From: Microbacterium oxydans
GTDB lineage: Bacteria > Actinomycetota > Actinomycetes > Actinomycetales > Microbacteriaceae
NCBI RefSeq assembly: GCF_026559675.1
Contig: NZ_CP092891.1
Span: forward strand, 1,302,001-1,366,000
Direction: 5' to 3'
DNA: 64,000 bases
Both the position numbers and the translations under genes were made by a program. Below, in pieces: positions 1 through 64,000 of this stretch. The notes beneath the pieces were generated by a model. The model ran no database searches. It was given only the letters and a program-made list of their open reading frames with translations, and was not told the origin of the DNA. Position 1 is the first letter of the stretch, and the number at the start of each line of letters is the position of its first letter.

Positions 1-569
1 TGATCATCGCCCATGGAGCGGGCACGGGGAAGGACCACCCGTTCCTCACCGGCCTCACGGAGGCGCTCGCCGCGCACGGGCTCTCGACCTTGCGCTTCAA
101 CTTCCCGTACGTCGAGCAGGGGAGAAGGATGCCGGGGCCGGCGACGCACGCGATCGCGACCTGGCGTGCGGTGGTGGCGTTCGCGCGAGAGCAGGACCCG
201 ACCGCGACGGTGTGGGCCGCGGGCAAGTCGTACGGCGGGCGGATGGCGTCGATGGCGGTCGCGGACGGCCTCGTCGTCGACGGTCTCGCCTACCTCGGGT
301 ACCCGCTGCATCCGCCGGGACGGCCCGAGAAGCCGCGCGTCGAGCATCTCCCGGCCATCTCCGTGCCGCAGCTCTTCGTGGAGGGCGGCAACGACCCCTT
401 CATCCAGCCGGTGTCGCAGTTCGAAGCCGCCGTCGCGACCTGCCAGGACGCTCGCGTCGTCTGGGTCGAGGGCGGCGGTCACACCTTCGAGGTGAAGGGC
501 CGCAAACGACCTGCGGCCGAGATCGGTGCGTCGCTCGCGCCCATCGTCGCGGAGTTCGTCGGGCGCTGA
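1..569 (+). CDS. Alpha/beta hydrolase, dienelactone-hydrolase/KANL type, 5' truncated
   Basis: The reading frame is open from the window edge, so the N-terminus is missing. The visible part starts inside the oxyanion strand (HGAGTGKDHPF), continues through the nucleophile elbow GKSYGG (Ser), an acidic loop GGNDPF (Asp) and a C-terminal GGGHTF (His). That is a complete Ser-Asp-His triad in canonical order. The size and the HGAG start fit the small actinobacterial alpha/beta hydrolases (KANL3/Tex30-like, DUF1749-like). The substrate cannot be told from sequence. Its stop codon lies inside a 14-bp tandem repeat shared with the 3' flank of the convergent phosphotransferase gene. Confidence 0.85.
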   Translation, partial: IIAHGAGTGKDHPFLTGLTEALAAHGLSTLRFNFPYVEQGRRMPGPATHAIATWRAVVAFAREQDPTATVWAAGKSYGGRMASMAVADGLVVDGLAYLGYPLHPPGRPEKPRVEHLPAISVPQLFVEGGNDPFIQPVSQFEAAVATCQDARVVWVEGGGHTFEVKGRKRPAAEIGASLAPIVAEFVGR

Positions 570-618
570 GTCCGCGGCGCTGAGTCCGCGGCGTCGAGTC
601 CGTGCCGTTGAGTCCGTG
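563..618. repeat. 14-bp tandem repeat, four copies
   Basis: Four consecutive 14-nt units built on GCGCTGAGTCCGCG. The first two are identical (563-576, 577-590); the next two (591-604, 605-618) differ at a few positions. The array starts in the last codons of the hydrolase and fills the gap to the convergent phosphotransferase gene. Simple repeats of this type can vary in copy number between strains. Confidence 0.8.
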
Positions 619-629
619 CCGTCAGCTCG

Positions 630-1538
630 TCACCCGATCAGTGCGGACAGCTCCGGATCCGTCAGCAGTCGTCGCAGGGTGGCGAGTCCGAGCCCGCTCA
701 TGTCCGGATTCGACTCCTCGTAGTACCAGCCGAGCCCGATCGCCTGGACGAACGCCCACGCGGCGCCGCGCCGCCACTCGAGGTCGCCGGAACCGAGGCT
801 GTTGCGCAGCACCCGTCGCACCGGCGAATCGAAGAGGTGCCAGGCGCAGACGAGGTCGAGAGCCCGATCGGCCGCACCGAACGCGCCGCCGTCGAGGATC
901 CCCGTGAGCCGGGTCTCGCCGTCACGGCCGGCGACGAGCAGGTTGAAGGGGATCAGGTCGCGGTGGCTCATGGCGAGCGGTCCCTCCGGAGGAAGCATCC
1001 GCAGCGATGCCCACAGCCGCGATGCCGACGGCACGTCCAGCAGATGGCCGCTCTTCGCCAGGCACGTCGCCACCCACTCGTCGTGTTCGGTGAGATCTCC
1101 GCCCCGCCCCTGCCCGTCGAACACCCGATCGCCGGGATCGACCGCTCGCAGGGCGAGGATCACGGTGGCCAGGTCCTGCGCGAGGGATGCGGACCCGGCA
1201 TGGGCCTCGGGGCGCGCGGTGTCGCCGGGAATCCAGGTCTGCAGCGACCATGCGGACGGATACGCCCCGGTCCCGGTCCCGACGCCGCGAGGACGTGGTG
1301 TCGGGACCGGACAGACCGCCGCGAACGCCGTCAGGGCCTCGGCCTCATGCTCCAGATCCGCGTGTTCGGCGGGAAGGAGAGGGAACCGGGCGACGAGGTC
1401 ATCGCCAACCCTGATGATCGTGTTCACGGTTCCGGCCGTGCGGACCCGGGTCAGGGCCGTCGTTCCGAGCTCGGGGAAAGACTCCTCGATCAGAGCGCGG
1501 GCCAGGGCGTCGTCGACCGCTAGCTCGGCGTCGTGCAC
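630..1538 (-). CDS. APH-family phosphotransferase
   Basis: 302-residue protein of the aminoglycoside/choline kinase-like fold (APH family). An N-lobe with a nucleotide-binding strand (TVNTIIRVGDDLVARFPL) is followed by the catalytic loop SHRDLIPFNLL, which supplies the HxDxxxxN catalytic Asp and Asn, and the metal-binding segment GILDGGAFGAADRALDL. Unlike the paralogue at 15884-17260, the catalytic signature is intact. It lies 16 nt downstream of pepP on the same strand, so it is probably co-transcribed. The start is a GTG. The substrate is unknown (homoserine, a sugar or an antibiotic are all possible); resistance should not be assumed. Confidence 0.8.
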   Translation of the reverse strand: MHDAELAVDDALARALIEESFPELGTTALTRVRTAGTVNTIIRVGDDLVARFPLLPAEHADLEHEAEALTAFAAVCPVPTPRPRGVGTGTGAYPSAWSLQTWIPGDTARPEAHAGSASLAQDLATVILALRAVDPGDRVFDGQGRGGDLTEHDEWVATCLAKSGHLLDVPSASRLWASLRMLPPEGPLAMSHRDLIPFNLLVAGRDGETRLTGILDGGAFGAADRALDLVCAWHLFDSPVRRVLRNSLGSGDLEWRRGAAWAFVQAIGLGWYYEESNPDMSGLGLATLRRLLTDPELSALIG

Positions 1539-1554
1539 CTCGGAACCGTCGTCG

Positions 1555-2976
1555 TCAGCCCTGCAGCCGGGCGATCCACGCCTCGACCTCGTCGGCCGTG
1601 CGCGGGATGTCGGCCGACAGATTCACGGGGCCGTCCTCGGTCATCAGGATGTCGTCCTCGATGCGCACGCCGATGCCGCGCAGCTCGGCGGGCACCGTGA
1701 GGTCGTCGATCTGGAAGTAGAGTCCGGGCTCGATCGTGAACACCATGCCCGGGGCCAGGATGCCGTCGTAGTACATCTCCCGACGGGCCTGGGCGCAGTC
1801 GTGCACGTCGATGCCGAGGTGGTGCGAGGTGCCGTGCACCATGTAGCGGCGGTGCTGGCCGCCCTTGTCGGCGTCGAGTGCCTCGTCCGCCGTCACCGGC
1901 AGCAGGCCCCAATCGGCCGTACGCTCGGCGATGACCTTCATGGCGGCCGCGTGCACATCGCGGAACCGGACGCCCACGCGTGCCGCAGCGAAGGCGGCAT
2001 CCGCCGCCTCGCGGACCGTCTCGTACACGCGACGCTGCACCTCGGTGAAGGTGCCGGACACGGGCAGGGTGCGGGTGATGTCGGCGGTGTACAGGCTGTC
2101 GGCCTCGACGCCGGCATCCACGAGGATCAGGTCGCCCGGGACCACCGTGCCGTCGTTGCGCGTCCAGTGCAGGTAGCAGGCGTGCGGGCCGGAGGCGGCG
2201 ATCGTGTCGTAGCCCTCGCCGTTGCCGTCCTCGCGGGCGCGACGGTGGAAGACGCCCTCCACCACGCGCTCGCCCCGGGCGTGGGCGGTCGCTGCGGGGA
2301 GCTCGCGGATGATGTCGTCGAAGCCGTCGGCCGTGATCTCGACGGCGCGGCGCATCTCGGCGATCTCGAACTCGTCCTTGATGAGGCGCAGCTCCGAGAC
2401 GAAGCGGGTGAGCGCCTCATCCTCGTCGAGCACCAGCTCGCCCTCCACGGCCTCGAGCTCGTGCAGGTGGTCGGTCGCGATGTCGAGGTCGGCTGCGACG
2501 CCGGCGAGGGACGGGCGCGGGCCGATCCAGAACTCGCCGATCGTGGCGTCGGCGTAGAACTCCGTCGTCGTGCGGTCGGCGCGCTCACGGAAGAAGAGGG
2601 TGATGTCGTGTCCGGCGTCCGTCGGCGCGAAGACGAGGACCGAGTCGGGCTCGGCGTCCGATGCCCACCCGGTGAGGTGCGCGAAGGCGGAGTGCGCGCG
2701 GAACACGTAGTCGGTGTCGTTGCTGCGCTGCTTCAGCGAGCCGGCCGGGATGACGAGCCGCTTGCCCGGGAACGCCGCAGAGACCGCCGCGCGGCGGACG
2801 GCCGCGTACGACGCCTGGGCGCGGGGCGCCGGCTGCGTCTCGGGACGCTCGGCCCAGCCGCTTGAGATGGTGTCGAGGAAGCCCTGGGGGAAGGGCTGCT
2901 TGCGGTTCGTGGTGCTGTTCTCCGCGGATGCTTCGACGGGGGCTTCTGCGATCGTGTCGCGCTCTGCGGTGCTCAT
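1555..2976 (-). CDS. pepP: Xaa-Pro aminopeptidase (M24B)
   Basis: 473-residue M24 family metallopeptidase that removes N-terminal residues preceding proline. The N-terminal half is the aminopeptidase-P N domain. The C-terminal pita-bread domain has the dinuclear metal ligands in order: ILVDAGVEADSLYTADITR (two Asp), HGTSHHLGIDVHD (His), TIEPGLYF (Glu) and GVRIEDDILMTEDG (Glu). Length is normal for actinobacterial PepP. The ATG is preceded by CAGACT then GGAGGG, so it could be read leaderless or with a Shine-Dalgarno sequence. It lies 37 nt after the endonuclease-fold gene on the same strand. Confidence 0.93.
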   Translation of the reverse strand: MSTAERDTIAEAPVEASAENSTTNRKQPFPQGFLDTISSGWAERPETQPAPRAQASYAAVRRAAVSAAFPGKRLVIPAGSLKQRSNDTDYVFRAHSAFAHLTGWASDAEPDSVLVFAPTDAGHDITLFFRERADRTTTEFYADATIGEFWIGPRPSLAGVAADLDIATDHLHELEAVEGELVLDEDEALTRFVSELRLIKDEFEIAEMRRAVEITADGFDDIIRELPAATAHARGERVVEGVFHRRAREDGNGEGYDTIAASGPHACYLHWTRNDGTVVPGDLILVDAGVEADSLYTADITRTLPVSGTFTEVQRRVYETVREAADAAFAAARVGVRFRDVHAAAMKVIAERTADWGLLPVTADEALDADKGGQHRRYMVHGTSHHLGIDVHDCAQARREMYYDGILAPGMVFTIEPGLYFQIDDLTVPAELRGIGVRIEDDILMTEDGPVNLSADIPRTADEVEAWIARLQG

Positions 2977-3013
2977 CCCTCCAGTCTGTCACCTGCCGGG
3001 CGAGGACGGGAGC

Positions 3014-4036
3014 TCAGCCGGCGGGTTCGAGCTGCACGACCAGCGCGCGGTGGTCGCTGCCGCCCGCGTCGTCGAGGACGACCGAGCCCGTGGGCCTCCA
3101 GTTCGCGGACGCCATCACGTGGTCGATCGGGGCACCGGCCAGGGCGGGGAGCGAACTCGGCCAGGTGCCGGTCAGACCGTTGCCGGTGCGGGACGCGACG
3201 TCACGGCAGTAGCCGATGTCCCCGCCGTCCACGCCGAGAGGGGCCATGTGGTCGATGGTCGCGTTGAAGTCACCGGCGAGGATGAAGTCGCCCTGCGGGC
3301 ACTGATCGGCGATCCACTGCAGGTCGCTCTGCCACTGCTGCATCTCCTCCATGCGCGGCGCGACCGCGTGCACGGCGACGACCGTGGGACCGGACCCGTC
3401 GATCGGCATGAGCACCACGCTCGGCACCGAGCCCGTGTTGTTCGACCCGTCCTTGGACGACTCGATCACCGCGTACTCGCCGAGGTCGGGCGCGACCAGC
3501 ACGGTGGTCTGCCACGACTGCGGACCGTCCTGCACATCGGGGCGGAACTGCACGTGATGCACCCACATCGGGTGGCCCTGCTCGCGGAGCATGATCGCGA
3601 TGCGCTCGCCGACGGCCTCGGTCGTCTCCGGGAGCGCGACGATGTCGGCTCCCTGGTCGAGGATCTGCTGCGCGATCTGCTCGGCCGACACGGCCTCTCC
3701 CGCGGTGTTCCAGGTGAGGACACGGATGCTGCTGTCGGTCTTCGCCGGTAGGGCTGTCGTGCCGAAACCGCGGGTGGCGCCGATCAGCCCGGTGGCGGCC
3801 GCGCCCAACAGCGCGACGATCAACACCGAGGCCGCGAAGCCGCGCAGCGGGCGGGCGAACAGCAGCAGGAGCGCGAGGAACGCGACGATCAGGAATCCGC
3901 CGAGGACCAGGCCCCGCGCCGCCACGAGCTGCGCGAACGGATACGTCTGCTCGAGGTGGAAGAACTGCGGCCACACCACGATCGCCGTCGCGATCGCGAG
4001 CAGGACGGTGAAGAGGATCCCCAGTAGTCGAAACAT
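3014..4036 (-). CDS. Membrane-anchored endonuclease/exonuclease/phosphatase family protein
   Basis: 340-residue protein. Three hydrophobic segments occupy roughly residues 1-90 and are followed by an EEP catalytic domain, probably outside the membrane. EEP signatures occur in order: RVLTWNTAGE (Asn), DIVALPETTE (Glu), GDFNATIDH (Asp/Asn), PIDHVM and GSDHRALV (Asp-His). Family members act on nucleic acids or phospho-lipids and sugars; the membrane-tethered actinobacterial subgroup is uncharacterised. I chose the start at 4036 because a TAGGCT -10 lies exactly 7 nt upstream. A GTG 45 nt further upstream is possible but less likely. Confidence 0.85.
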   Translation of the reverse strand: MFRLLGILFTVLLAIATAIVVWPQFFHLEQTYPFAQLVAARGLVLGGFLIVAFLALLLLFARPLRGFAASVLIVALLGAAATGLIGATRGFGTTALPAKTDSSIRVLTWNTAGEAVSAEQIAQQILDQGADIVALPETTEAVGERIAIMLREQGHPMWVHHVQFRPDVQDGPQSWQTTVLVAPDLGEYAVIESSKDGSNNTGSVPSVVLMPIDGSGPTVVAVHAVAPRMEEMQQWQSDLQWIADQCPQGDFILAGDFNATIDHMAPLGVDGGDIGYCRDVASRTGNGLTGTWPSSLPALAGAPIDHVMASANWRPTGSVVLDDAGGSDHRALVVQLEPAG

Positions 4037-4043
4037 CCCTTCA

Positions 4044-4049
4044 AGCCTA
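4044..4049 (-). promoter_or_regulatory. -10 box, leaderless start of the EEP protein gene
   Basis: TAGGCT on the minus strand, 7 nt before the ATG at 4036. Transcription would begin at or next to the start codon. Confidence 0.55.
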
Positions 4050-4122
4050 GAAGGACCGCCTGTGAAGTCCCTCCCCGACACCGTGCTCCGTGCGTCTCGC
4101 GTCCGGTGAGGGCGTCGCTCGG

Positions 4123-4128
4123 TACGCT
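4123..4128 (+). promoter_or_regulatory. -10 box, leaderless start of the PHP protein gene
   Basis: TACGCT lies 6 nt before the ATG at 4135; the intervening bases are CGGAGG. It diverges from the -10 box at 4044-4049. Confidence 0.5.
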
Positions 4129-4134
4129 CGGAGG

Positions 4135-5007
4135 ATGGCCCTTCCGTCCGCCGGGTTCGCCGGTCCCGCCGACCTGCACCTGCACTCCAACCATTCCGAT
4201 GGCACGGAGTCCCCTGCGGAGGTCGTCGCGCAGGCCCACGCGGCCGGTGTCCGCACGATGGCCCTCACCGATCACGACCGCTCCACCGGCTGGGGCGAGG
4301 CGGGAGATGCCGCCGTCGCGCTCGGGATGACGTTCATCCCCGGCATGGAGCTGTCGGCGAAGCACGAGTGGCGCAGCGTCCACGTGCTCGGCTATCTCTT
4401 CGATCCCGAGGACGATGCCCTGCGCGCCGAGACGGACCGCATCCGCGGTGACCGGATCGGACGTGCCGAGCGGATCGTGCGCAACATCGGACGGGACTAC
4501 GACCTGCACTGGGACGACGTGGTCGCGCAGACGACGCTCGACGCGACCGTGGGCAGGCCGCACATCGCCGACGCCCTCGTCGCGCGCGGCATCGTGCGCG
4601 ATCGCACCGAGGCGTTCGACGGCATCCTCCACCCGCGCGAGGGCTACTACGAGCCGCACTACGCACCCGATCCGCTGACCGCCGTCCGCCTGATCACAGA
4701 GGCCGGGGGAGTGGCGATCATCGCCCACCCCGTCACCGCGGGTCGCGACCGCATGATGCCCGTGCCGTTCATCGAGAAGCTGATCGCGGCCGGCCTCGGC
4801 GGCTTCGAGATCGACCACCGCGAGAACACCGAGGCGGGCAAGCGGATGCTGCACGAGATCGCCGCGAAGCACGACCTCATCGTCACCGGGTCCAGCGACT
4901 ACCACGGCACGGGCAAGCCGAACCGTCCGGGGGAGAACACCACGTCCGACGAGATGGTGGCCCGCCTCATAGCACGCGGCAGCGGCACTGCCCCGCGCCA
5001 CCCCTGA
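4135..5007 (+). CDS. PHP-domain phosphoesterase (RNase AM/TrpH-like)
   Basis: 290-residue PHP-fold metal-dependent phosphoesterase. The four PHP motifs are present: DLHLHSNHSDGT near residue 13, LTDHDRS, HVLGYLFD with the preceding GMELSA, AIIAHP, and the late TGSSDYHG that supplies the last Asp/His metal ligands. It resembles E. coli YciV (RNase AM) and related 3',5'-nucleoside bisphosphate phosphatases, which trim RNA 5' ends. That assignment comes from the family, not from any residue unique to it here. An in-frame ATG 45 nt upstream exists, but the start at 4135 sits behind a -10 box and a GGAGG. Confidence 0.87.
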   Translation: MALPSAGFAGPADLHLHSNHSDGTESPAEVVAQAHAAGVRTMALTDHDRSTGWGEAGDAAVALGMTFIPGMELSAKHEWRSVHVLGYLFDPEDDALRAETDRIRGDRIGRAERIVRNIGRDYDLHWDDVVAQTTLDATVGRPHIADALVARGIVRDRTEAFDGILHPREGYYEPHYAPDPLTAVRLITEAGGVAIIAHPVTAGRDRMMPVPFIEKLIAAGLGGFEIDHRENTEAGKRMLHEIAAKHDLIVTGSSDYHGTGKPNRPGENTTSDEMVARLIARGSGTAPRHP

Positions 5008-5057
5008 TCCTCGGCAGACTGTCGGGCATCTCCCTGCCGACTGTCGAACGGGACCGA

Positions 5058-5063
5058 TACCGT
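5058..5063 (+). promoter_or_regulatory. -10 box, leaderless start of the DUF817 gene
   Basis: TACCGT, 7 nt before the ATG at 5071. Confidence 0.45.
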
Positions 5064-5070
5064 CCGAGGC

Positions 5071-5988
5071 ATGCAGCGAGCGACTTCCCTGGAGCGCCGC
5101 GTCGATGCGATCGCTCACCGCGTCCTCCTCGGCGCCCCGGCGAACGGCATCCGCGCCGGCCTGATCGAGTTCGCGGTGTTCGTCCTCAAGCAGGCGTGGG
5201 CGTGCATCTTCGGTGCGGCGCTGCTGCTCGCGATCGTCGCCGCCCGGCTCTGGTACCCCGATGACGCGGTCGTCGCCCGCAACGACGCGCTCACCATCGC
5301 CGCGGTCCTCATCCAGGTCGCGATGCTCGTGTTCCGGCTGGAGAGCGGGCGCGAGCTGTGGGTCATCGTCCTGTTCCACCTCACCGGCACCGTCATGGAG
5401 CTCTTCAAGACGGACGTCGGTTCCTGGGCGTATGCCGCGGACGGCATCCTGCGCATCGGCGGGGTCCCGCTCTTCACGGGGTTCATGTATGCGGCGGTCG
5501 GCTCGTACATGGTGCGCGTCTACCGACTGTTCGACCTGGGCTTCACGAGGTACCCGCGCCGCTGGATGACGGCGATCCTGGCGGCGGCCATCTACCTCAA
5601 CTTCTTCGCGCACCACTGGTGGTGGGACGCCCGCTGGGTGCTGCTCGCCGGTGTCGTGCTCCTGTGGCTCCCCACCGTCATGCACGCGCGGGTGTGGCGC
5701 CGCACGATCAGGCTGCCGCTGCTCGTGGTGTTCGCAGGGGTCGCGGTGTTCATCTACTTCGCCGAGAACATCGGCACCTGGGCGGGGGCGTGGGCCTATC
5801 CCGATCAGGTCGGGGGGTGGCAGCCGGTCTCGCTCAGCAAGCTCAGCTCCTGGTTCCTCCTGATGATCATCTCGGTCGTGCTCGTCGCCTGGGTCTACCC
5901 GCCCCAGGTGCCGGCGTCCGTGCGGGGTGAGGGCCGTGTCACGGTCGCGCGGGACGGCGCCGGGACGAAACCGACCGACGTCCGGTGA
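5071..5988 (+). CDS. DUF817 family integral membrane protein
   Basis: 305-residue polytopic membrane protein with about eight hydrophobic helices. It contains the family's aromatic and His-rich segments FFAHHWWWDARW near residue 175 and IYFAENIGTWAGAW near 230. I recognise it as the DUF817 (YoaT-like) family, whose function is unknown. The N-terminal ~30 residues are cytoplasmic-looking and basic. It is transcribed alone and ends at two hairpins shared with the convergent helicase gene. Confidence 0.82.
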   Translation: MQRATSLERRVDAIAHRVLLGAPANGIRAGLIEFAVFVLKQAWACIFGAALLLAIVAARLWYPDDAVVARNDALTIAAVLIQVAMLVFRLESGRELWVIVLFHLTGTVMELFKTDVGSWAYAADGILRIGGVPLFTGFMYAAVGSYMVRVYRLFDLGFTRYPRRWMTAILAAAIYLNFFAHHWWWDARWVLLAGVVLLWLPTVMHARVWRRTIRLPLLVVFAGVAVFIYFAENIGTWAGAWAYPDQVGGWQPVSLSKLSSWFLLMIISVVLVAWVYPPQVPASVRGEGRVTVARDGAGTKPTDVR

Positions 5989-5993
5989 AGCGC

Positions 5994-6014
5994 GTCCGGC
6001 GTCGAGTGCCGGAC
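5994..6014 (+). terminator. Hairpin after the DUF817 gene
   Basis: Perfect 7-bp stem GTCCGGC/GCCGGAC with a 7-nt loop, directly after the stop codon of the DUF817 gene. No T-tract follows. Confidence 0.5.
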
Positions 6015-6020
6015 ACGCGA

Positions 6021-6064
6021 AAGGGCGCATGCGGCCGGAAGATGATCCGGCGACATGCGCCCTT
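6021..6064. terminator. Bidirectional terminator between convergent genes
   Basis: Perfect 11-bp inverted repeat AAGGGCGCATG/CATGCGCCCTT, with a smaller CCGG-based hairpin inside its loop. It sits between the convergent DUF817 and DEAD-box helicase genes, so it can end both transcripts. Confidence 0.75.
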
Positions 6065-6075
6065 CGAAGCGGTGG

Positions 6076-7596
6076 TCAGGCTCCGGCGACCGGAGCGGCA
6101 CCCGCACCCGAACCGCCGCGACGGCGACGGCGACGGCGGGCCGGAGCCGGCTTGCCGTCGTGGTGCTCCTTGCCGGCACCGTCGTGCGTGCCCGCGCCCT
6201 CGGCGCCGCGATCGGCGGCGGGAGCCGACTGGCCCTCACCGGAGCCTGTGTCGGCAGCGCCCTCGGCGAAGGTCGACCCGACCGGGGTGGTGCTGTTGCG
6301 GCGACGGCGGCGACGACGGGTCCCGCCCTCGTCGGTGCCCTCGGCTGCGGCATCCGCGGCCCGCTCGGGGCGACGCGTGCGCTCGGTCTTCACGGACTCG
6401 GTCTTCGGCGCCGTCACGAGGCGACCCTTCGTGCCCTGGGGGATGTCGAGGTCCTCGTACAGGTGCGGGCTCGAGGAGTAGGTCTCGACCGGCTCGGGCT
6501 GGCCGAACTCGAGAGCGCGGTTGATGAGGGCCCACTTGTGCAGGTCCTCCCAGTCGACGAAGGTGACCGCGATGCCGGTCTTGCCCGCGCGGCCGGTACG
6601 ACCGGCGCGGTGCAGGTACGTCTTGTCCTCGTCGGGGATCGTGTGGTTGATCACGTGGGTCACGTCGTCGACGTCGATGCCGCGCGCGGCGACGTCGGTC
6701 GCCACGAGCACGTCGCGCTTGCCGGCCTTGAAGGCGGCCATGGAGCGTTCGCGCTGATCCTGGCCCATGTCACCGTGCACGCCGCCCACGTTGAAGCCGC
6801 GGTCGCCGAGCTCGTCGACGAGACGCTGCGCCGCACGCTTGGTGCGCGTGAAGATCACGGTCTTGCCGCGGCCCTCGGCCTGCAGGATGCGGGCGATGAC
6901 CTCGTCCTTGTCCATCGAGTGCGCGCGGTAGACGAGGTGCTTGATGTTCGCCTGCGTGAGGCCCTCGTCGGGGTCGTTCGCGCGGATGTGGATCGGGTTC
7001 GTCATGAAACGACGGGCGAGCGCGACGATCGGGCCGGGCATGGTCGCCGAGAACAGCTGCGTGTGACGGACCGCGGGGACCTTCTGGAAGATCTTCTCGA
7101 TGTCGGCGAGGAAGCCGAGGTCGAGCATCTTGTCGGCCTCGTCGAGCACGACCTCGGTCGCGTTCGAGAGGTCGAGCAGGCGCTGGCCGGCGAGGTCGAT
7201 CAGACGGCCCGGGGTTCCGACGACGATCTGCGCGCCGGCCTTGAGCTGGTCGATCTGGCCCTCGTACGCCTTGCCGCCGTAGATGGCGACGACGCTGGTG
7301 GAGCGGTTGCTGGTGAGCAGGTCGATGTCTTCGTACACCTGCACCGCGAGCTCGCGGGTCGGCACCACGATGAGCGCCTTGACGCCGTGCTCCGGGTCCT
7401 TGCCGAGGCGCTGGACGACGGGGATGCCGAACCCGAAGGTCTTTCCCGTTCCGGTCTTCGCCTGGCCGATGATGTCCTGCCCCGGAAGGCCGAGGGGGAT
7501 GGTCTGTTCCTGGATCGGGAACGCATCCACGATGCCCTTGGCCGCGAGTGCGTCGACGATGTCCTGATCGATGCCGAGATCGGCGAAAGTTGTCAC
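6076..7596 (-). CDS. DEAD-box RNA helicase with basic C-terminal tail
   Basis: 506-residue DEAD-box ATP-dependent RNA helicase. Motif I AKTGTGKT (about residues 47-54), Ia PTRELAVQV, Ib GTPGRLIDL, II VLDEADKMLDLGF, III FSATMP, IV VIFTRTKR, V VATDVAARGIDV and VI HRAGRTGRAG are all intact. The last ~120 residues are low complexity with Arg runs and RG-rich segments, a typical RNA-binding tail. The frame stays open 80 codons upstream, but that part is Arg-rich and unlike the family. I take the GTG at 7596, which has CAATCT 7 nt before it and begins VTTFADLGID. Likely roles are RNA decay or ribosome assembly. Confidence 0.92.
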   Translation of the reverse strand: MTTFADLGIDQDIVDALAAKGIVDAFPIQEQTIPLGLPGQDIIGQAKTGTGKTFGFGIPVVQRLGKDPEHGVKALIVVPTRELAVQVYEDIDLLTSNRSTSVVAIYGGKAYEGQIDQLKAGAQIVVGTPGRLIDLAGQRLLDLSNATEVVLDEADKMLDLGFLADIEKIFQKVPAVRHTQLFSATMPGPIVALARRFMTNPIHIRANDPDEGLTQANIKHLVYRAHSMDKDEVIARILQAEGRGKTVIFTRTKRAAQRLVDELGDRGFNVGGVHGDMGQDQRERSMAAFKAGKRDVLVATDVAARGIDVDDVTHVINHTIPDEDKTYLHRAGRTGRAGKTGIAVTFVDWEDLHKWALINRALEFGQPEPVETYSSSPHLYEDLDIPQGTKGRLVTAPKTESVKTERTRRPERAADAAAEGTDEGGTRRRRRRRNSTTPVGSTFAEGAADTGSGEGQSAPAADRGAEGAGTHDGAGKEHHDGKPAPARRRRRRRGGSGAGAAPVAGA

Positions 7597-7792
7597 TTTA
7601 TTCAGATTGCCTGTCCGGCGACCCTGGGGGATCGCCACGTAAACGGATCCACGCCGTCTCTTGTGCCACAGGCGCGGGGCCCCGCTCCGACGGCGGGGAC
7701 ACGCCCAGCCTACCCGAGGGGTGGTACCGACCCGGAAGGACAGCCGCGCACGAGTATTGTGAACGACGTGGTGGACTCGGGAGGACGACCTC
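7597..7792. promoter_or_regulatory. Divergent promoter region between helicase and MiaE-like genes
   Basis: 196-nt gap between divergent starts. The minus-strand helicase has CAATCT (7604-7609) 7 nt before its GTG. On the plus strand a TATTGT (7755-7760) would start a ~26-nt leader carrying GGGAGG 8 nt before the GTG at 7793. No clear -35 element is visible on either strand. Confidence 0.45.
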
Positions 7793-8506
7793 GTGGTTAA
7801 GTGGTTCTGGCAGCGCGATGACGCGCCTCGGCGCACCCTCGCTCTGCGCAGCAGGGGAGACCAGGGCGATGCGACGCGTGTCGACTTCGCCGAGCTGGCA
7901 CCGGAGCTCGATCGCTTCCTCGGTCAGGCCGCCTATCTGCAGCTCGGGTACTTCGAGACCCTGACGCGACTGATCCGGGCGACGCCCGAGCTCTCCGAGA
8001 AGGAGGCCCTGTCGCGTGCGGCCGGCGCGGCGCTGACGAAGCATCGGGGCATCGTCGACCTCATCGCCGAGCGCGGCGACGACCCGACGCAGGTGATGCT
8101 CCCGTTCCGGGAGAACCTCGACGCGTTCCGGCGCAAGACCATCGGCGCGCGGCCCCGGGAGACCCTGCTGGCCGTGTACATCACGGCCGGGATGCTCGAC
8201 GACTTCTACCTCGCCCTCGCCTCCAGCTACGGGGACACCGGTCGCCGCGTGGCAGAGATCCTCCGCGAGGACGACGCCCGGCACGAGATCGTGGCGATCA
8301 TCCAGGAGACGATCGAGAGCGACGAGGAGTGGCGCTCGCTGCTGTCCATGTGGGCGCGCCGACTCGTCGGCGACACCATCCTCGTCTGCCGCTCCGCGCT
8401 GCGTCCGGAGCTGCTGGCCGTCGAGGAGGAGCGCATCGAGCCGGTGTACACCGAGCTCATGGGTGCGCACGCGCGACGCATGGACGCGATGGGACTCGCG
8501 TCCTAG
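7793..8506 (+). CDS. Ferritin-like fold protein, MiaE-type family
   Basis: 237-residue all-helical protein of the actinobacterial ferritin-like family (MiaE_2 type, related to tRNA-(ms2io6A)-hydroxylase). Diiron-type carboxylate/His positions are visible, notably EILREDDARHE near residue 155 and the helix around YLQLGYFETL near 45. In actinobacteria this gene commonly stands next to a DEAD-box helicase, as here, which suggests an RNA-related role. Actual hydroxylase activity on tRNA is not shown by the sequence. The GTG start has a well-placed GGGAGG. Confidence 0.75.
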   Translation: MVKWFWQRDDAPRRTLALRSRGDQGDATRVDFAELAPELDRFLGQAAYLQLGYFETLTRLIRATPELSEKEALSRAAGAALTKHRGIVDLIAERGDDPTQVMLPFRENLDAFRRKTIGARPRETLLAVYITAGMLDDFYLALASSYGDTGRRVAEILREDDARHEIVAIIQETIESDEEWRSLLSMWARRLVGDTILVCRSALRPELLAVEEERIEPVYTELMGAHARRMDAMGLAS

Positions 8507-8527
8507 AACCCGACTCCGGGTGGCCGG

Positions 8528-8815
8528 TCAGATGCCGAGCGCGGCCCGGGCGGTGGCGTCGGAGCGCTTGCGCAGTCCGGTGAGGGCCATCGTCGCCAGT
8601 GCCGCGACCACCGCGGCGCCGAGCACGCTCGCGAGCCACAGCCAGATGCTGTCCTCGCCGACACCCGCCCACTGCAGTCCGGTGTAGGCGAGGGCCGAGA
8701 CAGCCGTCGCGATCGCCGGAGTGAGCGCCACGCCGCGGAGCTCGCGGTCGCGGATCAGGAAGTGCGCGGCGATGCCCAGTGCGCACGCGCCGATGAGTGC
8801 GAGGAGGATGTACAT
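8528..8815 (-). CDS. Small three-helix membrane protein
   Basis: 95 residues with three hydrophobic helices (about residues 2-20, 31-50 and 57-80) and a basic C-terminal end (LRKRSD). I do not recognise a family with a known function. It lies 7 nt after the DUF3107 gene on the same strand and is probably co-transcribed. The start is an ATG. Confidence 0.65.
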   Translation of the reverse strand: MYILLALIGACALGIAAHFLIRDRELRGVALTPAIATAVSALAYTGLQWAGVGEDSIWLWLASVLGAAVVAALATMALTGLRKRSDATARAALGI

Positions 8816-8822
8816 CGTCTGA

Positions 8823-9047
8823 TCAGGCGACGAAGCCGACGCGACGCGATTCCTCGGTGCCCAGCTCGATGTAGGCGAGGTTCGCGGTCGGGACGATGTA
8901 GGAGTTGCCCTTCACATCGGCGAAGTTCACGTGCGTCGCGTTCTGCTCCAGTGCCGTGGAGACCTGGGTGCGGACCTCGTCCGCGGTCGCGCCGGTGTCG
9001 AAGCTCAGTTCGCGGCCGGTGTTGATGATGCCGATGCGGATTTCCAC
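8823..9047 (-). CDS. DUF3107 family protein
   Basis: 74-residue soluble protein beginning VEIRIGIINTGRELSFDT and ending in the family's YIELGTEESRRVGF segment. DUF3107 is an actinobacterial family of unknown function, usually found near adnAB/uvrD2-type helicases as here. I chose GTG 9047 because AAGGAG lies 5 nt upstream. A longer frame extends back 54 codons but is Arg-rich and overlaps the adnA promoter. Confidence 0.85.
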   Translation of the reverse strand: MEIRIGIINTGRELSFDTGATADEVRTQVSTALEQNATHVNFADVKGNSYIVPTANLAYIELGTEESRRVGFVA

Positions 9048-9194
9048 GCGTGCTCCTTGAAGTTCGGGGACTGCGCCAACTCTACCCCGCGCGCGCCGGG
9101 CGGGATCGGCCGTCGGAGCCGGTTTCGCCGTGAGCGCACTGCGCCGTCGCCGGTGCGTCGCGCGCGGACGGGCGAGGATGTCCCCGCGTCCGGA

Positions 9195-9200
9195 TAGCGT
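9195..9200 (+). promoter_or_regulatory. -10 box, leaderless start of adnA
   Basis: TAGCGT, 7 nt before the ATG at 9208; the spacer GGAGGAC also resembles a Shine-Dalgarno sequence placed too close to the start. Confidence 0.5.
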
Positions 9201-9207
9201 GGAGGAC

Positions 9208-12200
9208 ATGACACCGGATGCCGCTCAGCGAGCTGTGATCGCCGCCGAGCCGACCGCCTCCGGCGTCATCATCGGCGCACCGGGCACCGGCAAGACGCGC
9301 ACGCTCGTCGACCGTGTGGTGCACCTGCTCGACGTCGATCGGATGCGACCGGAGCAGGTGCTCGCGCTCACGCCGAGCCGCCAGGCCGCGACCGCGCTGC
9401 GCGACCGGATCGGCGTGCGGATCGGACAGGCCACACCGGGCCCCCTGGCACGCTCGCTGGGCTCCTTCGCGTTCCAGGTGGTCCGCGGGGCGATGGTGCG
9501 CGAGGGCGCCGAGCCGCCCGCACTGCTCACCGGTGCCGATCAGGACCGCATCGTTGCGGATCTGCTCGCCGGCGACGCCGAGGACGGACGCATCCCCTGG
9601 CCCGAGGCGCTGAGCGCCTCGGTGCGCGCGTCGAAGGGCTTCCGCTCGGAGCTGCGGGCGTTCCTCGCGGAGTGCACCGAGATCGGCGTGCATCCGGACG
9701 AGCTCCGCGACTCCGGCAACGAGGTGTGGGCCGCGACCGCGGAGTTCCTCGTCGAGTACCGCGCCGTGCTGGACGCGCTGCGTGCGGCGCACCGCGACGC
9801 CGCCGACCTCCTGAGCGAGGCGAGCACGATCCTGCAGGCGGCGGATGCGGCCACGCTCGGTCCGCTCGCGCCGCTGCGCGTGGTGCTGATCGACGATGCG
9901 CAGGAGCTCACGCGCGGAGGGATCGCGGTGGTCCGGGCGCTGCGCAGCCGCGGTATCGCGGTGCTGGCCTTCGGCGATCCCGATATCTCGTCCGGCTCGT
10001 TCCGCGGGGCGAGTCCCGAGCTGTTCGCGCAGCTGGCCGGTGCGCTGGGCGAGGTGCACGTGCTCGACGGCGCGCACCGTCAGCGGCCGGCGCTCACCGC
10101 TCTCACGCGCACCGTGACGCAGGCGATCGGCGTATCCGGCCGTGTCGAACATCGTCGGGCGCCCGTGCCCGTGACGGCGGACGAGGTCGACGCCCGGGTC
10201 TCCACGTTCGTCGCGCCCTCGCCCTACGAAGAGCTCGACCGGATCGCCGGCGTGATGCGGGACTGGCACCTGTCCGGCGGCGTGCGCTGGGATCGGATGG
10301 CGGTCATCGCGCACGACACGCGTCAGGTGACCACGCTCGAGACCGAGCTCGCCGCCCGCGAGATCCCGACCCGCGCGGCCGGCGTGCAGCGCCCTCTCGG
10401 CAGCGAGGGCATCGTCCGCGACATCGTCGGCATCGTGCGCCTGGCGCTGACCCCGGTCGAGGAGCGCACCTCGGAGGCGCTGGAGGAGGCTCTGCGCACG
10501 CCGTTCGGCGGCATGGACGCGATCGGCCTGCGAAGGCTGCGCGCCCGACTGCGCCACGTCGAGCTCGAACAGGGCGGCTCGACCCCCGCGCGCGAGCTGC
10601 TGCGCCAGGCCATGGCGAACCCCGCGCACCTCACACTGATCGACGCCCCGGAGTCCCGCACGGCCGAGCGCTTCGCCGAGACGATCGAGGCGGTCGCGCT
10701 CGCCGCGCGGTCGGGCGAGACGATCCACGACCTGCTGTGGCGCGTCTGGGATCAGGCGCGCGCCGTCGACGGTCGACGATTGCAGGTCGCCTGGCGCGAG
10801 ATCTCGCAGCTGTCGACCGGTGCGGAGACCGCGCGCTCGCTCGATGCCCTGGTGGCGCTGTTCGACGCCGCCAAGCGCTTCGTCGAGCGCACCCCGAACG
10901 AGAGGCCGGAGACGTTCGTGCGGGACATCCTCGACAGCGAGGTCCCGGAGGACTCGCTGTCGACGCCGGAACGCCCGGGGAAGGTCACGCTGCTGACCCC
11001 GGCCACCGCGTTGGGGACGGAGTTCGACGCCGTCGTCGTCGCCGGGGTGCAGGACGGCGTCTGGCCGAACGTCCGGCTGCGCGGGGGGCTGCTGCAGACC
11101 TGGCGTCTGGCCGATGCGATCCAGGCCGCGCGCACCGGCGTGAGCGTCGAGCCACCGGGCGTGCTCGATCGTCGTCGCGCGGCTCTGCACGACGAGCTGC
11201 GCCTGTTCGTGCGCGCCGTGTCCCGCGCCCGCGAGCGCCTGCTGATCACGGCCGTGGACGACGACGACCTGACGCCCAGCCCGTTCTTCGGCTTCCTGCC
11301 CGCGCCGGAACCGCCGGAGCGCCACGCGTCCGCCGAGCACCCCCTCACCCTGCGCGGGCTGGTGGCCCGGCATCGGCGCACGCTCACCACGGCCATGTCG
11401 GAGTCGACGCGCCGGGCCGCGGCGGAACAGCTCGCCGTCCTCGCGCGCGAGGGCGTGCCGGGTGCGGACCCTGCCGAGTGGTACGGGGTGACGCCCGCGT
11501 CGACGGACGCTCCGCTGCGCGATCTCGCCGTCGCGGGCGCACGGGTCTCGCCGTCGAAGATGGAGTCGTACGAGGAGTGCGGGCTCAACTGGGTCGTGTC
11601 CTCTCTCGGCGGCGACACCGTGATGCCGCCCACGGCCGGGATCGGCACGATCGTGCACGAGGCGATGGAGCGCGTTCCGGACGGAGACCTGGAGCGGATG
11701 CGGGCGATCGTCGCCGAGCACTGGCCCGAGCTCGACTTCGAGACCGAATGGATCGGCCGGAAGGAGCGACGGCGCGCAGACCTGCTGGTCGGCCGTCTGC
11801 ACAGCTACCTCGGCGATGTGCGCCGCGAGGGAGGGCGGGTGATCGGGAGCGAGGTGGAGTTCCGGTTCGCCGTCGACGTCGCGCCCGAGGGCGCCGCCGA
11901 TGCTGCGCTCGCCGTGCACCCGGTGGGGGAGGACCGGGCGAATCAGGCCGTGATCCACGGGTACATCGACCGCGTCGAGGCCTATCCGCCGAGCGCGGGC
12001 GAGCACCCGCACGCGCGGGGCCGCGGGTGGGAGCCCATGTCCGGAGGGGCGGAGGGGCCGACGGTCGTCGTCGACCTGAAGACCGGGAAGAACGACCCCG
12101 AGTCGGACTCCGGGGTGCTCGAGCACGCGCAGCTCGCGGCGTATCAGGTCGCCGTCCAGCAGGGGCTCGTGGAGGGCGCGCCGCCGACATCGCTGGCGGG

Positions 12201-12429
12201 CGCCCGCCTCGTGATCGTGTCCAAGACCCTCGCCAAGAGCGACTACCGCATCGCCCACCAGCACACGCTCGACGACGACTCGCGGACGGCGTTCCTGCGG
12301 CGCGTGTCGGATGCGGCGCGCGGCATGTCCGCGTCGAGCTTCACCGCGCAGGTCGAGTCCCACTGCGCCGACACGCAGCGCCGGGTGCATCCCTGCCGCA
12401 TCCACACCGTGCCGGCGGTGAGCTCGTGA
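9208..12429 (+). CDS. adnA: AdnA-like helicase-nuclease subunit
   Basis: 1073-residue subunit of the actinobacterial AdnAB complex, which unwinds and resects double-strand breaks in place of RecBCD/AddAB. The UvrD-like motor has motif I IIGAPGTGKTRT (residues 21-32). Motif II near residue 227 reads IDDAQE, not the usual DExQD, and motif III reads FGDPDISSGSFRGAS, lacking the usual Gln. The C-terminal RecB-like nuclease is intact: GYIDRVE, VVDLKTGK (near residue 953) and QLAAYQ. The order adnA-adnB and a GTGA stop/start overlap with the next gene support the assignment. The degenerate motif II suggests that this motor is the weaker partner. Confidence 0.87.
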   Translation: MTPDAAQRAVIAAEPTASGVIIGAPGTGKTRTLVDRVVHLLDVDRMRPEQVLALTPSRQAATALRDRIGVRIGQATPGPLARSLGSFAFQVVRGAMVREGAEPPALLTGADQDRIVADLLAGDAEDGRIPWPEALSASVRASKGFRSELRAFLAECTEIGVHPDELRDSGNEVWAATAEFLVEYRAVLDALRAAHRDAADLLSEASTILQAADAATLGPLAPLRVVLIDDAQELTRGGIAVVRALRSRGIAVLAFGDPDISSGSFRGASPELFAQLAGALGEVHVLDGAHRQRPALTALTRTVTQAIGVSGRVEHRRAPVPVTADEVDARVSTFVAPSPYEELDRIAGVMRDWHLSGGVRWDRMAVIAHDTRQVTTLETELAAREIPTRAAGVQRPLGSEGIVRDIVGIVRLALTPVEERTSEALEEALRTPFGGMDAIGLRRLRARLRHVELEQGGSTPARELLRQAMANPAHLTLIDAPESRTAERFAETIEAVALAARSGETIHDLLWRVWDQARAVDGRRLQVAWREISQLSTGAETARSLDALVALFDAAKRFVERTPNERPETFVRDILDSEVPEDSLSTPERPGKVTLLTPATALGTEFDAVVVAGVQDGVWPNVRLRGGLLQTWRLADAIQAARTGVSVEPPGVLDRRRAALHDELRLFVRAVSRARERLLITAVDDDDLTPSPFFGFLPAPEPPERHASAEHPLTLRGLVARHRRTLTTAMSESTRRAAAEQLAVLAREGVPGADPAEWYGVTPASTDAPLRDLAVAGARVSPSKMESYEECGLNWVVSSLGGDTVMPPTAGIGTIVHEAMERVPDGDLERMRAIVAEHWPELDFETEWIGRKERRRADLLVGRLHSYLGDVRREGGRVIGSEVEFRFAVDVAPEGAADAALAVHPVGEDRANQAVIHGYIDRVEAYPPSAGEHPHARGRGWEPMSGGAEGPTVVVDLKTGKNDPESDSGVLEHAQLAAYQVAVQQGLVEGAPPTSLAGARLVIVSKTLAKSDYRIAHQHTLDDDSRTAFLRRVSDAARGMSASSFTAQVESHCADTQRRVHPCRIHTVPAVSS

Positions 12430-15400
12430 CCGGCTGGAGCGGTGGCGAGGGCATCTCCGCGACCGACATCGCCGCGGCGCTCGGGCAGCCGTCACCGACG
12501 CCCGCCCAGCAGCGGGTGATCGAGGCGCCGCCGCAGCCCGCGCTCGTCGTGGCCGGCGCGGGGAGCGGCAAGACCGAGACGATGTCCGGGCGAGTCGTGT
12601 GGCTCGTCGCCAACGGACACGTGCGACGCGACGAGATCCTGGGGCTCACCTTCACGCGGAAGGCCGCCGGCGAACTCGCGGAGCGGATCAGCCATCGACT
12701 GGCCGTCATCGACGAGTACGGGCGACGGGGTCTGCTCCCGCACCTGGCCGAGATCGTGGCCACGGGTTCTCTCCGCCGGGTCGACGAGGCCGCGGCGGGG
12801 CGGCAGCGCGAACTCGTGCGCACGCATGTGCTCGACGAGCTCGCCGCGCAGTACGGGACCGGATGGGACCCGGCGGCACCGCGGGCGGCCGAGGACCTGA
12901 TGATCCGACCGCGTGTGTCGACCTACAACGCCTTCGCCGACGGCATCGTGCGCGAGCACGCGGCGCGGATCGGTCGGGACCCGGACGTGGCGATGCTCAG
13001 CCAGGCCGCGTCCTGGATGCTGGCGCGAGAGGTCGTGCTCCGCAGCGACCTGCCCGAGCTGGAGAACATCGACTTCGCGCTCGGCACCGTCATCGACGCC
13101 GTGCAGCGCCTGGCCGGGGACGCCCTGGATCACCGTGTCGACCTCGAGTCGGCGGAGCGTATCGCGCGTGAGCAGGCTCTCGCGTTCGAGCCGTATCGCG
13201 GCAACGGCGACGTCGAGAAGGCGGCGGTGAACCTGCTGAGCCTGCCGACGCTCGCGAGCCTCGTCCGCGACTACATCGCCGAGAAGGCCCGGCGCGGGGT
13301 GCTCGACTTCGCCGACCAGGTGGGCGGCGCCTACGACATCGTCGAGTCCGCCCCCGATGTGCGCGCCGAGCTCCGCGAACAGCACCGCGTCGTGCTGCTG
13401 GACGAGTACCAGGACACGTCGGTCATCCAGACGCGCTTCCTCGCGGAGCTGTTCCGCGACTCCGCGGTCATGGCCGTCGGCGATCCGCACCAGTCGATCT
13501 ACGGCTGGCGGGGTGCCAGCGCCGACAACCTCTACGCCTTCTCGAGGACGTTCTCGAGCTCGGGCACCGCGGAGACCTACAGCCTCATGACGAGCTGGCG
13601 GAACGACCGCGGCATCCTCGGCATCGCCAACCGGGTGCTCGAACCGCTCCAGCGGCCCGGACTCGACGTGCCGCCCCTGGAGCCCCGTCCCGGCGCGGGC
13701 GAGGGCACCGTGACCGTGAAGTACCCGTTCACGGTCGACGAGGAGGCCGCGGCGGTGGCGGACTGGTTCGCCGAACGTCGCGCGGCGCATGACGCCCGCG
13801 GCTCCGGGCCCGGGTCCGGGTCGAGCCCGCACACCGGAGCGATCCTGTTCCGCTCGAAGCGGCACATGCAGACGTTCGCGGCAGCGCTCGCCGCGCGCGG
13901 CATCCCGCATCGCATCCTCGGACTCGGCGGGCTGCTCGCGACACCGGAGGTGGTCGATGTCGTCTCCACGCTCCGCGTCGTGCACGATCCCACCGCGGGA
14001 TCGGCGCTCATCCGGCTGCTGACCGGGCCGCGCTTCGGCGTCGGTGTGGCCGACATGGCGGCCCTCTACGACCTGGGGCGGACCCTCTCCGAACGCGACA
14101 CCGCGATGGCGCCGCTCCCCGAGGAGGTGCGGGCCCGGCTGCGCTCCTCGCGCGGTGCCGACGAGGCGGTGTCGATCATCGACGCGGTCGACGTGGTGCG
14201 CGCGGTCCGCGACGACTACCGACTGCTCGAGCCGATCACGCCCGACGGCCGCGCACGGATCCGCGCGGCGGGGGAGATGCTGGAGCGGCTCCGGAGGGCC
14301 TCCTCGCAGCCGATCCCGGAGCTGATCCGCCTCATCGAGCTCGAGCTCCGTCTCGACATCGAGCTCGCGGCCAACGAGACCCGCGGCCCCGCACGCATCG
14401 CCGCCACGCAGCTGCGCGCGTTCGCCGACGAGGTCCGCGCGTTCCTCGCCGCCGACGAGAGAGGCAGCATCGGCAGCCTGCTGGCGTGGCTCGACAAGGC
14501 CGAGAGCACCGACGAGCTGATGCCCCGGCCCGAGCCCCCGGAGGCGGGGGTCGTGCAGCTGCTCACCATCCACGGCTCGAAGGGGCTGGAGTGGGACGCG
14601 GTCGCGGTGGTGCGGCTCGTGGTCGACGAACTCCCCAGTCGCGTCTCCGACACGTCGGGCTGGTTCGGATTCGGCGTGGTGCCCTTCGCCCTGCGTGGTG
14701 ACCGCGACGCCCTGCCCCGATTCGAGTGGGACCCGGTCGAGGCGATGGGCGAAGAGGCCGACCCCGGCAAGCGCCAGAAGCTCGCGCAGGCGTCGCTGTC
14801 CGGCGGTGCCACGAAGGCGAATCCGGAGGGGGGCGCGCTCAAGCGCTTCAAGGATGCCTACCGCGCCTACCAGCAGCAGGAGGAGCGCCGTCTCGCCTAC
14901 GTCGCGGTCACCCGGGCGAAGTTCGACCTGCTCCTCAGCGGCGCGCACTGGGCGGGCCAGAAGGCCCCGCGCACACCCAGCCCGTACCTGGTCGAGGCCA
15001 TCGAGGTGCAGGGGCTGGATCCGATCGAGACCGTCGACCCGGACGACAACCCGTACGACGGCCCCGGCTCGACCCTGAGCTGGCCGCTGGACCCGCTGGG
15101 TGCCCGACGGGGCGTGGTCTCCGCGGCGGCGGCACTCGTCGATGACGCTGCGCGGGACGGGACCGCCGAGCCGTCGATCGAGCTCACCCGCCTGTTGGCC
15201 GAGCGAGCCGCCCGTCTGCGTGGAACCGACGCCGAGGCGCCGACACGCGTGCCGGCGTCGAGGTTCAAGGACTACGTGACCGACTTCACCGGCACCCTGT
15301 CGTCGATCGTCAGGCCGATGCCGGAGCGGCCCTATCGGCAGACGCGTCTCGGCACCCTCTTCCACGCGTGGGTGGAGCAGCGATCCGAACTCGTCGGGGT

Positions 15401-15938
15401 CGGCAGCCGGGTGGACGAGGCGCTCTGGGAGATCGATGAGGACGAGCTCCCCGTCGCTCCCGAGTCCGGTGGTGTGGAACCGTCCGACGGTCCGAGTTCC
15501 TCTGCGGATGCCGCCGACCTCGCCGAGTTGCAGGAGACCTTCGAGCGCAGCGAATGGGGCGGGCTGAAGCCCATCGCGGTCGAGATCGAGATCGACTTCG
15601 CCCTCGGCGCCGGGATGCGCGAGCCCGCCGAGGAGGGCCGATCCCACATCGTCATCTGCAAGCTCGACGCCGTGTACCGGCGCGCCGACCGCGGTGACCG
15701 CATCGAGATCGTCGACTGGAAGACGGGCAGGGCTCCGCGCACCGCGAAGGAGCGCGAGGAGCGCATGCTGCAGCTGGCGCTGTACCGTCTCGCGTATCAC
15801 CGTCGCTTCGACGTGCCGCTGGACGACATCGACGTGGCGCTGTACTACGTGGCGGACGACCTGATCATCCGCGGCGATCGCGTCTACTCGGAGGAGGAGC
15901 TCTTCCAGCGCTGGAGTGCCGCCCGGGCCGCGCGCTGA
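12426..15938 (+). CDS. adnB: AdnB-like helicase-nuclease subunit
   Basis: 1170-residue partner of AdnA. All UvrD/PcrA motifs are canonical: I VAGAGSGKTET (about 42-52), II LLDEYQDTS (near 325), III GDPHQSIYGWRGA, V TIHGSKGLEWD and VI RRLAYVAVTRAK (near 821). The RecB-like nuclease carries KLDAVYRR, IVDWKTGR (near 1097) and QLALYRLAY. The GTG start overlaps the adnA stop (GTGA). The frame is open far upstream inside adnA, but the protein has no homologous content there. Its last 55 nt overlap the convergent phosphotransferase-fold gene. Confidence 0.9.
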   Translation: MTGWSGGEGISATDIAAALGQPSPTPAQQRVIEAPPQPALVVAGAGSGKTETMSGRVVWLVANGHVRRDEILGLTFTRKAAGELAERISHRLAVIDEYGRRGLLPHLAEIVATGSLRRVDEAAAGRQRELVRTHVLDELAAQYGTGWDPAAPRAAEDLMIRPRVSTYNAFADGIVREHAARIGRDPDVAMLSQAASWMLAREVVLRSDLPELENIDFALGTVIDAVQRLAGDALDHRVDLESAERIAREQALAFEPYRGNGDVEKAAVNLLSLPTLASLVRDYIAEKARRGVLDFADQVGGAYDIVESAPDVRAELREQHRVVLLDEYQDTSVIQTRFLAELFRDSAVMAVGDPHQSIYGWRGASADNLYAFSRTFSSSGTAETYSLMTSWRNDRGILGIANRVLEPLQRPGLDVPPLEPRPGAGEGTVTVKYPFTVDEEAAAVADWFAERRAAHDARGSGPGSGSSPHTGAILFRSKRHMQTFAAALAARGIPHRILGLGGLLATPEVVDVVSTLRVVHDPTAGSALIRLLTGPRFGVGVADMAALYDLGRTLSERDTAMAPLPEEVRARLRSSRGADEAVSIIDAVDVVRAVRDDYRLLEPITPDGRARIRAAGEMLERLRRASSQPIPELIRLIELELRLDIELAANETRGPARIAATQLRAFADEVRAFLAADERGSIGSLLAWLDKAESTDELMPRPEPPEAGVVQLLTIHGSKGLEWDAVAVVRLVVDELPSRVSDTSGWFGFGVVPFALRGDRDALPRFEWDPVEAMGEEADPGKRQKLAQASLSGGATKANPEGGALKRFKDAYRAYQQQEERRLAYVAVTRAKFDLLLSGAHWAGQKAPRTPSPYLVEAIEVQGLDPIETVDPDDNPYDGPGSTLSWPLDPLGARRGVVSAAAALVDDAARDGTAEPSIELTRLLAERAARLRGTDAEAPTRVPASRFKDYVTDFTGTLSSIVRPMPERPYRQTRLGTLFHAWVEQRSELVGVGSRVDEALWEIDEDELPVAPESGGVEPSDGPSSSADAADLAELQETFERSEWGGLKPIAVEIEIDFALGAGMREPAEEGRSHIVICKLDAVYRRADRGDRIEIVDWKTGRAPRTAKEREERMLQLALYRLAYHRRFDVPLDDIDVALYYVADDLIIRGDRVYSEEELFQRWSAARAAR

Positions 15939-17260
15939 GCCTCGTCCGAGTCCTCGTCGCCGTACTCGGCGTCCGCACGCGGCGGGAGGGGATGCGAGTC
16001 CTCGCGGACACCCGCGGCGCCGCTGGTGCCCGCGAACAGGCTCGCGACTCCGGAGAGGTCCTCGGTCTCGATGTTCAGCATCTCCGCGCGGTGGGCCCTG
16101 TCGTCGTCCTGCCGGTCCGTGCTCGCACCGGGCAGGGGCTCGTGCGCCGCGGTCTCGGCGTCGGCGGCGTCGGCGTCGGCATCGGCAGTCTCGGCGGGCT
16201 CGGCCCACAGCTCCTCGGGGTTGTAGGCGTCGGTGTGCATCGAGGTGTCGACGTCGGCGACCGTGTCCTTGGGGACGCGGTCCAGCGCGTCGAGGGCGGA
16301 GTCGACGCCGGCGCCGCGGGCGTCGATGATGCGCAGGTCGTCGCTGTGCAGTCCGTCCGCGAGCGCGGTCAGCAGCGCGGCGGCATCGTCGACGATGTCG
16401 GGCCGGTGCATCGCGTCGCCGTGCACCAGCCAGCGGGCGAACTCCAGCTCGGCGAGCAGGCGGGCGCGCACCTCCAGACCGGAGTCCGGAGCACGGTCGA
16501 CGGAGCGGGCGTACGCGGCATGCACGTCCTCCGCGGCATCCGGCGCCGCGGACAGCCAGGAGAGATCGAGCGCGGGGTCACCCACCGAGAGCGCATGCCA
16601 GCCGACGACGCCCACGACCTCGGGGCCGCGCTCGGGGTCGTCCTCGAACAGGAACGAGGTCGCCTGCACGCCGCCCAGGATCACGGTGGACTCGAACCGC
16701 CAGAGGTCGTCATCGGCCACGGCATCGCGCCACCGGACCGTGAGACGAGCGGGCACCCGGCCGGTGGCCGCGGCGGTGTCGACCAGGCGCTCCAGCTCCG
16801 CACGGGTCTCCTCGGCGGAGCGGGTGGCGAGGCCGGCCCCGCGGACGACAGAGGTGGGCAGACCGTGCACGGCCGCGATCGAGGCGCCCATGGACTCCGC
16901 TGCGCCACGCCCGGCGGGCACCATCGCGGCCTCGATCTGGAATCCGGGGAGCAGCTCGGTGACGAGCGCACGGCCCTCGCCGAGTCGGGTCTCGCCGATA
17001 TAGGCGGGGGCGCGGAAGGGCAGCATGGCGCGGGCGCCGTCGGTCAGCGCACGCAGCGCGATCGCCTCGGCGGCGAGCTCGCGCGCGGTCTCGTCGTCGT
17101 CCGCCACGCGGATCGCGAGCTCACGGCCGTCGGCGAGCGAGGCGATCGCCGAGTCGAATCGTCCGTCGCCGTCCGCGCTCAGACCGCGGGCACCCGTGAC
17201 CTCCGCCCCGGGCAGTGCGGCGGTCACTGCCGCGGCTAGAGTGAAAGGAGAGCGTCCCAT
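15884..17260 (-). CDS. Phosphotransferase-fold protein without catalytic residues (probable pseudokinase)
   Basis: 458 residues. Residues 1 to ~330 follow the APH/macrolide-phosphotransferase fold: an N-lobe with ELAIRV and LVTELLPGFQIEAAMV, then a segment aligning with the catalytic loop. Where the family has HGDxxxxN, this protein reads LGGVQATSFLF. Where the metal-binding Asp should be (vIDWxxxxxGDPxxDL), it reads VVGWHALSVGDPALDL. Catalytic Asp, Asn and metal Asp all appear lost. A ~120-residue acidic, disordered-looking tail follows. I place the start at ATG 17260, with a TACCCT box 6 nt upstream. A homologous gene is common beside adnAB/nudC in actinobacteria. Confidence 0.75.
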   Translation of the reverse strand: MGRSPFTLAAAVTAALPGAEVTGARGLSADGDGRFDSAIASLADGRELAIRVADDDETARELAAEAIALRALTDGARAMLPFRAPAYIGETRLGEGRALVTELLPGFQIEAAMVPAGRGAAESMGASIAAVHGLPTSVVRGAGLATRSAEETRAELERLVDTAAATGRVPARLTVRWRDAVADDDLWRFESTVILGGVQATSFLFEDDPERGPEVVGVVGWHALSVGDPALDLSWLSAAPDAAEDVHAAYARSVDRAPDSGLEVRARLLAELEFARWLVHGDAMHRPDIVDDAAALLTALADGLHSDDLRIIDARGAGVDSALDALDRVPKDTVADVDTSMHTDAYNPEELWAEPAETADADADAADAETAAHEPLPGASTDRQDDDRAHRAEMLNIETEDLSGVASLFAGTSGAAGVREDSHPLPPRADAEYGDEDSDEAQRAARAALQRWKSSSSE

Positions 17261-17266
17261 GCCCCC

Positions 17267-17272
17267 AGGGTA
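17267..17272 (-). promoter_or_regulatory. -10 box, leaderless start of the pseudokinase-like gene
   Basis: TACCCT on the minus strand, 6 nt before the ATG at 17260. Confidence 0.5.
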
Positions 17273-17324
17273 GGTCGGCTCAGGGGCGGTCCCGCCTCCG
17301 CCACGCCCGTGAAAGAGGGAGTCG

Positions 17325-18206
17325 ATGACCATTCAGCGCCCGTCCCTCGACCGCGCCGCCGAACTCCGCGAGGAGCCCGACGTGCTCGATCGCCTCCGCG
17401 CCGACCCGGCCACCCGTGTGATCGTCGTCCGGGAAGGACGCGTCCGGGTCGTCGATTCGGCCCTGCTGCGCGTCCCGCCGACCGCCGTGGTCGAGGCGAC
17501 CTGGGCGCTGCTGGGGCGCGATGAGGACGGCACGGTGCTGCTGCTCGCCGCGGCGCCCCCGGAGACGGACGCGCTCGATGCGGCCCCGGACGAGATCTGG
17601 CTGGGGCTGCGTGATCTGGGCGGCCGCATCGACGGTCGGGAGTCGGAGCTGCTGATCGGAGCGATCGCCCTCGCCGGCTGGCTCCGCGACGCGCCGTTCT
17701 GCCCGACCTGCGGCGGGGGGACGGAACTGCGCCAGGGCGGATGGTCGCGGCGCTGCCTGGTCTGCGGACGCGACCACTTCCCCCGGAGCGATCCGGCGGT
17801 CATCGTCGCGGTCGAGAGCCGGGACGGCGAACGCCTGCTGCTCGGGGCGAATGCGAACTGGGGCGGGCGGATGTACTCCTGCTTCGCCGGCTTCACCGAG
17901 GCGGGGGAGTCGCTCGAGGCGACCGTGCACCGTGAGATCGAGGAGGAGTCCGGCGTGCGGCTCTCCGCCCTGCGCTACATCTCCTCGCAGGCCTGGCCGT
18001 TCCCGCGGTCCCTCATGGTCGGCTTCCGTGCGGTCGTAGACGACGAGGCGGCCGCGCTCGCCGACGGCGAGGAGATCATCGACGTGCGCTGGTTCACCCG
18101 CGCGGAGATCGGCTCCGCCCTCGCCGGCACCGGCCCGGTGGGGCTGCCGGGCCCGGCATCGATCGCACGCGCCCTCATCGTCGACTGGTACGAGGATCGC
18201 GAGTGA
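17325..18206 (+). CDS. nudC: NAD(+) diphosphatase / RNA deNADding Nudix hydrolase
   Basis: 293-residue NudC, which hydrolyses NAD(H) to NMN(H) and AMP and can remove NAD caps from RNA. After a divergent N-terminal domain there is a four-Cys zinc ribbon (FCPTCGG...RCLVCGRDHFPR, near residues 125-150), the Nudix box GFTEAGESLEATVHREIEEESG, and the NudC-specific SQAWPFPRSLM signature. Here Ala replaces the usual Pro of SQPWPFPxS. The ATG has GAGGGAG in good position. The stop overlaps the uvrD2 GTG start (GTGA), so the two genes are translationally coupled. Confidence 0.93.
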   Translation: MTIQRPSLDRAAELREEPDVLDRLRADPATRVIVVREGRVRVVDSALLRVPPTAVVEATWALLGRDEDGTVLLLAAAPPETDALDAAPDEIWLGLRDLGGRIDGRESELLIGAIALAGWLRDAPFCPTCGGGTELRQGGWSRRCLVCGRDHFPRSDPAVIVAVESRDGERLLLGANANWGGRMYSCFAGFTEAGESLEATVHREIEEESGVRLSALRYISSQAWPFPRSLMVGFRAVVDDEAAALADGEEIIDVRWFTRAEIGSALAGTGPVGLPGPASIARALIVDWYEDRE

Positions 18207-19924
18207 GCGCACTCGATGCCCTCGACGAGCGGCAGCGGGCGGCGGCATCCGTGCTCCGAGGGCCGGTCGCCGTGCTCGCCGGCGCGGGGACCGGGAAGAC
18301 GCGGGTCATCACGCACCGCATCGCGCACGGGGTCGACACCGGCGCCTACTCGCCGTCCCGCGTGATGGCCGTGACCTTCACGGCCAAGGCCGCGGGGGAG
18401 CTGCGCGGACGCCTGCGCGCGCTCGGCGTCGAGGGCGTCGCCGCCCGCACGTTCCACGCCACCGCGCTCGCCCAGCTGAACTTCTTCTGGCCGACGCTGG
18501 CCGGGTCGCCGGCCCCCGGCCTCATCGACAACAAGGTGCGGATGCTCGGTCAGGCGGCCGACGCGATGCGGCTCCGCCCGAGCACGGCCACCCTCCGCGA
18601 CATCGCCTCCGAGATCGAGTGGCGCAAGGTCTCGATGCTGTCGATCGAGCAGTACGCCGCCCTCGACCGTCCCGTCAGCGGCCTCGACGCGGGACAGCGT
18701 GTCGAGCTGATGCGCGGGTACGAGGAGCTGAAGGACGATCGCCGCCAGCTCGACTTCGAGGACGTGCTGCTGGCCTGCGCCGGGATGCTGGAGGCGGAGC
18801 CGCGGGTCGCCGCCTCCGTGCACGAGCAGTACCGCCACTTCACGGTCGACGAGTTCCAAGACGTCTCCCCGCTGCAGAACCGGCTGCTGGAGCTGTGGCT
18901 GGGCGACCGGCACGACATCTGCGTGGTCGGCGACGCCAGCCAGACGATCTACTCCTTCGCGGGAGCGGAGCAGCGCTTCCTGCTCGAGTTCGAGCGACGC
19001 CACCCCGACGCCACGGTCGTGCGTCTGGAGACGAACTACCGCTCCCAGCCGCCGATCCTGACGGTCGCGAACGCCCTGATGCACGGCCGCCCCGGCGCGC
19101 TCGAGCTCGTGCCGGCACGGGAGCAGTTCACCGCGGAGGCCCCGACCGTCACCGCGTACGACACCGAGGGCGAGGAGGCGGCCGGGATCGCTGCCGCGAT
19201 CTCCGCGCAGATCGCCGCGGGTGCATCCCCGTCGGAGATCGCGGTGCTCTATCGCGCCCATGCCCAGTCGGCCGTGCTGCAGCAGGCGCTCGCCGCGGAG
19301 GGCATCGCGACCTCGGTGCTCGGCGGGACCCGCTTCTTCGCGATGCCGGAGGTGCGTCAGGCGATCCTCGCCCTCCGTGCCGCCGCCGTGGCTCCGACCG
19401 AGCAAGGTTTCCTGCCGGGGGTGCAGCGCGTGCTGCGCGAGCTCGGTCTCACGGATGAGCCTCCCGCTGCCGGTGGAGCCCAGCGTGGCGGCTGGGAAGC
19501 CCGGCGCGCCCTCCTGCGGCTCGCGGAGGAGGCCGGACCCGACGCGGACCTGCGCAGCTTCAGCGATGCGCTCATGGCGCGGGCGAAGGACCAGCACGAG
19601 CCCACGATGCGCACCGTGACCCTGTCGACCCTGCACGCGGCCAAGGGACTCGAGTGGCCCCATGTGCACCTCGCCGGATGGGCGGAGGGCTCGCTGCCGA
19701 TCTCCTACGCCACGACGTTCGAGGCGGTCGACGAGGAGCGGCGCCTGGCCTACGTGGGCGTCACGCGCGCCGCGCGAACCCTGGCGCTGTCGTGGTCGAG
19801 ATCCGCGGGTCGGGGGGAGCGGGCGCCGTCGCGGTTCCTTGCAGAGATGGGGACCACGGGCCGCGGCACCGGCATCCTTCGTGAAACGACACCGAACGCC
19901 ACACGCGCGAGCCGTCCGCGCTGA
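18203..19924 (+). CDS. uvrD2: UvrD2-like superfamily 1 DNA helicase, short form
   Basis: 573-residue SF1A helicase. Motifs I VLAGAGTGKTRV (near 23-34), II FTVDEFQDVS (near 214), III VGDASQTIYSFAGAE, IV ETNYRSQPPIL, V STLHAAKGLEW and VI RRLAYVGVTRA are intact. In mycobacteria UvrD2 carries a C-terminal HRDC domain and a tetracysteine module. This protein ends ~50 residues after motif VI, so it lacks both or is a short form. Its position after nudC matches the UvrD2 neighbourhood. The final 164 nt overlap the convergent cyclodehydratase-like gene. Confidence 0.88.
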   Translation: MSALDALDERQRAAASVLRGPVAVLAGAGTGKTRVITHRIAHGVDTGAYSPSRVMAVTFTAKAAGELRGRLRALGVEGVAARTFHATALAQLNFFWPTLAGSPAPGLIDNKVRMLGQAADAMRLRPSTATLRDIASEIEWRKVSMLSIEQYAALDRPVSGLDAGQRVELMRGYEELKDDRRQLDFEDVLLACAGMLEAEPRVAASVHEQYRHFTVDEFQDVSPLQNRLLELWLGDRHDICVVGDASQTIYSFAGAEQRFLLEFERRHPDATVVRLETNYRSQPPILTVANALMHGRPGALELVPAREQFTAEAPTVTAYDTEGEEAAGIAAAISAQIAAGASPSEIAVLYRAHAQSAVLQQALAAEGIATSVLGGTRFFAMPEVRQAILALRAAAVAPTEQGFLPGVQRVLRELGLTDEPPAAGGAQRGGWEARRALLRLAEEAGPDADLRSFSDALMARAKDQHEPTMRTVTLSTLHAAKGLEWPHVHLAGWAEGSLPISYATTFEAVDEERRLAYVGVTRAARTLALSWSRSAGRGERAPSRFLAEMGTTGRGTGILRETTPNATRASRPR

Positions 19925-20627
19925 CGCGCACCACCCGTTCGTCGGTGGCCCCGTCGTCCGCGAGGAGGAGGGCGGCGAGTCGTCCCGCCTCCGCGACCTG
20001 CGCGGCGCGGAGGGGACCCGGGTCGCGTCCGATCATCTGCGTGTGCAGCAGCGGCCAGGCGGGGTCGGCATCCGTGGCGTGCGCGTCTCGACAGGCGAGG
20101 CACGCCGATGCGCCGGGGAGCACGAGCGGGCCGATCGTCACACGCCCCGGCTCGAAGGCGACGGGGAGGTGCGGGACGTCTTCGCGCAGATAGCGCGCGA
20201 ACTGCAGTGCGGCGGCGGCTCCGCGCACGAGCACGACGGCGACGGCCGGATCGCGACCGTGCTCGACCAGAGGGACGCCCTCGTCGGCGAGGGCCTCCCT
20301 CATGCGGTACTCGCTGCGCCCGTCGGTGAACCCGATGGCCTCGACCCACGCCGGCCGTGACGGCGGCGGGTCGTCGAGCAGCAGCGGATCCAACCGGGCG
20401 AGCAGCGTCCGCGCCGCCTCCCGCGGAGCCCCCGCCGCGTGTGCGATCACGTCGAAGGACCCGCGACGGAAACCGGAGCGCAGGCGGCTCAGCAAGGGTT
20501 CGACCCATGCGGCATCGGTCTCGACACGGGGTCCGTCGTCGTCGCCCAGCTGCAGCGTGTGTTCATCCCGCCACAGCAGCGGTGCGCGGGGATTCAGACG
20601 CGTGAGGATCGGCGGTGTGAGCGGCAT
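19761..20627 (-). CDS. Orphan TOMM cyclodehydratase-like (SagC/ThiF-type) protein
   Basis: 288 residues. The middle contains the signature of the 'bacteriocin biosynthesis cyclodehydratase' family: VTIGPLVLPGASACLACRD near residue 170, with two Cys, then PAWPLLHTQMI. A late HEGCRC resembles the family's Cys pair. Such proteins bind a leader peptide in thiazole/oxazole-modified peptide (TOMM) clusters together with YcaO. Here no YcaO, precursor peptide or dehydrogenase gene is nearby, and a single orphan copy is typical beside uvrD2 in actinobacteria. Its role is unknown. About 35 residues after HEGCRC are low complexity and lie antisense to uvrD2. Start ATG 20627; CAGAAT lies 7 nt before it. 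Confidence 0.7.
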   Translation of the reverse strand: MPLTPPILTRLNPRAPLLWRDEHTLQLGDDDGPRVETDAAWVEPLLSRLRSGFRRGSFDVIAHAAGAPREAARTLLARLDPLLLDDPPPSRPAWVEAIGFTDGRSEYRMREALADEGVPLVEHGRDPAVAVVLVRGAAAALQFARYLREDVPHLPVAFEPGRVTIGPLVLPGASACLACRDAHATDADPAWPLLHTQMIGRDPGPLRAAQVAEAGRLAALLLADDGATDERVVRVSADGSRVWRSVSFHEGCRCRGPWSPSLQGTATAPAPPDPRISTTTAPGFARRA

Positions 20628-20652
20628 CCCCCCGATTCTGGAGGGGATGCCG
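20622..20652 (-). promoter_or_regulatory. Hairpin spanning the start of the cyclodehydratase-like gene
   Basis: 10-bp inverted repeat (core GGCATCCCC/GGGGATGCC, 20623-20651) with an 11-nt loop. On the coding (minus) strand the loop carries CAGAAT, a possible -10, and the second arm contains the ATG. It could end the upstream DUF2342 transcript while a leaderless mRNA starts inside it. Confidence 0.4.
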
Positions 20653-20751
20653 TCACCGCGGGTGCCTCATCCGCCGTTCCGTGGACAACTCCGACGGGTT
20701 CGGCGGACGGGGGAGGAGGAGTGCCGTCTCCGGTCTCCGCCCCTCGATCGT

Positions 20752-22176
20752 TCAGACGGGGCGATCGCCCTCCGGGGCCGCGTCGCCGTCGTCCTCGCTC
20801 GTGTCTTCCTGGTTCGGCTCCGCCGCGCCGTCGCCGGACTTCTCGGAGGAGAAGTCGTCACCGTCGAGCAGTCGTGCGAGCGCCTCGTCGAACTCGTCGG
20901 CGAGCGGCTGCTCACCGCGCTCGACGGCCTGGAGCCGGGCCACGAGTGCGCTCGGGTCGTCGATGTCCTCGGCGGTCGGCATGAGGTCGGGGTAGTCCCA
21001 CAGCGAGTCGCGGGAGCTGATGCCGACGGCATCCGTCACGGCCTGCCACATCGCCGAGGCCTCGCGCATGCGCCGCGGACGCAGCTTCAGCCCGACCAGC
21101 GCGCCGAGCGCGTCCTCGGCCGGACCTCCCACGGCGCGTCGGCGTCGGGCGGCTTCCGCGATGCGGGCGCCGTCGGGCAGGCGCGAGGTGGCCTGGGCGG
21201 TCACCACGTCCACCCAGCCGTCGATCGTCGCGATGAGGTTCTCGAGCCGGGTCAGCGCCTCCCGCTGCGCCTCGCTCTGCACGGGGAGGAGGGCCCCGCC
21301 CTCGATGGCCGCGCGCAGCTCCTCCGGGTTGGAGGGGTCGAGGCGGCTGGCGACGTCTTCGAGGGCGTCCACGTCGACCGTGACACCGCGGGCGAAGTCC
21401 GTGATCTGCGCCATGACGTGCAGGTGCAGCCACTTCGCGTGCCGGTAGAGGCGGGCATAGGCGAGCTCGCGGGTCGCGAGGTAGAGGGCGATCTGGTCTT
21501 CCGGGATCTCGAGGCCGTCGCCGAACGCGGTGAGGTTCTGCGGGATCACGGCCGCCGTCCCCGCGGGGAGCACCGGGATGCCGACATCGCCGCCCGAGAC
21601 GACCTCGAGCGAGAGGTTGCCGAGCACCTGGCCGAACTGGGCGGCGAACACGGAGCCGCCGAGGCCGCGCATGAGCTTGCCCGCTCCCTGCACCACGCCG
21701 CGCATCTCCTCGGGAACCTGCGTGTCGAGAGCGGAGGTCAGGGCGTCGGCGATGCTGGTCGACACCGGATCGGCGATCTCCTTCCACACCGGAAGCGTCT
21801 TCTCGACCCATTCGCCGCGGGTCATCGCGGTGGGGGCCTCGGCGAGTTCGGAGATCGTCGTCGCCTCGCCGAGCCACAGGTTCGCGAGCGCGAACGAGTC
21901 GGCGAGAGAGCCGCGGGAGCCGTCGGTGACGCCCTGCCCGTCGCGGTTGGCGATGAACAGCGCCTGCCGCAGTGCGTTCTCCCAGGGGTCGCCGCCGAAG
22001 GCGCCCTGGAGCTGCGACATGATCGTCTGCATCATCGCGGGGTCGAGGGTGAGGCCGTCCATGCCCTCGAAGGCGCCGCGAAGCGCCTCGGGGTCGATGT
22101 CACCACCGCCCTGGTTCGCGAGCATCCTGCGGAGGAACTCCTGGAAGTCCTCGGGTGTCGGGTCGTTGTCTGCCAT
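20752..22176 (-). CDS. DUF2342 / zincin-like family protein
   Basis: 474-residue member of the actinobacterial DUF2342 (Zincin_2, 'zinc-dependent metalloprotease' or 'putative hydrolase') family. An N-terminal helical part rich in Met, Gln and Gly (residues 1-60) is followed by the conserved core with IPQNLTAFGDGLEIP and the presumed metal-site helix TRELAYARLYRHAKWLHLHV near 245-265. Relatives have REAAHxRLF as I recall them; here Tyr takes the His position, so metal binding and proteolysis are doubtful. The tail is acidic. GAGAGGG lies upstream of the ATG. It diverges from the PDZ-Lon gene. Confidence 0.75.
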   Translation of the reverse strand: MADNDPTPEDFQEFLRRMLANQGGGDIDPEALRGAFEGMDGLTLDPAMMQTIMSQLQGAFGGDPWENALRQALFIANRDGQGVTDGSRGSLADSFALANLWLGEATTISELAEAPTAMTRGEWVEKTLPVWKEIADPVSTSIADALTSALDTQVPEEMRGVVQGAGKLMRGLGGSVFAAQFGQVLGNLSLEVVSGGDVGIPVLPAGTAAVIPQNLTAFGDGLEIPEDQIALYLATRELAYARLYRHAKWLHLHVMAQITDFARGVTVDVDALEDVASRLDPSNPEELRAAIEGGALLPVQSEAQREALTRLENLIATIDGWVDVVTAQATSRLPDGARIAEAARRRRAVGGPAEDALGALVGLKLRPRRMREASAMWQAVTDAVGISSRDSLWDYPDLMPTAEDIDDPSALVARLQAVERGEQPLADEFDEALARLLDGDDFSSEKSGDGAAEPNQEDTSEDDGDAAPEGDRPV

Positions 22177-22294
22177 GTCGCTCGCCCTCTCAGCACGTCT
22201 GAAGCCGTGGCATCTACGCTAGTCACAGGTTTCTGCGCGCGAACCCGATGCGGGCAGATCGGTGTACGCCGCTCGCGAACGACGGAGGAATGCT
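22177..22294. promoter_or_regulatory. Divergent promoter region, DUF2342 / PDZ-Lon genes
   Basis: 118-nt gap between divergent starts. On the minus strand TAGCGT lies ~40 nt before the DUF2342 ATG. On the plus strand no convincing -10 was found; GGAGG precedes the GTG at 22295 by 6 nt. Confidence 0.35.
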
Positions 22295-23386
22295 GTGGAT
22301 CGAACGCGGTCTGGAAAGCTCGGACTCGGAGTCTGGGCGCTGGTCGTCGCGCTCGTCGCACTGGTCGTGCTGACCTTCCTGCCGTCGCCGTACGTGATCC
22401 AGCGACCCGGTCCGGTCTACGACACGCTCGGAACCGCGACGGACAAAGAGGGCGACGAGGTCCCGCTGATCAAGATCGAGGGCGCCGACACGTTCAAGAC
22501 GGCGGGCACGCTCGATCTCACCACCGTGCAGGTCGTCGGCAACCGCGAGCGCACGCCCAGCTGGTTCGAGCTGGCGCTGGCGTGGATGGATTCCTCGCGC
22601 GCGGTCGTACCGCTGGACTCGGTGTTCCCCGAGGGGGTCACGACCGAGCAGCGCGACGAGCGCAACGCCACGCTGATGGTCGATTCCCAGCACGAGGCCA
22701 CCGCGGCGGCGCTGAACGAGCTCGGCTACGACACCGGTGCCCAGGTCACGGTCGTCGATGCGGTGACCGACTCGCCGGCGGACGGCACGCTCGAGCCCGA
22801 TGACGTGATCACCGCGATCGGCGGGACGACCGTCGACTCGGCCGGTCAGCTGCGCGAGGCCGTCCAGGACGCGGCGGGCGATCCGGTGACCCTCACGATC
22901 CTGCGCGACGGGGCGGAGAAGACCGTCGAGGTCACGCCGGAGAAGCACGTCGAGGGGGGAGTGACGACCTGGCTCATCGGGGTCACGCTCCGCACGGACT
23001 ACGACTTCCCGATCGATGTGACGATCCAGCTGGACAACGTCGGAGGCCCCAGCGCCGGGATGATGTTCGCGCTCGGGATCATCGACACCCTGACCGAGGG
23101 CGAGCTCAACGGCGGCGAGAACGTGGCCGGCACCGGCACGATCGACGCGGCGGGGACGGTCGGACCGATCGGCGGCATCCGGCAGAAGCTGTACGGCGCC
23201 CGCGACGCCGGAGCGGAGTACTTCCTGGCTCCCGCCTCGAACTGCGACGAGGTCGTCGGGCACGTCCCGGACGGTCTCCAGGTGATCCGGACGGCCACGC
23301 TCGACGAGTCGCTCGCGGCTCTGGAGGTCATCGCCGACGGCGGCGATGTCGACGCGCTGCCGACGTGCGAGCGCGCCGGGAGCTGA
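22295..23386 (+). CDS. PDZ-Lon (S16) membrane-anchored serine protease
   Basis: 363 residues: one N-terminal transmembrane anchor (about residues 10-30), a PDZ domain (about 150-230, GTLEPDDVITAIGGTTV) and a Lon-type proteolytic domain. The Ser of DNVGGPSAGMMFALGI and the Lys of IGGIRQKLYGARDAGA form the Ser-Lys dyad. There is no ATPase domain, so it is a YlbL-type protease acting at or outside the membrane. In Bacillus the relative YlbL clears a DNA-damage checkpoint protein; a similar role beside adnAB/uvrD2 is speculative. The GTG start has a GGAGG at good spacing; an earlier GTG at 22262 lacks one. Confidence 0.9.
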   Translation: MDRTRSGKLGLGVWALVVALVALVVLTFLPSPYVIQRPGPVYDTLGTATDKEGDEVPLIKIEGADTFKTAGTLDLTTVQVVGNRERTPSWFELALAWMDSSRAVVPLDSVFPEGVTTEQRDERNATLMVDSQHEATAAALNELGYDTGAQVTVVDAVTDSPADGTLEPDDVITAIGGTTVDSAGQLREAVQDAAGDPVTLTILRDGAEKTVEVTPEKHVEGGVTTWLIGVTLRTDYDFPIDVTIQLDNVGGPSAGMMFALGIIDTLTEGELNGGENVAGTGTIDAAGTVGPIGGIRQKLYGARDAGAEYFLAPASNCDEVVGHVPDGLQVIRTATLDESLAALEVIADGGDVDALPTCERAGS

Positions 23387-23450
23387 CGCTCCGACGTCGC
23401 CGTGACCTCGCCGTGACCGGGATGACAGCCTGCGCACAGTGAGCGATGCC

Positions 23451-23456
23451 TAGGAT
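23451..23456 (+). promoter_or_regulatory. -10 box, leaderless start of the UPF0182 gene
   Basis: TAGGAT, 6 nt before the GTG at 23463, with GGAAGG as spacer. Confidence 0.55.
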
Positions 23457-23462
23457 GGAAGG

Positions 23463-26369
23463 GTGACCTCCCCCTCTGCTCCGAATCCGGCCACGCCTCG
23501 AACCTCCCGACGCATCCTCGGCATATCACTGGTGATCATCGCCGCCTTGATCGCGGTGTTCTTCGTGTTCGCGTCCCTGTACACCGAATTCCTCTGGTTC
23601 GATCAGGTCGGCTTCACCGGCGTCCTGACCACGCAGTGGATCGCCACGGCGGTGATGTTCGTGGTCGGCTTCCTCGGGATGGCGGTCCCGCTGTTCGTCG
23701 CCATCCAGCTCGCCTACCGCCTGCGGCCGGTCTACGTGCGGCTGAGCTCGCAGCTGGATCGGTACCAGGAGGTCATCGAGCCCCTGCGCCGCCTGGCGAT
23801 GTGGGGAATGCCCATCTTCTTCGGCCTCTTCGCGGGCTTCGCGTCGGCCGGACAGTGGAAGACCGTGTGGCTGTGGGCCAACGGTGTGGCGACGTCCGAC
23901 GTCGACCCGCAGTTCGGCATCGACACCGGCTTCTACATGTTCGCGATGCCGTTCTACTCGATCCTGCTCGCGTTCGTCTCGGCCGTGCTGCTGCTCTCGC
24001 TCCTGATCACCGCTCTCGTGTCGTACCTCTACGGCTCGGTCCGCATCGGACAGGGCGAGCTGCGCATCTCCAAGCCGGCCCGCATCCAGCTGGCCGTGAT
24101 CGCCGGTCTCTACCTGCTCGTGCAGGCCGTGAGCCTGTGGCTCGACCGCTACAAGACGCTGGTCGCGCCGGATGACCGCATCACCGGTGCGGCATACACG
24201 GGCGTCAACGCGACGATCCCCGGCCTCGCGATCCTCGCGATCATCGCCGCCGTCGTGGCGATCCTCTTCTTCGTCACCGCGGTCATCGGCCGCTGGCGCT
24301 TCCCGCTCGCAGCCACCGCGCTGCTGATCGTGGCCTCGCTCGTCGTGGGCGTCGGATATCCCTGGGTCGTCACCACCTTCCAGGTGAAGCCGAACCAGAA
24401 CGCGTACCAGGCCGAGTACTACCAGCGGAACATCGACGGGACCAAGGAGGCGTACGGGGTCGCCGACCTCGAGACGACGCCGTTCGCAGCCAAGACGGAT
24501 GCCGAGGCCGGTCAGCTGCGCGCCGACGCCGAGACCACCGCGTCCACCCGCATCATGGACCCGAAGGTCATCCCGCCGACCGTCCGTCAGCTCGAGCAGT
24601 ACCGCGGCTACTACCAGTTCCAGAAGACGATGGACGTCGACCGGTACGAGATCGACGGCGTGATGCAGGACACCGTGGTGTCGGTTCGCGACCTCGACAT
24701 GTCCGGCCTCGGCGACGGCGACAACTGGAACAACCGCGTCGCGGTCTACACCCACGGCTACGGCCTCGTCGCGGCCGCGGGCAACCAGCGGACCACGGAC
24801 GGCGAGCCGGTGTTCCTGGAGCGCGGCATCCCGACCTCGGGCTTCCTGAGCGATCGTGAGAACTTCGAGCCGCGTGTGTACTTCGGCGAGAACTCCCCGG
24901 AGTACTCGATCGTGGGCGCTCCCAAGGGCTCCGAGCCCGCGGAGATCGACTACCCGCGTGGCAAGGACGGCTCGAGCGAGACAAAGACGACCTTCGAGGG
25001 CGATGGCGGTCCGAAGATCGGCGACACCTTCACGAAGCTCCTCTACGCGCTGAAGTTCCAGTCCGAGCAGATCCTGTTCTCGAACCTCGTGAACGAGGAC
25101 TCGCAGATCCTCTACGACCGCGATCCGAAGACGCGTGTCCAGAAGGTGGCGCCGTACCTCGAGCTCGACAGCGACCCGTACCCGAGCGTGGTGGACGGAC
25201 GCATCGTCTGGATCGTCGACGGCTACACGACCAGCCAGACGTACCCGTACTCGACGAGCGTGAGCCTCTCGGATGCGATCGCGGACTCCAACGTCCCGAC
25301 GCCGACGCTCGCGATCGACGACATCAACTACATCCGCAACTCGGTCAAGGCCACGGTCGACGCCTACGACGGCTCCGTGACCCTCTACGCATGGGACGAC
25401 GAGGACCCGATCCTCAAGACCTGGCAGAAGGTCTACCCGTCGACGGTGAAGCCGTACAGCGAGATGTCGGGCGAGCTCATGAGCCACGTGCGCTACCCGA
25501 CCGACCTGTTCAAGGTGCAGCGCGACATCCTCGGCGTGTACCACGTCGACAAGGCCGGATCGTTCGCACAGCAGGACAACCGCTGGCAGACGCCGAACGA
25601 CCCGCGCAGCGAGTCGATGCTGCAGCCGCCGTACTACCTGACGATGCAGATGCCGGGTCAGGACTCTCCGCGGTTCTCGATGTTCTCGACCTTCATCCCG
25701 AACTCGCAGGGAGCCGGTGGAAGCCGTGACGTGCTGATGGGCTACCTCGCGGTGGATTCGGATGCCGGTTCGGAGAAGGGCAAGAAGGCGGAGGGCTACG
25801 GCCAGCTGCGCATGCTCGAGATCGACACCGACACCACGGTCCCCGGACCCGGTCAGGTGCAGAACACCTACAACTCGGACACCTCGGTGGTGCCGCAGCT
25901 CAACCTGCTGCAGCAGGGTGAGTCCGAGGTGATCTACGGCAACCTGCTGACGCTGCCCGTCGGTGGCGGTCTGCTCTACGTGCAGCCCGTGTACGTGCAG
26001 TCCTCCGAGGGGACGCAGCTGCCGCGCCTGCAGAAGGTGCTGGTCGCCTTCGGTGACCGCGTCGCGTTCGAGAACACCCTCACCGAGGCGCTGGACACGC
26101 TCTTCGGCGGTGACTCCGGTGCGACCGGCGGCGACGACACGGTCGAGCCCGATCCGGACGCACAGGTGCCCGACCCCGAAGGCGGGACGACCGAGCCCAC
26201 ACAGCCCACCGGGGCCGAGGCCGAGGCACTGGCCGCTGCTCAGACGGCGTTGCTCGACCGCGAGACCGCGCTGAAGTCGGGAGACCTCGCGAAGTTCGCC
26301 GAGGCCGACGAGCGTCTCACCGCGGCGGTGCAGAAGCTGATCGAGCTGGACTCGGCCGCGGGCAAGTAA
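23463..26369 (+). CDS. UPF0182 family large membrane protein
   Basis: 968 residues. Seven hydrophobic helices occupy residues ~20-310, followed by a ~550-residue domain predicted outside the membrane, rich in aromatic and charged residues, and a Pro/Asp/Glu-rich stretch near 890-930. The tail is a helix rich in Ala and Leu. UPF0182 is a conserved actinobacterial and cyanobacterial family of unknown function. Its position after a PDZ-Lon protease matches the mycobacterial Rv3194c-Rv3193c pair. It ends at a strong hairpin terminator. Confidence 0.9.
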   Translation: MTSPSAPNPATPRTSRRILGISLVIIAALIAVFFVFASLYTEFLWFDQVGFTGVLTTQWIATAVMFVVGFLGMAVPLFVAIQLAYRLRPVYVRLSSQLDRYQEVIEPLRRLAMWGMPIFFGLFAGFASAGQWKTVWLWANGVATSDVDPQFGIDTGFYMFAMPFYSILLAFVSAVLLLSLLITALVSYLYGSVRIGQGELRISKPARIQLAVIAGLYLLVQAVSLWLDRYKTLVAPDDRITGAAYTGVNATIPGLAILAIIAAVVAILFFVTAVIGRWRFPLAATALLIVASLVVGVGYPWVVTTFQVKPNQNAYQAEYYQRNIDGTKEAYGVADLETTPFAAKTDAEAGQLRADAETTASTRIMDPKVIPPTVRQLEQYRGYYQFQKTMDVDRYEIDGVMQDTVVSVRDLDMSGLGDGDNWNNRVAVYTHGYGLVAAAGNQRTTDGEPVFLERGIPTSGFLSDRENFEPRVYFGENSPEYSIVGAPKGSEPAEIDYPRGKDGSSETKTTFEGDGGPKIGDTFTKLLYALKFQSEQILFSNLVNEDSQILYDRDPKTRVQKVAPYLELDSDPYPSVVDGRIVWIVDGYTTSQTYPYSTSVSLSDAIADSNVPTPTLAIDDINYIRNSVKATVDAYDGSVTLYAWDDEDPILKTWQKVYPSTVKPYSEMSGELMSHVRYPTDLFKVQRDILGVYHVDKAGSFAQQDNRWQTPNDPRSESMLQPPYYLTMQMPGQDSPRFSMFSTFIPNSQGAGGSRDVLMGYLAVDSDAGSEKGKKAEGYGQLRMLEIDTDTTVPGPGQVQNTYNSDTSVVPQLNLLQQGESEVIYGNLLTLPVGGGLLYVQPVYVQSSEGTQLPRLQKVLVAFGDRVAFENTLTEALDTLFGGDSGATGGDDTVEPDPDAQVPDPEGGTTEPTQPTGAEAEALAAAQTALLDRETALKSGDLAKFAEADERLTAAVQKLIELDSAAGK

Positions 26370-26385
26370 CCGTCCACACCAGAAT

Positions 26386-26417
26386 CGAATGGGCGTCCCT
26401 CCGGGGGCGCCCATTCG
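26386..26417 (+). terminator. Intrinsic-type terminator after the UPF0182 gene
   Basis: CGAATGGGCG... pairs with ...CGCCCATTCG: a 14-bp stem with one G-T pair and a 4-nt loop, 17 nt after the UPF0182 stop codon. The T-run is weak, as usual in high-GC actinobacteria. Confidence 0.8.
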
Positions 26418-26430
26418 CGTCGTACGGATC

Positions 26431-26476
26431 GGTGTCGATGAGGTGCGGTGTCGGTGAAGTGTCGGTGTCGGTGTCG
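26431..26476. repeat. Short GGTGTCG repeats upstream of arsC
   Basis: The heptamer GGTGTCG or a close form recurs about five times in 46 nt, the last copies in tandem. A TATTGA hexamer (near 26487) after it could be the -10 of the arsC-like gene, giving a ~35-nt leader. Confidence 0.4.
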
Positions 26477-26534
26477 AGTGGGGGAGTATTGAGGGGTGCG
26501 CGGTCGCGCGCATCACGTCCGAACGGGAGCAGCC

Positions 26535-26942
26535 ATGAGTGAGCACGCCCGCAGACCCTCCGTCCTGTTCGTCTGCGTGCACAACGCCGGGCGCTCGCAG
26601 ATGGCCGCGGGGTTCCTGCGCGACATCGCCGGCGATCGCATCGAGGTGCGCTCGGCCGGGTCGATGCCGGCGGATCAGATCAACCCGATCGCGGTGGAGG
26701 CGATGACCGAGCTCGGCATCGACATCACGGCCGAGGCTCCGAAGGTGCTCACCACGGAAGCCGTCCAGGCGTCCGACGTCGTCATCACGATGGGCTGCGG
26801 CGATGCGTGCCCGTTCTTCCCCGGCAAGCGCTACGAGGACTGGAAGCTCGACGACCCGGCGGGGCAGGGGATCGACGCCGTCCGCCCGATCCGCGACGAC
26901 ATCCGAGAGCGGATCGAACGGCTCGTGGCCGAGCTCCTCTGA
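26535..26942 (+). CDS. arsC: ArsC-type arsenate reductase, low-molecular-weight PTP fold
   Basis: 135 residues. The P-loop VFVCVHNAGRSQMA-type signature (here LFVCVHNAGRSQMA, residues ~10-23) carries the nucleophilic Cys and Arg. The later MGCGDACPFFPGKRYEDW segment holds two more Cys and the family's general-acid region. It is the LMW-phosphatase-like arsenate reductase of actinobacteria, which uses mycothiol or thioredoxin. No arsR, acr3 or arsenite pump gene is adjacent, so it is a lone copy. ATG 26535 has GGGAG 5 nt upstream. Confidence 0.87.
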   Translation: MSEHARRPSVLFVCVHNAGRSQMAAGFLRDIAGDRIEVRSAGSMPADQINPIAVEAMTELGIDITAEAPKVLTTEAVQASDVVITMGCGDACPFFPGKRYEDWKLDDPAGQGIDAVRPIRDDIRERIERLVAELL

Positions 26943-27059
26943 CGCGCGGACGATCGGGCCCTCGGCGCCCAAGCCGGTGCGGCGATGGGCCTGTCGATCA
27001 GGGTCACGGCTCACGCCGTTGATCGAGCACCCCGAAAGGTGGGCGTGGGGTGGGTAAGC

Positions 27060-27103
27060 GAAAGGCCCCCTGACCTGGATTTCTCCGAGTCAGAGGGCCT
27101 TTC
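27060..27103. terminator. Terminator between arsC and the initiator tRNA
   Basis: GAAAGGCCCCCTGAC pairs with GTCAGAGGGCCTTTC around a 14-nt loop, with one mismatch. It lies 17 nt beyond the 3' end of the minus-strand tRNA and downstream of arsC, so it can terminate both. Confidence 0.78.
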
Positions 27104-27119
27104 TTGTGTCGCATTCTCG

Positions 27120-27193
27120 TTGCGGGGACAGGATTTGAACCTGCGACCTCCGGGTTATGAGCCCGGCGAGCTACCGAACTGCTCCACCCCGCG
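27120..27193 (-). tRNA. Initiator tRNA-fMet (CAT)
   Basis: Cloverleaf read on the minus strand. Acceptor arm CGCGGGG pairs with CCCCGC and leaves a C1:A72 mismatch, the hallmark of bacterial initiator tRNA. The D arm is GAGC/GCTC and the anticodon loop CTCATAA is closed by three G-C pairs (GGG/CCC), the second initiator hallmark. The T arm is GCAGG/CCTGT. CCA is not encoded. A TAAGTT hexamer (27205-27210) upstream may be its -10. Confidence 0.95.
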
Positions 27194-27204
27194 GCACAAG
27201 AAGT

Positions 27205-27210
27205 AACTTA
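27205..27210 (-). promoter_or_regulatory. Possible -10 box of tRNA-fMet
   Basis: TAAGTT on the minus strand, 11 nt before the first base of the mature tRNA. No clear -35 is visible. Two small hairpins (27216-27236 and 27240-27258) lie between it and the divergent nitrilase-family gene. Confidence 0.4.
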
Positions 27211-27289
27211 TCACGGATTCGGAGGTCGGGCGAATCGAGGGGACGCCCCGTGCGTCCCGGGCGCGTCGCGAATGCGAGAGGATGAAGGC

Positions 27290-28105
27290 ATGTCCGAGAC
27301 CGCAGCCGTCCCCGTCGCCGTGTGCCAGTTCGCGCCCACGGCCTCCCGTGCCGACAACCGCGAGCGGGTCGCGGAGCTGACCGCGGAGGCGGCGTCCCGC
27401 GGCGCGAAGCTGATCGTGTTCCCGGAGTACTCGAGCTACTTCGTCGATCCGATGGACGAGAGCCTGGCCGCGAACGCCGAAGACCTCGACGGCGAGTTCG
27501 TCGCGACGCTCCGGGCCCTCGCCGCCGACTACGCCGTCGTGATCGTCGCGGGGCTCACCGAGCGCGCCTCCGATGGTCACCGTGTGCGGAACACCGTCGT
27601 GGCCGTGCGCGGAGACGGCATCCTCGCGGTGTATCGCAAGCAGCACCTGTACGACGCGTTCGGGCAGACCGAGTCGGACTGGGTCGAGCCGGGCGATGTG
27701 GGGGAGGCGGCGACCTTCGACCTCGGGGGCCTGCGGTTCGGACTCCTGACCTGCTACGACCTGCGCTTCCCGGAGGTCGCGCGTTCCCTGGTCGACGCCG
27801 ACGCCGAGGTGCTGGTCGTGCCGGCCGAGTGGGTCCGTGGTTCCCTCAAGGAGCACCACTGGACGACGCTGCTCGCCGCGCGCGCGATCGAGAACACGGT
27901 GTACATTGTCGCTGCGGATCATCCGACGCCGATCGGTGTCGGGCACTCGCAGATCGTCGACCCCCAGGGAGTGGTCCTGGCCGGGGTCGGGACCGCGCCG
28001 GGGATCGCGGTGGCGGTCGTCGAGCGTTCCGCGATCGACCGGGTGCGCGCGACGAACCCGTCGCTGCGGGTGCGGCGGTACGCGGTCGTCCCGCGAGAGG
28101 CGTAG
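27290..28105 (+). CDS. Carbon-nitrogen hydrolase (nitrilase superfamily)
   Basis: 271 residues with the full Glu-Lys-Cys triad: IVFPEYSS (Glu, near 47), YRKQHLYDAF (Lys, near 115) and LLTCYDLRFPE (Cys, near 150). It belongs to the Nit/omega-amidase-like branch of the superfamily, which cleaves amides such as deaminated glutathione or alpha-ketoglutaramate. The exact substrate is not deducible. ATG 27290 is preceded by GAGGAT-GAAGGC, fitting either a weak leaderless promoter or a close Shine-Dalgarno. It converges with the aminotransferase gene, which might use a related keto-acid amide cycle. Confidence 0.87.
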   Translation: MSETAAVPVAVCQFAPTASRADNRERVAELTAEAASRGAKLIVFPEYSSYFVDPMDESLAANAEDLDGEFVATLRALAADYAVVIVAGLTERASDGHRVRNTVVAVRGDGILAVYRKQHLYDAFGQTESDWVEPGDVGEAATFDLGGLRFGLLTCYDLRFPEVARSLVDADAEVLVVPAEWVRGSLKEHHWTTLLAARAIENTVYIVAADHPTPIGVGHSQIVDPQGVVLAGVGTAPGIAVAVVERSAIDRVRATNPSLRVRRYAVVPREA

Positions 28106-28117
28106 GTCGCCCGAGCG

Positions 28118-29320
28118 TCAGACGGAGGACCGCACGAGACGTGCGGCCGCGTCCTCGAGAACGTCGACCCGCTTGCAGGCCGCGAAACGCACGAGACCCG
28201 CGTAGTCGCCGCGGTGCGCCTCCGAGACGAACGCCGTCAGCGGGATCGCCACGACGCCGGCGCGCTCCGGCAGGGTGCGGCAGAAGGCCGCGGCATCCGC
28301 TCCGCCCAGTGCCGTCGCGTCCGCCACCGTGAAGTAGCCGCCCTGCGGCGCGTGCACGGTGAACCCCGCCGTGCGCAGGCCGGCGCCGAGGATCTCGTGC
28401 TTGTGGGCGAGAGCGGCGGCGGCACCCGCGAAGAAGGAGTCGTCCAGGCGGAGTCCCACGGCGACGGCGGGCTGGAACGGAGACCCGTTCACGTAGGTGA
28501 GGTACTGCTTCACCGTGAGCACGGCGGTGATGAGGGCGGCGGGGCCGTGCACCCACCCGATCTTCCAGCCCGTCGTCGAGAACGTCTTCCCCGCCGACGA
28601 GATGGTCAGCGTCCGCTCGGCAGCTCCGGGGAGCGTCGCGATCGGCGTGTGCGGAGCATGGAAGGACAGGTGCTCGTACACCTCGTCGGTGACGATGATC
28701 GCGTCGTGCTTCCCGGCCAGTCGCACCACCTCGTCGAGCACCTCGAGACCGAAGACCGCGCCCGTCGGGTTGTGCGGATCGTTGACGAGGATGATCCGGG
28801 TGCGGTCCGTGACGGTCTCCGCGAGCCGGTCGAGGTCGGGCTGGAAGTCCGGAGCGCGCAGGGGCACCGTGCGCAACCGGGCGCCGGCGAGGGCCACGGC
28901 TGCGGCGTAGGAGTCGTAGTAGGGCTCGAAGACGACGACCTCGTCGTCCGGGCCGTCGATCAGGGCGAGCAGCGTCGCCGTCAGGGCCTCGGTCGCGCCC
29001 GCCGTCACGATCACCTCGGTGGCCGGGTCGACGGCGAGCCCGTAGAAGCGCTGCTGATGCTCGCTGATCGCCGCCAGCAGATCCGGGATGCCGCGTCCGG
29101 GCGGATACTGGTTCGCGCCGTTCGCGATGGCGGCGCGCGCCGCCTCCAGCACCTCCGCCGGGCCGTCCTCGTCGGGGAAGCCCTGGCCGAGATTGATCGC
29201 ACCGGTTCTGGCCGCTGCGGCCGACATCTCTGCGAAGATGGTGGGCGCGACGGTTCCGTCTGAGGCGAGCAGACCTGCACCTGCTGCCGTGCGCCGCCAG
29301 GCGCCGGGGATGACACTCAT
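28118..29320 (-). CDS. Class I/II PLP-dependent aminotransferase
   Basis: 400-residue fold-type I aminotransferase. It has the Gly-rich GQGFPDEDGP start, TAGATEAL cofactor-phosphate region, NDPHNPTGAVF, TDEVYEHL and the PLP Schiff-base Lys in SSAGKTFSTTGWKIGW. It resembles methionine/kynurenine aminotransferases and actinobacterial N-succinyldiaminopimelate aminotransferase (DapC), which cannot be separated by eye. The frame is open for 250 more codons upstream, but those read antisense through the protease gene. ATG 29320 is preceded by TAGCCT at 7 nt. Confidence 0.87.
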   Translation of the reverse strand: MSVIPGAWRRTAAGAGLLASDGTVAPTIFAEMSAAAARTGAINLGQGFPDEDGPAEVLEAARAAIANGANQYPPGRGIPDLLAAISEHQQRFYGLAVDPATEVIVTAGATEALTATLLALIDGPDDEVVVFEPYYDSYAAAVALAGARLRTVPLRAPDFQPDLDRLAETVTDRTRIILVNDPHNPTGAVFGLEVLDEVVRLAGKHDAIIVTDEVYEHLSFHAPHTPIATLPGAAERTLTISSAGKTFSTTGWKIGWVHGPAALITAVLTVKQYLTYVNGSPFQPAVAVGLRLDDSFFAGAAAALAHKHEILGAGLRTAGFTVHAPQGGYFTVADATALGGADAAAFCRTLPERAGVVAIPLTAFVSEAHRGDYAGLVRFAACKRVDVLEDAAARLVRSSV

Positions 29321-29327
29321 GAAGAAC

Positions 29328-29333
29328 AGGCTA
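29328..29333 (-). promoter_or_regulatory. -10 box, leaderless start of the aminotransferase gene
   Basis: TAGCCT on the minus strand, 7 nt before the ATG at 29320. Confidence 0.55.
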
Positions 29334-29416
29334 AGGCCATAGCTGAAACTCATCTTCGACATAAGGAACGCACAGATACACGCGTCATTCTGAAGTGGTC
29401 GTTGAAGGAGCACACC

Positions 29417-30991
29417 ATGAACGAAGACAACACCCAGGACCAGTCGGCATCCGCGTCGAACGACGCCGTGCCGTCCACCGAGGCTGCAGAGGTCACCGCT
29501 CAGCCGGTGGCCGACGTCGCCGCTGATCAGACCGTCGCTGCGCCCGCCGCGCAGTCCCCGGGGCACGAGGTGCCGTCGACGTTCACGTCTCCGGCCCCCG
29601 CCGCACCCGTGATCGCCCCGGTGCCGCACGGCTTCGCCGCACCCGCGGCGCCGGTGGCACCCGAGACGGCCACCGCGCCGGGAGCCGCCTTCGGCATCCC
29701 CACCGCGACGTCGCACACCCAGAACACCCTGCCGCTCGACGGCGCAGCGCCCGGGGGCCTCCCCGGCGAGGCGACCAAGACCAAAGAGCAGAAGCAGCGC
29801 GGAGGCACCAAGTTCGCCGCGATCATCGTCGCGGCCGCGCTGGTCGGCGGCTTCGCCGGCTTCGGCGGCGGCGCGCTGCTGAACGGTCTGCAGGACCGCC
29901 CGTCGTCGGGCACGGCCACCGGACCGCAGACCGTCACCGTGAACAACCCGGGCTCGGTCAACGAGACCACGGCCGTCGCCACGGCCGCGCTTCCCTCGGT
30001 GGTCACCATCGAGGTCGCCGGTTCCGACCAGGCGGGCAGCGGGTCCGGCGTCATCATCAGCGACGACGGCTACGTGCTCACCAACACGCACGTGGTGACG
30101 CTAGGCGGCGCCGTCGCAGATCCCACCATCCGCGTGACCACGTCGGACGGACGGATCTACGAGGCCACGGTCGTCGGGACCGACCCGATCTACGACCTCG
30201 CCGTGATCAAGCTGAAGGGTGCGAAGGACCTCACGCCGATGGACTTCGCCGACTCGTCGAAGCTCAACGTCGGCGACACCGCCGTCGCGCTCGGCGCTCC
30301 GCTCGGCCTGGCGAACTCGGTCACGACCGGCATCGTCAGCGCACTGAACCGCAGCATCCAGATCGCGTCGTCCGCCCTCCCGGACTCGTCCTCGCAGGAC
30401 GCACCGGAGCAGCAGACGCCGGACCAGGGTCAGGGCCAGGGACCGTTCCAGTTCGACATCCCGGGCAGCGGCGGTCAGCAGACCACCGACTCCATCTCGA
30501 TCGCCGTCATCCAGACCGACGCCGCGATCAACCACGGCAACTCGGGCGGCGCGCTGGTGAACAGCAAGGGCGAGCTCATCGGCATCAACGTGGCGATCGC
30601 GAGCTCGGGCAGCTCCGAGGAGTCCGGCTCGATCGGCATCGGCTTCGCCATCCCGTCGAACATCGCCAAGCGGGTCTCCGACGAGATCATCGCCGACGGT
30701 GCGGCCACGCACGGTCTGCTGGGCGCCTCGGTGCAGGACGCCTCGAGCATCGAGGGCGCGACCGTCGCCGGCGCGTACATCGCCAAGGCCAACGCCGGCG
30801 GCGCGGCCGCCGGCGGCGGGCTCGAGAAGGGTGACATCGTCACCTCCTTCAACGGCGTGCCGATCACCAGCGCCTCCGACCTCACCGCCCAGGTGCGCGC
30901 CGCGGCTGCGGGCAGCGACGCCAAGGTGACGTATGTCCGCGGAGGCAAGTCGTACGACGTCGAGGTGACGCTCGGCGAACTCGCCGGCTGA
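29417..30991 (+). CDS. HtrA/DegP-like membrane-anchored serine protease with PDZ domain
   Basis: 524-residue S1C protease of the actinobacterial PepD/HtrA type. About 120 N-terminal residues are Ala/Pro-rich, disordered and cytoplasmic, followed by one membrane helix (near 135-160). The trypsin-like domain shows LTNTHVV (His), IYDLAVIKL (Asp) and NHGNSGGALV (Ser). It has a Gln/Gly/Asp-rich insertion of ~45 residues before the Ser motif. The C-terminal PDZ domain contains GGLEKGDIVTSFNG. It acts outside the membrane in envelope protein quality control. ATG 29417 has GAAGGAG upstream. Its terminator hairpin overlaps the next gene's start. Confidence 0.92.
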   Translation: MNEDNTQDQSASASNDAVPSTEAAEVTAQPVADVAADQTVAAPAAQSPGHEVPSTFTSPAPAAPVIAPVPHGFAAPAAPVAPETATAPGAAFGIPTATSHTQNTLPLDGAAPGGLPGEATKTKEQKQRGGTKFAAIIVAAALVGGFAGFGGGALLNGLQDRPSSGTATGPQTVTVNNPGSVNETTAVATAALPSVVTIEVAGSDQAGSGSGVIISDDGYVLTNTHVVTLGGAVADPTIRVTTSDGRIYEATVVGTDPIYDLAVIKLKGAKDLTPMDFADSSKLNVGDTAVALGAPLGLANSVTTGIVSALNRSIQIASSALPDSSSQDAPEQQTPDQGQGQGPFQFDIPGSGGQQTTDSISIAVIQTDAAINHGNSGGALVNSKGELIGINVAIASSGSSEESGSIGIGFAIPSNIAKRVSDEIIADGAATHGLLGASVQDASSIEGATVAGAYIAKANAGGAAAGGGLEKGDIVTSFNGVPITSASDLTAQVRAAAAGSDAKVTYVRGGKSYDVEVTLGELAG

Positions 30992-31005
30992 CCCCCGCCC
31001 TCACA

Positions 31006-31053
31006 GAGAAGGACGCCACCCGCGCGATAGGCTCGCGGGGTGGCGTCCTTCTC
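31006..31053 (+). terminator. Terminator hairpin of the HtrA gene, overlapping the next gene's promoter and start
   Basis: GAGAAGGACGCCACCC (31006-31021) pairs perfectly with 31038-31053 (16 bp), extended inward by 3 bp past a one-base bulge, and is followed by CTTTCGG. The loop contains TAGGCT (31028-31033), and the descending arm contains the GTG (31040) of the TagB-like gene. One sequence therefore serves as 3' hairpin of one gene and as promoter and N-terminal codons of the next. Confidence 0.75.
31028..31033 (+). promoter_or_regulatory. -10 box, leaderless start of the first TagB/F-like gene
   Basis: TAGGCT, 6 nt before the GTG at 31040, in the loop of the 31006-31053 hairpin. A leaderless mRNA would carry only the descending arm and so escape the hairpin. 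Confidence 0.55.
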
Positions 31054-32293
31054 TTTCGGCAACGGCAATGCGGCCAAGCTGCTCAGGATCCCGTTGTATG
31101 CCGTCGGACGCATCGGCACGCTCCTCGTCCCGCGCGGACGTCGCTGGGTCTTCGGGTGCGGTGCGGGCGTCGGCGATGGGGCGCTGGCACTCCAGCGGCA
31201 CTCCGCCGCCCTCGGTCACGACACGCTCTGGCTCACCTCCTCCGACCGCGAGGACCGGGACGCCGCCGCACTCGGCATCAGGTCCGTCCGCAAGAGCAGC
31301 CTGCGAGGCTGGTGGGCGACCGCCCGTGCGGGTGTCCTCGTGGTGACCCACGGCCTCGGCGACGTCAACCGCTACGGCAACGGGGGTGGCTTCCTCGTCC
31401 AGCTCTGGCACGGGATACCGCTCAAGCGCATCGGACTCGACTCCCCGGCCACGACCCAGGTGCCGTCGGTCCCCGGCGCACCGCTGCTGCGACGTCTCGT
31501 GGGGCTCCTGTATCGCGCCGCCGCGCGACGGATCCGCGTGCTCCCGGCCGCATCCGATCGCGCACGCGGCCGCCTGGAGTCCGCCTTCGGCCTCGGTGAC
31601 GGCCGTGTCGTGGTGACGGGGGAGCCCCGGGTCGACGTGCTCTCCGCAGGGTCCCCGGAGCAACGGAGGTCGGCGGCGCGCGCGCTCCTGCGCAGCGTCG
31701 TCGGGGAGATTCCGGACGCCGCCCGCACCATCCTGTACGCACCGACCTGGCGCGACGGCGCTCCGGACCCCGCCGTGCCTTCCGCCGCGGAGTGGATCCG
31801 GATCCTCCGTGTGCTGGAGGACAACGACGCGATCCTGCTGGTGCGCTCGCACCCGCTGGGCGAGGGCGGATATGCACCGCCGCTGCCCAGCCGCCGGGTC
31901 CGCGCGCTGGGCTCCGGCGTGATCTCCGACGTGACCCCCGCGCTGGCCGCTGTCGACGTCCTGGTGACCGATTACTCCTCGCTCGCCTACGACGTCGGCC
32001 TCCTGCGCACCCCGGTGCTGTACCTCGCCCCGGACGCGAGGGAGTATGCCCGCACCCGCGGGTTCTACGGCCGATTCGAGGACGTCGCCGGCACCGATGC
32101 GGCGACGGACTGGTCGGAGCTGCTCGTGCAGCTCGAGCAGCTGCTCTCCGAGAGCAGGGCGTTCGACGCGGCGTCCGAGCGGTCCGCTACGCTCAGCGCG
32201 AGGATGCACGCGCATCGGGACGGGCGCAACACGGAGCGCGTTTACCAGGTGATCCGTGCGCGGGGTGTCCCCGCGCCGAAGGGAGCAGTATGA
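31040..32293 (+). CDS. CDP-glycerol glycerophosphotransferase-family protein (TagB-like), 1
   Basis: 417-residue Glyphos_transf family protein. These enzymes transfer polyol-phosphate from CDP-polyols onto lipid-linked acceptors to prime or extend wall teichoic acid-like polymers on the cytoplasmic face. Key motifs are LWHGIPLKRIG near residue 130, LYAPTWRDG near 235 and VTDYSSLAYDVG near 310. A membrane-associating N-terminal segment (about 10-30) is hydrophobic and basic. Its stop overlaps the ATG of the next gene (ATGA), so two related enzymes are coupled. Confidence 0.85.
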   Translation: MASFSFGNGNAAKLLRIPLYAVGRIGTLLVPRGRRWVFGCGAGVGDGALALQRHSAALGHDTLWLTSSDREDRDAAALGIRSVRKSSLRGWWATARAGVLVVTHGLGDVNRYGNGGGFLVQLWHGIPLKRIGLDSPATTQVPSVPGAPLLRRLVGLLYRAAARRIRVLPAASDRARGRLESAFGLGDGRVVVTGEPRVDVLSAGSPEQRRSAARALLRSVVGEIPDAARTILYAPTWRDGAPDPAVPSAAEWIRILRVLEDNDAILLVRSHPLGEGGYAPPLPSRRVRALGSGVISDVTPALAAVDVLVTDYSSLAYDVGLLRTPVLYLAPDAREYARTRGFYGRFEDVAGTDAATDWSELLVQLEQLLSESRAFDAASERSATLSARMHAHRDGRNTERVYQVIRARGVPAPKGAV

Positions 32294-33726
32294 CAACGGC
32301 CCGCATCGATGACGCAGCAGAGGAGCTGGTCATCGCAGGGACCGGTCAGCGACCGGCGGGGGCCGCGTTGGTCGGCCCGCGAGCTCGGGTCGACGCGCGC
32401 ATCAGCGGTGGCGGCAAGACGTGGAAGGCCGCTTTCCCCCTCCAGGCCTCGCGCTGGGGAGGGCCGTCCCTGCCGCTGCCCGCGGGGGAGTACGAGCTGC
32501 GGATCGCCGACGCCGACCTCGACGAGCTGCGCATCGATCCCGTCGTGCTGACCGGGGTGCGCATCGCGGTCGACGGACGCGACGTCCGCATCGCGGCGCC
32601 GATCGACCCGCTTTACGAGACGGCAGAGGGGCGGACCACGCTCGAGGAGCGTTACGTGGCCCAGACCGGCGGCACCGAGAACGCGGTCTTCTTCGAGAGC
32701 TTCTACGGCCGCAGCGTCGGCTGCAACCCCCGCGCGATCGATCGGGAGCTCGCGGCCCGGGCTCCGCAGGTGCGCCGGTACTGGAGTGTCGTCGATCTTT
32801 CGGTCGAGGTCCCCGAAGGGGCGATCGCCGTCGTCGAAGGCAGCCCGCAGTGGTGGCATGCGCGCGGGGCTGCGCGCCTGCTGGTGGTGAACGACTGGCT
32901 GCGCCGCCGGTTCGCCCGCAAGCCCGGACAGAAGGTGCTGCAGACCTGGCACGGCACCCCGCTCAAGCGGCTCGCGCTGCATCGTCCCGGCTTCGACCCG
33001 CGACGGATGGCCGCGGTCGTGAAGGAGTCGCGGCGCTGGGACGTGCTGCTGGCGCAGAACACGTACTCGGAGCGCATCCTCCGCAAGGCATATGCGTTCT
33101 TCGGACGGCCGATCTGGGTGGACGGCTACCCCCGGAACGATGTCCTCGCCACGGAGGACCCCGCCGCGGTCCGGCAGGCTCTCGGCATCGGTGCGGAGGA
33201 GCGGGTGCTCCTCTACGCCCCGACGTGGCGTGACGACCGGACGGAGATGGTCGACTTCGTCGATCCGGAGCTCCTGGCACGTCAGGCGAACGCCGTGGTG
33301 CTCATGCGCGGGCACTCGCGCACCCTGGAGCAGGGGCGCGACCGTGCCGGGGCGCGGGTCATCGATGTGACCGGCTACCCGGAGACCGCGCGGCTCCTGC
33401 TCGCCGCGGACGCCCTGATCACCGACTACTCCTCGGTCATGTTCGACTTCAGCGTCACGGGCAAGCCGATGTACTTCCTGGTGCCGGACCTGGATCACTA
33501 CCGCGGGCAGCTGCGCGGCTTCTACTTCGACCTCGCCGAGCGCGCCCCGGGCCCGCTGGTGCGCACGCAGGAAGAGCTCGCCGCCGCGCTGGACGATGAG
33601 GGCCACGAGGCCGCCTACGCCGCGAGGTACGCGGCCTGGCGCGCGCAGTTCAACACGCGGGACGACGGTCATGCCGCGGAACGCGTGGTCGACCGCATCC
33701 TCGATCTGGGCTTCGTGACGCCCTGA
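32290..33726 (+). CDS. CDP-glycerol glycerophosphotransferase-family protein (TagF-like), 2
   Basis: 478 residues. The first ~110 residues form a beta-rich domain without a clear match, perhaps an acceptor-binding module. The catalytic GT-B part follows: QTWHGTPLKRLALHRPG near 218, LLYAPTWRDDRTEM, VLMRGHSR and ITDYSSVMFDFSVTGKPMYF near 378. The WHGTPLK His and the DYSS segment are the family's catalytic and nucleotide-binding residues. It probably polymerises a glycerol- or other polyol-phosphate chain. It overlaps the preceding gene by 4 nt and converges on a GT2 gene. Confidence 0.85.
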   Translation: MTTARIDDAAEELVIAGTGQRPAGAALVGPRARVDARISGGGKTWKAAFPLQASRWGGPSLPLPAGEYELRIADADLDELRIDPVVLTGVRIAVDGRDVRIAAPIDPLYETAEGRTTLEERYVAQTGGTENAVFFESFYGRSVGCNPRAIDRELAARAPQVRRYWSVVDLSVEVPEGAIAVVEGSPQWWHARGAARLLVVNDWLRRRFARKPGQKVLQTWHGTPLKRLALHRPGFDPRRMAAVVKESRRWDVLLAQNTYSERILRKAYAFFGRPIWVDGYPRNDVLATEDPAAVRQALGIGAEERVLLYAPTWRDDRTEMVDFVDPELLARQANAVVLMRGHSRTLEQGRDRAGARVIDVTGYPETARLLLAADALITDYSSVMFDFSVTGKPMYFLVPDLDHYRGQLRGFYFDLAERAPGPLVRTQEELAAALDDEGHEAAYAARYAAWRAQFNTRDDGHAAERVVDRILDLGFVTP

Positions 33727-33744
33727 CCGCCGTTCGCCCCCGCG

Positions 33745-34818
33745 TCAGGGGAGCGGGGTGTTCTGCGTGCCGAGGCGCGAGGCGTCGACGGTGTCCCGTG
33801 CGCCGCGGAGGACGCCGCCGAGGAACCCGAGGCCCCACGCGAGGTGCATGGTCGGGAGGACGAGGAGCGTCCACAGCCGCTGGCGCACGCCTCCGCCGCC
33901 GGGCGCCAGCGCGACGGCGAGCACGAGGAGCAGATACAGGGCGAGCGGCACGTACACGACGAGTCCCGCGATCAGGGAGGCCACCCCGCTGAGCACTCCC
34001 GTCAGCTGCAGCACGCCCACCACGAGCGCGAGCGCGACCACGAGGACGAGTGCGGGCGGTGCGAAGTAGCGGATGCCGTTGCGACGGCCGAACCGCCGCA
34101 CCAGCTCTCCGCGCCACGCTCCGGTCGCCCGGAACTGACGCGCGAGTCGCAGCCAGCTCTCCCGCGGCCAGTACGTGACCGACAGCGAGGGGTCGAACCA
34201 GACGCGGTGGCCGGCCTGGCGGATGCGGAGGTTGAGCTCCCAGTCCTCACCGCGTCGGATGGACTCGTCGAACAGTCCGACCTCGTCGAGCACCTCGCGG
34301 CGCATCACGCCGAGGTAGGCGGACTCGGCCTCGCCCTCCTGGGAGCTGCCGTGGTAGGTGCCTCCGCCGAGTCCGACGGGGGAGTTGTAGAGTCGGGCGA
34401 CCGCCTTCTGGAAAGGCGTCCGTCCTTCCGCATGCATGACGCCGCCCACGTTGGCGGACCCGGTGCGGTCCAGGGTCTGCAGGGCGCGAGCGGCGTAGCC
34501 CGGGGACAGCTCGGAGTGCGCGTCGACGCGGACGATCGTGGCGTAGCGGCTCGCGCGGATCGCGGCGTTCAGGCCGACCGGGATGTGGGCAGCGGGATTC
34601 TCGACCAGGCGGATGCGGTCGTCCTTCGCCGCGATCCGCTGTGCGAGTTCCGTGGTGCCGTCGGTCGAGGGGCCGAGCGCGAGCACGAGCTCGGTGGGCA
34701 CATCGACGTCCTGCGCGAGCACGGACGCGACCGCGTGCTCGAGGTAGGCGCGCTCGTTGAGCACCGGCATCACGAAGGAGACCCCGGTCGGGGGAGTGGC
34801 GGACTCATCGGCTGGCAC
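33745..34818 (-). CDS. GT2 family glycosyltransferase with C-terminal membrane helices (ExoA-like)
   Basis: 357 residues. The N-terminal GT-A domain starts VSFVMPVLNERAYLE, with RVDAHSELSPG (DxH, metal site), GGTYHGS and RRGEDWELNLRIRQAG (ED catalytic region). Three hydrophobic segments at the C-terminus (about 250-340) anchor it. It resembles succinoglycan ExoA-type transferases, which add a sugar to a lipid-linked intermediate. I place the start at GTG 34818; CATGAT lies 6 nt before it. A 52-codon upstream extension is Arg/Pro-rich and would run into the divergent gene. Confidence 0.85.
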   Translation of the reverse strand: MPADESATPPTGVSFVMPVLNERAYLEHAVASVLAQDVDVPTELVLALGPSTDGTTELAQRIAAKDDRIRLVENPAAHIPVGLNAAIRASRYATIVRVDAHSELSPGYAARALQTLDRTGSANVGGVMHAEGRTPFQKAVARLYNSPVGLGGGTYHGSSQEGEAESAYLGVMRREVLDEVGLFDESIRRGEDWELNLRIRQAGHRVWFDPSLSVTYWPRESWLRLARQFRATGAWRGELVRRFGRRNGIRYFAPPALVLVVALALVVGVLQLTGVLSGVASLIAGLVVYVPLALYLLLVLAVALAPGGGGVRQRLWTLLVLPTMHLAWGLGFLGGVLRGARDTVDASRLGTQNTPLP

Positions 34819-34931
34819 ATGTCGATCATGGCACGGTGTCCTCCCGCGTTCCCTGAGGGGAAGCGCCCGCGTGGCCGGGCGTGGCCTGCCCGGTCGCTGT
34901 GCACAGGCCGGGGTATCCGGCGCGGACGAAC

Positions 34932-34937
34932 TATTCT
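34932..34937 (+). promoter_or_regulatory. -10 box, leaderless start of the third TagB/F-like gene
   Basis: TATTCT, the best -10 match in the window, 6 nt before the ATG at 34944 with GGAGGG as spacer. Confidence 0.6.
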
Positions 34938-34943
34938 GGAGGG

Positions 34944-36230
34944 ATGGGTGCATTGTCTGACGCGAAGAAGGCATACCGTCTGCTGAAGCGGGCGCTCGCG
35001 TCGCGCACCGCCGTGCAGCGCCTGCGCCGCCGTCTCGCCGAGCGCGAGCCGTTCCCGACCGACCACTTCAAGGTCGCGGTGTACTTCGCCGACGGTGCGG
35101 TCAACATGTACCAGATGCGTCAGTGGTACCGCCCGCTCAACGAGCTCGCCCGGCGCTGGCCGGTCGTCGTGCTCTCGCGACAGGCCACCGGCACCGAGAA
35201 ACTGCTCGACGAGGACTCGCCGCCCGTCGCGTTCGTGCCGAAGATCCGCGACCTCGAGCGGTTCATCGCGACGCAGGACATCCGCGTCGTGCTGTACGTC
35301 AACCAGAACACCCGGAACTTCCAGATGTTCCGGTACGGCCGCCGCTGGCACGTGTTCATCAACCACGGCGAGTCCGACAAGATGTACATGACCACGAACC
35401 AGTACAAGGCGTACGACTACGCCCTGGTCGCCGGTCAGGCCGCGAGAGACCGACTGTCGCGCACCCTGTGGGACTACGACGTGGACCGCCGCACCATCGA
35501 GATCGGACGTCCGCAGGCCGACCACTACTCGGGCACGCTGCCGTACACGCCGGACGGGCGCACCGTGGTGCTCTACGCCCCCACCTGGGAGGGTGACCGC
35601 CCCAGCGCGCACTACGGGTCGATCGCGACGCACGGCGAAGCCCTGGTCGGTCGGCTGCTGGCCACCGGCTCGCACCGGGTGATCTACCGTCCGCACCCGC
35701 GCAGCGGTGTGGTCGACGAGGCGTACGGCGCCGCTCACCGCCGCATCCTCGCGGCGATCAATGCGGCGAACGCCGCGGATGCGACCGCCCAGCACATCTA
35801 CGACGACGGGCCGGAGCTCGGCTGGCAGCTCACGGCCGCCGATGTCGCGATCGTCGACATCTCGGCCATGGTCTACGACCGGCTCGCCGCGGGGAAGCCG
35901 CTGATGATCACGCGGCCGACCGACGAGCAGGCCTCGGTCGACACGCAGGGCTACCTGGCGGACTGCGAGTGGCTCACGGTGGAGGGCGCGCGCGACATCG
36001 TCGCGGAGGTCGAGCGCGTGCGCGCCGATGAGGCCGCCATCGCCCGACTGCAGATGTGGGTGCAGCACTACTTCGGTGACACGACGCAGGGCGTGGCTAC
36101 CGAGAAGTTCCACGCGGCGATCGACGGTCTCATGCAGAAGTGGGAGCACTGGCAGGCGCACGAGGTCGGCGCCGTCCGCGAGGACGAGGACGACGACGAC
36201 GAAGAGGTCGCCGACGACGAGGACGCGTGA
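34944..36230 (+). CDS. CDP-glycerol glycerophosphotransferase-family protein, 3 (divergent)
   Basis: 428 residues. The Glyphos_transf fold is recognisable (LYAPTWEGDRPSAHYGS near 210, IYRPHPRSG, VDISAMVYDRLAAGKP near 310). The His motif is FINHGESDKMYM instead of WHGTPLKR, and DYSS is replaced by DISA. The catalytic His survives, but acceptor and donor recognition probably differ from the two genes upstream. The last ~20 residues are almost all Asp and Glu. The TGA stop is 2 nt before the biotin ligase ATG. Confidence 0.8.
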   Translation: MGALSDAKKAYRLLKRALASRTAVQRLRRRLAEREPFPTDHFKVAVYFADGAVNMYQMRQWYRPLNELARRWPVVVLSRQATGTEKLLDEDSPPVAFVPKIRDLERFIATQDIRVVLYVNQNTRNFQMFRYGRRWHVFINHGESDKMYMTTNQYKAYDYALVAGQAARDRLSRTLWDYDVDRRTIEIGRPQADHYSGTLPYTPDGRTVVLYAPTWEGDRPSAHYGSIATHGEALVGRLLATGSHRVIYRPHPRSGVVDEAYGAAHRRILAAINAANAADATAQHIYDDGPELGWQLTAADVAIVDISAMVYDRLAAGKPLMITRPTDEQASVDTQGYLADCEWLTVEGARDIVAEVERVRADEAAIARLQMWVQHYFGDTTQGVATEKFHAAIDGLMQKWEHWQAHEVGAVREDEDDDDEEVADDEDA

Positions 36231-36232
36231 GC

Positions 36233-37003
36233 ATGGACTTCCCGCTCGCGAACGGCATCGCTCCCCGGGTGGAGACCGTCGTCAGCACCGGCTCGACGAA
36301 CGCCGATCTTCGGGAGCACGCGGCTGACGGCGAGGGATGGCCGCACCTGTCGACCCTGATCACGCGCGATCAGACCGCCGGGCGAGGTCGGCTCGATCGC
36401 ACGTGGATCGCTCCCGCCGGCACCGCTCTGGCCGTCTCCGTCCTGCTGCGGTCGCTGCCGACCGACCCCGCGGCGCGCGGCTGGATCCCGCTCGCGGCGG
36501 GCGTGGCGATGGCCGAGGCTGTCGCCACGCAACTCCCCGCGCACGACGTCTCGGTCAAATGGCCCAACGACGTGCTGGTGGACGGGCGCAAGATCTGCGG
36601 CATCCTCGCCGAGGCGACGGCTGAGGCGGTCGTGGTCGGTGCGGGCGTCAACACGGCCATGACGGCCCAGCAGCTTCCCGTCCCGACGGCGACCTCGTTC
36701 GCCGCGCTCGGCGTGCGCGTCGACGAGGACAGGCTGGTCGCCGCCTACCTGGACGCGCTCGGCACCCACCTGGCGGCGCTCGTCGCGACCGGTGACGCCA
36801 CCGCGAGCGGCCTGCACGACGCCGTGACGGCACGCTGCTCGACCCTCGGACAGCAGGTCCGGGTGTCGCTGCCGGCCGGGCGGACCCTCGAGGGGACCGC
36901 CGCCGGGCTCGATGCGGAGGGGCGCCTGCTGGTGAGCGTCGCCGGCGTCGAACACGCGATCTCCGCCGGCGACGTGGTGCACGTGCGCCCCGCCGGAAGC
37001 TGA
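36233..37003 (+). CDS. birA: Biotin--[biotin carboxyl-carrier protein] ligase, monofunctional
   Basis: 256 residues. The class II biotin ligase core shows GSTNADLRE (near 22), DQTAGRGRLDRTW (biotinyl-AMP loop, near 48) and VKWPNDVLVDGRKICGILAE (near 105). The small C-terminal SH3-like domain follows. There is no N-terminal helix-turn-helix, so it activates and attaches biotin to acyl-CoA carboxylases without acting as a repressor. ATG 36233 has GAGGA 9 nt upstream; a GTG at 36227 overlapping the previous stop is an alternative. Confidence 0.9.
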   Translation: MDFPLANGIAPRVETVVSTGSTNADLREHAADGEGWPHLSTLITRDQTAGRGRLDRTWIAPAGTALAVSVLLRSLPTDPAARGWIPLAAGVAMAEAVATQLPAHDVSVKWPNDVLVDGRKICGILAEATAEAVVVGAGVNTAMTAQQLPVPTATSFAALGVRVDEDRLVAAYLDALGTHLAALVATGDATASGLHDAVTARCSTLGQQVRVSLPAGRTLEGTAAGLDAEGRLLVSVAGVEHAISAGDVVHVRPAGS

Positions 37004-37034
37004 CACGCCGTCGCACGGCCGGCTTTGTCGCAGA

Positions 37035-37069
37035 TCACAGGCACAATGGTGGGGTGACCCAGCCTGTGA
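37035..37069 (+). promoter_or_regulatory. Inverted repeat flanking the PH-domain gene's -10 and start
   Basis: TCACAGGC (37035-37042) and GCCTGTGA (37062-37069) are perfect 8-bp complements around a 19-nt centre. That centre contains most of CACAAT (37042-37047, -10) and the GTG start at 37054. It could be a protein operator or a hairpin; no regulator is identified. Confidence 0.35.
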
Positions 37070-37608
37070 CGCTCGGCGGACGGCCCCTGATGCCGCCGCC
37101 CGGTACGCCCTCGGAGGAGTTGCTGATCGCGCGCTTCCGGAGTCATGCGCGACGGCTGTTCTGGTCCGCGCTCGTGCTCATCGCGGCCTTCGGGGCGACG
37201 GCCTACTTCTACGGCAACCTGCCGGCCGGGTTCGAGAACTGGATGCTCTTCGCCGCCGCCGGGGGGCTCGTGCTGCTCGCGGTCGTGATCCCGTTCGTGG
37301 TCTGGTACTCCCGGAGCACCACCGTGACGACAAGGCGCGTCATCGCCCGAGAGGGTGTGGGCGCGCATCGGCGTCGGGAGATGTCGCATGCCCGGGGCTA
37401 CACGATCGCGGTTCGCCGCGGCCCTCTGCAGCGGCTCTGGGGCACGGGCACCATCACGCTGTCCAACGGCGTGGATGCGCCTCTCCGACTCGCGAACGTG
37501 CCGAACGTGACCCTCGTCCACGAGACTCTCGCCGACCAGATCGAGGTCGGTCAGATCCTGGCGCATCGCGATGCCCAGTCCGGTGGGGACGATCCCGCCT
37601 CGATGTGA
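37054..37608 (+). CDS. Bacterial PH (bPH2)-domain membrane protein
   Basis: 184 residues. Two hydrophobic helices (about 30-50 and 57-80) precede a YdbT/bPH2-like domain with YSRSTTVTTRRVIAREG and GTGTITLSNG. Many actinobacteria have this gene between birA and purK. Function is unknown; such domains act as small membrane-associated beta-barrels. The GTG start follows CACAAT by 6 nt (leaderless type). Confidence 0.82.
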   Translation: MTQPVTLGGRPLMPPPGTPSEELLIARFRSHARRLFWSALVLIAAFGATAYFYGNLPAGFENWMLFAAAGGLVLLAVVIPFVVWYSRSTTVTTRRVIAREGVGAHRRREMSHARGYTIAVRRGPLQRLWGTGTITLSNGVDAPLRLANVPNVTLVHETLADQIEVGQILAHRDAQSGGDDPASM

Positions 37609-37717
37609 ACCCCCTCCGTGCTCGTCGGCCGCGTCGGTCGGTCGGCCGGATGCCGGAGCATGTCGATTCCGCCCGCGCCGGTGCGGGAGAATGGGGGCAG
37701 ACGAATGGAGGCGGCAT

Positions 37718-38842
37718 ATGGCGCTGCGTGTTGGCGTGATCGGCGGAGGACAGCTGGCCCGGATGATGATCGCTCCGGCGGTCGAGCTCGGCCTCGATCT
37801 GCGAGTGCTCGCCGAGGATGAGGGGATGTCCGCCGGACTCGCGGCCACCGCGGTCGGCGACTACCGCGACCTCGAGGCCGTGCGCGCCTTCGTCGCCGAC
37901 GTGGACGTCGTCACATTCGACCACGAGCACGTGCCGCAGGAGGTGCTGCGTGCGCTCGTCGCCGACGGCGTGGTCGTGCACCCGGGACCGGATGCCCTCC
38001 AGTACGCACAGGACAAGCTCGTGATGCGCGCGCGTCTCGCCGAACTCGGCGTGCCGCAGCCGGACTGGGCAGCCGTGCGCAGCGTCGCCGAGCTGCAGGC
38101 CTTCCTCGACGCGCATGCCGGTGCCGGCGTGGTGAAGACGCCGCGAGGCGGCTACGACGGCAAGGGCGTGCGGGTCGTGCGGGCGGCGGAGGATGCCCAG
38201 GACTGGCTCGACGCGCTCGACGGCGGCGACGCGCTCCTGGTCGAGGAGCTCGTCCCGTTCGTGCGCGAGCTCGCCCAGCAGGTGGCCCGTCGTCCGAGTG
38301 GTGACATCGTCGCGTATCCGGTGGTCGAGACGGTGCAGCGCGACGGGGTGTGCGCGGAGGTCATCGCGCCGGCCCCGGCCGCAGCCGAGCGTCTCGTGGA
38401 GGTCGCGGAGGGGATCGGTCGTGCCATCGCCGAGGGTCTCGGCGTGACCGGGATGCTCGCCGTCGAGCTGTTCGAGACCGACGACGAGCGCATCCTCGTG
38501 AACGAGCTCGCGATGCGGCCGCACAACAGCGGGCACTGGAGCCAGGACGGCGCCGTGACCGGCCAGTTCGAGCAGCACCTGCGCGCGGTCGCCGACCTTC
38601 CCCTGGGCAGCACCGCGCCGCGCGCGGCCTGGTCCGTGATGGTGAACATCCTCGGCGGACCGGCCGACGGCACGCTCGAGGAGCGTTTCGGCGCCGCGAT
38701 GGCGGAACACCCGCAGGCGAAGATCCACACCTACGGAAAGGCACCGCGACCCGGTCGCAAGGTGGGGCACGTCAACGTCGCGGACGACGACCTCGACGAC
38801 GCCGTGTACGTCGCGCGAGCCACCGCCGCGCATTTCCTCTGA
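37718..38842 (+). CDS. purK: 5-(carboxyamino)imidazole ribonucleotide synthase
   Basis: 374-residue ATP-grasp enzyme of purine synthesis, converting AIR, ATP and bicarbonate to N5-CAIR. It begins with the PurK signature VGVIGGGQLARMM, has TPRGGYDGKGV (ATP-grasp loop), LLVEELVPF and ELAMRPHNSGHWSQDG near 265. ATG 37718 has GGAGG 6-8 nt upstream. The frame is open 49 codons earlier, but that part is not PurK-like. Its product is used by PurE, encoded next. Confidence 0.95.
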   Translation: MALRVGVIGGGQLARMMIAPAVELGLDLRVLAEDEGMSAGLAATAVGDYRDLEAVRAFVADVDVVTFDHEHVPQEVLRALVADGVVVHPGPDALQYAQDKLVMRARLAELGVPQPDWAAVRSVAELQAFLDAHAGAGVVKTPRGGYDGKGVRVVRAAEDAQDWLDALDGGDALLVEELVPFVRELAQQVARRPSGDIVAYPVVETVQRDGVCAEVIAPAPAAAERLVEVAEGIGRAIAEGLGVTGMLAVELFETDDERILVNELAMRPHNSGHWSQDGAVTGQFEQHLRAVADLPLGSTAPRAAWSVMVNILGGPADGTLEERFGAAMAEHPQAKIHTYGKAPRPGRKVGHVNVADDDLDDAVYVARATAAHFL

Positions 38843-38927
38843 TCCGGCGCCCCGTGACCCGGCTCGGTGAGACGACACATGCGCGTCAAGAGGCGTGCCG
38901 TTCGGGGGTTCTCCCAGCGGTAGACCG

Positions 38928-38933
38928 TACCCT
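38928..38933 (+). promoter_or_regulatory. -10 box, leaderless start of purE
   Basis: TACCCT, 6 nt before the GTG at 38940. Confidence 0.5.
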
Positions 38934-38939
38934 GATCTG

Positions 38940-39455
38940 GTGACCGAGCCACTGCACTCCTCCGCCGTTCCTCTGGTCGGCGTCGTCATGGGATCCGACT
39001 CCGACTGGCGGGTCATGAGCGACGCGTCTCAGGCGCTCACGGACTTCGGCATCCCGCACGAGGTGGAGGTCGTCTCGGCGCACCGCACACCCGACAAGCT
39101 CATGTCCTACGCGCGTGAGGCGCGGGCCCGCGGAATCCGCGTCATCATCGCCGGCGCCGGGGGAGCGGCCCACCTTCCGGGCATGCTCGCCTCGATGACG
39201 CCGCTCCCGGTGGTGGGCGTCCCGGTGCCCCTCGCGTATCTCGACGGCATGGACTCCCTGCTCTCGATCGTGCAGATGCCCGCCGGCATCCCGGTCGCGA
39301 CCGTCTCCATCGGGGGAGCGCGCAATGCGGGCCTCCTCGCCGCGCGCATCCTCGGAACCGCGGACGACGACCTCGCCGACCGCGTCGAAGCGTATGCGCG
39401 CGATCTCGAGGCTCAGGTCGAGGCGAAGAACGAACGGCTGAAGGCGTCACTGTGA
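38940..39455 (+). CDS. purE: N5-carboxyaminoimidazole ribonucleotide mutase
   Basis: 171 residues, class I Pur[15 protein letters not shown] near residue 12, [11 protein letters not shown] (catalytic His) near 45, [13 protein letters not shown] and [14 protein letters not shown] are canonical. It rearranges N5-CAIR to CAIR. It lies 97 nt after purK and overlaps the LCP gene start (GTGA), so part of the purine pathway is translationally coupled to a cell-wall ligase. Confidence 0.95.
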
Positions 39456-40906
39456 CCCTTGCGCCTCCGCGCGCAACACAGCGCCCGCTCATCGAGTCCC
39501 GGCCGCTGCGGCACCCGGACTCCTCCGACGCGGGGACGATGGTCAAGCGTGGGTGGTGGCTCGTCGCCCTGAACGTCCTCCTCCCCGGATCGGCGCAGGT
39601 GCTCGCGGGCAACCGTCGGCTCGGGCGGTTCGGACTCGGCGCGACGCTGTTCGCGTGGTTCCTCGTGATCGTGGCCGCAGGACTCGCCCTCTTCGCGCGA
39701 CCGGTCCTGCTGTGGATCACGATCGGCGGGGGCTTCTTCTCCGCCGCGGTCCTCACGATCGTCCAGGTGCTGCTCTTCGGCTACGTGGTGCTCTGGATCG
39801 TGCTGACCTTCGATGCCCTGCGGCTCGTGCGGCTGGTGAAGGTTCCCGGACTGTCGCGCCTCGCCATCCCCGTGGTGGCACTCGTGCTGCTGGGCCTCGT
39901 CGGCGGCGGGACCGCCTATGCGGCGACCGCCGTGGGGTCGGTGCGGAGCACCCTCGGTGCGATCTTCGGGCAGAGCGGCCCGAGTGTGGAGCCGAGCGAC
40001 GGCTACTACAACATCCTGCTCCTCGGCGCGGACAGCGGTGACGGTCGTGACTCGATGCGATTCGACAGCATCTCCGTCGTGTCGGTGAACGCCGACACCG
40101 GAGCGGTCACGATCACCGGCATCCCGCGCGAACTCCCGAACGCACCGTTCAGCGACGGCAGCCCGATGCAGGAGCTGTACCCGAACGGCTTCGAAGGTCA
40201 CGCCTCGTCCACCTGCGGGTGGAACGGCTGGATGAACCACGTGCGCAACGCCGCGGAGGTCTGTCGGGAGGACGGGGGGACGGGGCTCTACCCCGATGCC
40301 GTCGCCCATGGGTCCGATCCCGGTATCGAGGCGACGAAGGACGCCGCCGAGGGGGTCCTCGGGATCGAGATCCCCTACTACGTCTTCGTCGACATGCACG
40401 GCTTCGCCGAGCTCGTCGACGCTCTGGGCGGCGTCGAGATCGACGCCACGGAGCGCCTGCCCAAGGGTGGCCCGCCGGAGGGGTGGACCGGCACCGATGT
40501 GAACGAGTGGGCGATCGGCTGGATCGAGCCCGGCAAGCAGCACATGGACGGCGACACCGCCCAGTGGTACGCCCGGTCGCGGTACACGACCAGCGACTGG
40601 GATCGGATGAAGCGGCAGCGACAGCTGCAGGAGGCGATCCTCGCCCAGTTCACGCCGCAGACCGTGCTGACGCGGTTCAACGAGGTGGCGGCGGCCGGGA
40701 CGGCGCTGATCAGCACGGACCTGCCCTCCGACAAGCTGCCGGAGTTCTTCGATCTGATGCTCAAGGCCAAGGAGCAGAAGGTCACGACGATCGAGCTCAC
40801 CCCGGACTCCGGAGTGGACGAGCACCAGCCGGACTACGGATTCATCCACGACATGATCCAGCAGGCGCTGCACCCGCCGACGGAGACATCCACTCCCGCA
40901 CCGTGA
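39452..40906 (+). CDS. LytR-CpsA-Psr (LCP) family glycopolymer ligase
   Basis: 484 residues. About 50 cytoplasmic residues precede three or four membrane helices (55-165), an unusually large membrane part for an LCP protein. The extracellular LCP domain has [20 protein letters not shown] near 190, TITGIPREL (substrate-pyrophosphate Arg), and [19 protein letters not shown] near 370, all with the conserved Arg and Asp residues. LCP enzymes transfer lipid-linked wall polymers to peptidoglycan. It is a good candidate for attaching the polymers made by the flanking TagB/F and legionaminic clusters. Confidence 0.9.
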
Positions 40907-40992
40907 CCGCGTGAGCGCCGGGTCTGCCGACCGCCCTCGGGGCGGGTGCATCCGAGATCTCACCGCGCACGTACCGCCGCACGCAGGTACCG

Positions 40993-41040
40993 CCGTACGC
41001 ACGACAAGCCGTACGCTCGACAAGCCGTACGCACGACAAA
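40993..41040. repeat. 16-bp tandem repeat, three copies
   Basis: Three consecutive units CCGTACGCACGACAAG (40993-41008, 41009-41024, 41025-41040) with one or two substitutions. They immediately precede the hairpin at 41039-41082. A looser GTACCGCCG repeat lies just before them. Confidence 0.75.
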
Positions 41041-41082
41041 GCCCACGGCTGTCACCTGCGAGGGAGGGACAGCCGTGGGCTT
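41039..41082. terminator. Terminator hairpin between convergent LCP and surface-protein genes
   Basis: AAGCCCACGGCTGTC pairs perfectly with GACAGCCGTGGGCTT (15 bp), loop 14 nt. It can end both convergent transcripts. Confidence 0.75.
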
Positions 41083-41098
41083 CCGGTGTTGTCACCGG
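41083..41098. other. Small hairpin in a three-hairpin array
   Basis: CCGGTG-TTGT-CACCGG, a perfect 6-bp stem, directly abutting the 41039-41082 stem. Confidence 0.5.
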
Positions 41099-41106
41099 AT
41101 GCACCA

Positions 41107-41143
41107 GACGACGGTGATCGGAGGGGGAGGGATCACCGTCGTC
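41107..41143 (-). terminator. Terminator hairpin after the LAxTG surface-protein gene
   Basis: GACGACGGTGATC pairs perfectly with GATCACCGTCGTC (13 bp), loop 11 nt. It lies 33 nt beyond the minus-strand stop codon at 41176. Confidence 0.75.
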
Positions 41144-41175
41144 CAGTCGACCACCGCGCGAGGCGGCAGCCGAAC

Positions 41176-41763
41176 CTAGGCGCGCTTGCGGCGAGAGGCT
41201 CCGACCGCGACCAGTGCGCCACCGGCGACGAGTGCCGCGGCACCGCCACCGAGGATCCACGGCGAGACGCTTCCACCGGTGAGCGCGAGCTCGAATCCGT
41301 CGCCCGTGAGCGGCAGCTCGGCACCTGCGGGTGCGACAGCAGGGTCGTGGTCGCAGGTCGAGGCGGCGTCATGGCCGTGCGACACGGCGATCGTGGCGGT
41401 GTACGAGCGCGAGCCACCGAAGGCGATGGCGTAGGAGCCCTCTCCGTCGGACGGCGGGCGGAAGGTGAGCGTCAGGCTGCCGTCCGTGGCGGCGGTGTTG
41501 CCCGACACAGCGGCGTTCCCGGCGTTGAGGCCGGAGACCGAGACGTTCACGTTCTCGGACGGGAGGAAGTACCCCGGTCCGAACACGATCGTCGAGACCT
41601 CGCAGATGTCGATGATCGGATCTCCGACCTTGACGCCAGGAGGCGACGGGTAGGAGCCGGACGACGACGGAGCCGGTGCAGACGGCGCGGCGGTGGCGAC
41701 GGCAGGCGCAGCAAGAACGAGCGCGCCGGCGGCAAGGCTGATGGCAGCCAGTTTCTTCAGCAT
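41176..41763 (-). CDS. Secreted surface protein with LAxTG-type sorting signal
   Basis: 195 residues. A Sec signal peptide (MLKKLAAISLAAGALVLAAP, cleavage after ATAAPSA region) is followed by a Pro/Ser linker. A ~100-residue beta-rich domain comes next, with two Cys and an SVSGLNAGNAAVSG-like stretch. The C-terminus has LPLTG and then LALTGG, a hydrophobic helix and the basic tail GASRRKRA. LALTG matches the LAxTG motif that class E sortases of high-GC Gram-positives use; the earlier LPLTG lies too far from the helix. The ATG has GGGGAG 5 nt upstream. No sortase gene is in the window. Confidence 0.82.
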   Translation of the reverse strand: MLKKLAAISLAAGALVLAAPAVATAAPSAPAPSSSGSYPSPPGVKVGDPIIDICEVSTIVFGPGYFLPSENVNVSVSGLNAGNAAVSGNTAATDGSLTLTFRPPSDGEGSYAIAFGGSRSYTATIAVSHGHDAASTCDHDPAVAPAGAELPLTGDGFELALTGGSVSPWILGGGAAALVAGGALVAVGASRRKRA

Positions 41764-41906
41764 GATTTCTCCCCAGAATTTCACGCGGAATTGCCTTCGA
41801 ACACACCCCTGCGTTCGACTGCGTGGTGTCTTCCTGCCCCCACGGCAGAATTGCAGACACCAGATATTCCCCAGTGAGTCGACAGTACCCTATCGGGCGG
41901 GGAAAG
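41764..41906. other. Gap between the surface-protein start and the DUF4012 gene end
   Basis: 143 nt, less GC-rich than its surroundings. On the minus strand possible -10 boxes for the surface-protein gene are TAGGGT (41889-41894) and CAATTC (near 41850). I see no hairpin after the DUF4012 stop codon. Confidence 0.35.
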
Positions 41907-43682
41907 TCACGACGCGCACTGAAGTGTGTCGCGCGCGATCTTCGGACCCTCGATGAGCGGCGTGTGCAGCACCTCGGTGAGGCGCTCTCCCGCTCCGGAG
42001 CCGGCGAACTCGAGCGTGATCGTGGTCGACTCGCCGGGGGCGAGGGACACCTCGTGCTGCACCACGGAACGGTCGCCGAGCATCGCTGTCTGCACGCCTT
42101 CTTCGGCGCCGTCACGGTCGATGTGAGAGGGTGTCGCGCCCTCCGGGCCGTAGATGGCGATCAGTGTCCGCACCGTCCCGGCCGGCACCCCGTACACGCC
42201 GTCGCCCGTGACGTAGCCCGGCAGCGAGGTGGCCGCATCGGCGGGCGCCGTGTTCTTCCAGGTCACCCGCACCTGAGTGGTCGGGGAGCCCTGGCACGTC
42301 CCGACGGCGGTCGTGATCGACGCGCGGGTGTAGTAGTCCATCTTGCCGCCGGTGCCGTCGTTGATCAGGACGCCCACGTACGTCGCGTCGGCGCTGTCCC
42401 GGGGGATCGTGCCGCCCAGGGCGGAGGACGCGAGCAGCGCCTCCTCGTCCTCGTGGGCGCTCCAGATGCGGATCCGCCCCTCGCCCGCGGCGTCGGCCAT
42501 CGCGCCGATCAGGGCCTTCGGGTCTCCGCCGGTCAGGGCGGAGCTGAACAGGGCCGCCGCAGCCTTCGCGAAGATCTGGTCCTGTACCGCCGGGTCGGGG
42601 ACCGCGGCGTAGATCTCGGAGAGAAGGATGTCGGTCACGGTGTCGGAGGTGGCGGTGAACGGGCCGAACGAGAGGTCGCCCGTCACCTTCATGAGGTGCC
42701 TCGCGACGACGGCGTCCACCGCGATGACGCCGTCGACGGTCCCGCCGAACCGGCCCTCCCAGCGCGCCGCGACGGTCTCGCCGGCCTCGGCGAAGTCCGG
42801 GATGCTGGTGATGTTCTGGAGGTAGCGTCCCGGACGATCCTCGAACAGGGCGATCGTCGAATCGCTGAGCGGCAGAGCCTTGTCGAGCGGCGGGAAGTCG
42901 CGCGTCGAGGCCTGCTTCTGCAGGGTGATCCGCCCGTTCTCGGCGTGGAGGAGGGCGATCGAGCCGATGATGCCGCCGGAGGAGCGCAGCTCCGCGTTGT
43001 TCTGCATCGCGAGGACGTAGTTGCGCGGTCCTTCGCCGCCGAGCATGGTCGGAAGCAGCACGGCCGCCCCGTGGAGCGAACCGACCGCGGTCGCCGCCTG
43101 GGTCACCGCCGATCGCATCTCGCCGATCGCGTCGGCGAGAGGGGGAAGGGTGGCATCGGCGTCGATGCGCCGGGCCTGTCGCTGTGCGGCGTCGAGGGCG
43201 GTGCTCGCGGTGCCGAGCGGCTTCTCGATGGCGGCGAACGGCTCGAGGTCGACGGCGCCGTTGCTGAACCCGAGACCGGCCAGATCCAGTCCGCCCGCCA
43301 CATCGAGGAGGGGAGTGAGGGCGTCCTGCGAGACGTCGTCGGCGATCGCGGCGATCTCGCTCACGGCCCGGAAGTTCGGCCCCAGCCACGGGACCGCACC
43401 GAACGCGGCCCAGACGGGGTCAGAGGTGAGGTCTTCCGCGGAGGCTGCGTTGCGAGCGATGCTCTCGGCGATCGGCTTGGCGCCTTCGAGGTCGCCGGCC
43501 GCGATCGACGACTTGAGCTGCGACGCCCCCTTGGCCACGTGCTGGAGATTCGTGACAGCACCGATGCCGCGGACCGTCACCCAGCCGATCGCGATGATGA
43601 GAAGCGACAGCAGGATGCCGATGGTCCACCCGATCCATCGGCGCCGGACGGGAAGTCGACCATCGCTCACCCGAGCATTCAA
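41907..43682 (-). CDS. DUF4012 domain membrane protein
   Basis: 591 residues: one N-terminal transmembrane helix (about 16-38) and a long extracellular part. The conserved DUF4012 core is around GEGPRNYVLAMQNNAELRSS near 225-245, with Gly-rich GGIIGSIALL after it. DUF4012 proteins are frequent in actinobacterial and other Gram-positive polysaccharide clusters; function is unknown, and a distant relation to LCP proteins (RNYVLAMQNNAE resembles ILLLG) has been suggested by context only. The start is TTG 43682, or GTG 43670 four codons later. Two Cys flank a C-terminal beta-sandwich-like end. Confidence 0.8.
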   Translation of the reverse strand: MNARVSDGRLPVRRRWIGWTIGILLSLLIIAIGWVTVRGIGAVTNLQHVAKGASQLKSSIAAGDLEGAKPIAESIARNAASAEDLTSDPVWAAFGAVPWLGPNFRAVSEIAAIADDVSQDALTPLLDVAGGLDLAGLGFSNGAVDLEPFAAIEKPLGTASTALDAAQRQARRIDADATLPPLADAIGEMRSAVTQAATAVGSLHGAAVLLPTMLGGEGPRNYVLAMQNNAELRSSGGIIGSIALLHAENGRITLQKQASTRDFPPLDKALPLSDSTIALFEDRPGRYLQNITSIPDFAEAGETVAARWEGRFGGTVDGVIAVDAVVARHLMKVTGDLSFGPFTATSDTVTDILLSEIYAAVPDPAVQDQIFAKAAAALFSSALTGGDPKALIGAMADAAGEGRIRIWSAHEDEEALLASSALGGTIPRDSADATYVGVLINDGTGGKMDYYTRASITTAVGTCQGSPTTQVRVTWKNTAPADAATSLPGYVTGDGVYGVPAGTVRTLIAIYGPEGATPSHIDRDGAEEGVQTAMLGDRSVVQHEVSLAPGESTTITLEFAGSGAGERLTEVLHTPLIEGPKIARDTLQCAS

Positions 43683-43780
43683 GCATGAACCCCTGCGCCG
43701 GTGGTGGGGGAAATCTGTGGGAACGCTGACATTCGTGCGGCGCGTGCGGCGCGCTCCGCGGCGGAGTGAGGCGGCGAGGA

Positions 43781-43786
43781 TAGCCT
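43781..43786 (+). promoter_or_regulatory. -10 box, leaderless start of the GT-B glycosyltransferase gene
   Basis: TAGCCT, 6 nt before the ATG at 43793. Confidence 0.55.
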
Positions 43787-43792
43787 GAGCGC

Positions 43793-44866
43793 ATGGGTGC
43801 TCGGCTGCGTGTTGTTCTGGATCAGCTCGTGCAGGTCGTCGACCCCGACCAGGCCTCGGCGTCGGTCGACCTGGTGGCGGGACTCGTCGCCACGGCGCCG
43901 TCGGGGTGTGCGGTGGATGCCATCGTCACCGCGGGAGCCGAGGTGCCGGTAGCGGGCATCGAGGACGTGCGGACGCTCGCGCTCGGCAGGCGTGAGATCG
44001 CGGCCTCCTGGCAGCTCGGGATCGCCCCCGGCGTCGGCGGCGGCCTCATCCACTCGCCGACCCTGATGGCACCGCTCGTGCGGCACGATCGCGTGCACGA
44101 CAACGACCAGACGACCGTGACGCTGTGGGACCTGCGGGCCTGGGACGCACCGGAGGCACTGTCGAAGAGCGCGGTGGCGTGGCAGCGCGCCATGCTCCGA
44201 CGCGCGGTGAAGCACGCCGACGCCGTGGTCGTGCCGTCGCACGCGGTCGCCGAGCGTCTGGCCGAGCTCGTGAAGCTCGGGGGGCGGATCCGGGTGATCG
44301 CGGGTGCCGCGCCGCGGTCGTTCGCGGTTCCGGCCGATGCCGCGGCACGCCGTGAGGCGCTCGGACTGCCCGAGGAATACGTGGTGCTGGCCGGTTCGCC
44401 GGCGACGCTCGCCGAGGGATTCCGAGGTGCGCTCGCCGCCGGGGTCGATGCGGTCGTGCTCGATGCGCCGGAGGGCGCGGAGCCGCGCCTGGTGGAGATC
44501 GCCTCCGCCGCCGGGCTGCCGGAGCGGAGGGCGCACGTCCGTGGCGCGCTGTCCCCGGCGGACCGGGCAGCGGTCCTCGCCGGCGCTTCGGCCTTCGTGT
44601 CGACCGATCCCGTGGCGGGGTGGCCGTGGCGTGCCGTCGAGGCGATGACGGTCGGGACGCCGGTGGTCGCGGTCGAGAGCGGGTCGCACTGCGACGTCCT
44701 CGCCGACGGCGGGATGCTGGTGCCGGCGGAGGGCATCGCGGAAGCTGTCGCCGACGCGGCGGGCGCCTCGTCGGCGCGGCTGCGGGTGCTCGCCGCCGAC
44801 AGGTCCCGGGCCTTCTCCTGGGCGAGCTCGGCGGAGCGTCTGTGGGGGCTGCACGCCGACCTGTGA
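43793..44866 (+). CDS. GT-B glycosyltransferase (GT4-like)
   Basis: 357 residues. The N-terminal half has the acceptor-side Rossmann fold (VHDNDQTTVTLWDLRAW, VVVPSHAVAERLAEL near 145). The C-terminal half carries the GT4 nucleotide-sugar segment AFVSTDPVAGWPWRAVEAM near 265-283 and TPVVAVESGSH. The usual E-x7-E motif is only partly kept (Asp/Glu positions differ). The sugar is unknown. It stands alone between DUF4012 and the LGFP protein in a surface-polymer setting. Confidence 0.8.
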   Translation: MGARLRVVLDQLVQVVDPDQASASVDLVAGLVATAPSGCAVDAIVTAGAEVPVAGIEDVRTLALGRREIAASWQLGIAPGVGGGLIHSPTLMAPLVRHDRVHDNDQTTVTLWDLRAWDAPEALSKSAVAWQRAMLRRAVKHADAVVVPSHAVAERLAELVKLGGRIRVIAGAAPRSFAVPADAAARREALGLPEEYVVLAGSPATLAEGFRGALAAGVDAVVLDAPEGAEPRLVEIASAAGLPERRAHVRGALSPADRAAVLAGASAFVSTDPVAGWPWRAVEAMTVGTPVVAVESGSHCDVLADGGMLVPAEGIAEAVADAAGASSARLRVLAADRSRAFSWASSAERLWGLHADL

Positions 44867-44888
44867 GCGGCTGAGAACAACCTGCGCA

Positions 44889-44905
44889 TCGGCGCGACAC
44901 GCCGA
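44889..44905 (+). terminator. Weak hairpin after the glycosyltransferase gene
   Basis: TCGGCG-CGACA-CGCCGA, 6-bp stem followed by AATCTT, 22 nt after the stop codon at 44866. Confidence 0.45.
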
Positions 44906-44955
44906 AATCTTGTCGCGTAACCAGCGCAACAGTGGCATCATCCTGCAACTTCCGT

Positions 44956-44961
44956 CACACT
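44956..44961 (+). promoter_or_regulatory. Possible -10 box of the LGFP-repeat gene
   Basis: CACACT, 6 nt before the ATG at 44968. It is a weak match, but at the leaderless spacing, and no Shine-Dalgarno is present. Confidence 0.35.
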
Positions 44962-44967
44962 GGTCAC

Positions 44968-47900
44968 ATGTCTCGACGTGCCCCACGCTCGCGAAACACC
45001 CTGAGGACCTCCCCACTCCTCATCTGTTTCCTCGCTGTCTCTGCCCTGGTGATCGGGACGGCGGCCCCTGCTGCCGTCGCCCAAGCGTCCGTCTCTTCGG
45101 CTCCGGCGATCGCCTCCGGCGCTGTCTCGGGCCCCGCCGCGACAGGGATCGCGAAGAGCACCCTCGTCGGGTTCAATGCCGGCAACATCATCAGCGACGC
45201 CGTGTTCACCGACAAGCGCACGATGACCGAGCCGCAGATCCAGGCTTTCTTCAACAGCAAGGTCTCGCGCTGCCTGGGGGGGAGAGACGAGAACAACGAG
45301 GCGATCGTCTGCCTCAAGGACTTCAAGATGAACACGGTCACCCGGCCGGCGGACGCCTATTGCTCGGGATACAACGGCGCCGCGAACGAGTCGGCCGCAC
45401 GGATCATCTACCGCGTGGCGCAGGCCTGCGACATCAACCCGCAGGTGCTCATCGTGATGCTCCAGAAGGAGCAGGGCCTCATCACCCACACCTGGCCGAG
45501 CGCCTGGCGCTATCGGATCGCCCTCGGACAGGGATGCCCCGACACCGCGCCATGCGACCCGAACTACATCGGCTTCTTCCACCAGATCTACGGCGCCGCG
45601 CGCCAGATGCAGATCTACATGGAGGGCAAGTGGTTCCAGTGGTACGCCCCGGGCAAGACCTGGAACATCCTGTACAACCCGAAGGCATCCTGCGGCACCT
45701 CGCCGGTGTACGTCGCCAACAAGGCGACGTCGGCGCTCTACTACTACACGCCCTACCAGCCCAACGCGGCGGCGCTGCGTGCCGGCTACGGCGAGGGAGA
45801 CGGCTGCTCGGCATACGGCAACCGGAACTTCTACAACTACTTCACCGACTGGTTCGGTTCGACGCAGAAGCCACCGGCGTCCGACCCGCTCGGCGACATC
45901 CGGCGGGCGCACACCGGGCTCGGCGGCGCGACAGGAGTGCTCGGCGCTGCGAAGACGAACCCGACCTGCGGGGCGACGATCGCGCGGTGCACGGTGAGCT
46001 ACGCGAACGGGATCATCACCTGGACGAAGGCACTCGGCGCGCTGCCGGTCTACGGTCCCGTCTACAAGGAATATGTGGCCCAGGGTGCCCTCGGCGGAAA
46101 GCTCGGTTATCCCAAGGATTCGCCGACGACCGTCACGGATCCGAACGGCAACGGCATCGCGCAGCAGTTCGACACGGGATGGATCCATCAGTCTGCGGCG
46201 GGAGCCTTCACATCGTCGAACAGGACGATGACGGCGTACTCGGCCGCCGGATGGATCCGCGGAAAGCTCTCCTGGCCCGTGGGACCGGAGGTCTGCACCT
46301 CGAAGTCCTGCATCCAGGACTTCGGCGACGGCGTCATCGGCTCTCTCACCGGGAAGCCCGCGGTCGCCGTCGTCGGAACGAACACCAAGGCGATCGATGC
46401 GGCATACACGGCGAGCGGCGGATCCACCGGACCGCTCGGGGCGGTGAAGGACACATTCACCTTCGTCCAGGATCCGAACGGCAACGGGCTCGTGCGTCAG
46501 TTCGCGAACGGGTGGATCCATGCGTCGGCTGCGGGTGCGTTCACGACGTCGAATGCGTTGATGACGGCGTACAGTGGCGCGGGTTGGCTGCGGGGGAAGC
46601 TCGGTTGGCCGACGAGTGACGAGTCGAAGGTGACGGATCCGAACGGCAACGGTGCTGCGCAGAGTTTCCAGGGTGGGTGGATCCATTCCTCGGCGAAGGG
46701 CTCGTTCACGTCGTCGGCGCGGGTGATGTCGGCGTACAGCAAGGCTGGCTGGGTGAGGGGTTCGCTCGGGTGGCCGGTGGGCGCGGAGGTGTGCACGGGG
46801 GTTTCCTGCGCGCAGGCGTTCGCTGGTGGCATCATCTCGTTCTCGGGCACTGCTGAGGCGACGAGCACGGTGGGCATCTCGAGTGCGGCGATCGCGAAGG
46901 TGCATGCCGATCCGGCGAGCAGTCCGGTCGCGCTCGGCTCGGCGGTGGACGCGTCCGCGTCGATCGTCGCGGACCCGCGCGGCAGCGGTCTGGCGCAGAA
47001 GTTCTCCGGCGGGTGGATCCATTCCTCCGCGGCAGGGACTTTCGCCTCCTCGAACACGATCATGACGGCGTACAGCGCTGCAGGGTGGGTCAGAGGCAAG
47101 CTGGGTTGGCCGACCGGTGCGGAAACGTGCACCGCGACCTCGTGCAGCCAGGTCTTCCAGGGCGGCACCATCGCCTATCAGAAGGGCAAGGCTGCGGTTC
47201 TCCTGCTGGGGGTCGAGGGCGATGCGATCGACGTCGCCTACGCCGCGCAGGGAGGAGCCGCGGGAGCACTGGGAGCGGCGGCCGCACAGCTCACCTTCGT
47301 CCAGGATCCGAACGGCAACGGGCTCGTGCGTCAGTTCGCGAACGGGTGGATCCATGCGTCGGCTGCGGGTGCGTTCACGACGTCGAATGCGTTGATGACG
47401 GCGTACAGTGGCGCGGGTTGGCTGCGGGGGAAGCTCGGTTGGCCGACGAGTGACGAGTCGAAGGTGACGGATCCGAACGGCAACGGTGCTGCGCAGAGTT
47501 TCCAGGGTGGGTGGATCCATTCCTCGGCGAAGGGCTCGTTCACGTCGTCGGCGCGGGTGATGTCGGCGTACAGCAAGGCTGGCTGGGTGAGGGGTTCGCT
47601 CGGGTGGCCGGTGGGCGCGGAGGTGTGCACGGGGGTTTCCTGCGCGCAGGCGTTCGCTGGTGGCATCATCTCGTTCTCGGGCACTGCTGAGGCGACGAGC
47701 ACGGTGGGCATCTCGAGTGCGGCGATCGCGAAGGTGCATGCCGATCCGGCGAGCAGTCCGGTCGCGCTCGGCTCGGCGGTGGACGCGTCCGCGTCGATCG
47801 TCGCGGACCCGCGCGGCAGCGGTCTGGCGCAGAAGTTCTCCGGCGGGTGGATCCATTCCTCCGCGGCAGGGACTTTCGCCTCCTCGAACACGATCATGAC

Positions 47901-48048
47901 GGCGTACAGCGCTGCAGGGTGGGTCAGAGGCAAGCTGGGTTGGCCGACCGGTGCGGAAACGTGCACCGCGACCTCGTGCAGCCAGGTCTTCCAGGGCGGC
48001 ACCATCAACTACGTGAAGGGGAAGGCAGCGACCGTCGTCTACCGCTGA
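44968..48048 (+). CDS. Secreted LGFP-repeat protein with putative lytic domain
   Basis: 1026 residues. A Sec signal peptide (about 1-40) is followed by a ~250-residue Cys-rich domain. It contains VLIVMLQKEQGLITHTWP near 170 and GFFHQIYGAARQMQIYM, reminiscent of lysozyme-like muramidases (the Glu of KEQGL would be catalytic; inference). The rest is repeats of the LGFP type, built on GWIHxSAxGxF, TAYSxAGWxRGKLGWP and ExC; GWIH occurs seven times. LGFP repeats are thought to bind mycolyl/arabinogalactan or other wall glycans. Residues ~497-735 and ~775-1013 are identical, from a repeated 716-bp block. Confidence 0.87.
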   Translation: MSRRAPRSRNTLRTSPLLICFLAVSALVIGTAAPAAVAQASVSSAPAIASGAVSGPAATGIAKSTLVGFNAGNIISDAVFTDKRTMTEPQIQAFFNSKVSRCLGGRDENNEAIVCLKDFKMNTVTRPADAYCSGYNGAANESAARIIYRVAQACDINPQVLIVMLQKEQGLITHTWPSAWRYRIALGQGCPDTAPCDPNYIGFFHQIYGAARQMQIYMEGKWFQWYAPGKTWNILYNPKASCGTSPVYVANKATSALYYYTPYQPNAAALRAGYGEGDGCSAYGNRNFYNYFTDWFGSTQKPPASDPLGDIRRAHTGLGGATGVLGAAKTNPTCGATIARCTVSYANGIITWTKALGALPVYGPVYKEYVAQGALGGKLGYPKDSPTTVTDPNGNGIAQQFDTGWIHQSAAGAFTSSNRTMTAYSAAGWIRGKLSWPVGPEVCTSKSCIQDFGDGVIGSLTGKPAVAVVGTNTKAIDAAYTASGGSTGPLGAVKDTFTFVQDPNGNGLVRQFANGWIHASAAGAFTTSNALMTAYSGAGWLRGKLGWPTSDESKVTDPNGNGAAQSFQGGWIHSSAKGSFTSSARVMSAYSKAGWVRGSLGWPVGAEVCTGVSCAQAFAGGIISFSGTAEATSTVGISSAAIAKVHADPASSPVALGSAVDASASIVADPRGSGLAQKFSGGWIHSSAAGTFASSNTIMTAYSAAGWVRGKLGWPTGAETCTATSCSQVFQGGTIAYQKGKAAVLLLGVEGDAIDVAYAAQGGAAGALGAAAAQLTFVQDPNGNGLVRQFANGWIHASAAGAFTTSNALMTAYSGAGWLRGKLGWPTSDESKVTDPNGNGAAQSFQGGWIHSSAKGSFTSSARVMSAYSKAGWVRGSLGWPVGAEVCTGVSCAQAFAGGIISFSGTAEATSTVGISSAAIAKVHADPASSPVALGSAVDASASIVADPRGSGLAQKFSGGWIHSSAAGTFASSNTIMTAYSAAGWVRGKLGWPTGAETCTATSCSQVFQGGTINYVKGKAATVVYR
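46457..47172 (+). repeat. 716-bp direct repeat, copy 1, in the LGFP gene
   Basis: Identical, as far as I can read, to 47291-48006 (period 834 bp, in frame). It starts at TCACCTTCGTCCAGGATCC and ends at GGCGGCACCATC. The flanking sequences just outside each copy are homologous but diverged. Confidence 0.9.
47291..48006 (+). repeat. 716-bp direct repeat, copy 2, in the LGFP gene
   Basis: Second copy of 46457-47172. The 118-nt spacer 47173-47290 encodes a diverged version of the segment that precedes copy 1 (AYQKGKAAVLLLG against SLTGKPAVAVVG), so identity is confined to the block. Confidence 0.9.
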
Positions 48049-48085
48049 CGCTCCGTTCCCGCCAGGGCTGCAGACGGGTATCGGA

Positions 48086-48091
48086 TAGACT
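48086..48091 (+). promoter_or_regulatory. -10 box of the legionaminic acid operon
   Basis: TAGACT, 7 nt before the legB ATG. It is the only clear promoter seen for the seven overlapping genes 48099-54870. Confidence 0.6.
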
Positions 48092-48098
48092 CGGGCGC

Positions 48099-49094
48099 AT
48101 GAGAGTACTGCTCACCGGAGCTGACGGATTCATCGGATCGCACCTCGCGGAGCAGCTGGTTCGGGACGGACACGACGTGCGAGCCCTGGTGCTCTACAAC
48201 TCGTTCGACTCCCGCGGCTGGCTCGACGGAATCCCCGACGAGGTCGCGCGCGAGATCGAGTTCCTGCCCGGAGACGTGCGTGATCCGGCTCTGATGATGT
48301 CGGCCGTGAGCGACCGCGACGCGGTGCTGCACCTGGCCGCGCTCATCGCCATCCCGTACTCGTACGCGGCCCCCGACCTGTATGTGCAGACGAACATCCA
48401 GGGCACGCTCAACCTGCTCAACGCCGCCCGCGCGGCCGGAGTCAGCCGATTCATCCACACCTCGACGAGCGAGGTCTACGGCACGGCGCGGTACGTGCCC
48501 ATGGATGAGGGGCACCCCCTGCAGGGGCAGTCGCCCTACTCGGCGTCGAAGATCGCGGCGGACCAGATGGTGAACGCATACCACGCATCCTTCGGCCTGC
48601 CCGCGGTCACGATCCGTCCGTTCAACACCTTCGGCCCGCGGCAGTCGGCTCGCGCCGTGATTCCGACGATCGTGAGCCAGCTCGCGGCCGGCAAGCGGGA
48701 AATCCAGCTCGGCGCGCTCACGCCGACCCGCGACTTCACGTACGTGCCCGACACGGTCTCCGGCTTCACGACGGCGCTGACCAGCACCGCAGGCGTCGGC
48801 GAAGTCATCAACCTGGGCGTCGGCTTCGAGGTCTCGATCGGGCAGACCTTCGATCTCATCGCCGAGGTCATGGGGGTCGACGCCGTCGCCACCGAGGATC
48901 CGGCACGTCTGCGTCCCGCGAACTCCGAGGTGGAGCGGCTCTTCTCCGACAACACCAAGGCTCGCGAGATCCTCGGCTGGCAGCCGAAGCACGATGGTGT
49001 CGACGGTTTCCGCGAGGGCCTCCGCGCCACGGCGGAGTGGTTCACCGACCCGGCCAACCTGGCGCGTTACCGCACCGACGCGTACGTCGTATGA
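48099..49094 (+). CDS. legB: NAD-dependent sugar-nucleotide 4,6-dehydratase, LegB type
   Basis: 331-residue extended SDR enzyme. The NAD site is LLTGADGFIGSHLAEQL, and the LegB-typical ALVLYNSFDSRGWLD follows near 32. HLAALIAIPYSYAAPDLYV, TSTSEVYGTARYVP, the catalytic YSASKIAADQ and RPFNTFGPRQSARAVIP complete the pattern. LegB removes water from GDP- (or UDP-) GlcNAc to give the 4-keto-6-deoxy sugar, the first dedicated step to legionaminic acid. The YSASK and PRQSAR signatures match LegB better than PseB. ATGA overlap with legC. Confidence 0.9.
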   Translation: MRVLLTGADGFIGSHLAEQLVRDGHDVRALVLYNSFDSRGWLDGIPDEVAREIEFLPGDVRDPALMMSAVSDRDAVLHLAALIAIPYSYAAPDLYVQTNIQGTLNLLNAARAAGVSRFIHTSTSEVYGTARYVPMDEGHPLQGQSPYSASKIAADQMVNAYHASFGLPAVTIRPFNTFGPRQSARAVIPTIVSQLAAGKREIQLGALTPTRDFTYVPDTVSGFTTALTSTAGVGEVINLGVGFEVSIGQTFDLIAEVMGVDAVATEDPARLRPANSEVERLFSDNTKAREILGWQPKHDGVDGFREGLRATAEWFTDPANLARYRTDAYVV

Positions 49095-50248
49095 GCACGC
49101 CCGAGGACTTCGTCCGCACCATCCGCGGCGTCGTCGGCGATGAGCCGTTCGTCGGCCTCCACGTGCCCGACATCACGGAGCTCGAGAAACAGCGCGTCCG
49201 GGAGTGTCTGGACTCGACCTTCGTGTCGAGCGTGGGTGCCTTCGTGACCGATTTCGAGCAGGGCATCGCCGACTTCACCGGAGCCCGGCATGCGATCGCC
49301 GTGTCCAACGGCACCTCGGCGCTGCAGGTGGCGCTCGAACTCGCCGGAGTCGGTGACGGTGACGACGTGATCGTCCCGACCCTGTCCTTCGTGGCCACAG
49401 CGAATGCTGTCTCACATGTGAGGGCACAGCCGTACTTCGTCGACAGCGACGAGGGGACGCTGGGACTCTCCGTCGAGGCCGTCGCCGAGGTGCTGCGATC
49501 TGCACGGTCCACCCCCGAGGGGTTGATGAACGCCGCCACCGGACGTCGCATCGCCGCGATCGTGCCGATGCACACGCTCGGTCATCCGATGCGCATCGCG
49601 GAGCTCGTCGCGCTGGCCGCGGAGTACGAGGTCCCGGTGATCGAGGATGCGGCCGAGTCGCTCGGCAGCCGGGTGGACGGCGTGCACACGGGCACGTTCG
49701 GACGTCTGGGCATCCTCAGCTTCAACGGGAACAAGATCCTGACCACGGGCGGCGGCGGGATGATCCTCACCGATGACGATGAGCTCGCCCGCAGAGCACG
49801 CCATCTCACGACCACCGCCAAGCTGCCGCATCGCTGGGAGTTCGAGCACGACGAGGTGGCGTACAACTTCCGGATGCCGAACCTCAACGCCGCGCTCGGA
49901 GTCGCGCAGCTCGAGCGGTTGCCCCGGTTCCTCGCCGACAAACGGCGACTCGCGGAGCGCTACCGACTGGCCTTCGCCGACGTCCCCGACATCGAGTTCC
50001 TGACCGAACCGGCGGGTACCGAGAGCAACTACTGGCTGTGCGCGGTGCGTGTGTCCGGTGATGACCGACGGCGCGACGCCCTCCTCGAAGCGACGAACGA
50101 CGCCGGTCTCCAGTGCCGTCCGTTCTGGAACCTGCTGCATCGACAGGCGCCGTACCGGCACCTGCCCCACGCGGCGGTGCCCGTCGCAGAGTCGCTGCAC
50201 GCGTCCGTCGTCTGCATCCCGAGCTCCCCGGCGCTGGCCGCGGTATGA
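49091..50248 (+). CDS. legC: LegC-type sugar aminotransferase (DegT/AryC1/EryC1)
   Basis: 385 residues. Family hallmarks include FVGLHVPDITELEKQRV and ECLDSTFVSSVGAFVTDFE at the N-terminus, SNGTSALQVAL (PLP phosphate), IEDAAESLGS (Asp) and the Schiff-base Lys in SFNGNKILTTGGGG near 215. LegC transfers an amino group to C4 of the 4-keto sugar, giving the 4-amino-4,6-dideoxy intermediate. The N-terminal VSSVG signature separates it from perosamine-type relatives. Overlaps legB and legG by 4 nt each. Confidence 0.9.
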   Translation: MSTPEDFVRTIRGVVGDEPFVGLHVPDITELEKQRVRECLDSTFVSSVGAFVTDFEQGIADFTGARHAIAVSNGTSALQVALELAGVGDGDDVIVPTLSFVATANAVSHVRAQPYFVDSDEGTLGLSVEAVAEVLRSARSTPEGLMNAATGRRIAAIVPMHTLGHPMRIAELVALAAEYEVPVIEDAAESLGSRVDGVHTGTFGRLGILSFNGNKILTTGGGGMILTDDDELARRARHLTTTAKLPHRWEFEHDEVAYNFRMPNLNAALGVAQLERLPRFLADKRRLAERYRLAFADVPDIEFLTEPAGTESNYWLCAVRVSGDDRRRDALLEATNDAGLQCRPFWNLLHRQAPYRHLPHAAVPVAESLHASVVCIPSSPALAAV

Positions 50249-51414
50249 GATCGATCGCCGTCGTCACGGGCACCCGTGCGGACTATGGCCTGCTGCGGGG
50301 GCTGCTTCGGGCGCTCGAGGACGATCCGCAGCTGGATCTGCGTCTGATCGTGACGGGCACCCACCTCAGCGAGGCCTTCGGACAGACCGTCACGGAGATC
50401 GAGCGCGACGGCTTCACCATAGCCGCGACCGTGCCGATCTGGTCGGGTGCGGATACTCCGCTCGCGGCGGCGACCGACGTGGGGCGCGCCCTGCCCGGTT
50501 ACGCGCAGGTGCTGGCAGAGATCGCGCCGGACGTCGTCGTGGTGCTCGGGGACAGGTTGGAGGCCTTCGCTGTGGCGGCGGCTGCGACGATCCTGTCGAT
50601 CCCGGTCGCGCACATCCACGGCGGGGAGCTCACGGAGGGCGCGATGGACGACGCCCTCCGGCACTCGATCACCAAGATGTCCTATCTGCACTTCACATCG
50701 ACGGCAGATCATCGTCGGCGGGTGATTCAGCTGGGAGAGGACCCCGCGCGCGTGTTCTTCCACGGCGCGCCGATCGTCGACATCCTCGACACGTTCGACG
50801 CGATGCCGCGTCACGAAGTGGAGGAGCGATTCGGCATCCGACTGCCCGAGCCGACGGCGCTGGTGACGTTCCACCCGGCGATCATGGACGTCGCACCGGC
50901 CGAACAGCTGGTTGAGGAGCTCCTCGCGGGGCTGCTCGCCGTGACGGACCTGCATATCGTGATCACGGGATCGAACTCGGACATCGGCACGGAGGCAGTC
51001 CGCGCGAGGATCGCGCGTTTCGTCTCCGAGCATCCCGAGCGCGTCGACTACGTCGAGTCGTTCGGGCAGCGCGCGTACCTCAGCGCGATGCGCGCGGCAT
51101 CGGTCGTGGCGGGGAACTCGTCGAGCACGGTTCTCGAGGCGCCCACGCTGGGCATACCTTCCGTGCTCATCGGCGACCGCCAGAAGGGTCGGCCGATGGC
51201 CGCGAGCGTGGAGATTCCCGACCCCACGGCCGAGGCCATCGCTGCTGCGATTCGACGGCGCATCGCCGCGGGTCCGGCTGTCGCCGCCGACAGCCCCTTC
51301 GGTACACCGGGATTCGCGGTTCGTACCGCTGCGACGCTTCGGGATGTGGAGATCCCGAAGCCCCCCAAGAAGACTTTCCACGATCTCGAACAGGGAGATG
51401 ACGATGACCGCTGA
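50245..51414 (+). CDS. legG: Hydrolysing sugar-nucleotide 2-epimerase, LegG/NeuC type
   Basis: 389 residues, NeuC/LegG subgroup of the UDP-GlcNAc 2-epimerase family. VVTGTRADYGLLRGLL begins it, then LIVTGTHLSEAFGQT, VVLGDRLEAFAVAAAA, IHGGELTEGAMDDALRHSI and VAGNSSSTVLEAP near 295. The GTRADYG and HGGE(L)TEGAxDD signatures are those of the hydrolysing enzymes, unlike the WecB at 59799. It would release 2,4-diacetamido-2,4,6-trideoxy-mannose. It overlaps legI by 11 nt. Confidence 0.9.
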   Translation: MRSIAVVTGTRADYGLLRGLLRALEDDPQLDLRLIVTGTHLSEAFGQTVTEIERDGFTIAATVPIWSGADTPLAAATDVGRALPGYAQVLAEIAPDVVVVLGDRLEAFAVAAAATILSIPVAHIHGGELTEGAMDDALRHSITKMSYLHFTSTADHRRRVIQLGEDPARVFFHGAPIVDILDTFDAMPRHEVEERFGIRLPEPTALVTFHPAIMDVAPAEQLVEELLAGLLAVTDLHIVITGSNSDIGTEAVRARIARFVSEHPERVDYVESFGQRAYLSAMRAASVVAGNSSSTVLEAPTLGIPSVLIGDRQKGRPMAASVEIPDPTAEAIAAAIRRRIAAGPAVAADSPFGTPGFAVRTAATLRDVEIPKPPKKTFHDLEQGDDDDR

Positions 51415-52501
51415 CGTCTTTGTGATTGCGGAGGCGGGAGTGAACCACAACGGTTCGCTCGGCATCGCCAAGGAACTTGTGGATCTCGCTGCGGAAGCCG
51501 GTGCCGACGCGGTGAAGTTCCAGACCTTCTCCGCCGACGCGCTCGCGCTCGAATCCGCAGAGCTCGCCGACTACCAGCGGGTCTCCGGTGAGGACGCGCG
51601 CAGTCAGCACGACCTCCTCCGTGGACTCGAGCTTTCGCACGACGAGTTCCGTGAGCTGCGTGCGCACTGCGATGGTCGTGGGATCCGGTTCCTCTCCACG
51701 GCGTTCGACCTCGACGGCCTCGACTTCCTCATCGACGAGCTGGGCATCCCGCTCGTCAAGATCGCGTCCGGCGACCTCACGTTCGCGCCGCTGCTGGTCA
51801 AGGCCGGGCGCAGCGGACTGCCCGTGATCCTGTCCACGGGAATGGCGGACCTGAGCGAGATCGCACGCGCGTTGCGGTTCTTGGCCGCAGGACTGGCACA
51901 GAGGCATGGTGTTCTGGATCGGTCCGAGCGTGTCACCGAGGATGCGCTCACGACCGCGTGGCACGCGCGGAACGAGCACGTCCGATTCGACGAGCACGTG
52001 ACGATCCTGCACTGCACCACGGAGTATCCGGCTGCGGACGAGCACCTGAACCTTCGGGCGATGCAGACCATCGCAGACACCTTCGGGCACCGTGTCGGCT
52101 ACTCCGACCATTCGCTCGGGTCGCTGGCATCGGTGCTCGCCGTCGGTCTGGGGGCGACCGTTCTCGAGAAGCACTTCACCTTCGACGTCACCGCGGACGG
52201 GCCCGATCATGCCGCATCGCTGGACCCCGACGGGCTGCGCGACTATGTCGCGGCACTGCGCCGCGTGCCGACCATGCTCGGGTCGTCGGAGAAGAAGGCG
52301 CAGAGCGTCGAAGAGGGCAACCGCGCGGTCGTGCGGCGCAGCCTGGTGGCCACGCGCGACATCGCCGCAGGAGAAGTGGTCGCGGAGGATGACATCGCGT
52401 GCTTCCGACCCGCCACGGGCCGGACCTCCTTCGATTTCTGGGAGGTCGTCGGCCGCCCGGCGTCCCGGGCCTACCGTCGTGGTGAGCTCATCGATGACTG
52501 A
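51404..52501 (+). CDS. legI: Legionaminic acid synthase (NeuB/LegI family)
   Basis: 365-residue PEP-dependent nonulosonic acid synthase: VIAEAGVNHNGSLGIAKEL at the start (metal/PEP site), AVKFQTFSAD, IKIASGDLTF-like KIASGDLTF, STGM, LHCTTEYPA, GYSDHSLG and LEKHFTFD. A C-terminal antifreeze-like SAF domain follows (SLVATRDIAAGEVV near 305-345). It condenses the trideoxy-mannosamine with PEP. Two ATGs are possible (51398, 51404); GGGAG at 6 nt favours 51404. Confidence 0.92.
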   Translation: MTADVFVIAEAGVNHNGSLGIAKELVDLAAEAGADAVKFQTFSADALALESAELADYQRVSGEDARSQHDLLRGLELSHDEFRELRAHCDGRGIRFLSTAFDLDGLDFLIDELGIPLVKIASGDLTFAPLLVKAGRSGLPVILSTGMADLSEIARALRFLAAGLAQRHGVLDRSERVTEDALTTAWHARNEHVRFDEHVTILHCTTEYPAADEHLNLRAMQTIADTFGHRVGYSDHSLGSLASVLAVGLGATVLEKHFTFDVTADGPDHAASLDPDGLRDYVAALRRVPTMLGSSEKKAQSVEEGNRAVVRRSLVATRDIAAGEVVAEDDIACFRPATGRTSFDFWEVVGRPASRAYRRGELIDD

Positions 52502-53138
52502 GCTGATCCTGCTCGGAGGCGGCGGACACGCGAAATCCGTCCTCGCCGCGCTGCGCGCCCTCGAGCTGGCCGTCCGGGGGTACCTCGCTCCGCATGCCGG
52601 CGACCTCGGGACAGACTGCCCGTACCTCGGCGGCGATGATGTGCTCGGCACGCTGGATCCGAACGAGGTGCTGTTCGTCAACGGACTCGGCTCGACCGCG
52701 TCCACGGCAGCCAGGCGTGACCTGTACACGCGTGCCGCCGCCCGAGGATTCCGCGCTGCGCAGATCGTGCACCCGCGCGCGTTCGTCGACCCCGGGGCTC
52801 AGCTGAGCGGCGGTGTGCAGGTTCTCGCCGGGGCGTTCGTGAACAGCGGTGCGGTCATCGGGGAGAACGCCCTGATCAACTCCGGCGCGATCGTCGAGCA
52901 CGATGTCGTGGTCGGGGCGCACGTGCATGTCTCGCCCGGGGCGGTGGTCGCGGGAGGCGTGCGGATCGGCGAGGGTGCCCATGTGGGTCTCGGCGCCCGC
53001 GTCATCCAGGGCGTGACCCTGGGATCCGGTAGCGTCATCGGGGCCGGTGCCGTCGTGATCAGGGACGTCCCGGCAGGGACGGTCGTCGTCGGCGTGCCGG
53101 CCAGAACGATCGCAGCGAAGAGGGGAGAGACCGCATGA
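52494..53138 (+). CDS. Left-handed beta-helix sugar acetyltransferase (NeuD/PglD type)
   Basis: 214 residues. An N-terminal Rossmann-like part (LILLGGGGHAKSVLAAL) leads into hexapeptide repeats (VQVLAGAFVNSGAVIGENALINSGAIVEH and following) ending GVPARTIAA. It has the PglD/NeuD architecture: acetyl-CoA-dependent N- or O-acetylation of a sugar. In this operon it is the only acetyltransferase, so the likely role is LegH, N-acetylation at C4 of the amino sugar before LegG. An O-acetylation role on the finished nonulosonate is the alternative. It overlaps legI by 8 nt and the next gene by 4 nt. Confidence 0.82.
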   Translation: MTELILLGGGGHAKSVLAALRALELAVRGYLAPHAGDLGTDCPYLGGDDVLGTLDPNEVLFVNGLGSTASTAARRDLYTRAAARGFRAAQIVHPRAFVDPGAQLSGGVQVLAGAFVNSGAVIGENALINSGAIVEHDVVVGAHVHVSPGAVVAGGVRIGEGAHVGLGARVIQGVTLGSGSVIGAGAVVIRDVPAGTVVVGVPARTIAAKRGETA

Positions 53139-54178
53139 GCTCGAACACCGACCTGTCTCTGCAGCCGGGCACCAGCATCCGCGATGCGCTCACTCAGCTC
53201 GATCGCAGCCGGCGTCAGGTGGTCTTCGTCGAGGATGCTGAGGGACGGCTCATCGGCGCCGTGAGCGACGGTGACATCCGGCGCGGCCTGCTTGCCGGTG
53301 CGTCTCTGGAGGACCGGGTCGACCGGGTGATGAATCCCGACCCGGCATCGGTCCCGCCGAACGCCAGTCAGGAGGACGTCGACGAGCTGAAGGCGCGGCG
53401 CGGCATCCGCGTGGTCGCCGTCGTCGACGATGAACGCATCGTCGACGTCGTCGGAGAAGGCGAGCACATCGCCACTCCGATTCCGACCCCCGTCGTGCTG
53501 ATGGCGGGAGGACGGGGCCAGCGCCTCTACCCCATCACCAAGGACATCCCGAAGCCCCTCGTCCCGCTGGGGGACACCCCGATGATCGACATCATCCTCA
53601 GCAGGCTGCACGGCCAGGGGTTCCGCAGGGTCCATGTCTCCATCAACCACCTCGGACACCTCATCGAGCAGCACCTGGGCGACGGCAGTGCGCATGGGCT
53701 GGAGATCTCGTATCTCCACGAGCCGATGCCCTTGGGCACGGCCGGCGCGATGGCCCAGCTACGTGGAGAGATCGGCGCGCCTTTCGTCGTCATGAATTCC
53801 GATCTGCTCACCGATGTCGACCTGAGACGGATGCTCGGGTTCCATCTCGACGCCCGGGCGGATGCGACCATCGGCGCGCGCGAGTACGGATTCGAGATCC
53901 CGTACGGTGTGATCCGCCGTGATGGAGATCGCGTGACGGGACTCGCGGAGAAGCCATACCACAGCGAGCTCGTGAGCGCCGGAATCTACGTGCTCGAACC
54001 GAGCGCGCTCGAGTTGCTGGAACAGGACGAGTACTGCGACATGCCCACGCTGTTGTCGCGCCTGATGGATGCCGAGCGTTCCGTCGCAGCGTATGAGATC
54101 CGCGACGAGTGGATCGACGTGGGTCGACCGGAAGACCTCGAACGCGCCAGGCTGGCGTGGGAACGGAGAAGCAGATGA
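53135..54178 (+). CDS. ptmE: CBS-domain nucleotidyltransferase, PtmE-like
   Basis: 347 residues: two CBS motifs (about 10-110; QVVFVEDAEGRLIGAVSDGD) are fused to a nucleotidyltransferase domain starting VVLMAGGRGQRLYPITKDIPKP near 118. Then come NHLGHLIEQ, MNSDLLTDVDL and ERSVAAYEIRDEWIDVGRPED. This fusion is characteristic of PtmE, which makes GDP-glucosamine or GDP-GlcNAc for the legionaminic pathway in Campylobacter. Its presence suggests that the route here also uses GDP-linked intermediates. CBS pairs may bind an adenine nucleotide for control. Confidence 0.85.
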   Translation: MSSNTDLSLQPGTSIRDALTQLDRSRRQVVFVEDAEGRLIGAVSDGDIRRGLLAGASLEDRVDRVMNPDPASVPPNASQEDVDELKARRGIRVVAVVDDERIVDVVGEGEHIATPIPTPVVLMAGGRGQRLYPITKDIPKPLVPLGDTPMIDIILSRLHGQGFRRVHVSINHLGHLIEQHLGDGSAHGLEISYLHEPMPLGTAGAMAQLRGEIGAPFVVMNSDLLTDVDLRRMLGFHLDARADATIGAREYGFEIPYGVIRRDGDRVTGLAEKPYHSELVSAGIYVLEPSALELLEQDEYCDMPTLLSRLMDAERSVAAYEIRDEWIDVGRPEDLERARLAWERRSR

Positions 54179-54870
54179 GGATCTGTACGATCACCGTGCG
54201 GGCCGGATCGAAGGGCGTGCCGGGCAAGAACCTCCGCGTCGTCGCAGGGCGGCCGATGTTCGGGCACTCCGTGGCGCAGGCTGCCGCGACCGGTCTCTTC
54301 GATGAAGTCGTCGTCTCGAGTGATTCGGAGGAGATCCTGGCACTCGCCCCGACGTTCGGCGCCACAGGTGTCGTGCGGCGCCCCGCCGAGATGGCCACCG
54401 ACACCGCGGGCAAAGTCCCGGCCATCGCGCATGCCGTGCGAACGACGGAGCAGCGAACCGGCGATACCTACGATGTGTGCGTCGACCTCGATGCGACCAG
54501 CCCGTTGCGCACGCTCGATGACATCCGCACGGCGGTGCGGATGTTCGAGGAGTCGGATGCCGCCTCGTTGATCACAGGCGCGGAGGCGCGACGGAACCCG
54601 TACTTCAACCTCGTCGAGGAGCAGCCTGACGGGACCGTCGCCGTCAGCAAGCAGCCGGATGACGCGGTGCTCCGGCGCCAGGACGCGCCGCGCTGCTTCG
54701 ACATGAACGGCTCGATCTACGTCTGGCGGCGCGAGTCGCTGCTGGAGGACCAGGTCGTGTTCCTTCCGTCGACGATTCTCTACGAGATGCCCGCCGAGCG
54801 GTCCATCGACGTGGACAGCGAGTTCGACTTCCGCATCGTCGAGTGGCTCATGGGGCAGCGGGATGACTGA
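54175..54870 (+). CDS. legF: CMP-legionaminic acid synthetase (cytidylyltransferase)
   Basis: 231 residues of the CMP-NeuAc synthetase family. ITVRAGSKGVPGKNLR (CTP loop) at the start, DEVVVSSDSEEIL, RPAEMATDTAGKVPAIAHA, VDLDATSPLRTLDDI and DVDSEFDFRIVEWL at the end are canonical. It activates the nonulosonate to its CMP form, the donor for a transferase. It is the last gene of the overlapping run. After it, 68 nt separate it from the ABC exporter permease gene. Specificity for Leg over NeuAc or Pse is inferred from the operon. Confidence 0.88.
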   Translation: MRICTITVRAGSKGVPGKNLRVVAGRPMFGHSVAQAAATGLFDEVVVSSDSEEILALAPTFGATGVVRRPAEMATDTAGKVPAIAHAVRTTEQRTGDTYDVCVDLDATSPLRTLDDIRTAVRMFEESDAASLITGAEARRNPYFNLVEEQPDGTVAVSKQPDDAVLRRQDAPRCFDMNGSIYVWRRESLLEDQVVFLPSTILYEMPAERSIDVDSEFDFRIVEWLMGQRDD

Positions 54871-54938
54871 TGCTGACCGCGTTCAGCGTTTCCGCGAAGG
54901 CGTGGGCATAGACTGTCGTAGTTTGCGACGACACCCGA

Positions 54939-55886
54939 ATGAGTGGGCCTGTGACTGACACCCGAGATCTTTTCGCCGCCGTCCCGCGTACGGAGTTCAC
55001 AACCCCCGGCAAGAGTCGTGGGCTGATCGATGTGGTGCGCTGGCGGTATCTTCTGATCCTCCTGGTCCGTACCGGTGTGACGACGCGCTACCGTAATTCG
55101 GTCCTCGGTTGGACGTGGTCGTACGTTCGACCGGCCGCGCAGTTCCTCGTGTTCTGGGTCGTCCTCGGCCTGTTCATGAAGCTGGATCACGGCATCCCCA
55201 ATTACGCCGTGTACCTGTTCTCCGGCATCGTCGTCATCAACCTCTTCTCGGAGGCGTTCAAGAACGCGACGACGTCGATCGTGGGGAATGCGCCGCTCGT
55301 GCGGAAGGTCTTCCTGCCGCGGCAGCTCTTCGCCGTATCGGCCGTGATCGTGGCGTTCGTGCATTTCCTTCCCCAGGTCGGTCTGCTCCTCGTCGTTTGT
55401 CTGCTGCTCGGCTGGGCCGCGCACCTCTCCATCCTCTCGGTACTGGCCATCTTCGCGGCCATGATCATCGTGATGCTCTTCGCGCTGGGTCTCGGACTGT
55501 TCTTCGGCGCAGTCAACGTGCGTTATCGCGACGCCGAGAACATCGTCGAACTGATGCTGTTGCTGGCCACCTGGGCGTCCCCGGTGCTCTATTCCTGGGC
55601 CGCGGTGCAGGATGCCGTCAAGACTCTCGGCTGGCCGGACTGGCTGCTGGAGATGTACCTCCTCAACCCGATCACCCAGGGCGTCGAGCTCTTCCACTTC
55701 GCGTTCTGGCGCCCGGCCACCGAGGGAATGATCTCCGCTGCGGGCTACGTCGGTCCGCAGCTCGAAGCAATACCGCCCGGCCTCGGCTGGAACACTCTCT
55801 GGACGTTCCTCATCGCCGTGGGCACCCTGCTCCTGGGGCAGATCGTCTTCCGCCGCCTCGAAGGAAGGTTCGCACAGGACCTATGA
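54939..55886 (+). CDS. ABC-2 polysaccharide exporter permease (Wzm/TagG-like)
   Basis: 315-residue ABC-2 membrane protein with six helices between ~60 and 300. Signatures of polysaccharide exporters are TTRYRNSVLGWTWSYVRPAAQF near 40-60, FLPRQLFAVSAV, NVRYRDAENIVEL and WASPVLYSW. Together with the next gene it would move a completed lipid-linked polymer to the outer face. The start may be ATG 54939 or GTG 54951. The gap before it holds TAGACTG and TAGTTT hexamers but no firm promoter. Confidence 0.9.
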   Translation: MSGPVTDTRDLFAAVPRTEFTTPGKSRGLIDVVRWRYLLILLVRTGVTTRYRNSVLGWTWSYVRPAAQFLVFWVVLGLFMKLDHGIPNYAVYLFSGIVVINLFSEAFKNATTSIVGNAPLVRKVFLPRQLFAVSAVIVAFVHFLPQVGLLLVVCLLLGWAAHLSILSVLAIFAAMIIVMLFALGLGLFFGAVNVRYRDAENIVELMLLLATWASPVLYSWAAVQDAVKTLGWPDWLLEMYLLNPITQGVELFHFAFWRPATEGMISAAGYVGPQLEAIPPGLGWNTLWTFLIAVGTLLLGQIVFRRLEGRFAQDL

Positions 55887-56620
55887 GTTCTCCTCACACG
55901 CTCCGTCCGAGCATCATCATCGACGGTGTGAAGAAGCGCTTCACGCTGAATCACGCGTTCTCTCTCAAGGACACCGTCGTGTCCTGGATCAAACGTCGCA
56001 AGCTGACGAGCGAGTTCGAAGCCCTCAAGGGCGTCGACATCGTGATCGGTGAAGGCGAATCCGTCGCCGTGCTTGGTCTCAACGGCTCTGGAAAGTCCAC
56101 GCTCCTCAAGCTCGTTTCCGGAGTCATGGAACCGGACGATGGAACGGTGCTGACCCGCGGACGCGTTGCCGGTCTCATCGAGGTCGGAGCCGGGTTCCAC
56201 CCCGAACTCTCCGGCCGCGAGAACGTCTTCCTCAACGCAGCGATCCTCGGGATGAAGCAGCGCGAGATCGAGGCGCGATACGACGAGATCGTGGCATTCA
56301 GCGAGATCGAGCAGTTCATCGACCAGGAGGTCAAGCACTACTCGTCGGGGATGTTCATGCGTCTCGCGTTCTCGGTGGCGATCCACGTCGAGCTCGATGT
56401 GCTCCTCGTAGACGAGATCCTCTCGGTGGGTGATGCACCGTTCCGTGAGAAGTGCCGGCTCAAGTTCGAAGAGCTCATCGAGCAGGGCAAGACTCTCGTC
56501 GTCGTCAGCCACGACATGGAGATGGTTCGACAGCTCTGCGCCCGCGGCATCGTCATCGACAAGGGCGTTGTCGTGTACGACGGCGAGGTCGAGGGCGCGA
56601 TCGCGTTGGTCGACGCATGA
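55883..56620 (+). CDS. Polysaccharide exporter ATP-binding protein (Wzt/TagH-like)
   Basis: 245 residues. Walker A AVLGLNGSGKSTLLKL near 70, AGLIEVGAGFHPELSGREN (the TagH/Wzt-specific segment), signature HYSSGMFMRLAFSVA, Walker B LLVDEILSVGDAPF and VVSHDMEMVRQLC. The long N-terminal stretch before Walker A (RFTLNHAFSLKDTVVSWIK) is typical of TagH/Wzt. No C-terminal carbohydrate-binding domain is present, so chain-terminus recognition as in O9a Wzt is not expected. ATGA overlaps on both sides tie it to the permease and the DUF6541 gene. Confidence 0.92.
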   Translation: MSSPHTLRPSIIIDGVKKRFTLNHAFSLKDTVVSWIKRRKLTSEFEALKGVDIVIGEGESVAVLGLNGSGKSTLLKLVSGVMEPDDGTVLTRGRVAGLIEVGAGFHPELSGRENVFLNAAILGMKQREIEARYDEIVAFSEIEQFIDQEVKHYSSGMFMRLAFSVAIHVELDVLLVDEILSVGDAPFREKCRLKFEELIEQGKTLVVVSHDMEMVRQLCARGIVIDKGVVVYDGEVEGAIALVDA

Positions 56621-58500
56621 TCGAAAGCTGGCTGTCGGCGGCCCCTGCCGTGGGATTCGCCGTGCTGCTCATCGTCGCACCCGGCCTGCCCGCCGCACTT
56701 CTCTTCCGTCTGCGCGGGGCAATGCTCCTGGGAGCGTCGATCGCGCTGTCGCTCGCCGTCGTCGGGATTGCGACCGCCGTCGCTCCGCTTCTCGGAATCG
56801 CCTGGTCGATCCTGCCCGTGCTGCTGATCGCCGTGCTCCTCACGGCAGTCGCCGCAGGCCTGCGCATCCTCGGGAGAGGACGGTTCGCTGTGCTGGGCGG
56901 CGAGACGCGGGCGGTCTGGCTCGGTATGGGCGCGGCCGCCGTCCTCTGGGCGGTCATCCTGATGGTCGGGATCGGTGGGGCTGAACACCCTTCTCAGCTG
57001 TACGACGGGCTGTTTCACCTCAACGCCGTCGAATTCATCCTTCAGACCGAGGATGCCTCGCCTTTCCACATGACGATGGCGGTGCCCGGAGCCACGTCGG
57101 CTTTCTACCCGACTCTGTGGCACGCGCTCGTATCGCTCGTGGTCCCGGCGGCGTCGGGCGTCGTCGCGGCGACGAACGCCGTGACGATCGCGGTGATCGC
57201 GGTGGGGTGGCCGGCCGCGATCGCGACTCTCACCGCGGTGCTCTTCGCTCGTTACCGCACGGCGTCCGTGTGGGCGCCGCTGCTGTCCCTCGGGTTCAGC
57301 GTCATGCCGCTCGGTTTCCTCAACTGGGGCGTGCTCTACCCGAACCTGCTGGGGACGATACTGATCCCCGTGCTCATCGCCGTCACCGTGCTCGCATCGC
57401 GGAGGGGAATCGGCGGATATCAGCGGGTGTCCCTTCTGATCGTGCTTCTGGCAGCGATCGGTGCAACTGCCCTCGCGCATCCTTCTGCACTGCTCGCGGG
57501 GCTCGCCCTGCTGGTTCCCTTCGGGCTCTGGTGCGCATGGCGCGCGTGGACGGGTGCCGCTACCCGGAGCCGCGTGCTGCTGGCGCTCTCGGTCGTGGTG
57601 GGCCTCGTCGTGCTCGGATTCATCTGGCATCTGGCGAACGTGACCACCCACGAGTGGCAGCCGGGGGCGACTCTCGCTCAGGCGATCGGTGAAGTCGCGT
57701 TCCTCAGCCCGGTGGGACGCAGCACCGGACTTCTCCTGGGCCCGCTTGCCGCGATCGGGATATGGAGGGTGGTGAAGGATCGGCAGTGGTGGATCCTCGG
57801 GTCATACGCCGTGAGCGTGTTCTTCTTCGCAGTGTCGACCTGGTTGCCTCTGCCCGCTCTGCGCAGTGCCATCGTCGGCGTCTGGTATGACGACACCACG
57901 AGAGTCGGCGCGCTGCTGGCCGTCTTCGGTCTGCCCCTCGCCGCGCTCGGCGCCCACCTGGTGTGGTCGTGGCTCGTGGCACTGTGGCGGGACGGACGTC
58001 GATCGCTCCTGATCATCGCTGCGGTCGTGCTCGTCGCACTGGGGCTCACGCATCTGTCCGCCCTCGCGAACGACCTCCGCTTCATGCGGGGGACGAGTTT
58101 CAGGTTCGATGCCCAATCGCAGGGTCTCACGCCCGACGAAGCGGCGCTTTTCGAGCGGATTCCCGACGATGTCGATGGACCTCTTCTGGGTGACCCGCTC
58201 ACGGGAGCAGGCCTCGTCTACGCATACACGGGCCACCCGGTCGTCTTCCCGCACGTCACGGGCCGTTACGGGGCGGACGCCGATCTCCTCGCCCGCTATC
58301 TGGCGACCGGCGACGCCGAGGTGTGCGACGCGCTCGAGTCGCTCGGCGTCGAGTACGTCTTCGACTTCGGGGATCGGGAGATCTTCGAGAATCACTTCAC
58401 GACCTATGAAGGTCTGCACGGTTTGGACCAGTCGTCGATCCTCACCGAAGTCGACCGTGAGGGTGACGCCGTCCTCTACGAAGTGACGGGTTGCCGCTGA
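56617..58500 (+). CDS. DUF6541-type multi-spanning membrane protein
   Basis: 627 residues with about 13 hydrophobic helices over residues 1-500 and a ~110-residue soluble C-terminal end containing GLTPDEAALFERIPDDVDG. The early segment YDGLFHLNAVEFILQTEDAS near 125-145, with Asp, His and Asn, and PTLWHALVSLV are reminiscent of GT-C fold transferases, whose catalytic Asp lies in the first external loop. I recognise it as the actinobacterial DUF6541 group seen in polysaccharide clusters. A polyprenyl-phosphate-sugar-dependent transferase role is inference. Confidence 0.75.
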   Translation: MIESWLSAAPAVGFAVLLIVAPGLPAALLFRLRGAMLLGASIALSLAVVGIATAVAPLLGIAWSILPVLLIAVLLTAVAAGLRILGRGRFAVLGGETRAVWLGMGAAAVLWAVILMVGIGGAEHPSQLYDGLFHLNAVEFILQTEDASPFHMTMAVPGATSAFYPTLWHALVSLVVPAASGVVAATNAVTIAVIAVGWPAAIATLTAVLFARYRTASVWAPLLSLGFSVMPLGFLNWGVLYPNLLGTILIPVLIAVTVLASRRGIGGYQRVSLLIVLLAAIGATALAHPSALLAGLALLVPFGLWCAWRAWTGAATRSRVLLALSVVVGLVVLGFIWHLANVTTHEWQPGATLAQAIGEVAFLSPVGRSTGLLLGPLAAIGIWRVVKDRQWWILGSYAVSVFFFAVSTWLPLPALRSAIVGVWYDDTTRVGALLAVFGLPLAALGAHLVWSWLVALWRDGRRSLLIIAAVVLVALGLTHLSALANDLRFMRGTSFRFDAQSQGLTPDEAALFERIPDDVDGPLLGDPLTGAGLVYAYTGHPVVFPHVTGRYGADADLLARYLATGDAEVCDALESLGVEYVFDFGDREIFENHFTTYEGLHGLDQSSILTEVDREGDAVLYEVTGCR

Positions 58501-58532
58501 TCTCCTCAGCGCTTCCACAGTCCGATCCCGGC

Positions 58533-58538
58533 TAGGCT
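58533..58538 (+). promoter_or_regulatory. -10 box upstream of wecC
   Basis: TAGGCT in the 66-nt gap before wecC. It would give a ~20-nt leader carrying AAGGGAAG a few nt before the ATG at 58567. Confidence 0.45.
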
Positions 58539-58566
58539 GGGTGCGTCTCAAAAGCAAGGGAAGTAC

Positions 58567-59802
58567 ATGACCAACGTTTGCGTAATCGGCCTCGGCTACA
58601 TCGGTCTGCCTACCGCTGCAGTGCTCGCGTCCCATGGACACAAGGTCGTCGGAGTGGATGTCAACCAGCGGGCCGTCGACACCATCAACGCCGGCCGCAT
58701 CCACATCGTGGAGCCGGAGCTCGAAGAAGTGGTCAGCAGCGTCGTCGCCTCCGGTGCACTCACCGCGACGAGCAGTCCCGTCCCCGCCGATGTGTTCATC
58801 CTCACGGTGCCGACGCCGCTCGACGGCCAGAAGCAGGCTGACATGACGCTCGTCGACCGCGCATTCGACGACGTCGCTCCCTTCCTCAAGGCCGGCGATC
58901 TGGTCGTGCTGGAGTCGACCTCCCCTCCCGGAACCACGCTCGGTCTCGACCGGCGGCTGGGCGAGGTACGCCCGGACCTCGCCGCCGGATCCGTTCTGTT
59001 CGCGCACGCGCCCGAGCGGGTGCTGCCGGGAAAGATCATGCGCGAGATCATCGAGAACGACCGCATCATCGGCGGAACCACGGATGAGGCGAGCCGACGT
59101 GCGCAGGCTCTCTATGGCTCGTTCGTCACCGGAGATCTGCTGGTCACCGATTCCACGACCGCGGAGATGGTCAAGTTGACGGAGAACTCGTTCCGCGACG
59201 TCAACATCGCCTTCGCCAACGAGCTCTCGACCGTGTCCGACTCCTTCGGCATCGACGTCTGGGAGGTGATCCGCCTCGCCAACCGGCATCCCCGAGTGAA
59301 CATCATGCAGCCCGGTCCGGGTGTCGGCGGACACTGCATCGCCGTCGACCCGTGGTTCATCGTGAGCGCGGCGAACGGTGGTGCCGCGCTGATCGAGACC
59401 GCGCGTCGGGTGAACGACGCCAAGCCGAAGTGGGTGCTCGAGCGCATTCACAGAGCGATCGAGTCCATCTCCGCGCCCAAGGTCCTGATCCTCGGTCTGG
59501 CGTTCAAGGCGAACGTCGATGACCTGCGCGAGTCTCCGGCCGTCGAGATCACGCAGGCGCTGGCCGAATCTCGACCGGAGATCGAGTTCGCCGTGTCCGA
59601 GCCTCACATCCACGAGCTGCCCGCGTCTCTTCAGAAGTACTCGAACCTGAGCCTCGTCGAAGACCTGGAGAAGGAGTTCGACGCAGCTGACGTCGTCGTG
59701 CTCCTGGTCGACCACGACGCGTACTCGACGTTCGGTCCCCGCCTGCAGTCCGGCAAGGCCGTCATCGACACGCGTGGGCTGAGCAAGAACATCGTGCCAT
59801 GA
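58567..59802 (+). CDS. wecC: UDP-N-acetyl-D-mannosamine dehydrogenase
   Basis: 411 residues of the UDP-glucose/GDP-mannose dehydrogenase family. NAD site VCVIGLGYIGLPTAAVLA, LTVPTPLD, ESTSPPGTT, HAPERVLPGK, KLTENSFRDVNIAFANEL, and the nucleophilic Cys in GPGVGGHCIAVDPWF near 255. The HAPERVLPG and GHCIAVDPWF signatures fit WecC. It oxidises UDP-ManNAc to UDP-ManNAcA, an acidic sugar donor. It overlaps wecB by 4 nt, which supplies its substrate. Confidence 0.92.
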   Translation: MTNVCVIGLGYIGLPTAAVLASHGHKVVGVDVNQRAVDTINAGRIHIVEPELEEVVSSVVASGALTATSSPVPADVFILTVPTPLDGQKQADMTLVDRAFDDVAPFLKAGDLVVLESTSPPGTTLGLDRRLGEVRPDLAAGSVLFAHAPERVLPGKIMREIIENDRIIGGTTDEASRRAQALYGSFVTGDLLVTDSTTAEMVKLTENSFRDVNIAFANELSTVSDSFGIDVWEVIRLANRHPRVNIMQPGPGVGGHCIAVDPWFIVSAANGGAALIETARRVNDAKPKWVLERIHRAIESISAPKVLILGLAFKANVDDLRESPAVEITQALAESRPEIEFAVSEPHIHELPASLQKYSNLSLVEDLEKEFDAADVVVLLVDHDAYSTFGPRLQSGKAVIDTRGLSKNIVP

Positions 59803-60956
59803 GTGCACCCACGAAGAACCTCATGGTGATCTACGGCACTCGCCCGGAGGCCATCAAGGTCGCGCCGATCATCCTGGCAGCGCGGGAAGCGGATGGCATC
59901 CACCCGCAGGTCGTCGTCACCGGACAGCACCGCGAGATGCTCGATCAGGTCAATGGTCTCTTCGGGATCGTCCCGGACATCGACCTGGATATCTTCGAGC
60001 ACGGTCAGACGCTGGTCGATATCTCCTCGCGCACGTTGGGCGGGGTGGCGGCAGCCATCGAGGAGATGCGGCCCGACGCAGTTCTCGTCCAGGGAGACAC
60101 CACGACTTCTGCTTTCGCAGCGCTGGCCGCCTTTTACGCTCAGGTGCCGGTGATCCATCTCGAAGCCGGGCTCCGGACCGGGAACATCTATTCGCCGTTC
60201 CCGGAAGAGGTGAACCGCAAGATCATCACTCAGGTGGCGGCGCTCAGTCTCGCCCCGACGCAGACGAGCAGGGAGAACCTGCTCCGTGAGGGCGTGGATC
60301 CCGCGTCCGTTCTCGTGACCGGCAACAGCGTGGTCGATGCACTTCTGCATGTTTCGGCGTCCGACGTACCCGTGCATCATCCGGACCTGGTGGGCCTTCT
60401 CGAAGGTCTCGCAGATGACGACAAGGTACTTCTCGTGACGACGCATCGTCGAGAGAACCTCGGCGATGCGATGACGGACATCGGGAGAGCGATCGCACGG
60501 ATCGCTCGTGCCCATCCGGCTTTGACCGTGATCATGCCGCTGCACCGCAACCCGAAGGTGCGCGAGCGGGTGCTTCCCGAGATCGAGGGTCTCGGCAACG
60601 TCCACGTGCTCGACCCGCTGGAGTACGGCGACTTCAGTCGGATCCTCCGCCGCGCGGAGATCGTGCTGACAGACTCCGGGGGAGTGCAGGAGGAAGCGCC
60701 GGCGCTGGGCAAGCCCGTCCTCGTCCTGCGCGAGAACACCGAGCGGCCCGAGGCGGTCGATGCCGGTACCGTGAAGCTGATCGGCACGGACGAACAGCGC
60801 ATCGTGGACGAGGTGTCGCAGTTGCTCACCGACGTGGACGCCTACAGCGCGATGGCGAACGCCGTCAATCCCTACGGCGACGGACAAACCGCGGCACGGA
60901 CCATCCTCGCGATTCGACGACTCTTCGGTGAGGACGTCGACGTCGAGGAATTCTAG
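59799..60956 (+). CDS. wecB: UDP-N-acetylglucosamine 2-epimerase, non-hydrolysing
   Basis: 385 residues. LMVIYGTRPEAIKVAPII, TGQHREMLDQV, VLVQGDTTTSAFAALAAF, HLEAGLRTGNIYSPFPEE (with Arg and Glu of the active site), TTHRRENLG and LTDSGGVQEEAPALGKPVL near 290 are the canonical non-hydrolysing motifs. It produces UDP-ManNAc for WecC. The window thus has both a hydrolysing (LegG) and a non-hydrolysing 2-epimerase, serving two different sugars. Confidence 0.94.
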   Translation: MSAPTKNLMVIYGTRPEAIKVAPIILAAREADGIHPQVVVTGQHREMLDQVNGLFGIVPDIDLDIFEHGQTLVDISSRTLGGVAAAIEEMRPDAVLVQGDTTTSAFAALAAFYAQVPVIHLEAGLRTGNIYSPFPEEVNRKIITQVAALSLAPTQTSRENLLREGVDPASVLVTGNSVVDALLHVSASDVPVHHPDLVGLLEGLADDDKVLLVTTHRRENLGDAMTDIGRAIARIARAHPALTVIMPLHRNPKVRERVLPEIEGLGNVHVLDPLEYGDFSRILRRAEIVLTDSGGVQEEAPALGKPVLVLRENTERPEAVDAGTVKLIGTDEQRIVDEVSQLLTDVDAYSAMANAVNPYGDGQTAARTILAIRRLFGEDVDVEEF

Positions 60957-61063
60957 GTCCGGCGACATCGTCCGTTCTGCGCCGCATCGTGCGGGTTGAA
61001 CGGGCAGATGCTCCGCAGTTCCATCGTTCGCAGGTCGACAGAGAGAGGTCGGGTGAGCACTTC

Positions 61064-62233
61064 GTGCGTGTAGCGATCGCCAGCCGCATCTTCGCACCGG
61101 AACCCGCAGCTGCCTCTCTGCGGCTCGCGGCCCTCGCGGAAGCGCTCGTCGACGGCGGCGCGGAGGTGAGCGTTCTGACCGTCGCATCCCGCCATGAGGA
61201 GAGGGACGACGACAGCAGAAGGTATCGAGTCCGCCGTGCTCCCGTGCTTCGCGACAAGAACGGGTACGTGCGGGGGTATCTCCAGTATCTGAGCTTCGAC
61301 GTGCCTCTGTTCTTCCGTATCCTCTTCGGGGCCCGGCAGGCCGTCTACGTGGTGGAACCGCCTCCGACGACGGGGTTCGTCGTGAGGATCGCACTCGCGA
61401 TCCGACGAACCCCCTACGTGTATTACGCGGCGGATCTGTGGTCGGACGCCGCTGAAGCGACGGATGTGCCCGACGTGGTCCTCCGCGGAGTGCGCAGCAT
61501 CGAAAGGGCCGCTCTCGAGGGAGCGGCACGAGTGCTCACGGTCAACGAACGTATGGGCACCCGGGCGGGGCAGATCGCTCCGCGCGCGCAGCTCATCGTC
61601 GTCGGGAACGGAGCCGATACGCGAGCGTTCTCGGCGGACGGGGCTGTCCCGCAGGAAGGTCGGTACCTCATCTACGCCGGAACGGCGTCGGAATGGCAAG
61701 GCGCCGGGATCTTCATCGAGGCGTTCGCACGGATCGCCCAGGAGATCCCGGATCTACGACTCGTGTTCATCGGCCAAGGAAGCGATTGGGGAAATCTGCG
61801 GAAGCAGGCCTCCGAGACGGAGGCGTCCGAGCGCGTGACCTTCCTCGACTCGCTTCCACCGGCCGAGGCCGCGTCATGGATTCGCGGCGCGGTCGCCAGC
61901 GTCGCATCCCTGCGACCGGACGCCGGCTACAGCGTCGCATTCCCCACGAAGATCTACGCGTCTTGGGCGTGCGGCACGCCCGTCATCTTCGCGGGCGAGG
62001 GCCAGGTGCATGAGTTCATGCGAGAGAACGCCGCGCACGCAGCCCTCGGGGCCGCGTGCGACTACGACGTCGACGAAGTCGCCGACGCCTTCCGGGATGC
62101 CGCGACACGCACGCGCACAGAAGCAGAACGTCGTGGGCTGGGTGCCTGGGCGTCATCGAACGTTAGTCTGCAGTCGGTCGCTCGTAGAGCAGCGGATGCA
62201 GTCATCGCAGTGGGAAGAGGCAAGGCCGACTGA
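61064..62233 (+). CDS. GT4 family glycosyltransferase (WbuB-like)
   Basis: 389 residues. VAIASRIFAPEPAAASLRL at the start and YVYYAADLWSDAAEA near 115 match the WbuB/ManNAc- or FucNAc-transferase-like branch (DLWP/D motif). YLIYAGTASEWQGAGIFIEAF, VFIGQGSDWGNLR and AFPTKIYASWACGTPVIF complete the C-terminal donor domain. Next to WecB/WecC it may transfer ManNAcA. The start is uncertain: GTG 61064 begins at the conserved strand; an in-frame GTG at 60989 adds 25 non-conserved residues. It overlaps the flippase gene (TGATG). Confidence 0.85.
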   Translation: MRVAIASRIFAPEPAAASLRLAALAEALVDGGAEVSVLTVASRHEERDDDSRRYRVRRAPVLRDKNGYVRGYLQYLSFDVPLFFRILFGARQAVYVVEPPPTTGFVVRIALAIRRTPYVYYAADLWSDAAEATDVPDVVLRGVRSIERAALEGAARVLTVNERMGTRAGQIAPRAQLIVVGNGADTRAFSADGAVPQEGRYLIYAGTASEWQGAGIFIEAFARIAQEIPDLRLVFIGQGSDWGNLRKQASETEASERVTFLDSLPPAEAASWIRGAVASVASLRPDAGYSVAFPTKIYASWACGTPVIFAGEGQVHEFMRENAAHAALGAACDYDVDEVADAFRDAATRTRTEAERRGLGAWASSNVSLQSVARRAADAVIAVGRGKAD

Positions 62234-64000
62234 TGAAGAGCATCTGGAATACACTCGTCGATCTGTTCAAAGTCATGCCCGACGGCGCGGCGAGGTTCTA
62301 CATCGGTTACGCGATCGTCACAGGAGCGCTCGCGCTTCTCGACACGCTGGCGCTGGGACTCATCGTGCTGTCGGTGACGCCGCTGGCCAGTGGCGACCCC
62401 ATCGAGCTGCCGGTGGTCGGGGAGCTGCCCGCCGCAGCGGCACCCTGGATCTTCGGCATCGTTTGCGTGCTGTTCCTCCTGAAGAGCGGCCTGGCGATCC
62501 TTCTGCACTGGATCGCGACTCGGCGATTCGCGGCATATGAACTGGCGGTGGGGGATGACCTCTTCCGTTCGTACACCCGGTCGTCGTGGGAGGAGCGCGC
62601 CCGCTACAGCACGGCCGAAGTCACGAGGATCGTCGACGGGTCGATGGCGAGCACGAACACGGGATTCATCCTTCCGCTCTCCCAGGTTCCGGTGAACCTG
62701 CTGACCTTCATCTCCGTCCTCGGTGTGCTCGTCGTCGCTCAGCCGCTCACGGCGGCCGTCGCATTCGTCTATCTCGCCGGATTCTCGTTGTTCATGCTGT
62801 TCGTCATCACTCGGCGCGCGCGAGAAGCGGGCATGGTGCTTCGCCGTTACGTCTTCCGCGTCGCGACCTTGATCACAGAGATGGTCGAAGCGCTGAAGGA
62901 AGTCACGCTCCGCAACAAGCTGGACGAGATCGGCGGTGTCGTGACGGACTACCGCCGAAACGCGACGAGGGCGCGCGCCAATGCGTCCTTCCTCTCGATC
63001 GTGCCCAAGTACGCGTTCGAAGCAGCGCTGATCGGCGGATTCCTCGTCGTCGGCGGTACCGCTTTCCTCGCCGGCGGAGCGAACAACGCGGTCGTGGCGG
63101 TCGCGATGTTCGCCGCGACCGGATTCCGGATGATCCCCGCGATCACCACGCTTCAGACATCGTTCACAACCGCGTCGATCAACGAGGTTCACGCGCGCGA
63201 TGTGATCCGAGAGCTCACCCGCGATGTCGACGGAGAGCGGTCGGCCAAGGCGTCTTCCATCGACCCGGAGACCTTGAAGACCGCGCCGAAGGTCCTCGAG
63301 CTTCGTGACGTTTCGTTCAGCTACCCGGGCACCGGTAAGAATGTGCTGGAGCATCTGAACCTGTCGATCCCGTTCGGCTCCACCCTCGCAGTCGTCGGCC
63401 CGTCGGGTGCGGGAAAGTCGACCCTCATCGATGTGCTCCTCGGCCTCAGCCAGCCATCCTCCGGGGAACTCGACATCGATGGACAGCCCCTGTCGCGTGT
63501 ATTGAACCAGTGGCGGGCGCATGTGGGATACGTCCCGCAGCGCGTGGCACTCTTCGACGCGTCCGTCGCGCAGAACGTCGCGCTCACGTGGGGCAGCGAC
63601 TTCGACGAGGAGAAGGTGATCCGCTCGCTCGAGCAGGCACAGCTTTCGGAGCTGATCACCCGCGGCAAGGGCATCCGCGAGCTGATCGGCGAGCGCGGGT
63701 TCTCGCTCTCGGGTGGGCAGCAGCAACGTCTCGGAATCGCTCGTGCCCTCTATGCGGAGCCGCTGGTGATGGTGATGGACGAGGCGACGAGTTCTCTCGA
63801 TACCGCGACAGAGCGGCGAATCGTCGAGGCGATGCGTGAGCTCCAGGGTGAGGTCACGTTCATCAGCGTCGCCCACAGGCTCGCCACGATCCGGGACTAC
63901 GACAGCATCTGCTACCTCAGCGACGGTGCCATCCGAGGTCTGGGAACTTTCGACGAAGTGGTGGAGCAGGTTCCCGATTTCGCGCATCAGGCTTCGCTGG
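62233..64000 (+). CDS. PglK-like ABC flippase, 3' truncated by the window
   Basis: At least 589 residues, continuing past the window. An N-terminal exporter-type membrane domain has about six helices (20-320, with loops such as RFAAYELAVGDDLFRSY and EALKEVTLRNKLDEIG). The nucleotide-binding domain has Walker A VVGPSGAGKSTLIDVLLG near 387, Q-loop YVPQRVALFD, signature FSLSGGQQQRLGIARAL near 488 and Walker B MVMDEATSSLDTA. The VGYVPQxxxLFD and half-transporter layout match PglK/MsbA-type exporters that flip polyprenyl-diphosphate glycans. ATG 62233 overlaps the preceding stop. Confidence 0.87.
   Translation, partial: MKSIWNTLVDLFKVMPDGAARFYIGYAIVTGALALLDTLALGLIVLSVTPLASGDPIELPVVGELPAAAAPWIFGIVCVLFLLKSGLAILLHWIATRRFAAYELAVGDDLFRSYTRSSWEERARYSTAEVTRIVDGSMASTNTGFILPLSQVPVNLLTFISVLGVLVVAQPLTAAVAFVYLAGFSLFMLFVITRRAREAGMVLRRYVFRVATLITEMVEALKEVTLRNKLDEIGGVVTDYRRNATRARANASFLSIVPKYAFEAALIGGFLVVGGTAFLAGGANNAVVAVAMFAATGFRMIPAITTLQTSFTTASINEVHARDVIRELTRDVDGERSAKASSIDPETLKTAPKVLELRDVSFSYPGTGKNVLEHLNLSIPFGSTLAVVGPSGAGKSTLIDVLLGLSQPSSGELDIDGQPLSRVLNQWRAHVGYVPQRVALFDASVAQNVALTWGSDFDEEKVIRSLEQAQLSELITRGKGIRELIGERGFSLSGGQQQRLGIARALYAEPLVMVMDEATSSLDTATERRIVEAMRELQGEVTFISVAHRLATIRDYDSICYLSDGAIRGLGTFDEVVEQVPDFAHQASL

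What the first reader, a model, noticed from the sequence alone, without database searches (positions are those of the whole stretch)
48099..54870. Complete CMP-legionaminic acid pathway in one overlapping actinobacterial operon
Seven genes with 4-11 nt overlaps encode LegB, LegC, LegG, LegI, a PglD/NeuD-type acetyltransferase, a PtmE-like CBS-nucleotidyltransferase and LegF, each with its signature motifs. From established knowledge, this is the Campylobacter-type route to CMP-Leg5,7Ac2, a bacterial sialic-acid analogue usually described on Gram-negative flagella or LPS. Here there is no flagellar gene, and the neighbours are wall-polymer and export genes. Early glucosamine steps (GlmS/GlmM/GlmU functions) are not in the window and would come from core metabolism.
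Basis: partly seen in the sequence, partly recalled or inferred. Interest (0 to 1): 0.82.

Follow-up and report, generated by a model that had tools for sequence, protein, structure and literature searches.

The report
Legionaminic-acid operon missing its usual transferase
This Gram-positive bacterium (Microbacterium) carries a seven-gene set for making a bacterial relative of sialic acid, but lacks an uncharacterised enzyme gene that its close relatives carry right beside that set, which points to candidate enzymes for attaching the sugar to the cell surface.

Summary
In detail: seven intact + strand genes (48099-54870), overlapping by 4, 4, 11, 8, 4 and 4 nt, match LegB, LegC, LegG, LegI, LegH (NeuD/PglD type), a PtmE-like CBS-nucleotidyltransferase and LegF. 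The synthase falls with other Leg-locus synthases, apart from PseI and Kdn-type ones. By its relatives the genome is a Microbacterium; 9 of 149 genomes sampled in the genus have the operon. The cassette is known from Gram-negatives: a new member of a known kind.

The less expected part is downstream. In all 12 distinct genomes read where legF is followed by wzm, a ~485-aa gene without a Pfam match lies between them: GT-B by a confident model, with HP and S/T motifs as in sialyltransferases (motif meaning recalled). It is the obvious candidate CMP-Leg transferase. The window genome lacks it. Instead, 12.5 kb downstream, its cluster holds another GT-B protein whose five other strong matches in 366 Microbacterium genomes each lie next to a Kdn-type synthase. 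I propose replacement; this is inference.

Corrections: the genome has flagellar genes and a second, Kdn-type locus; ptmA/ptmF are not in the operon; the GDP route is untested.

The parts
43793..44866 (+). GT4-type glycosyltransferase, conserved upstream neighbour
   Evidence: Pfam Glyco_trans_1_4/Glycos_transf_1; seen upstream of the Leg operon in relatives
44932..48048 (+). LGFP-repeat protein, conserved upstream neighbour
   Evidence: Pfam LGFP 198 bits; internal repeat at spacing 834 nt
48099..49094 (+). legB, NDP-HexNAc 4,6-dehydratase
   Evidence: TIGR04180 460.7 bits, cut-off 475, next model 166
49091..50248 (+). legC, PLP aminotransferase
   Evidence: TIGR04181 504 bits over cut-off 420
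50245..51414 (+). legG, hydrolysing 2-epimerase (NeuC family)
   Evidence: TIGR03568 380 bits over cut-off 236
51404..52501 (+). legI, legionaminic acid synthase with SAF domain
   Evidence: TIGR03569 407 over 400, PseI 237 under 340; PF03102 + PF08666; Leg side of the tree
52494..53138 (+). legH, NeuD/PglD-type N-acetyltransferase
   Evidence: TIGR03570 202 over 161; hexapeptide repeats
53135..54178 (+). ptmE-like CBS + nucleotidyltransferase
   Evidence: PF00571 + PF00483; a nucleotidyltransferase in the same slot in cassettes of other phyla
54175..54870 (+). legF, CMP-legionaminate synthetase
   Evidence: PF02348; PseF model 127 under 206; CMP-NeuAc synthetase 1eyr 118 bits
54871..54950 (.). 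spacer where relatives carry a ~485-aa GT-B gene (candidate CMP-Leg transferase), absent here
54939..55886 (+). wzm, ABC-2 polysaccharide export permease (GTG 54951 more likely the start)
   Evidence: PF01061; GTG context shared with relatives
55886..56620 (+). wzt, export ATPase
   Evidence: PF00005; teichoic acid and galactan exporter models score best but under cut-off
56617..58500 (+). DUF6541 membrane protein
   Evidence: PF20176 451 bits
58567..59802 (+). UDP-ManNAc dehydrogenase (WecC type)
   Evidence: NF008286 536 over 459
59799..60956 (+). UDP-GlcNAc 2-epimerase (WecB type)
   Evidence: TIGR00236 445 over 210
60989..62233 (+). GT4-type glycosyltransferase
   Evidence: Pfam GT4 domains

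Best explanation
The operon makes CMP-5,7-di-N-acetyllegionaminic acid from an NDP-GlcNAc precursor. LegB dehydrates, LegC aminates, LegH acetylates, LegG removes the nucleotide and epimerises, LegI condenses with phosphoenolpyruvate, LegF activates with CTP, and the PtmE-like enzyme makes the nucleotide sugar at the entry. The sugar is built into a surface polysaccharide exported by the adjacent Wzm/Wzt. In related Microbacterium genomes the transfer step is most likely done by the GT-B protein encoded between legF and wzm. The window genome has lost that gene, and I propose that a different GT-B transferase in the same cluster (about G000:C1:1369417-1370682, minus strand) took over. Shown: gene content, order, conservation, presence and absence of the transferase genes. 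Inferred: reactions, product, polymer, loss rather than non-gain, and replacement.
For: Families and overlaps. Synthase tree. Low dN/dS. LegC over cut-off in 9 of 149 genus genomes; the A1 transferase profile scores 737-898 bits in exactly the other 8, and finds nothing in the window genome. Fisher p 8e-11, counting all 10 genomes with any A1 match and not correcting for relatedness. No Pfam match at E<=1 (3 members). GT-B model pLDDT 92.9, matching among many others bacterial polysialyltransferase 5wcn/5wc6. One source names one member 'alpha-2,8-polysialyltransferase family protein'. The second transferase (A3): 6 strong matches in 366 genus genomes; in the 5 others it lies directly downstream of a Kdn-type synthase, the slot that DUF6716 holds in the window genome's own Kdn-type locus.
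Against: No chemistry. Fold matches are mostly UDP-GlcNAc 2-epimerases, so the fold does not name the donor; UniRef names two A2 members (P0150, P0168) as such epimerases, and most named members are 'hypothetical'. A2 homologues without a synthase match in the fetched 20 kb: G001 and G381. No A2 match in the held stretch of the Leg loci L028/L068, L069, L079, L031, L032 and L035, so it is not the only solution; in L025 it lies 10 kb from legF on the other strand. The window's second transferase is only 37-38% identical to the Kdn-linked ones and on another branch; A2 against A3 gives 0.5% HHalign probability. G043 has DUF6716 as well as an A3 protein. LegB misses its cut-off by 14 bits. Flagellin is an alternative acceptor.
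Confidence: 0.62

Rival explanations
1. The operon makes CMP-Leg, but in this genome it is an orphan: the transferase gene is missing, nothing replaced it, and the sugar is not placed on the surface.
For: The linked transferase is absent from its position and from the genome; the proposed substitute is assigned by association only.
Against: All seven genes are intact with low dN/dS against L014, LegF lowest at 0.025, though the time since the loss is unknown.
Confidence: 0.2
2. Leg goes onto flagellin rather than a wall polymer, as in Campylobacter.
For: Flagellin at 165 bits and a flagellar gene run in the genome.
Against: The operon lies about 370 kb from the flagellin gene and, in the 12 genomes read, one gene away from Wzm/Wzt. 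No PF01973 match in the genome, but the controls rang only in archaea, so this is weak. I recognised no transferase by eye among ORFs called around flagellin; these proteins were not profile-searched.
Confidence: 0.12
3. The product is another nonulosonic acid (a different N-acyl Leg, 8-epi-Leg, or Neu5Ac).
For: Sequence cannot fix stereochemistry or acyl group; LegF and LegB do not reach an equivalog cut-off; true NeuB was not in the tree.
Against: LegB and LegC are not needed for Neu5Ac (established knowledge); LegC is over its cut-off and the four Pse models that matched are under theirs.
Confidence: 0.15
4. One of the other cluster glycosyltransferases (GT4 or GT2 types, 60989-62233 and within L003:2027-9442) transfers Leg here, and the minus-strand protein has another role.
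For: They lie in the same cluster.
Against: They belong to families that usually use NDP-sugars (Pfam assignment; donor use recalled). Their linkage to synthases in other genomes was not examined, while the A3 family shows it.
Confidence: 0.15

Closest known systems
Plesiomonas shigelloides / Vibrio fischeri / E. coli Elg Leg cassette (PMC4481668, passages seen)
   Same: LegB, LegI, LegH, PtmE and LegF are rows of the cluster table seen
   Different: That table also lists PtmF, and the paper describes a ptmA mutant; there the sugar serves flagella. The window operon has neither gene and adjoins a Wzm/Wzt exporter in a Gram-positive
Campylobacter jejuni GDP-linked CMP-Leg pathway (recalled; cited in passages of PMC6137143 and PMC4481668)
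   Same: Set of Leg enzymes plus PtmE
   Different: PtmA/PtmF not in the operon; nucleotide specificity untested; acceptor differs
Bacillus subtilis sps Leg pathway (PMC7439481, passages seen)
   Same: Gram-positive Leg synthesis; the nearest solved synthase is SpsE (157 bits)
   Different: Spore crust; different gene set; its CMP-Leg transferase is not identified in the passages seen
Kdn-type locus, as at G000:C1:2967948-2971484
   Same: Nonulosonate synthase, CMP synthetase and a GT in a row
   Different: Synthase without SAF domain, CMP synthetase fused to a phosphatase domain (KDN-9-phosphatase model 105, under its cut-off 180), DUF6716 transferase; no LegB/LegC
Bacterial polysialyltransferase (5wcn, 5wc6)
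   Same: GT-B fold; HP and S/T motifs (motif roles recalled)
   Different: No sequence match of the profile to it in the PDB; structural match no better than to 2-epimerases

Membership tests
CMP-legionaminic acid pathway | LegC aminotransferase | tested here: met
   TIGR04181 504.3 over 420
CMP-legionaminic acid pathway | LegB 4,6-dehydratase | tested here: inconclusive
   TIGR04180 460.7, cut-off 475; next model 165.9
CMP-legionaminic acid pathway | Hydrolysing 2-epimerase LegG | tested here: met
   TIGR03568 380.1 over 235.9; the model is shared with NeuC
CMP-legionaminic acid pathway | LegI synthase grouping with Leg-locus synthases | tested here: met
   29 Leg rows on one side of a branch, support 99/96; no true NeuB row in the tree; one unlabelled row (L094) lies inside
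CMP-legionaminic acid pathway | NeuD/PglD-type acetyltransferase LegH | tested here: met
   TIGR03570 202.4 over 160.8
CMP-legionaminic acid pathway | LegF CMP-Leg synthetase | tested here: inconclusive
   PF02348 met; PseF model 127.4 under 205.7, no Leg-specific model among the hits
CMP-legionaminic acid pathway | Leg5,7Ac2 produced | not testable with these tools
   needs chemistry
Campylobacter-type GDP-linked Leg route | PtmE guanylyltransferase | not testable with these tools
   CBS + NTP_transferase architecture only; nucleotide not inferable
Campylobacter-type GDP-linked Leg route | ptmF/ptmA in the cluster | tested here: not met
   Not among the seven genes; the rest of the genome was not searched for them
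Pseudaminic acid pathway | PseB/PseC/PseI/PseF models over cut-off | tested here: not met
   61 vs 408, 224 vs 424, 237 vs 340, 127 vs 206
Known sialyltransferase families (candidate transferases) | Sequence match to a Pfam family | tested here: not met
   3 members of the legF-wzm family and the window genome's A3 protein: no Pfam match at E<=1
Known sialyltransferase families (candidate transferases) | GT-B fold with CMP donor | tested here: inconclusive
   GT-B fold found; donor not testable

The most novel reading that the evidence does not exclude
Actinobacteria use at least three distinct GT-B families as CMP-nonulosonate transferases: the legF-wzm family (A2), DUF6716, and the A3 family (the fold of DUF6716 was not modelled here). 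Leg and Kdn-type loci swap them; in the window genome a transferase of the Kdn-linked A3 family has replaced the lost A2-type Leg transferase, changing linkage or acceptor while keeping the sugar.
Probability: 0.35. Interest if true: 0.65.

Novelty: new variant of a known kind. Interest (0 to 1): 0.5.

Why it matters
Transferases for CMP-Leg are poorly known: in B. subtilis the two neighbouring glycosyltransferases were reported not to be it, with a caveat about compensation (PMC7439481, passages). Here genome context names two families without a Pfam assignment (A2, A3) and gives a natural comparison: relatives with the linked gene and one genome without it. It also places a Leg cassette, mostly described from flagella and LPS, in a Gram-positive surface-polysaccharide locus, in a genome that has a Kdn-type locus as well.

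Tried and rejected
Pse pathway: rejected; the four Pse models that matched are under cut-off and the tree separates. Second class of LegC homologues in the genus (20 genomes at 314-388 bits, under the cut-off of 420): not Leg in the two loci read (L073, L081), where they lie with LegB/LegH homologues of 29-39% and no synthase was found in the 20 kb. The A3 protein as an orthologue of the missing transferase: rejected (HHalign 0.5% probability, E 0.11; hmmsearch -2 bits). Fold as proof of donor: rejected; for A2 the first Foldseek row is a capsule multienzyme (8qoy) and most others are 2-epimerases, which lead the A3 lists too. PDB sequence searches with both profiles gave one chance-level row each. 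A plus-strand ORF at L003:5607-6452 was scanned first (no family) before the minus-strand gene was seen. Maf-like PF01973: no match, weak test. TRF on the LGFP gene found nothing, the period being over its limit; the repeat finder and a script did.

Rows dropped or chosen: alignment A2 used L014 plus 72 of the 120 listed proteins (fragments and near copies left out; 162 passed E 1e-3); A3 used 39 of 43. The synthase tree left out 3 of 49 rows as duplicates, and 6 of its 46 rows were in no group; the tool warned of long branches between the PseI and Kdn-type sides. In the A3 tree the row L089 as cut ran one codon past its natural stop. The A1 match in G091 (18 bits) and the A3 matches in G100 (20 bits) and G157 (19 bits) were treated as noise; G091 was still counted as positive in the Fisher test. 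L015, L026, L030, L077 and L078 are short or cut and say nothing on the slot after legF.

Literature: eight searches. 'legionaminic' with 'Microbacterium' gave 0 papers in the held library. This says nothing of subscription journals, where I recall chemical work on teichulosonic acids of actinomycetes; of that I saw only a reference title, in PMC13274773. Passages only were seen of PMC13274773, PMC7439481, PMC7725333, PMC6137143, PMC7371886 and PMC4481668.
Full report
What is there. The window is G000:C1:1302001-1366000 of a single-contig genome. Its nearest named relatives are Microbacterium. Seven + strand genes run from 48099 to 54870 with overlaps of 4, 4, 11, 8, 4 and 4 nt. NCBIfam and Pfam give LegB (460.7 bits, cut-off 475), LegC (504 over 420), a NeuC-type epimerase (380 over 236), a NeuB-type synthase with SAF domain (407 over 400; PseI 237 under 340), a NeuD-type acetyltransferase (202 over 161), a CBS + NTP_transferase protein without equivalog, and a cytidylyltransferase (PseF model 127 under 206). 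Against the orthologues in L014, dN/dS is 0.025 to 0.19.

Is it Leg? In a tree of 46 synthases, 29 rows from loci found through LegC lie on one side of a branch (99/96), 4 annotated PseI on one (100/100) and 7 Kdn-type on one (100/100); 6 rows were unlabelled, and one of them (L094, without LegB/LegC neighbours) lies on the Leg side. The window row sits with L014 and other Microbacterium. True NeuB was not included, so the case against Neu5Ac rests on LegB and LegC being present. In Rhizobium sp. WL3 and a Sphingomonadaceae plasmid the record annotates LegB, LegC, epimerase, synthase, acetyltransferase, nucleotidyltransferase, one further gene (an oxidoreductase in the first, hypothetical in the second), cytidylyltransferase and an oxidoreductase in that order; Aestuarium has a similar run with generic names. 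By homology the run is also in Roseateles, and in Paenibacillus without a LegH match. PMC4481668 (passages) lists the cassette with PtmF in Plesiomonas. PMC7725333 (passages) reported the GDP route in 93 of 96 C. jejuni genomes and the UDP route in 10 other genomes. The operon is therefore a known cassette in a less expected host, and the GDP route is not shown.

Distribution. LegC is over its cut-off in 9 of 149 genus genomes, the window's own included, and in 9 of 299 family genomes, own included. The window genome also has a Kdn-type locus at L005:9949-13485: DUF6716, a short NeuB-family synthase, and a CMP synthetase fused to a phosphatase domain. DUF6716 is in 89 of 149 genus genomes; its context was read only in the window genome.

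The missing transferase. In 9 of 9 named loci that contain both legF and wzm (L014, L016-L023), about 1.5 kb separates them and encodes a ~485-aa protein starting at the legF stop. In the window the legF stop is at 54870 and the likely wzm start at 54951. The A1 profile of that protein scores 737-898 bits in 8 genus genomes, which are exactly the other 8 LegC-positive ones; G001 has a distant match (302 bits) and G091 a trivial one; the window genome has none. Reading all 8 loci shows the gene between legF and wzm each time. A wider profile finds in the window genome only its DUF6716 protein, at 19 bits.

Where else it lies. In other genera homologues follow legF (G215, G350, L027, the last weak), or lie in the same locus as a Leg operon (G258, L025), or near other synthases (G189, G229, and G325, a 36-bit match). 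G381 and G001 show no synthase in the 20 kb fetched. The Leg loci L028/L068, L069, L079, L031, L032 and L035 show no homologue in the stretch held. So the link is strong within Microbacterium and looser beyond it.

A substitute in the window genome. Downstream of the window the cluster continues with glycosyltransferases, an ABC exporter and galactofuranosyl genes (GlfT2 by Pfam; a UDP-galactopyranose mutase by eye only). Among them a 421-aa protein on the minus strand (L003:5418-6683, G000:C1:1369417-1370682, 12.5 kb after legF) has no Pfam match, a confident GT-B model (pLDDT 91.3), and HPRSD and ASGVAWEASALG motifs. In 366 genus genomes 6 have a strong match (459-543 bits). In the 5 others the gene is the next one downstream of a Kdn-type synthase (L064, L087-L090), the slot of DUF6716 in the window genome. 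So the family is tied to nonulosonate transfer, and its presence in the one Leg cluster of this sample that lacks the usual gene suggests replacement. Against this: only 37-38% identity to the Kdn-linked ones, a separate branch, minus orientation in a plus-strand cluster, G043 keeping DUF6716 as well, and a single genome. I hold replacement at about 0.35.

Acceptor. Wzm/Wzt, DUF6541, WecB/WecC and LGFP neighbours argue for a surface polysaccharide. The genome has flagellin and a flagellar gene run, so flagellin cannot be excluded.

Verdict. The pathway is real and of a known kind. The interest lies in the transferase slot: it gives named, testable candidates for a step left open in B. subtilis (PMC7439481, passages).

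Noticed in passing
L005:9949-13485 (G000:C1:2967948-2971484, minus): Second nonulosonate locus of Kdn type: DUF6716 transferase, short NeuB-family synthase, CMP synthetase fused to a phosphatase domain (KDN-9-phosphatase model 105, under its cut-off 180).
   Followed up: partly
window 46457-48006: The LGFP gene holds an exact 716-nt repeat at spacing 834 nt (46457-47172 and 47291-48006), so identical blocks recur in one protein.
   Followed up: partly
L099, L100 (G083, G022): Two Leg operons have no legH match between legI and the ptmE-like gene, which may mean a different or relocated N-acyltransferase.
   Followed up: no
L062 (G000:C1:965000-984999): Flagellar gene run with flagellin in the same genome.
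   Followed up: partly
L073, L081: Second class of LegC homologue under the cut-off, with LegB/LegH-like genes and no synthase found, perhaps a bacillosamine-type sugar.
   Followed up: no
L028: Frigoribacterium MAG with a Leg operon and, about 3 kb upstream of its legB (7 kb from its legI), a synthase of the PseI clade.
   Followed up: partly
L003:2027-4263: Tandem pair of similar-looking glycosyltransferase genes in the cluster.
   Followed up: no
window 31040-36230: Three ORFs with CDP-glycerol glycerophosphotransferase domains (161, 298 and 32 bits), pointing to a teichoic acid locus nearby.
   Followed up: no
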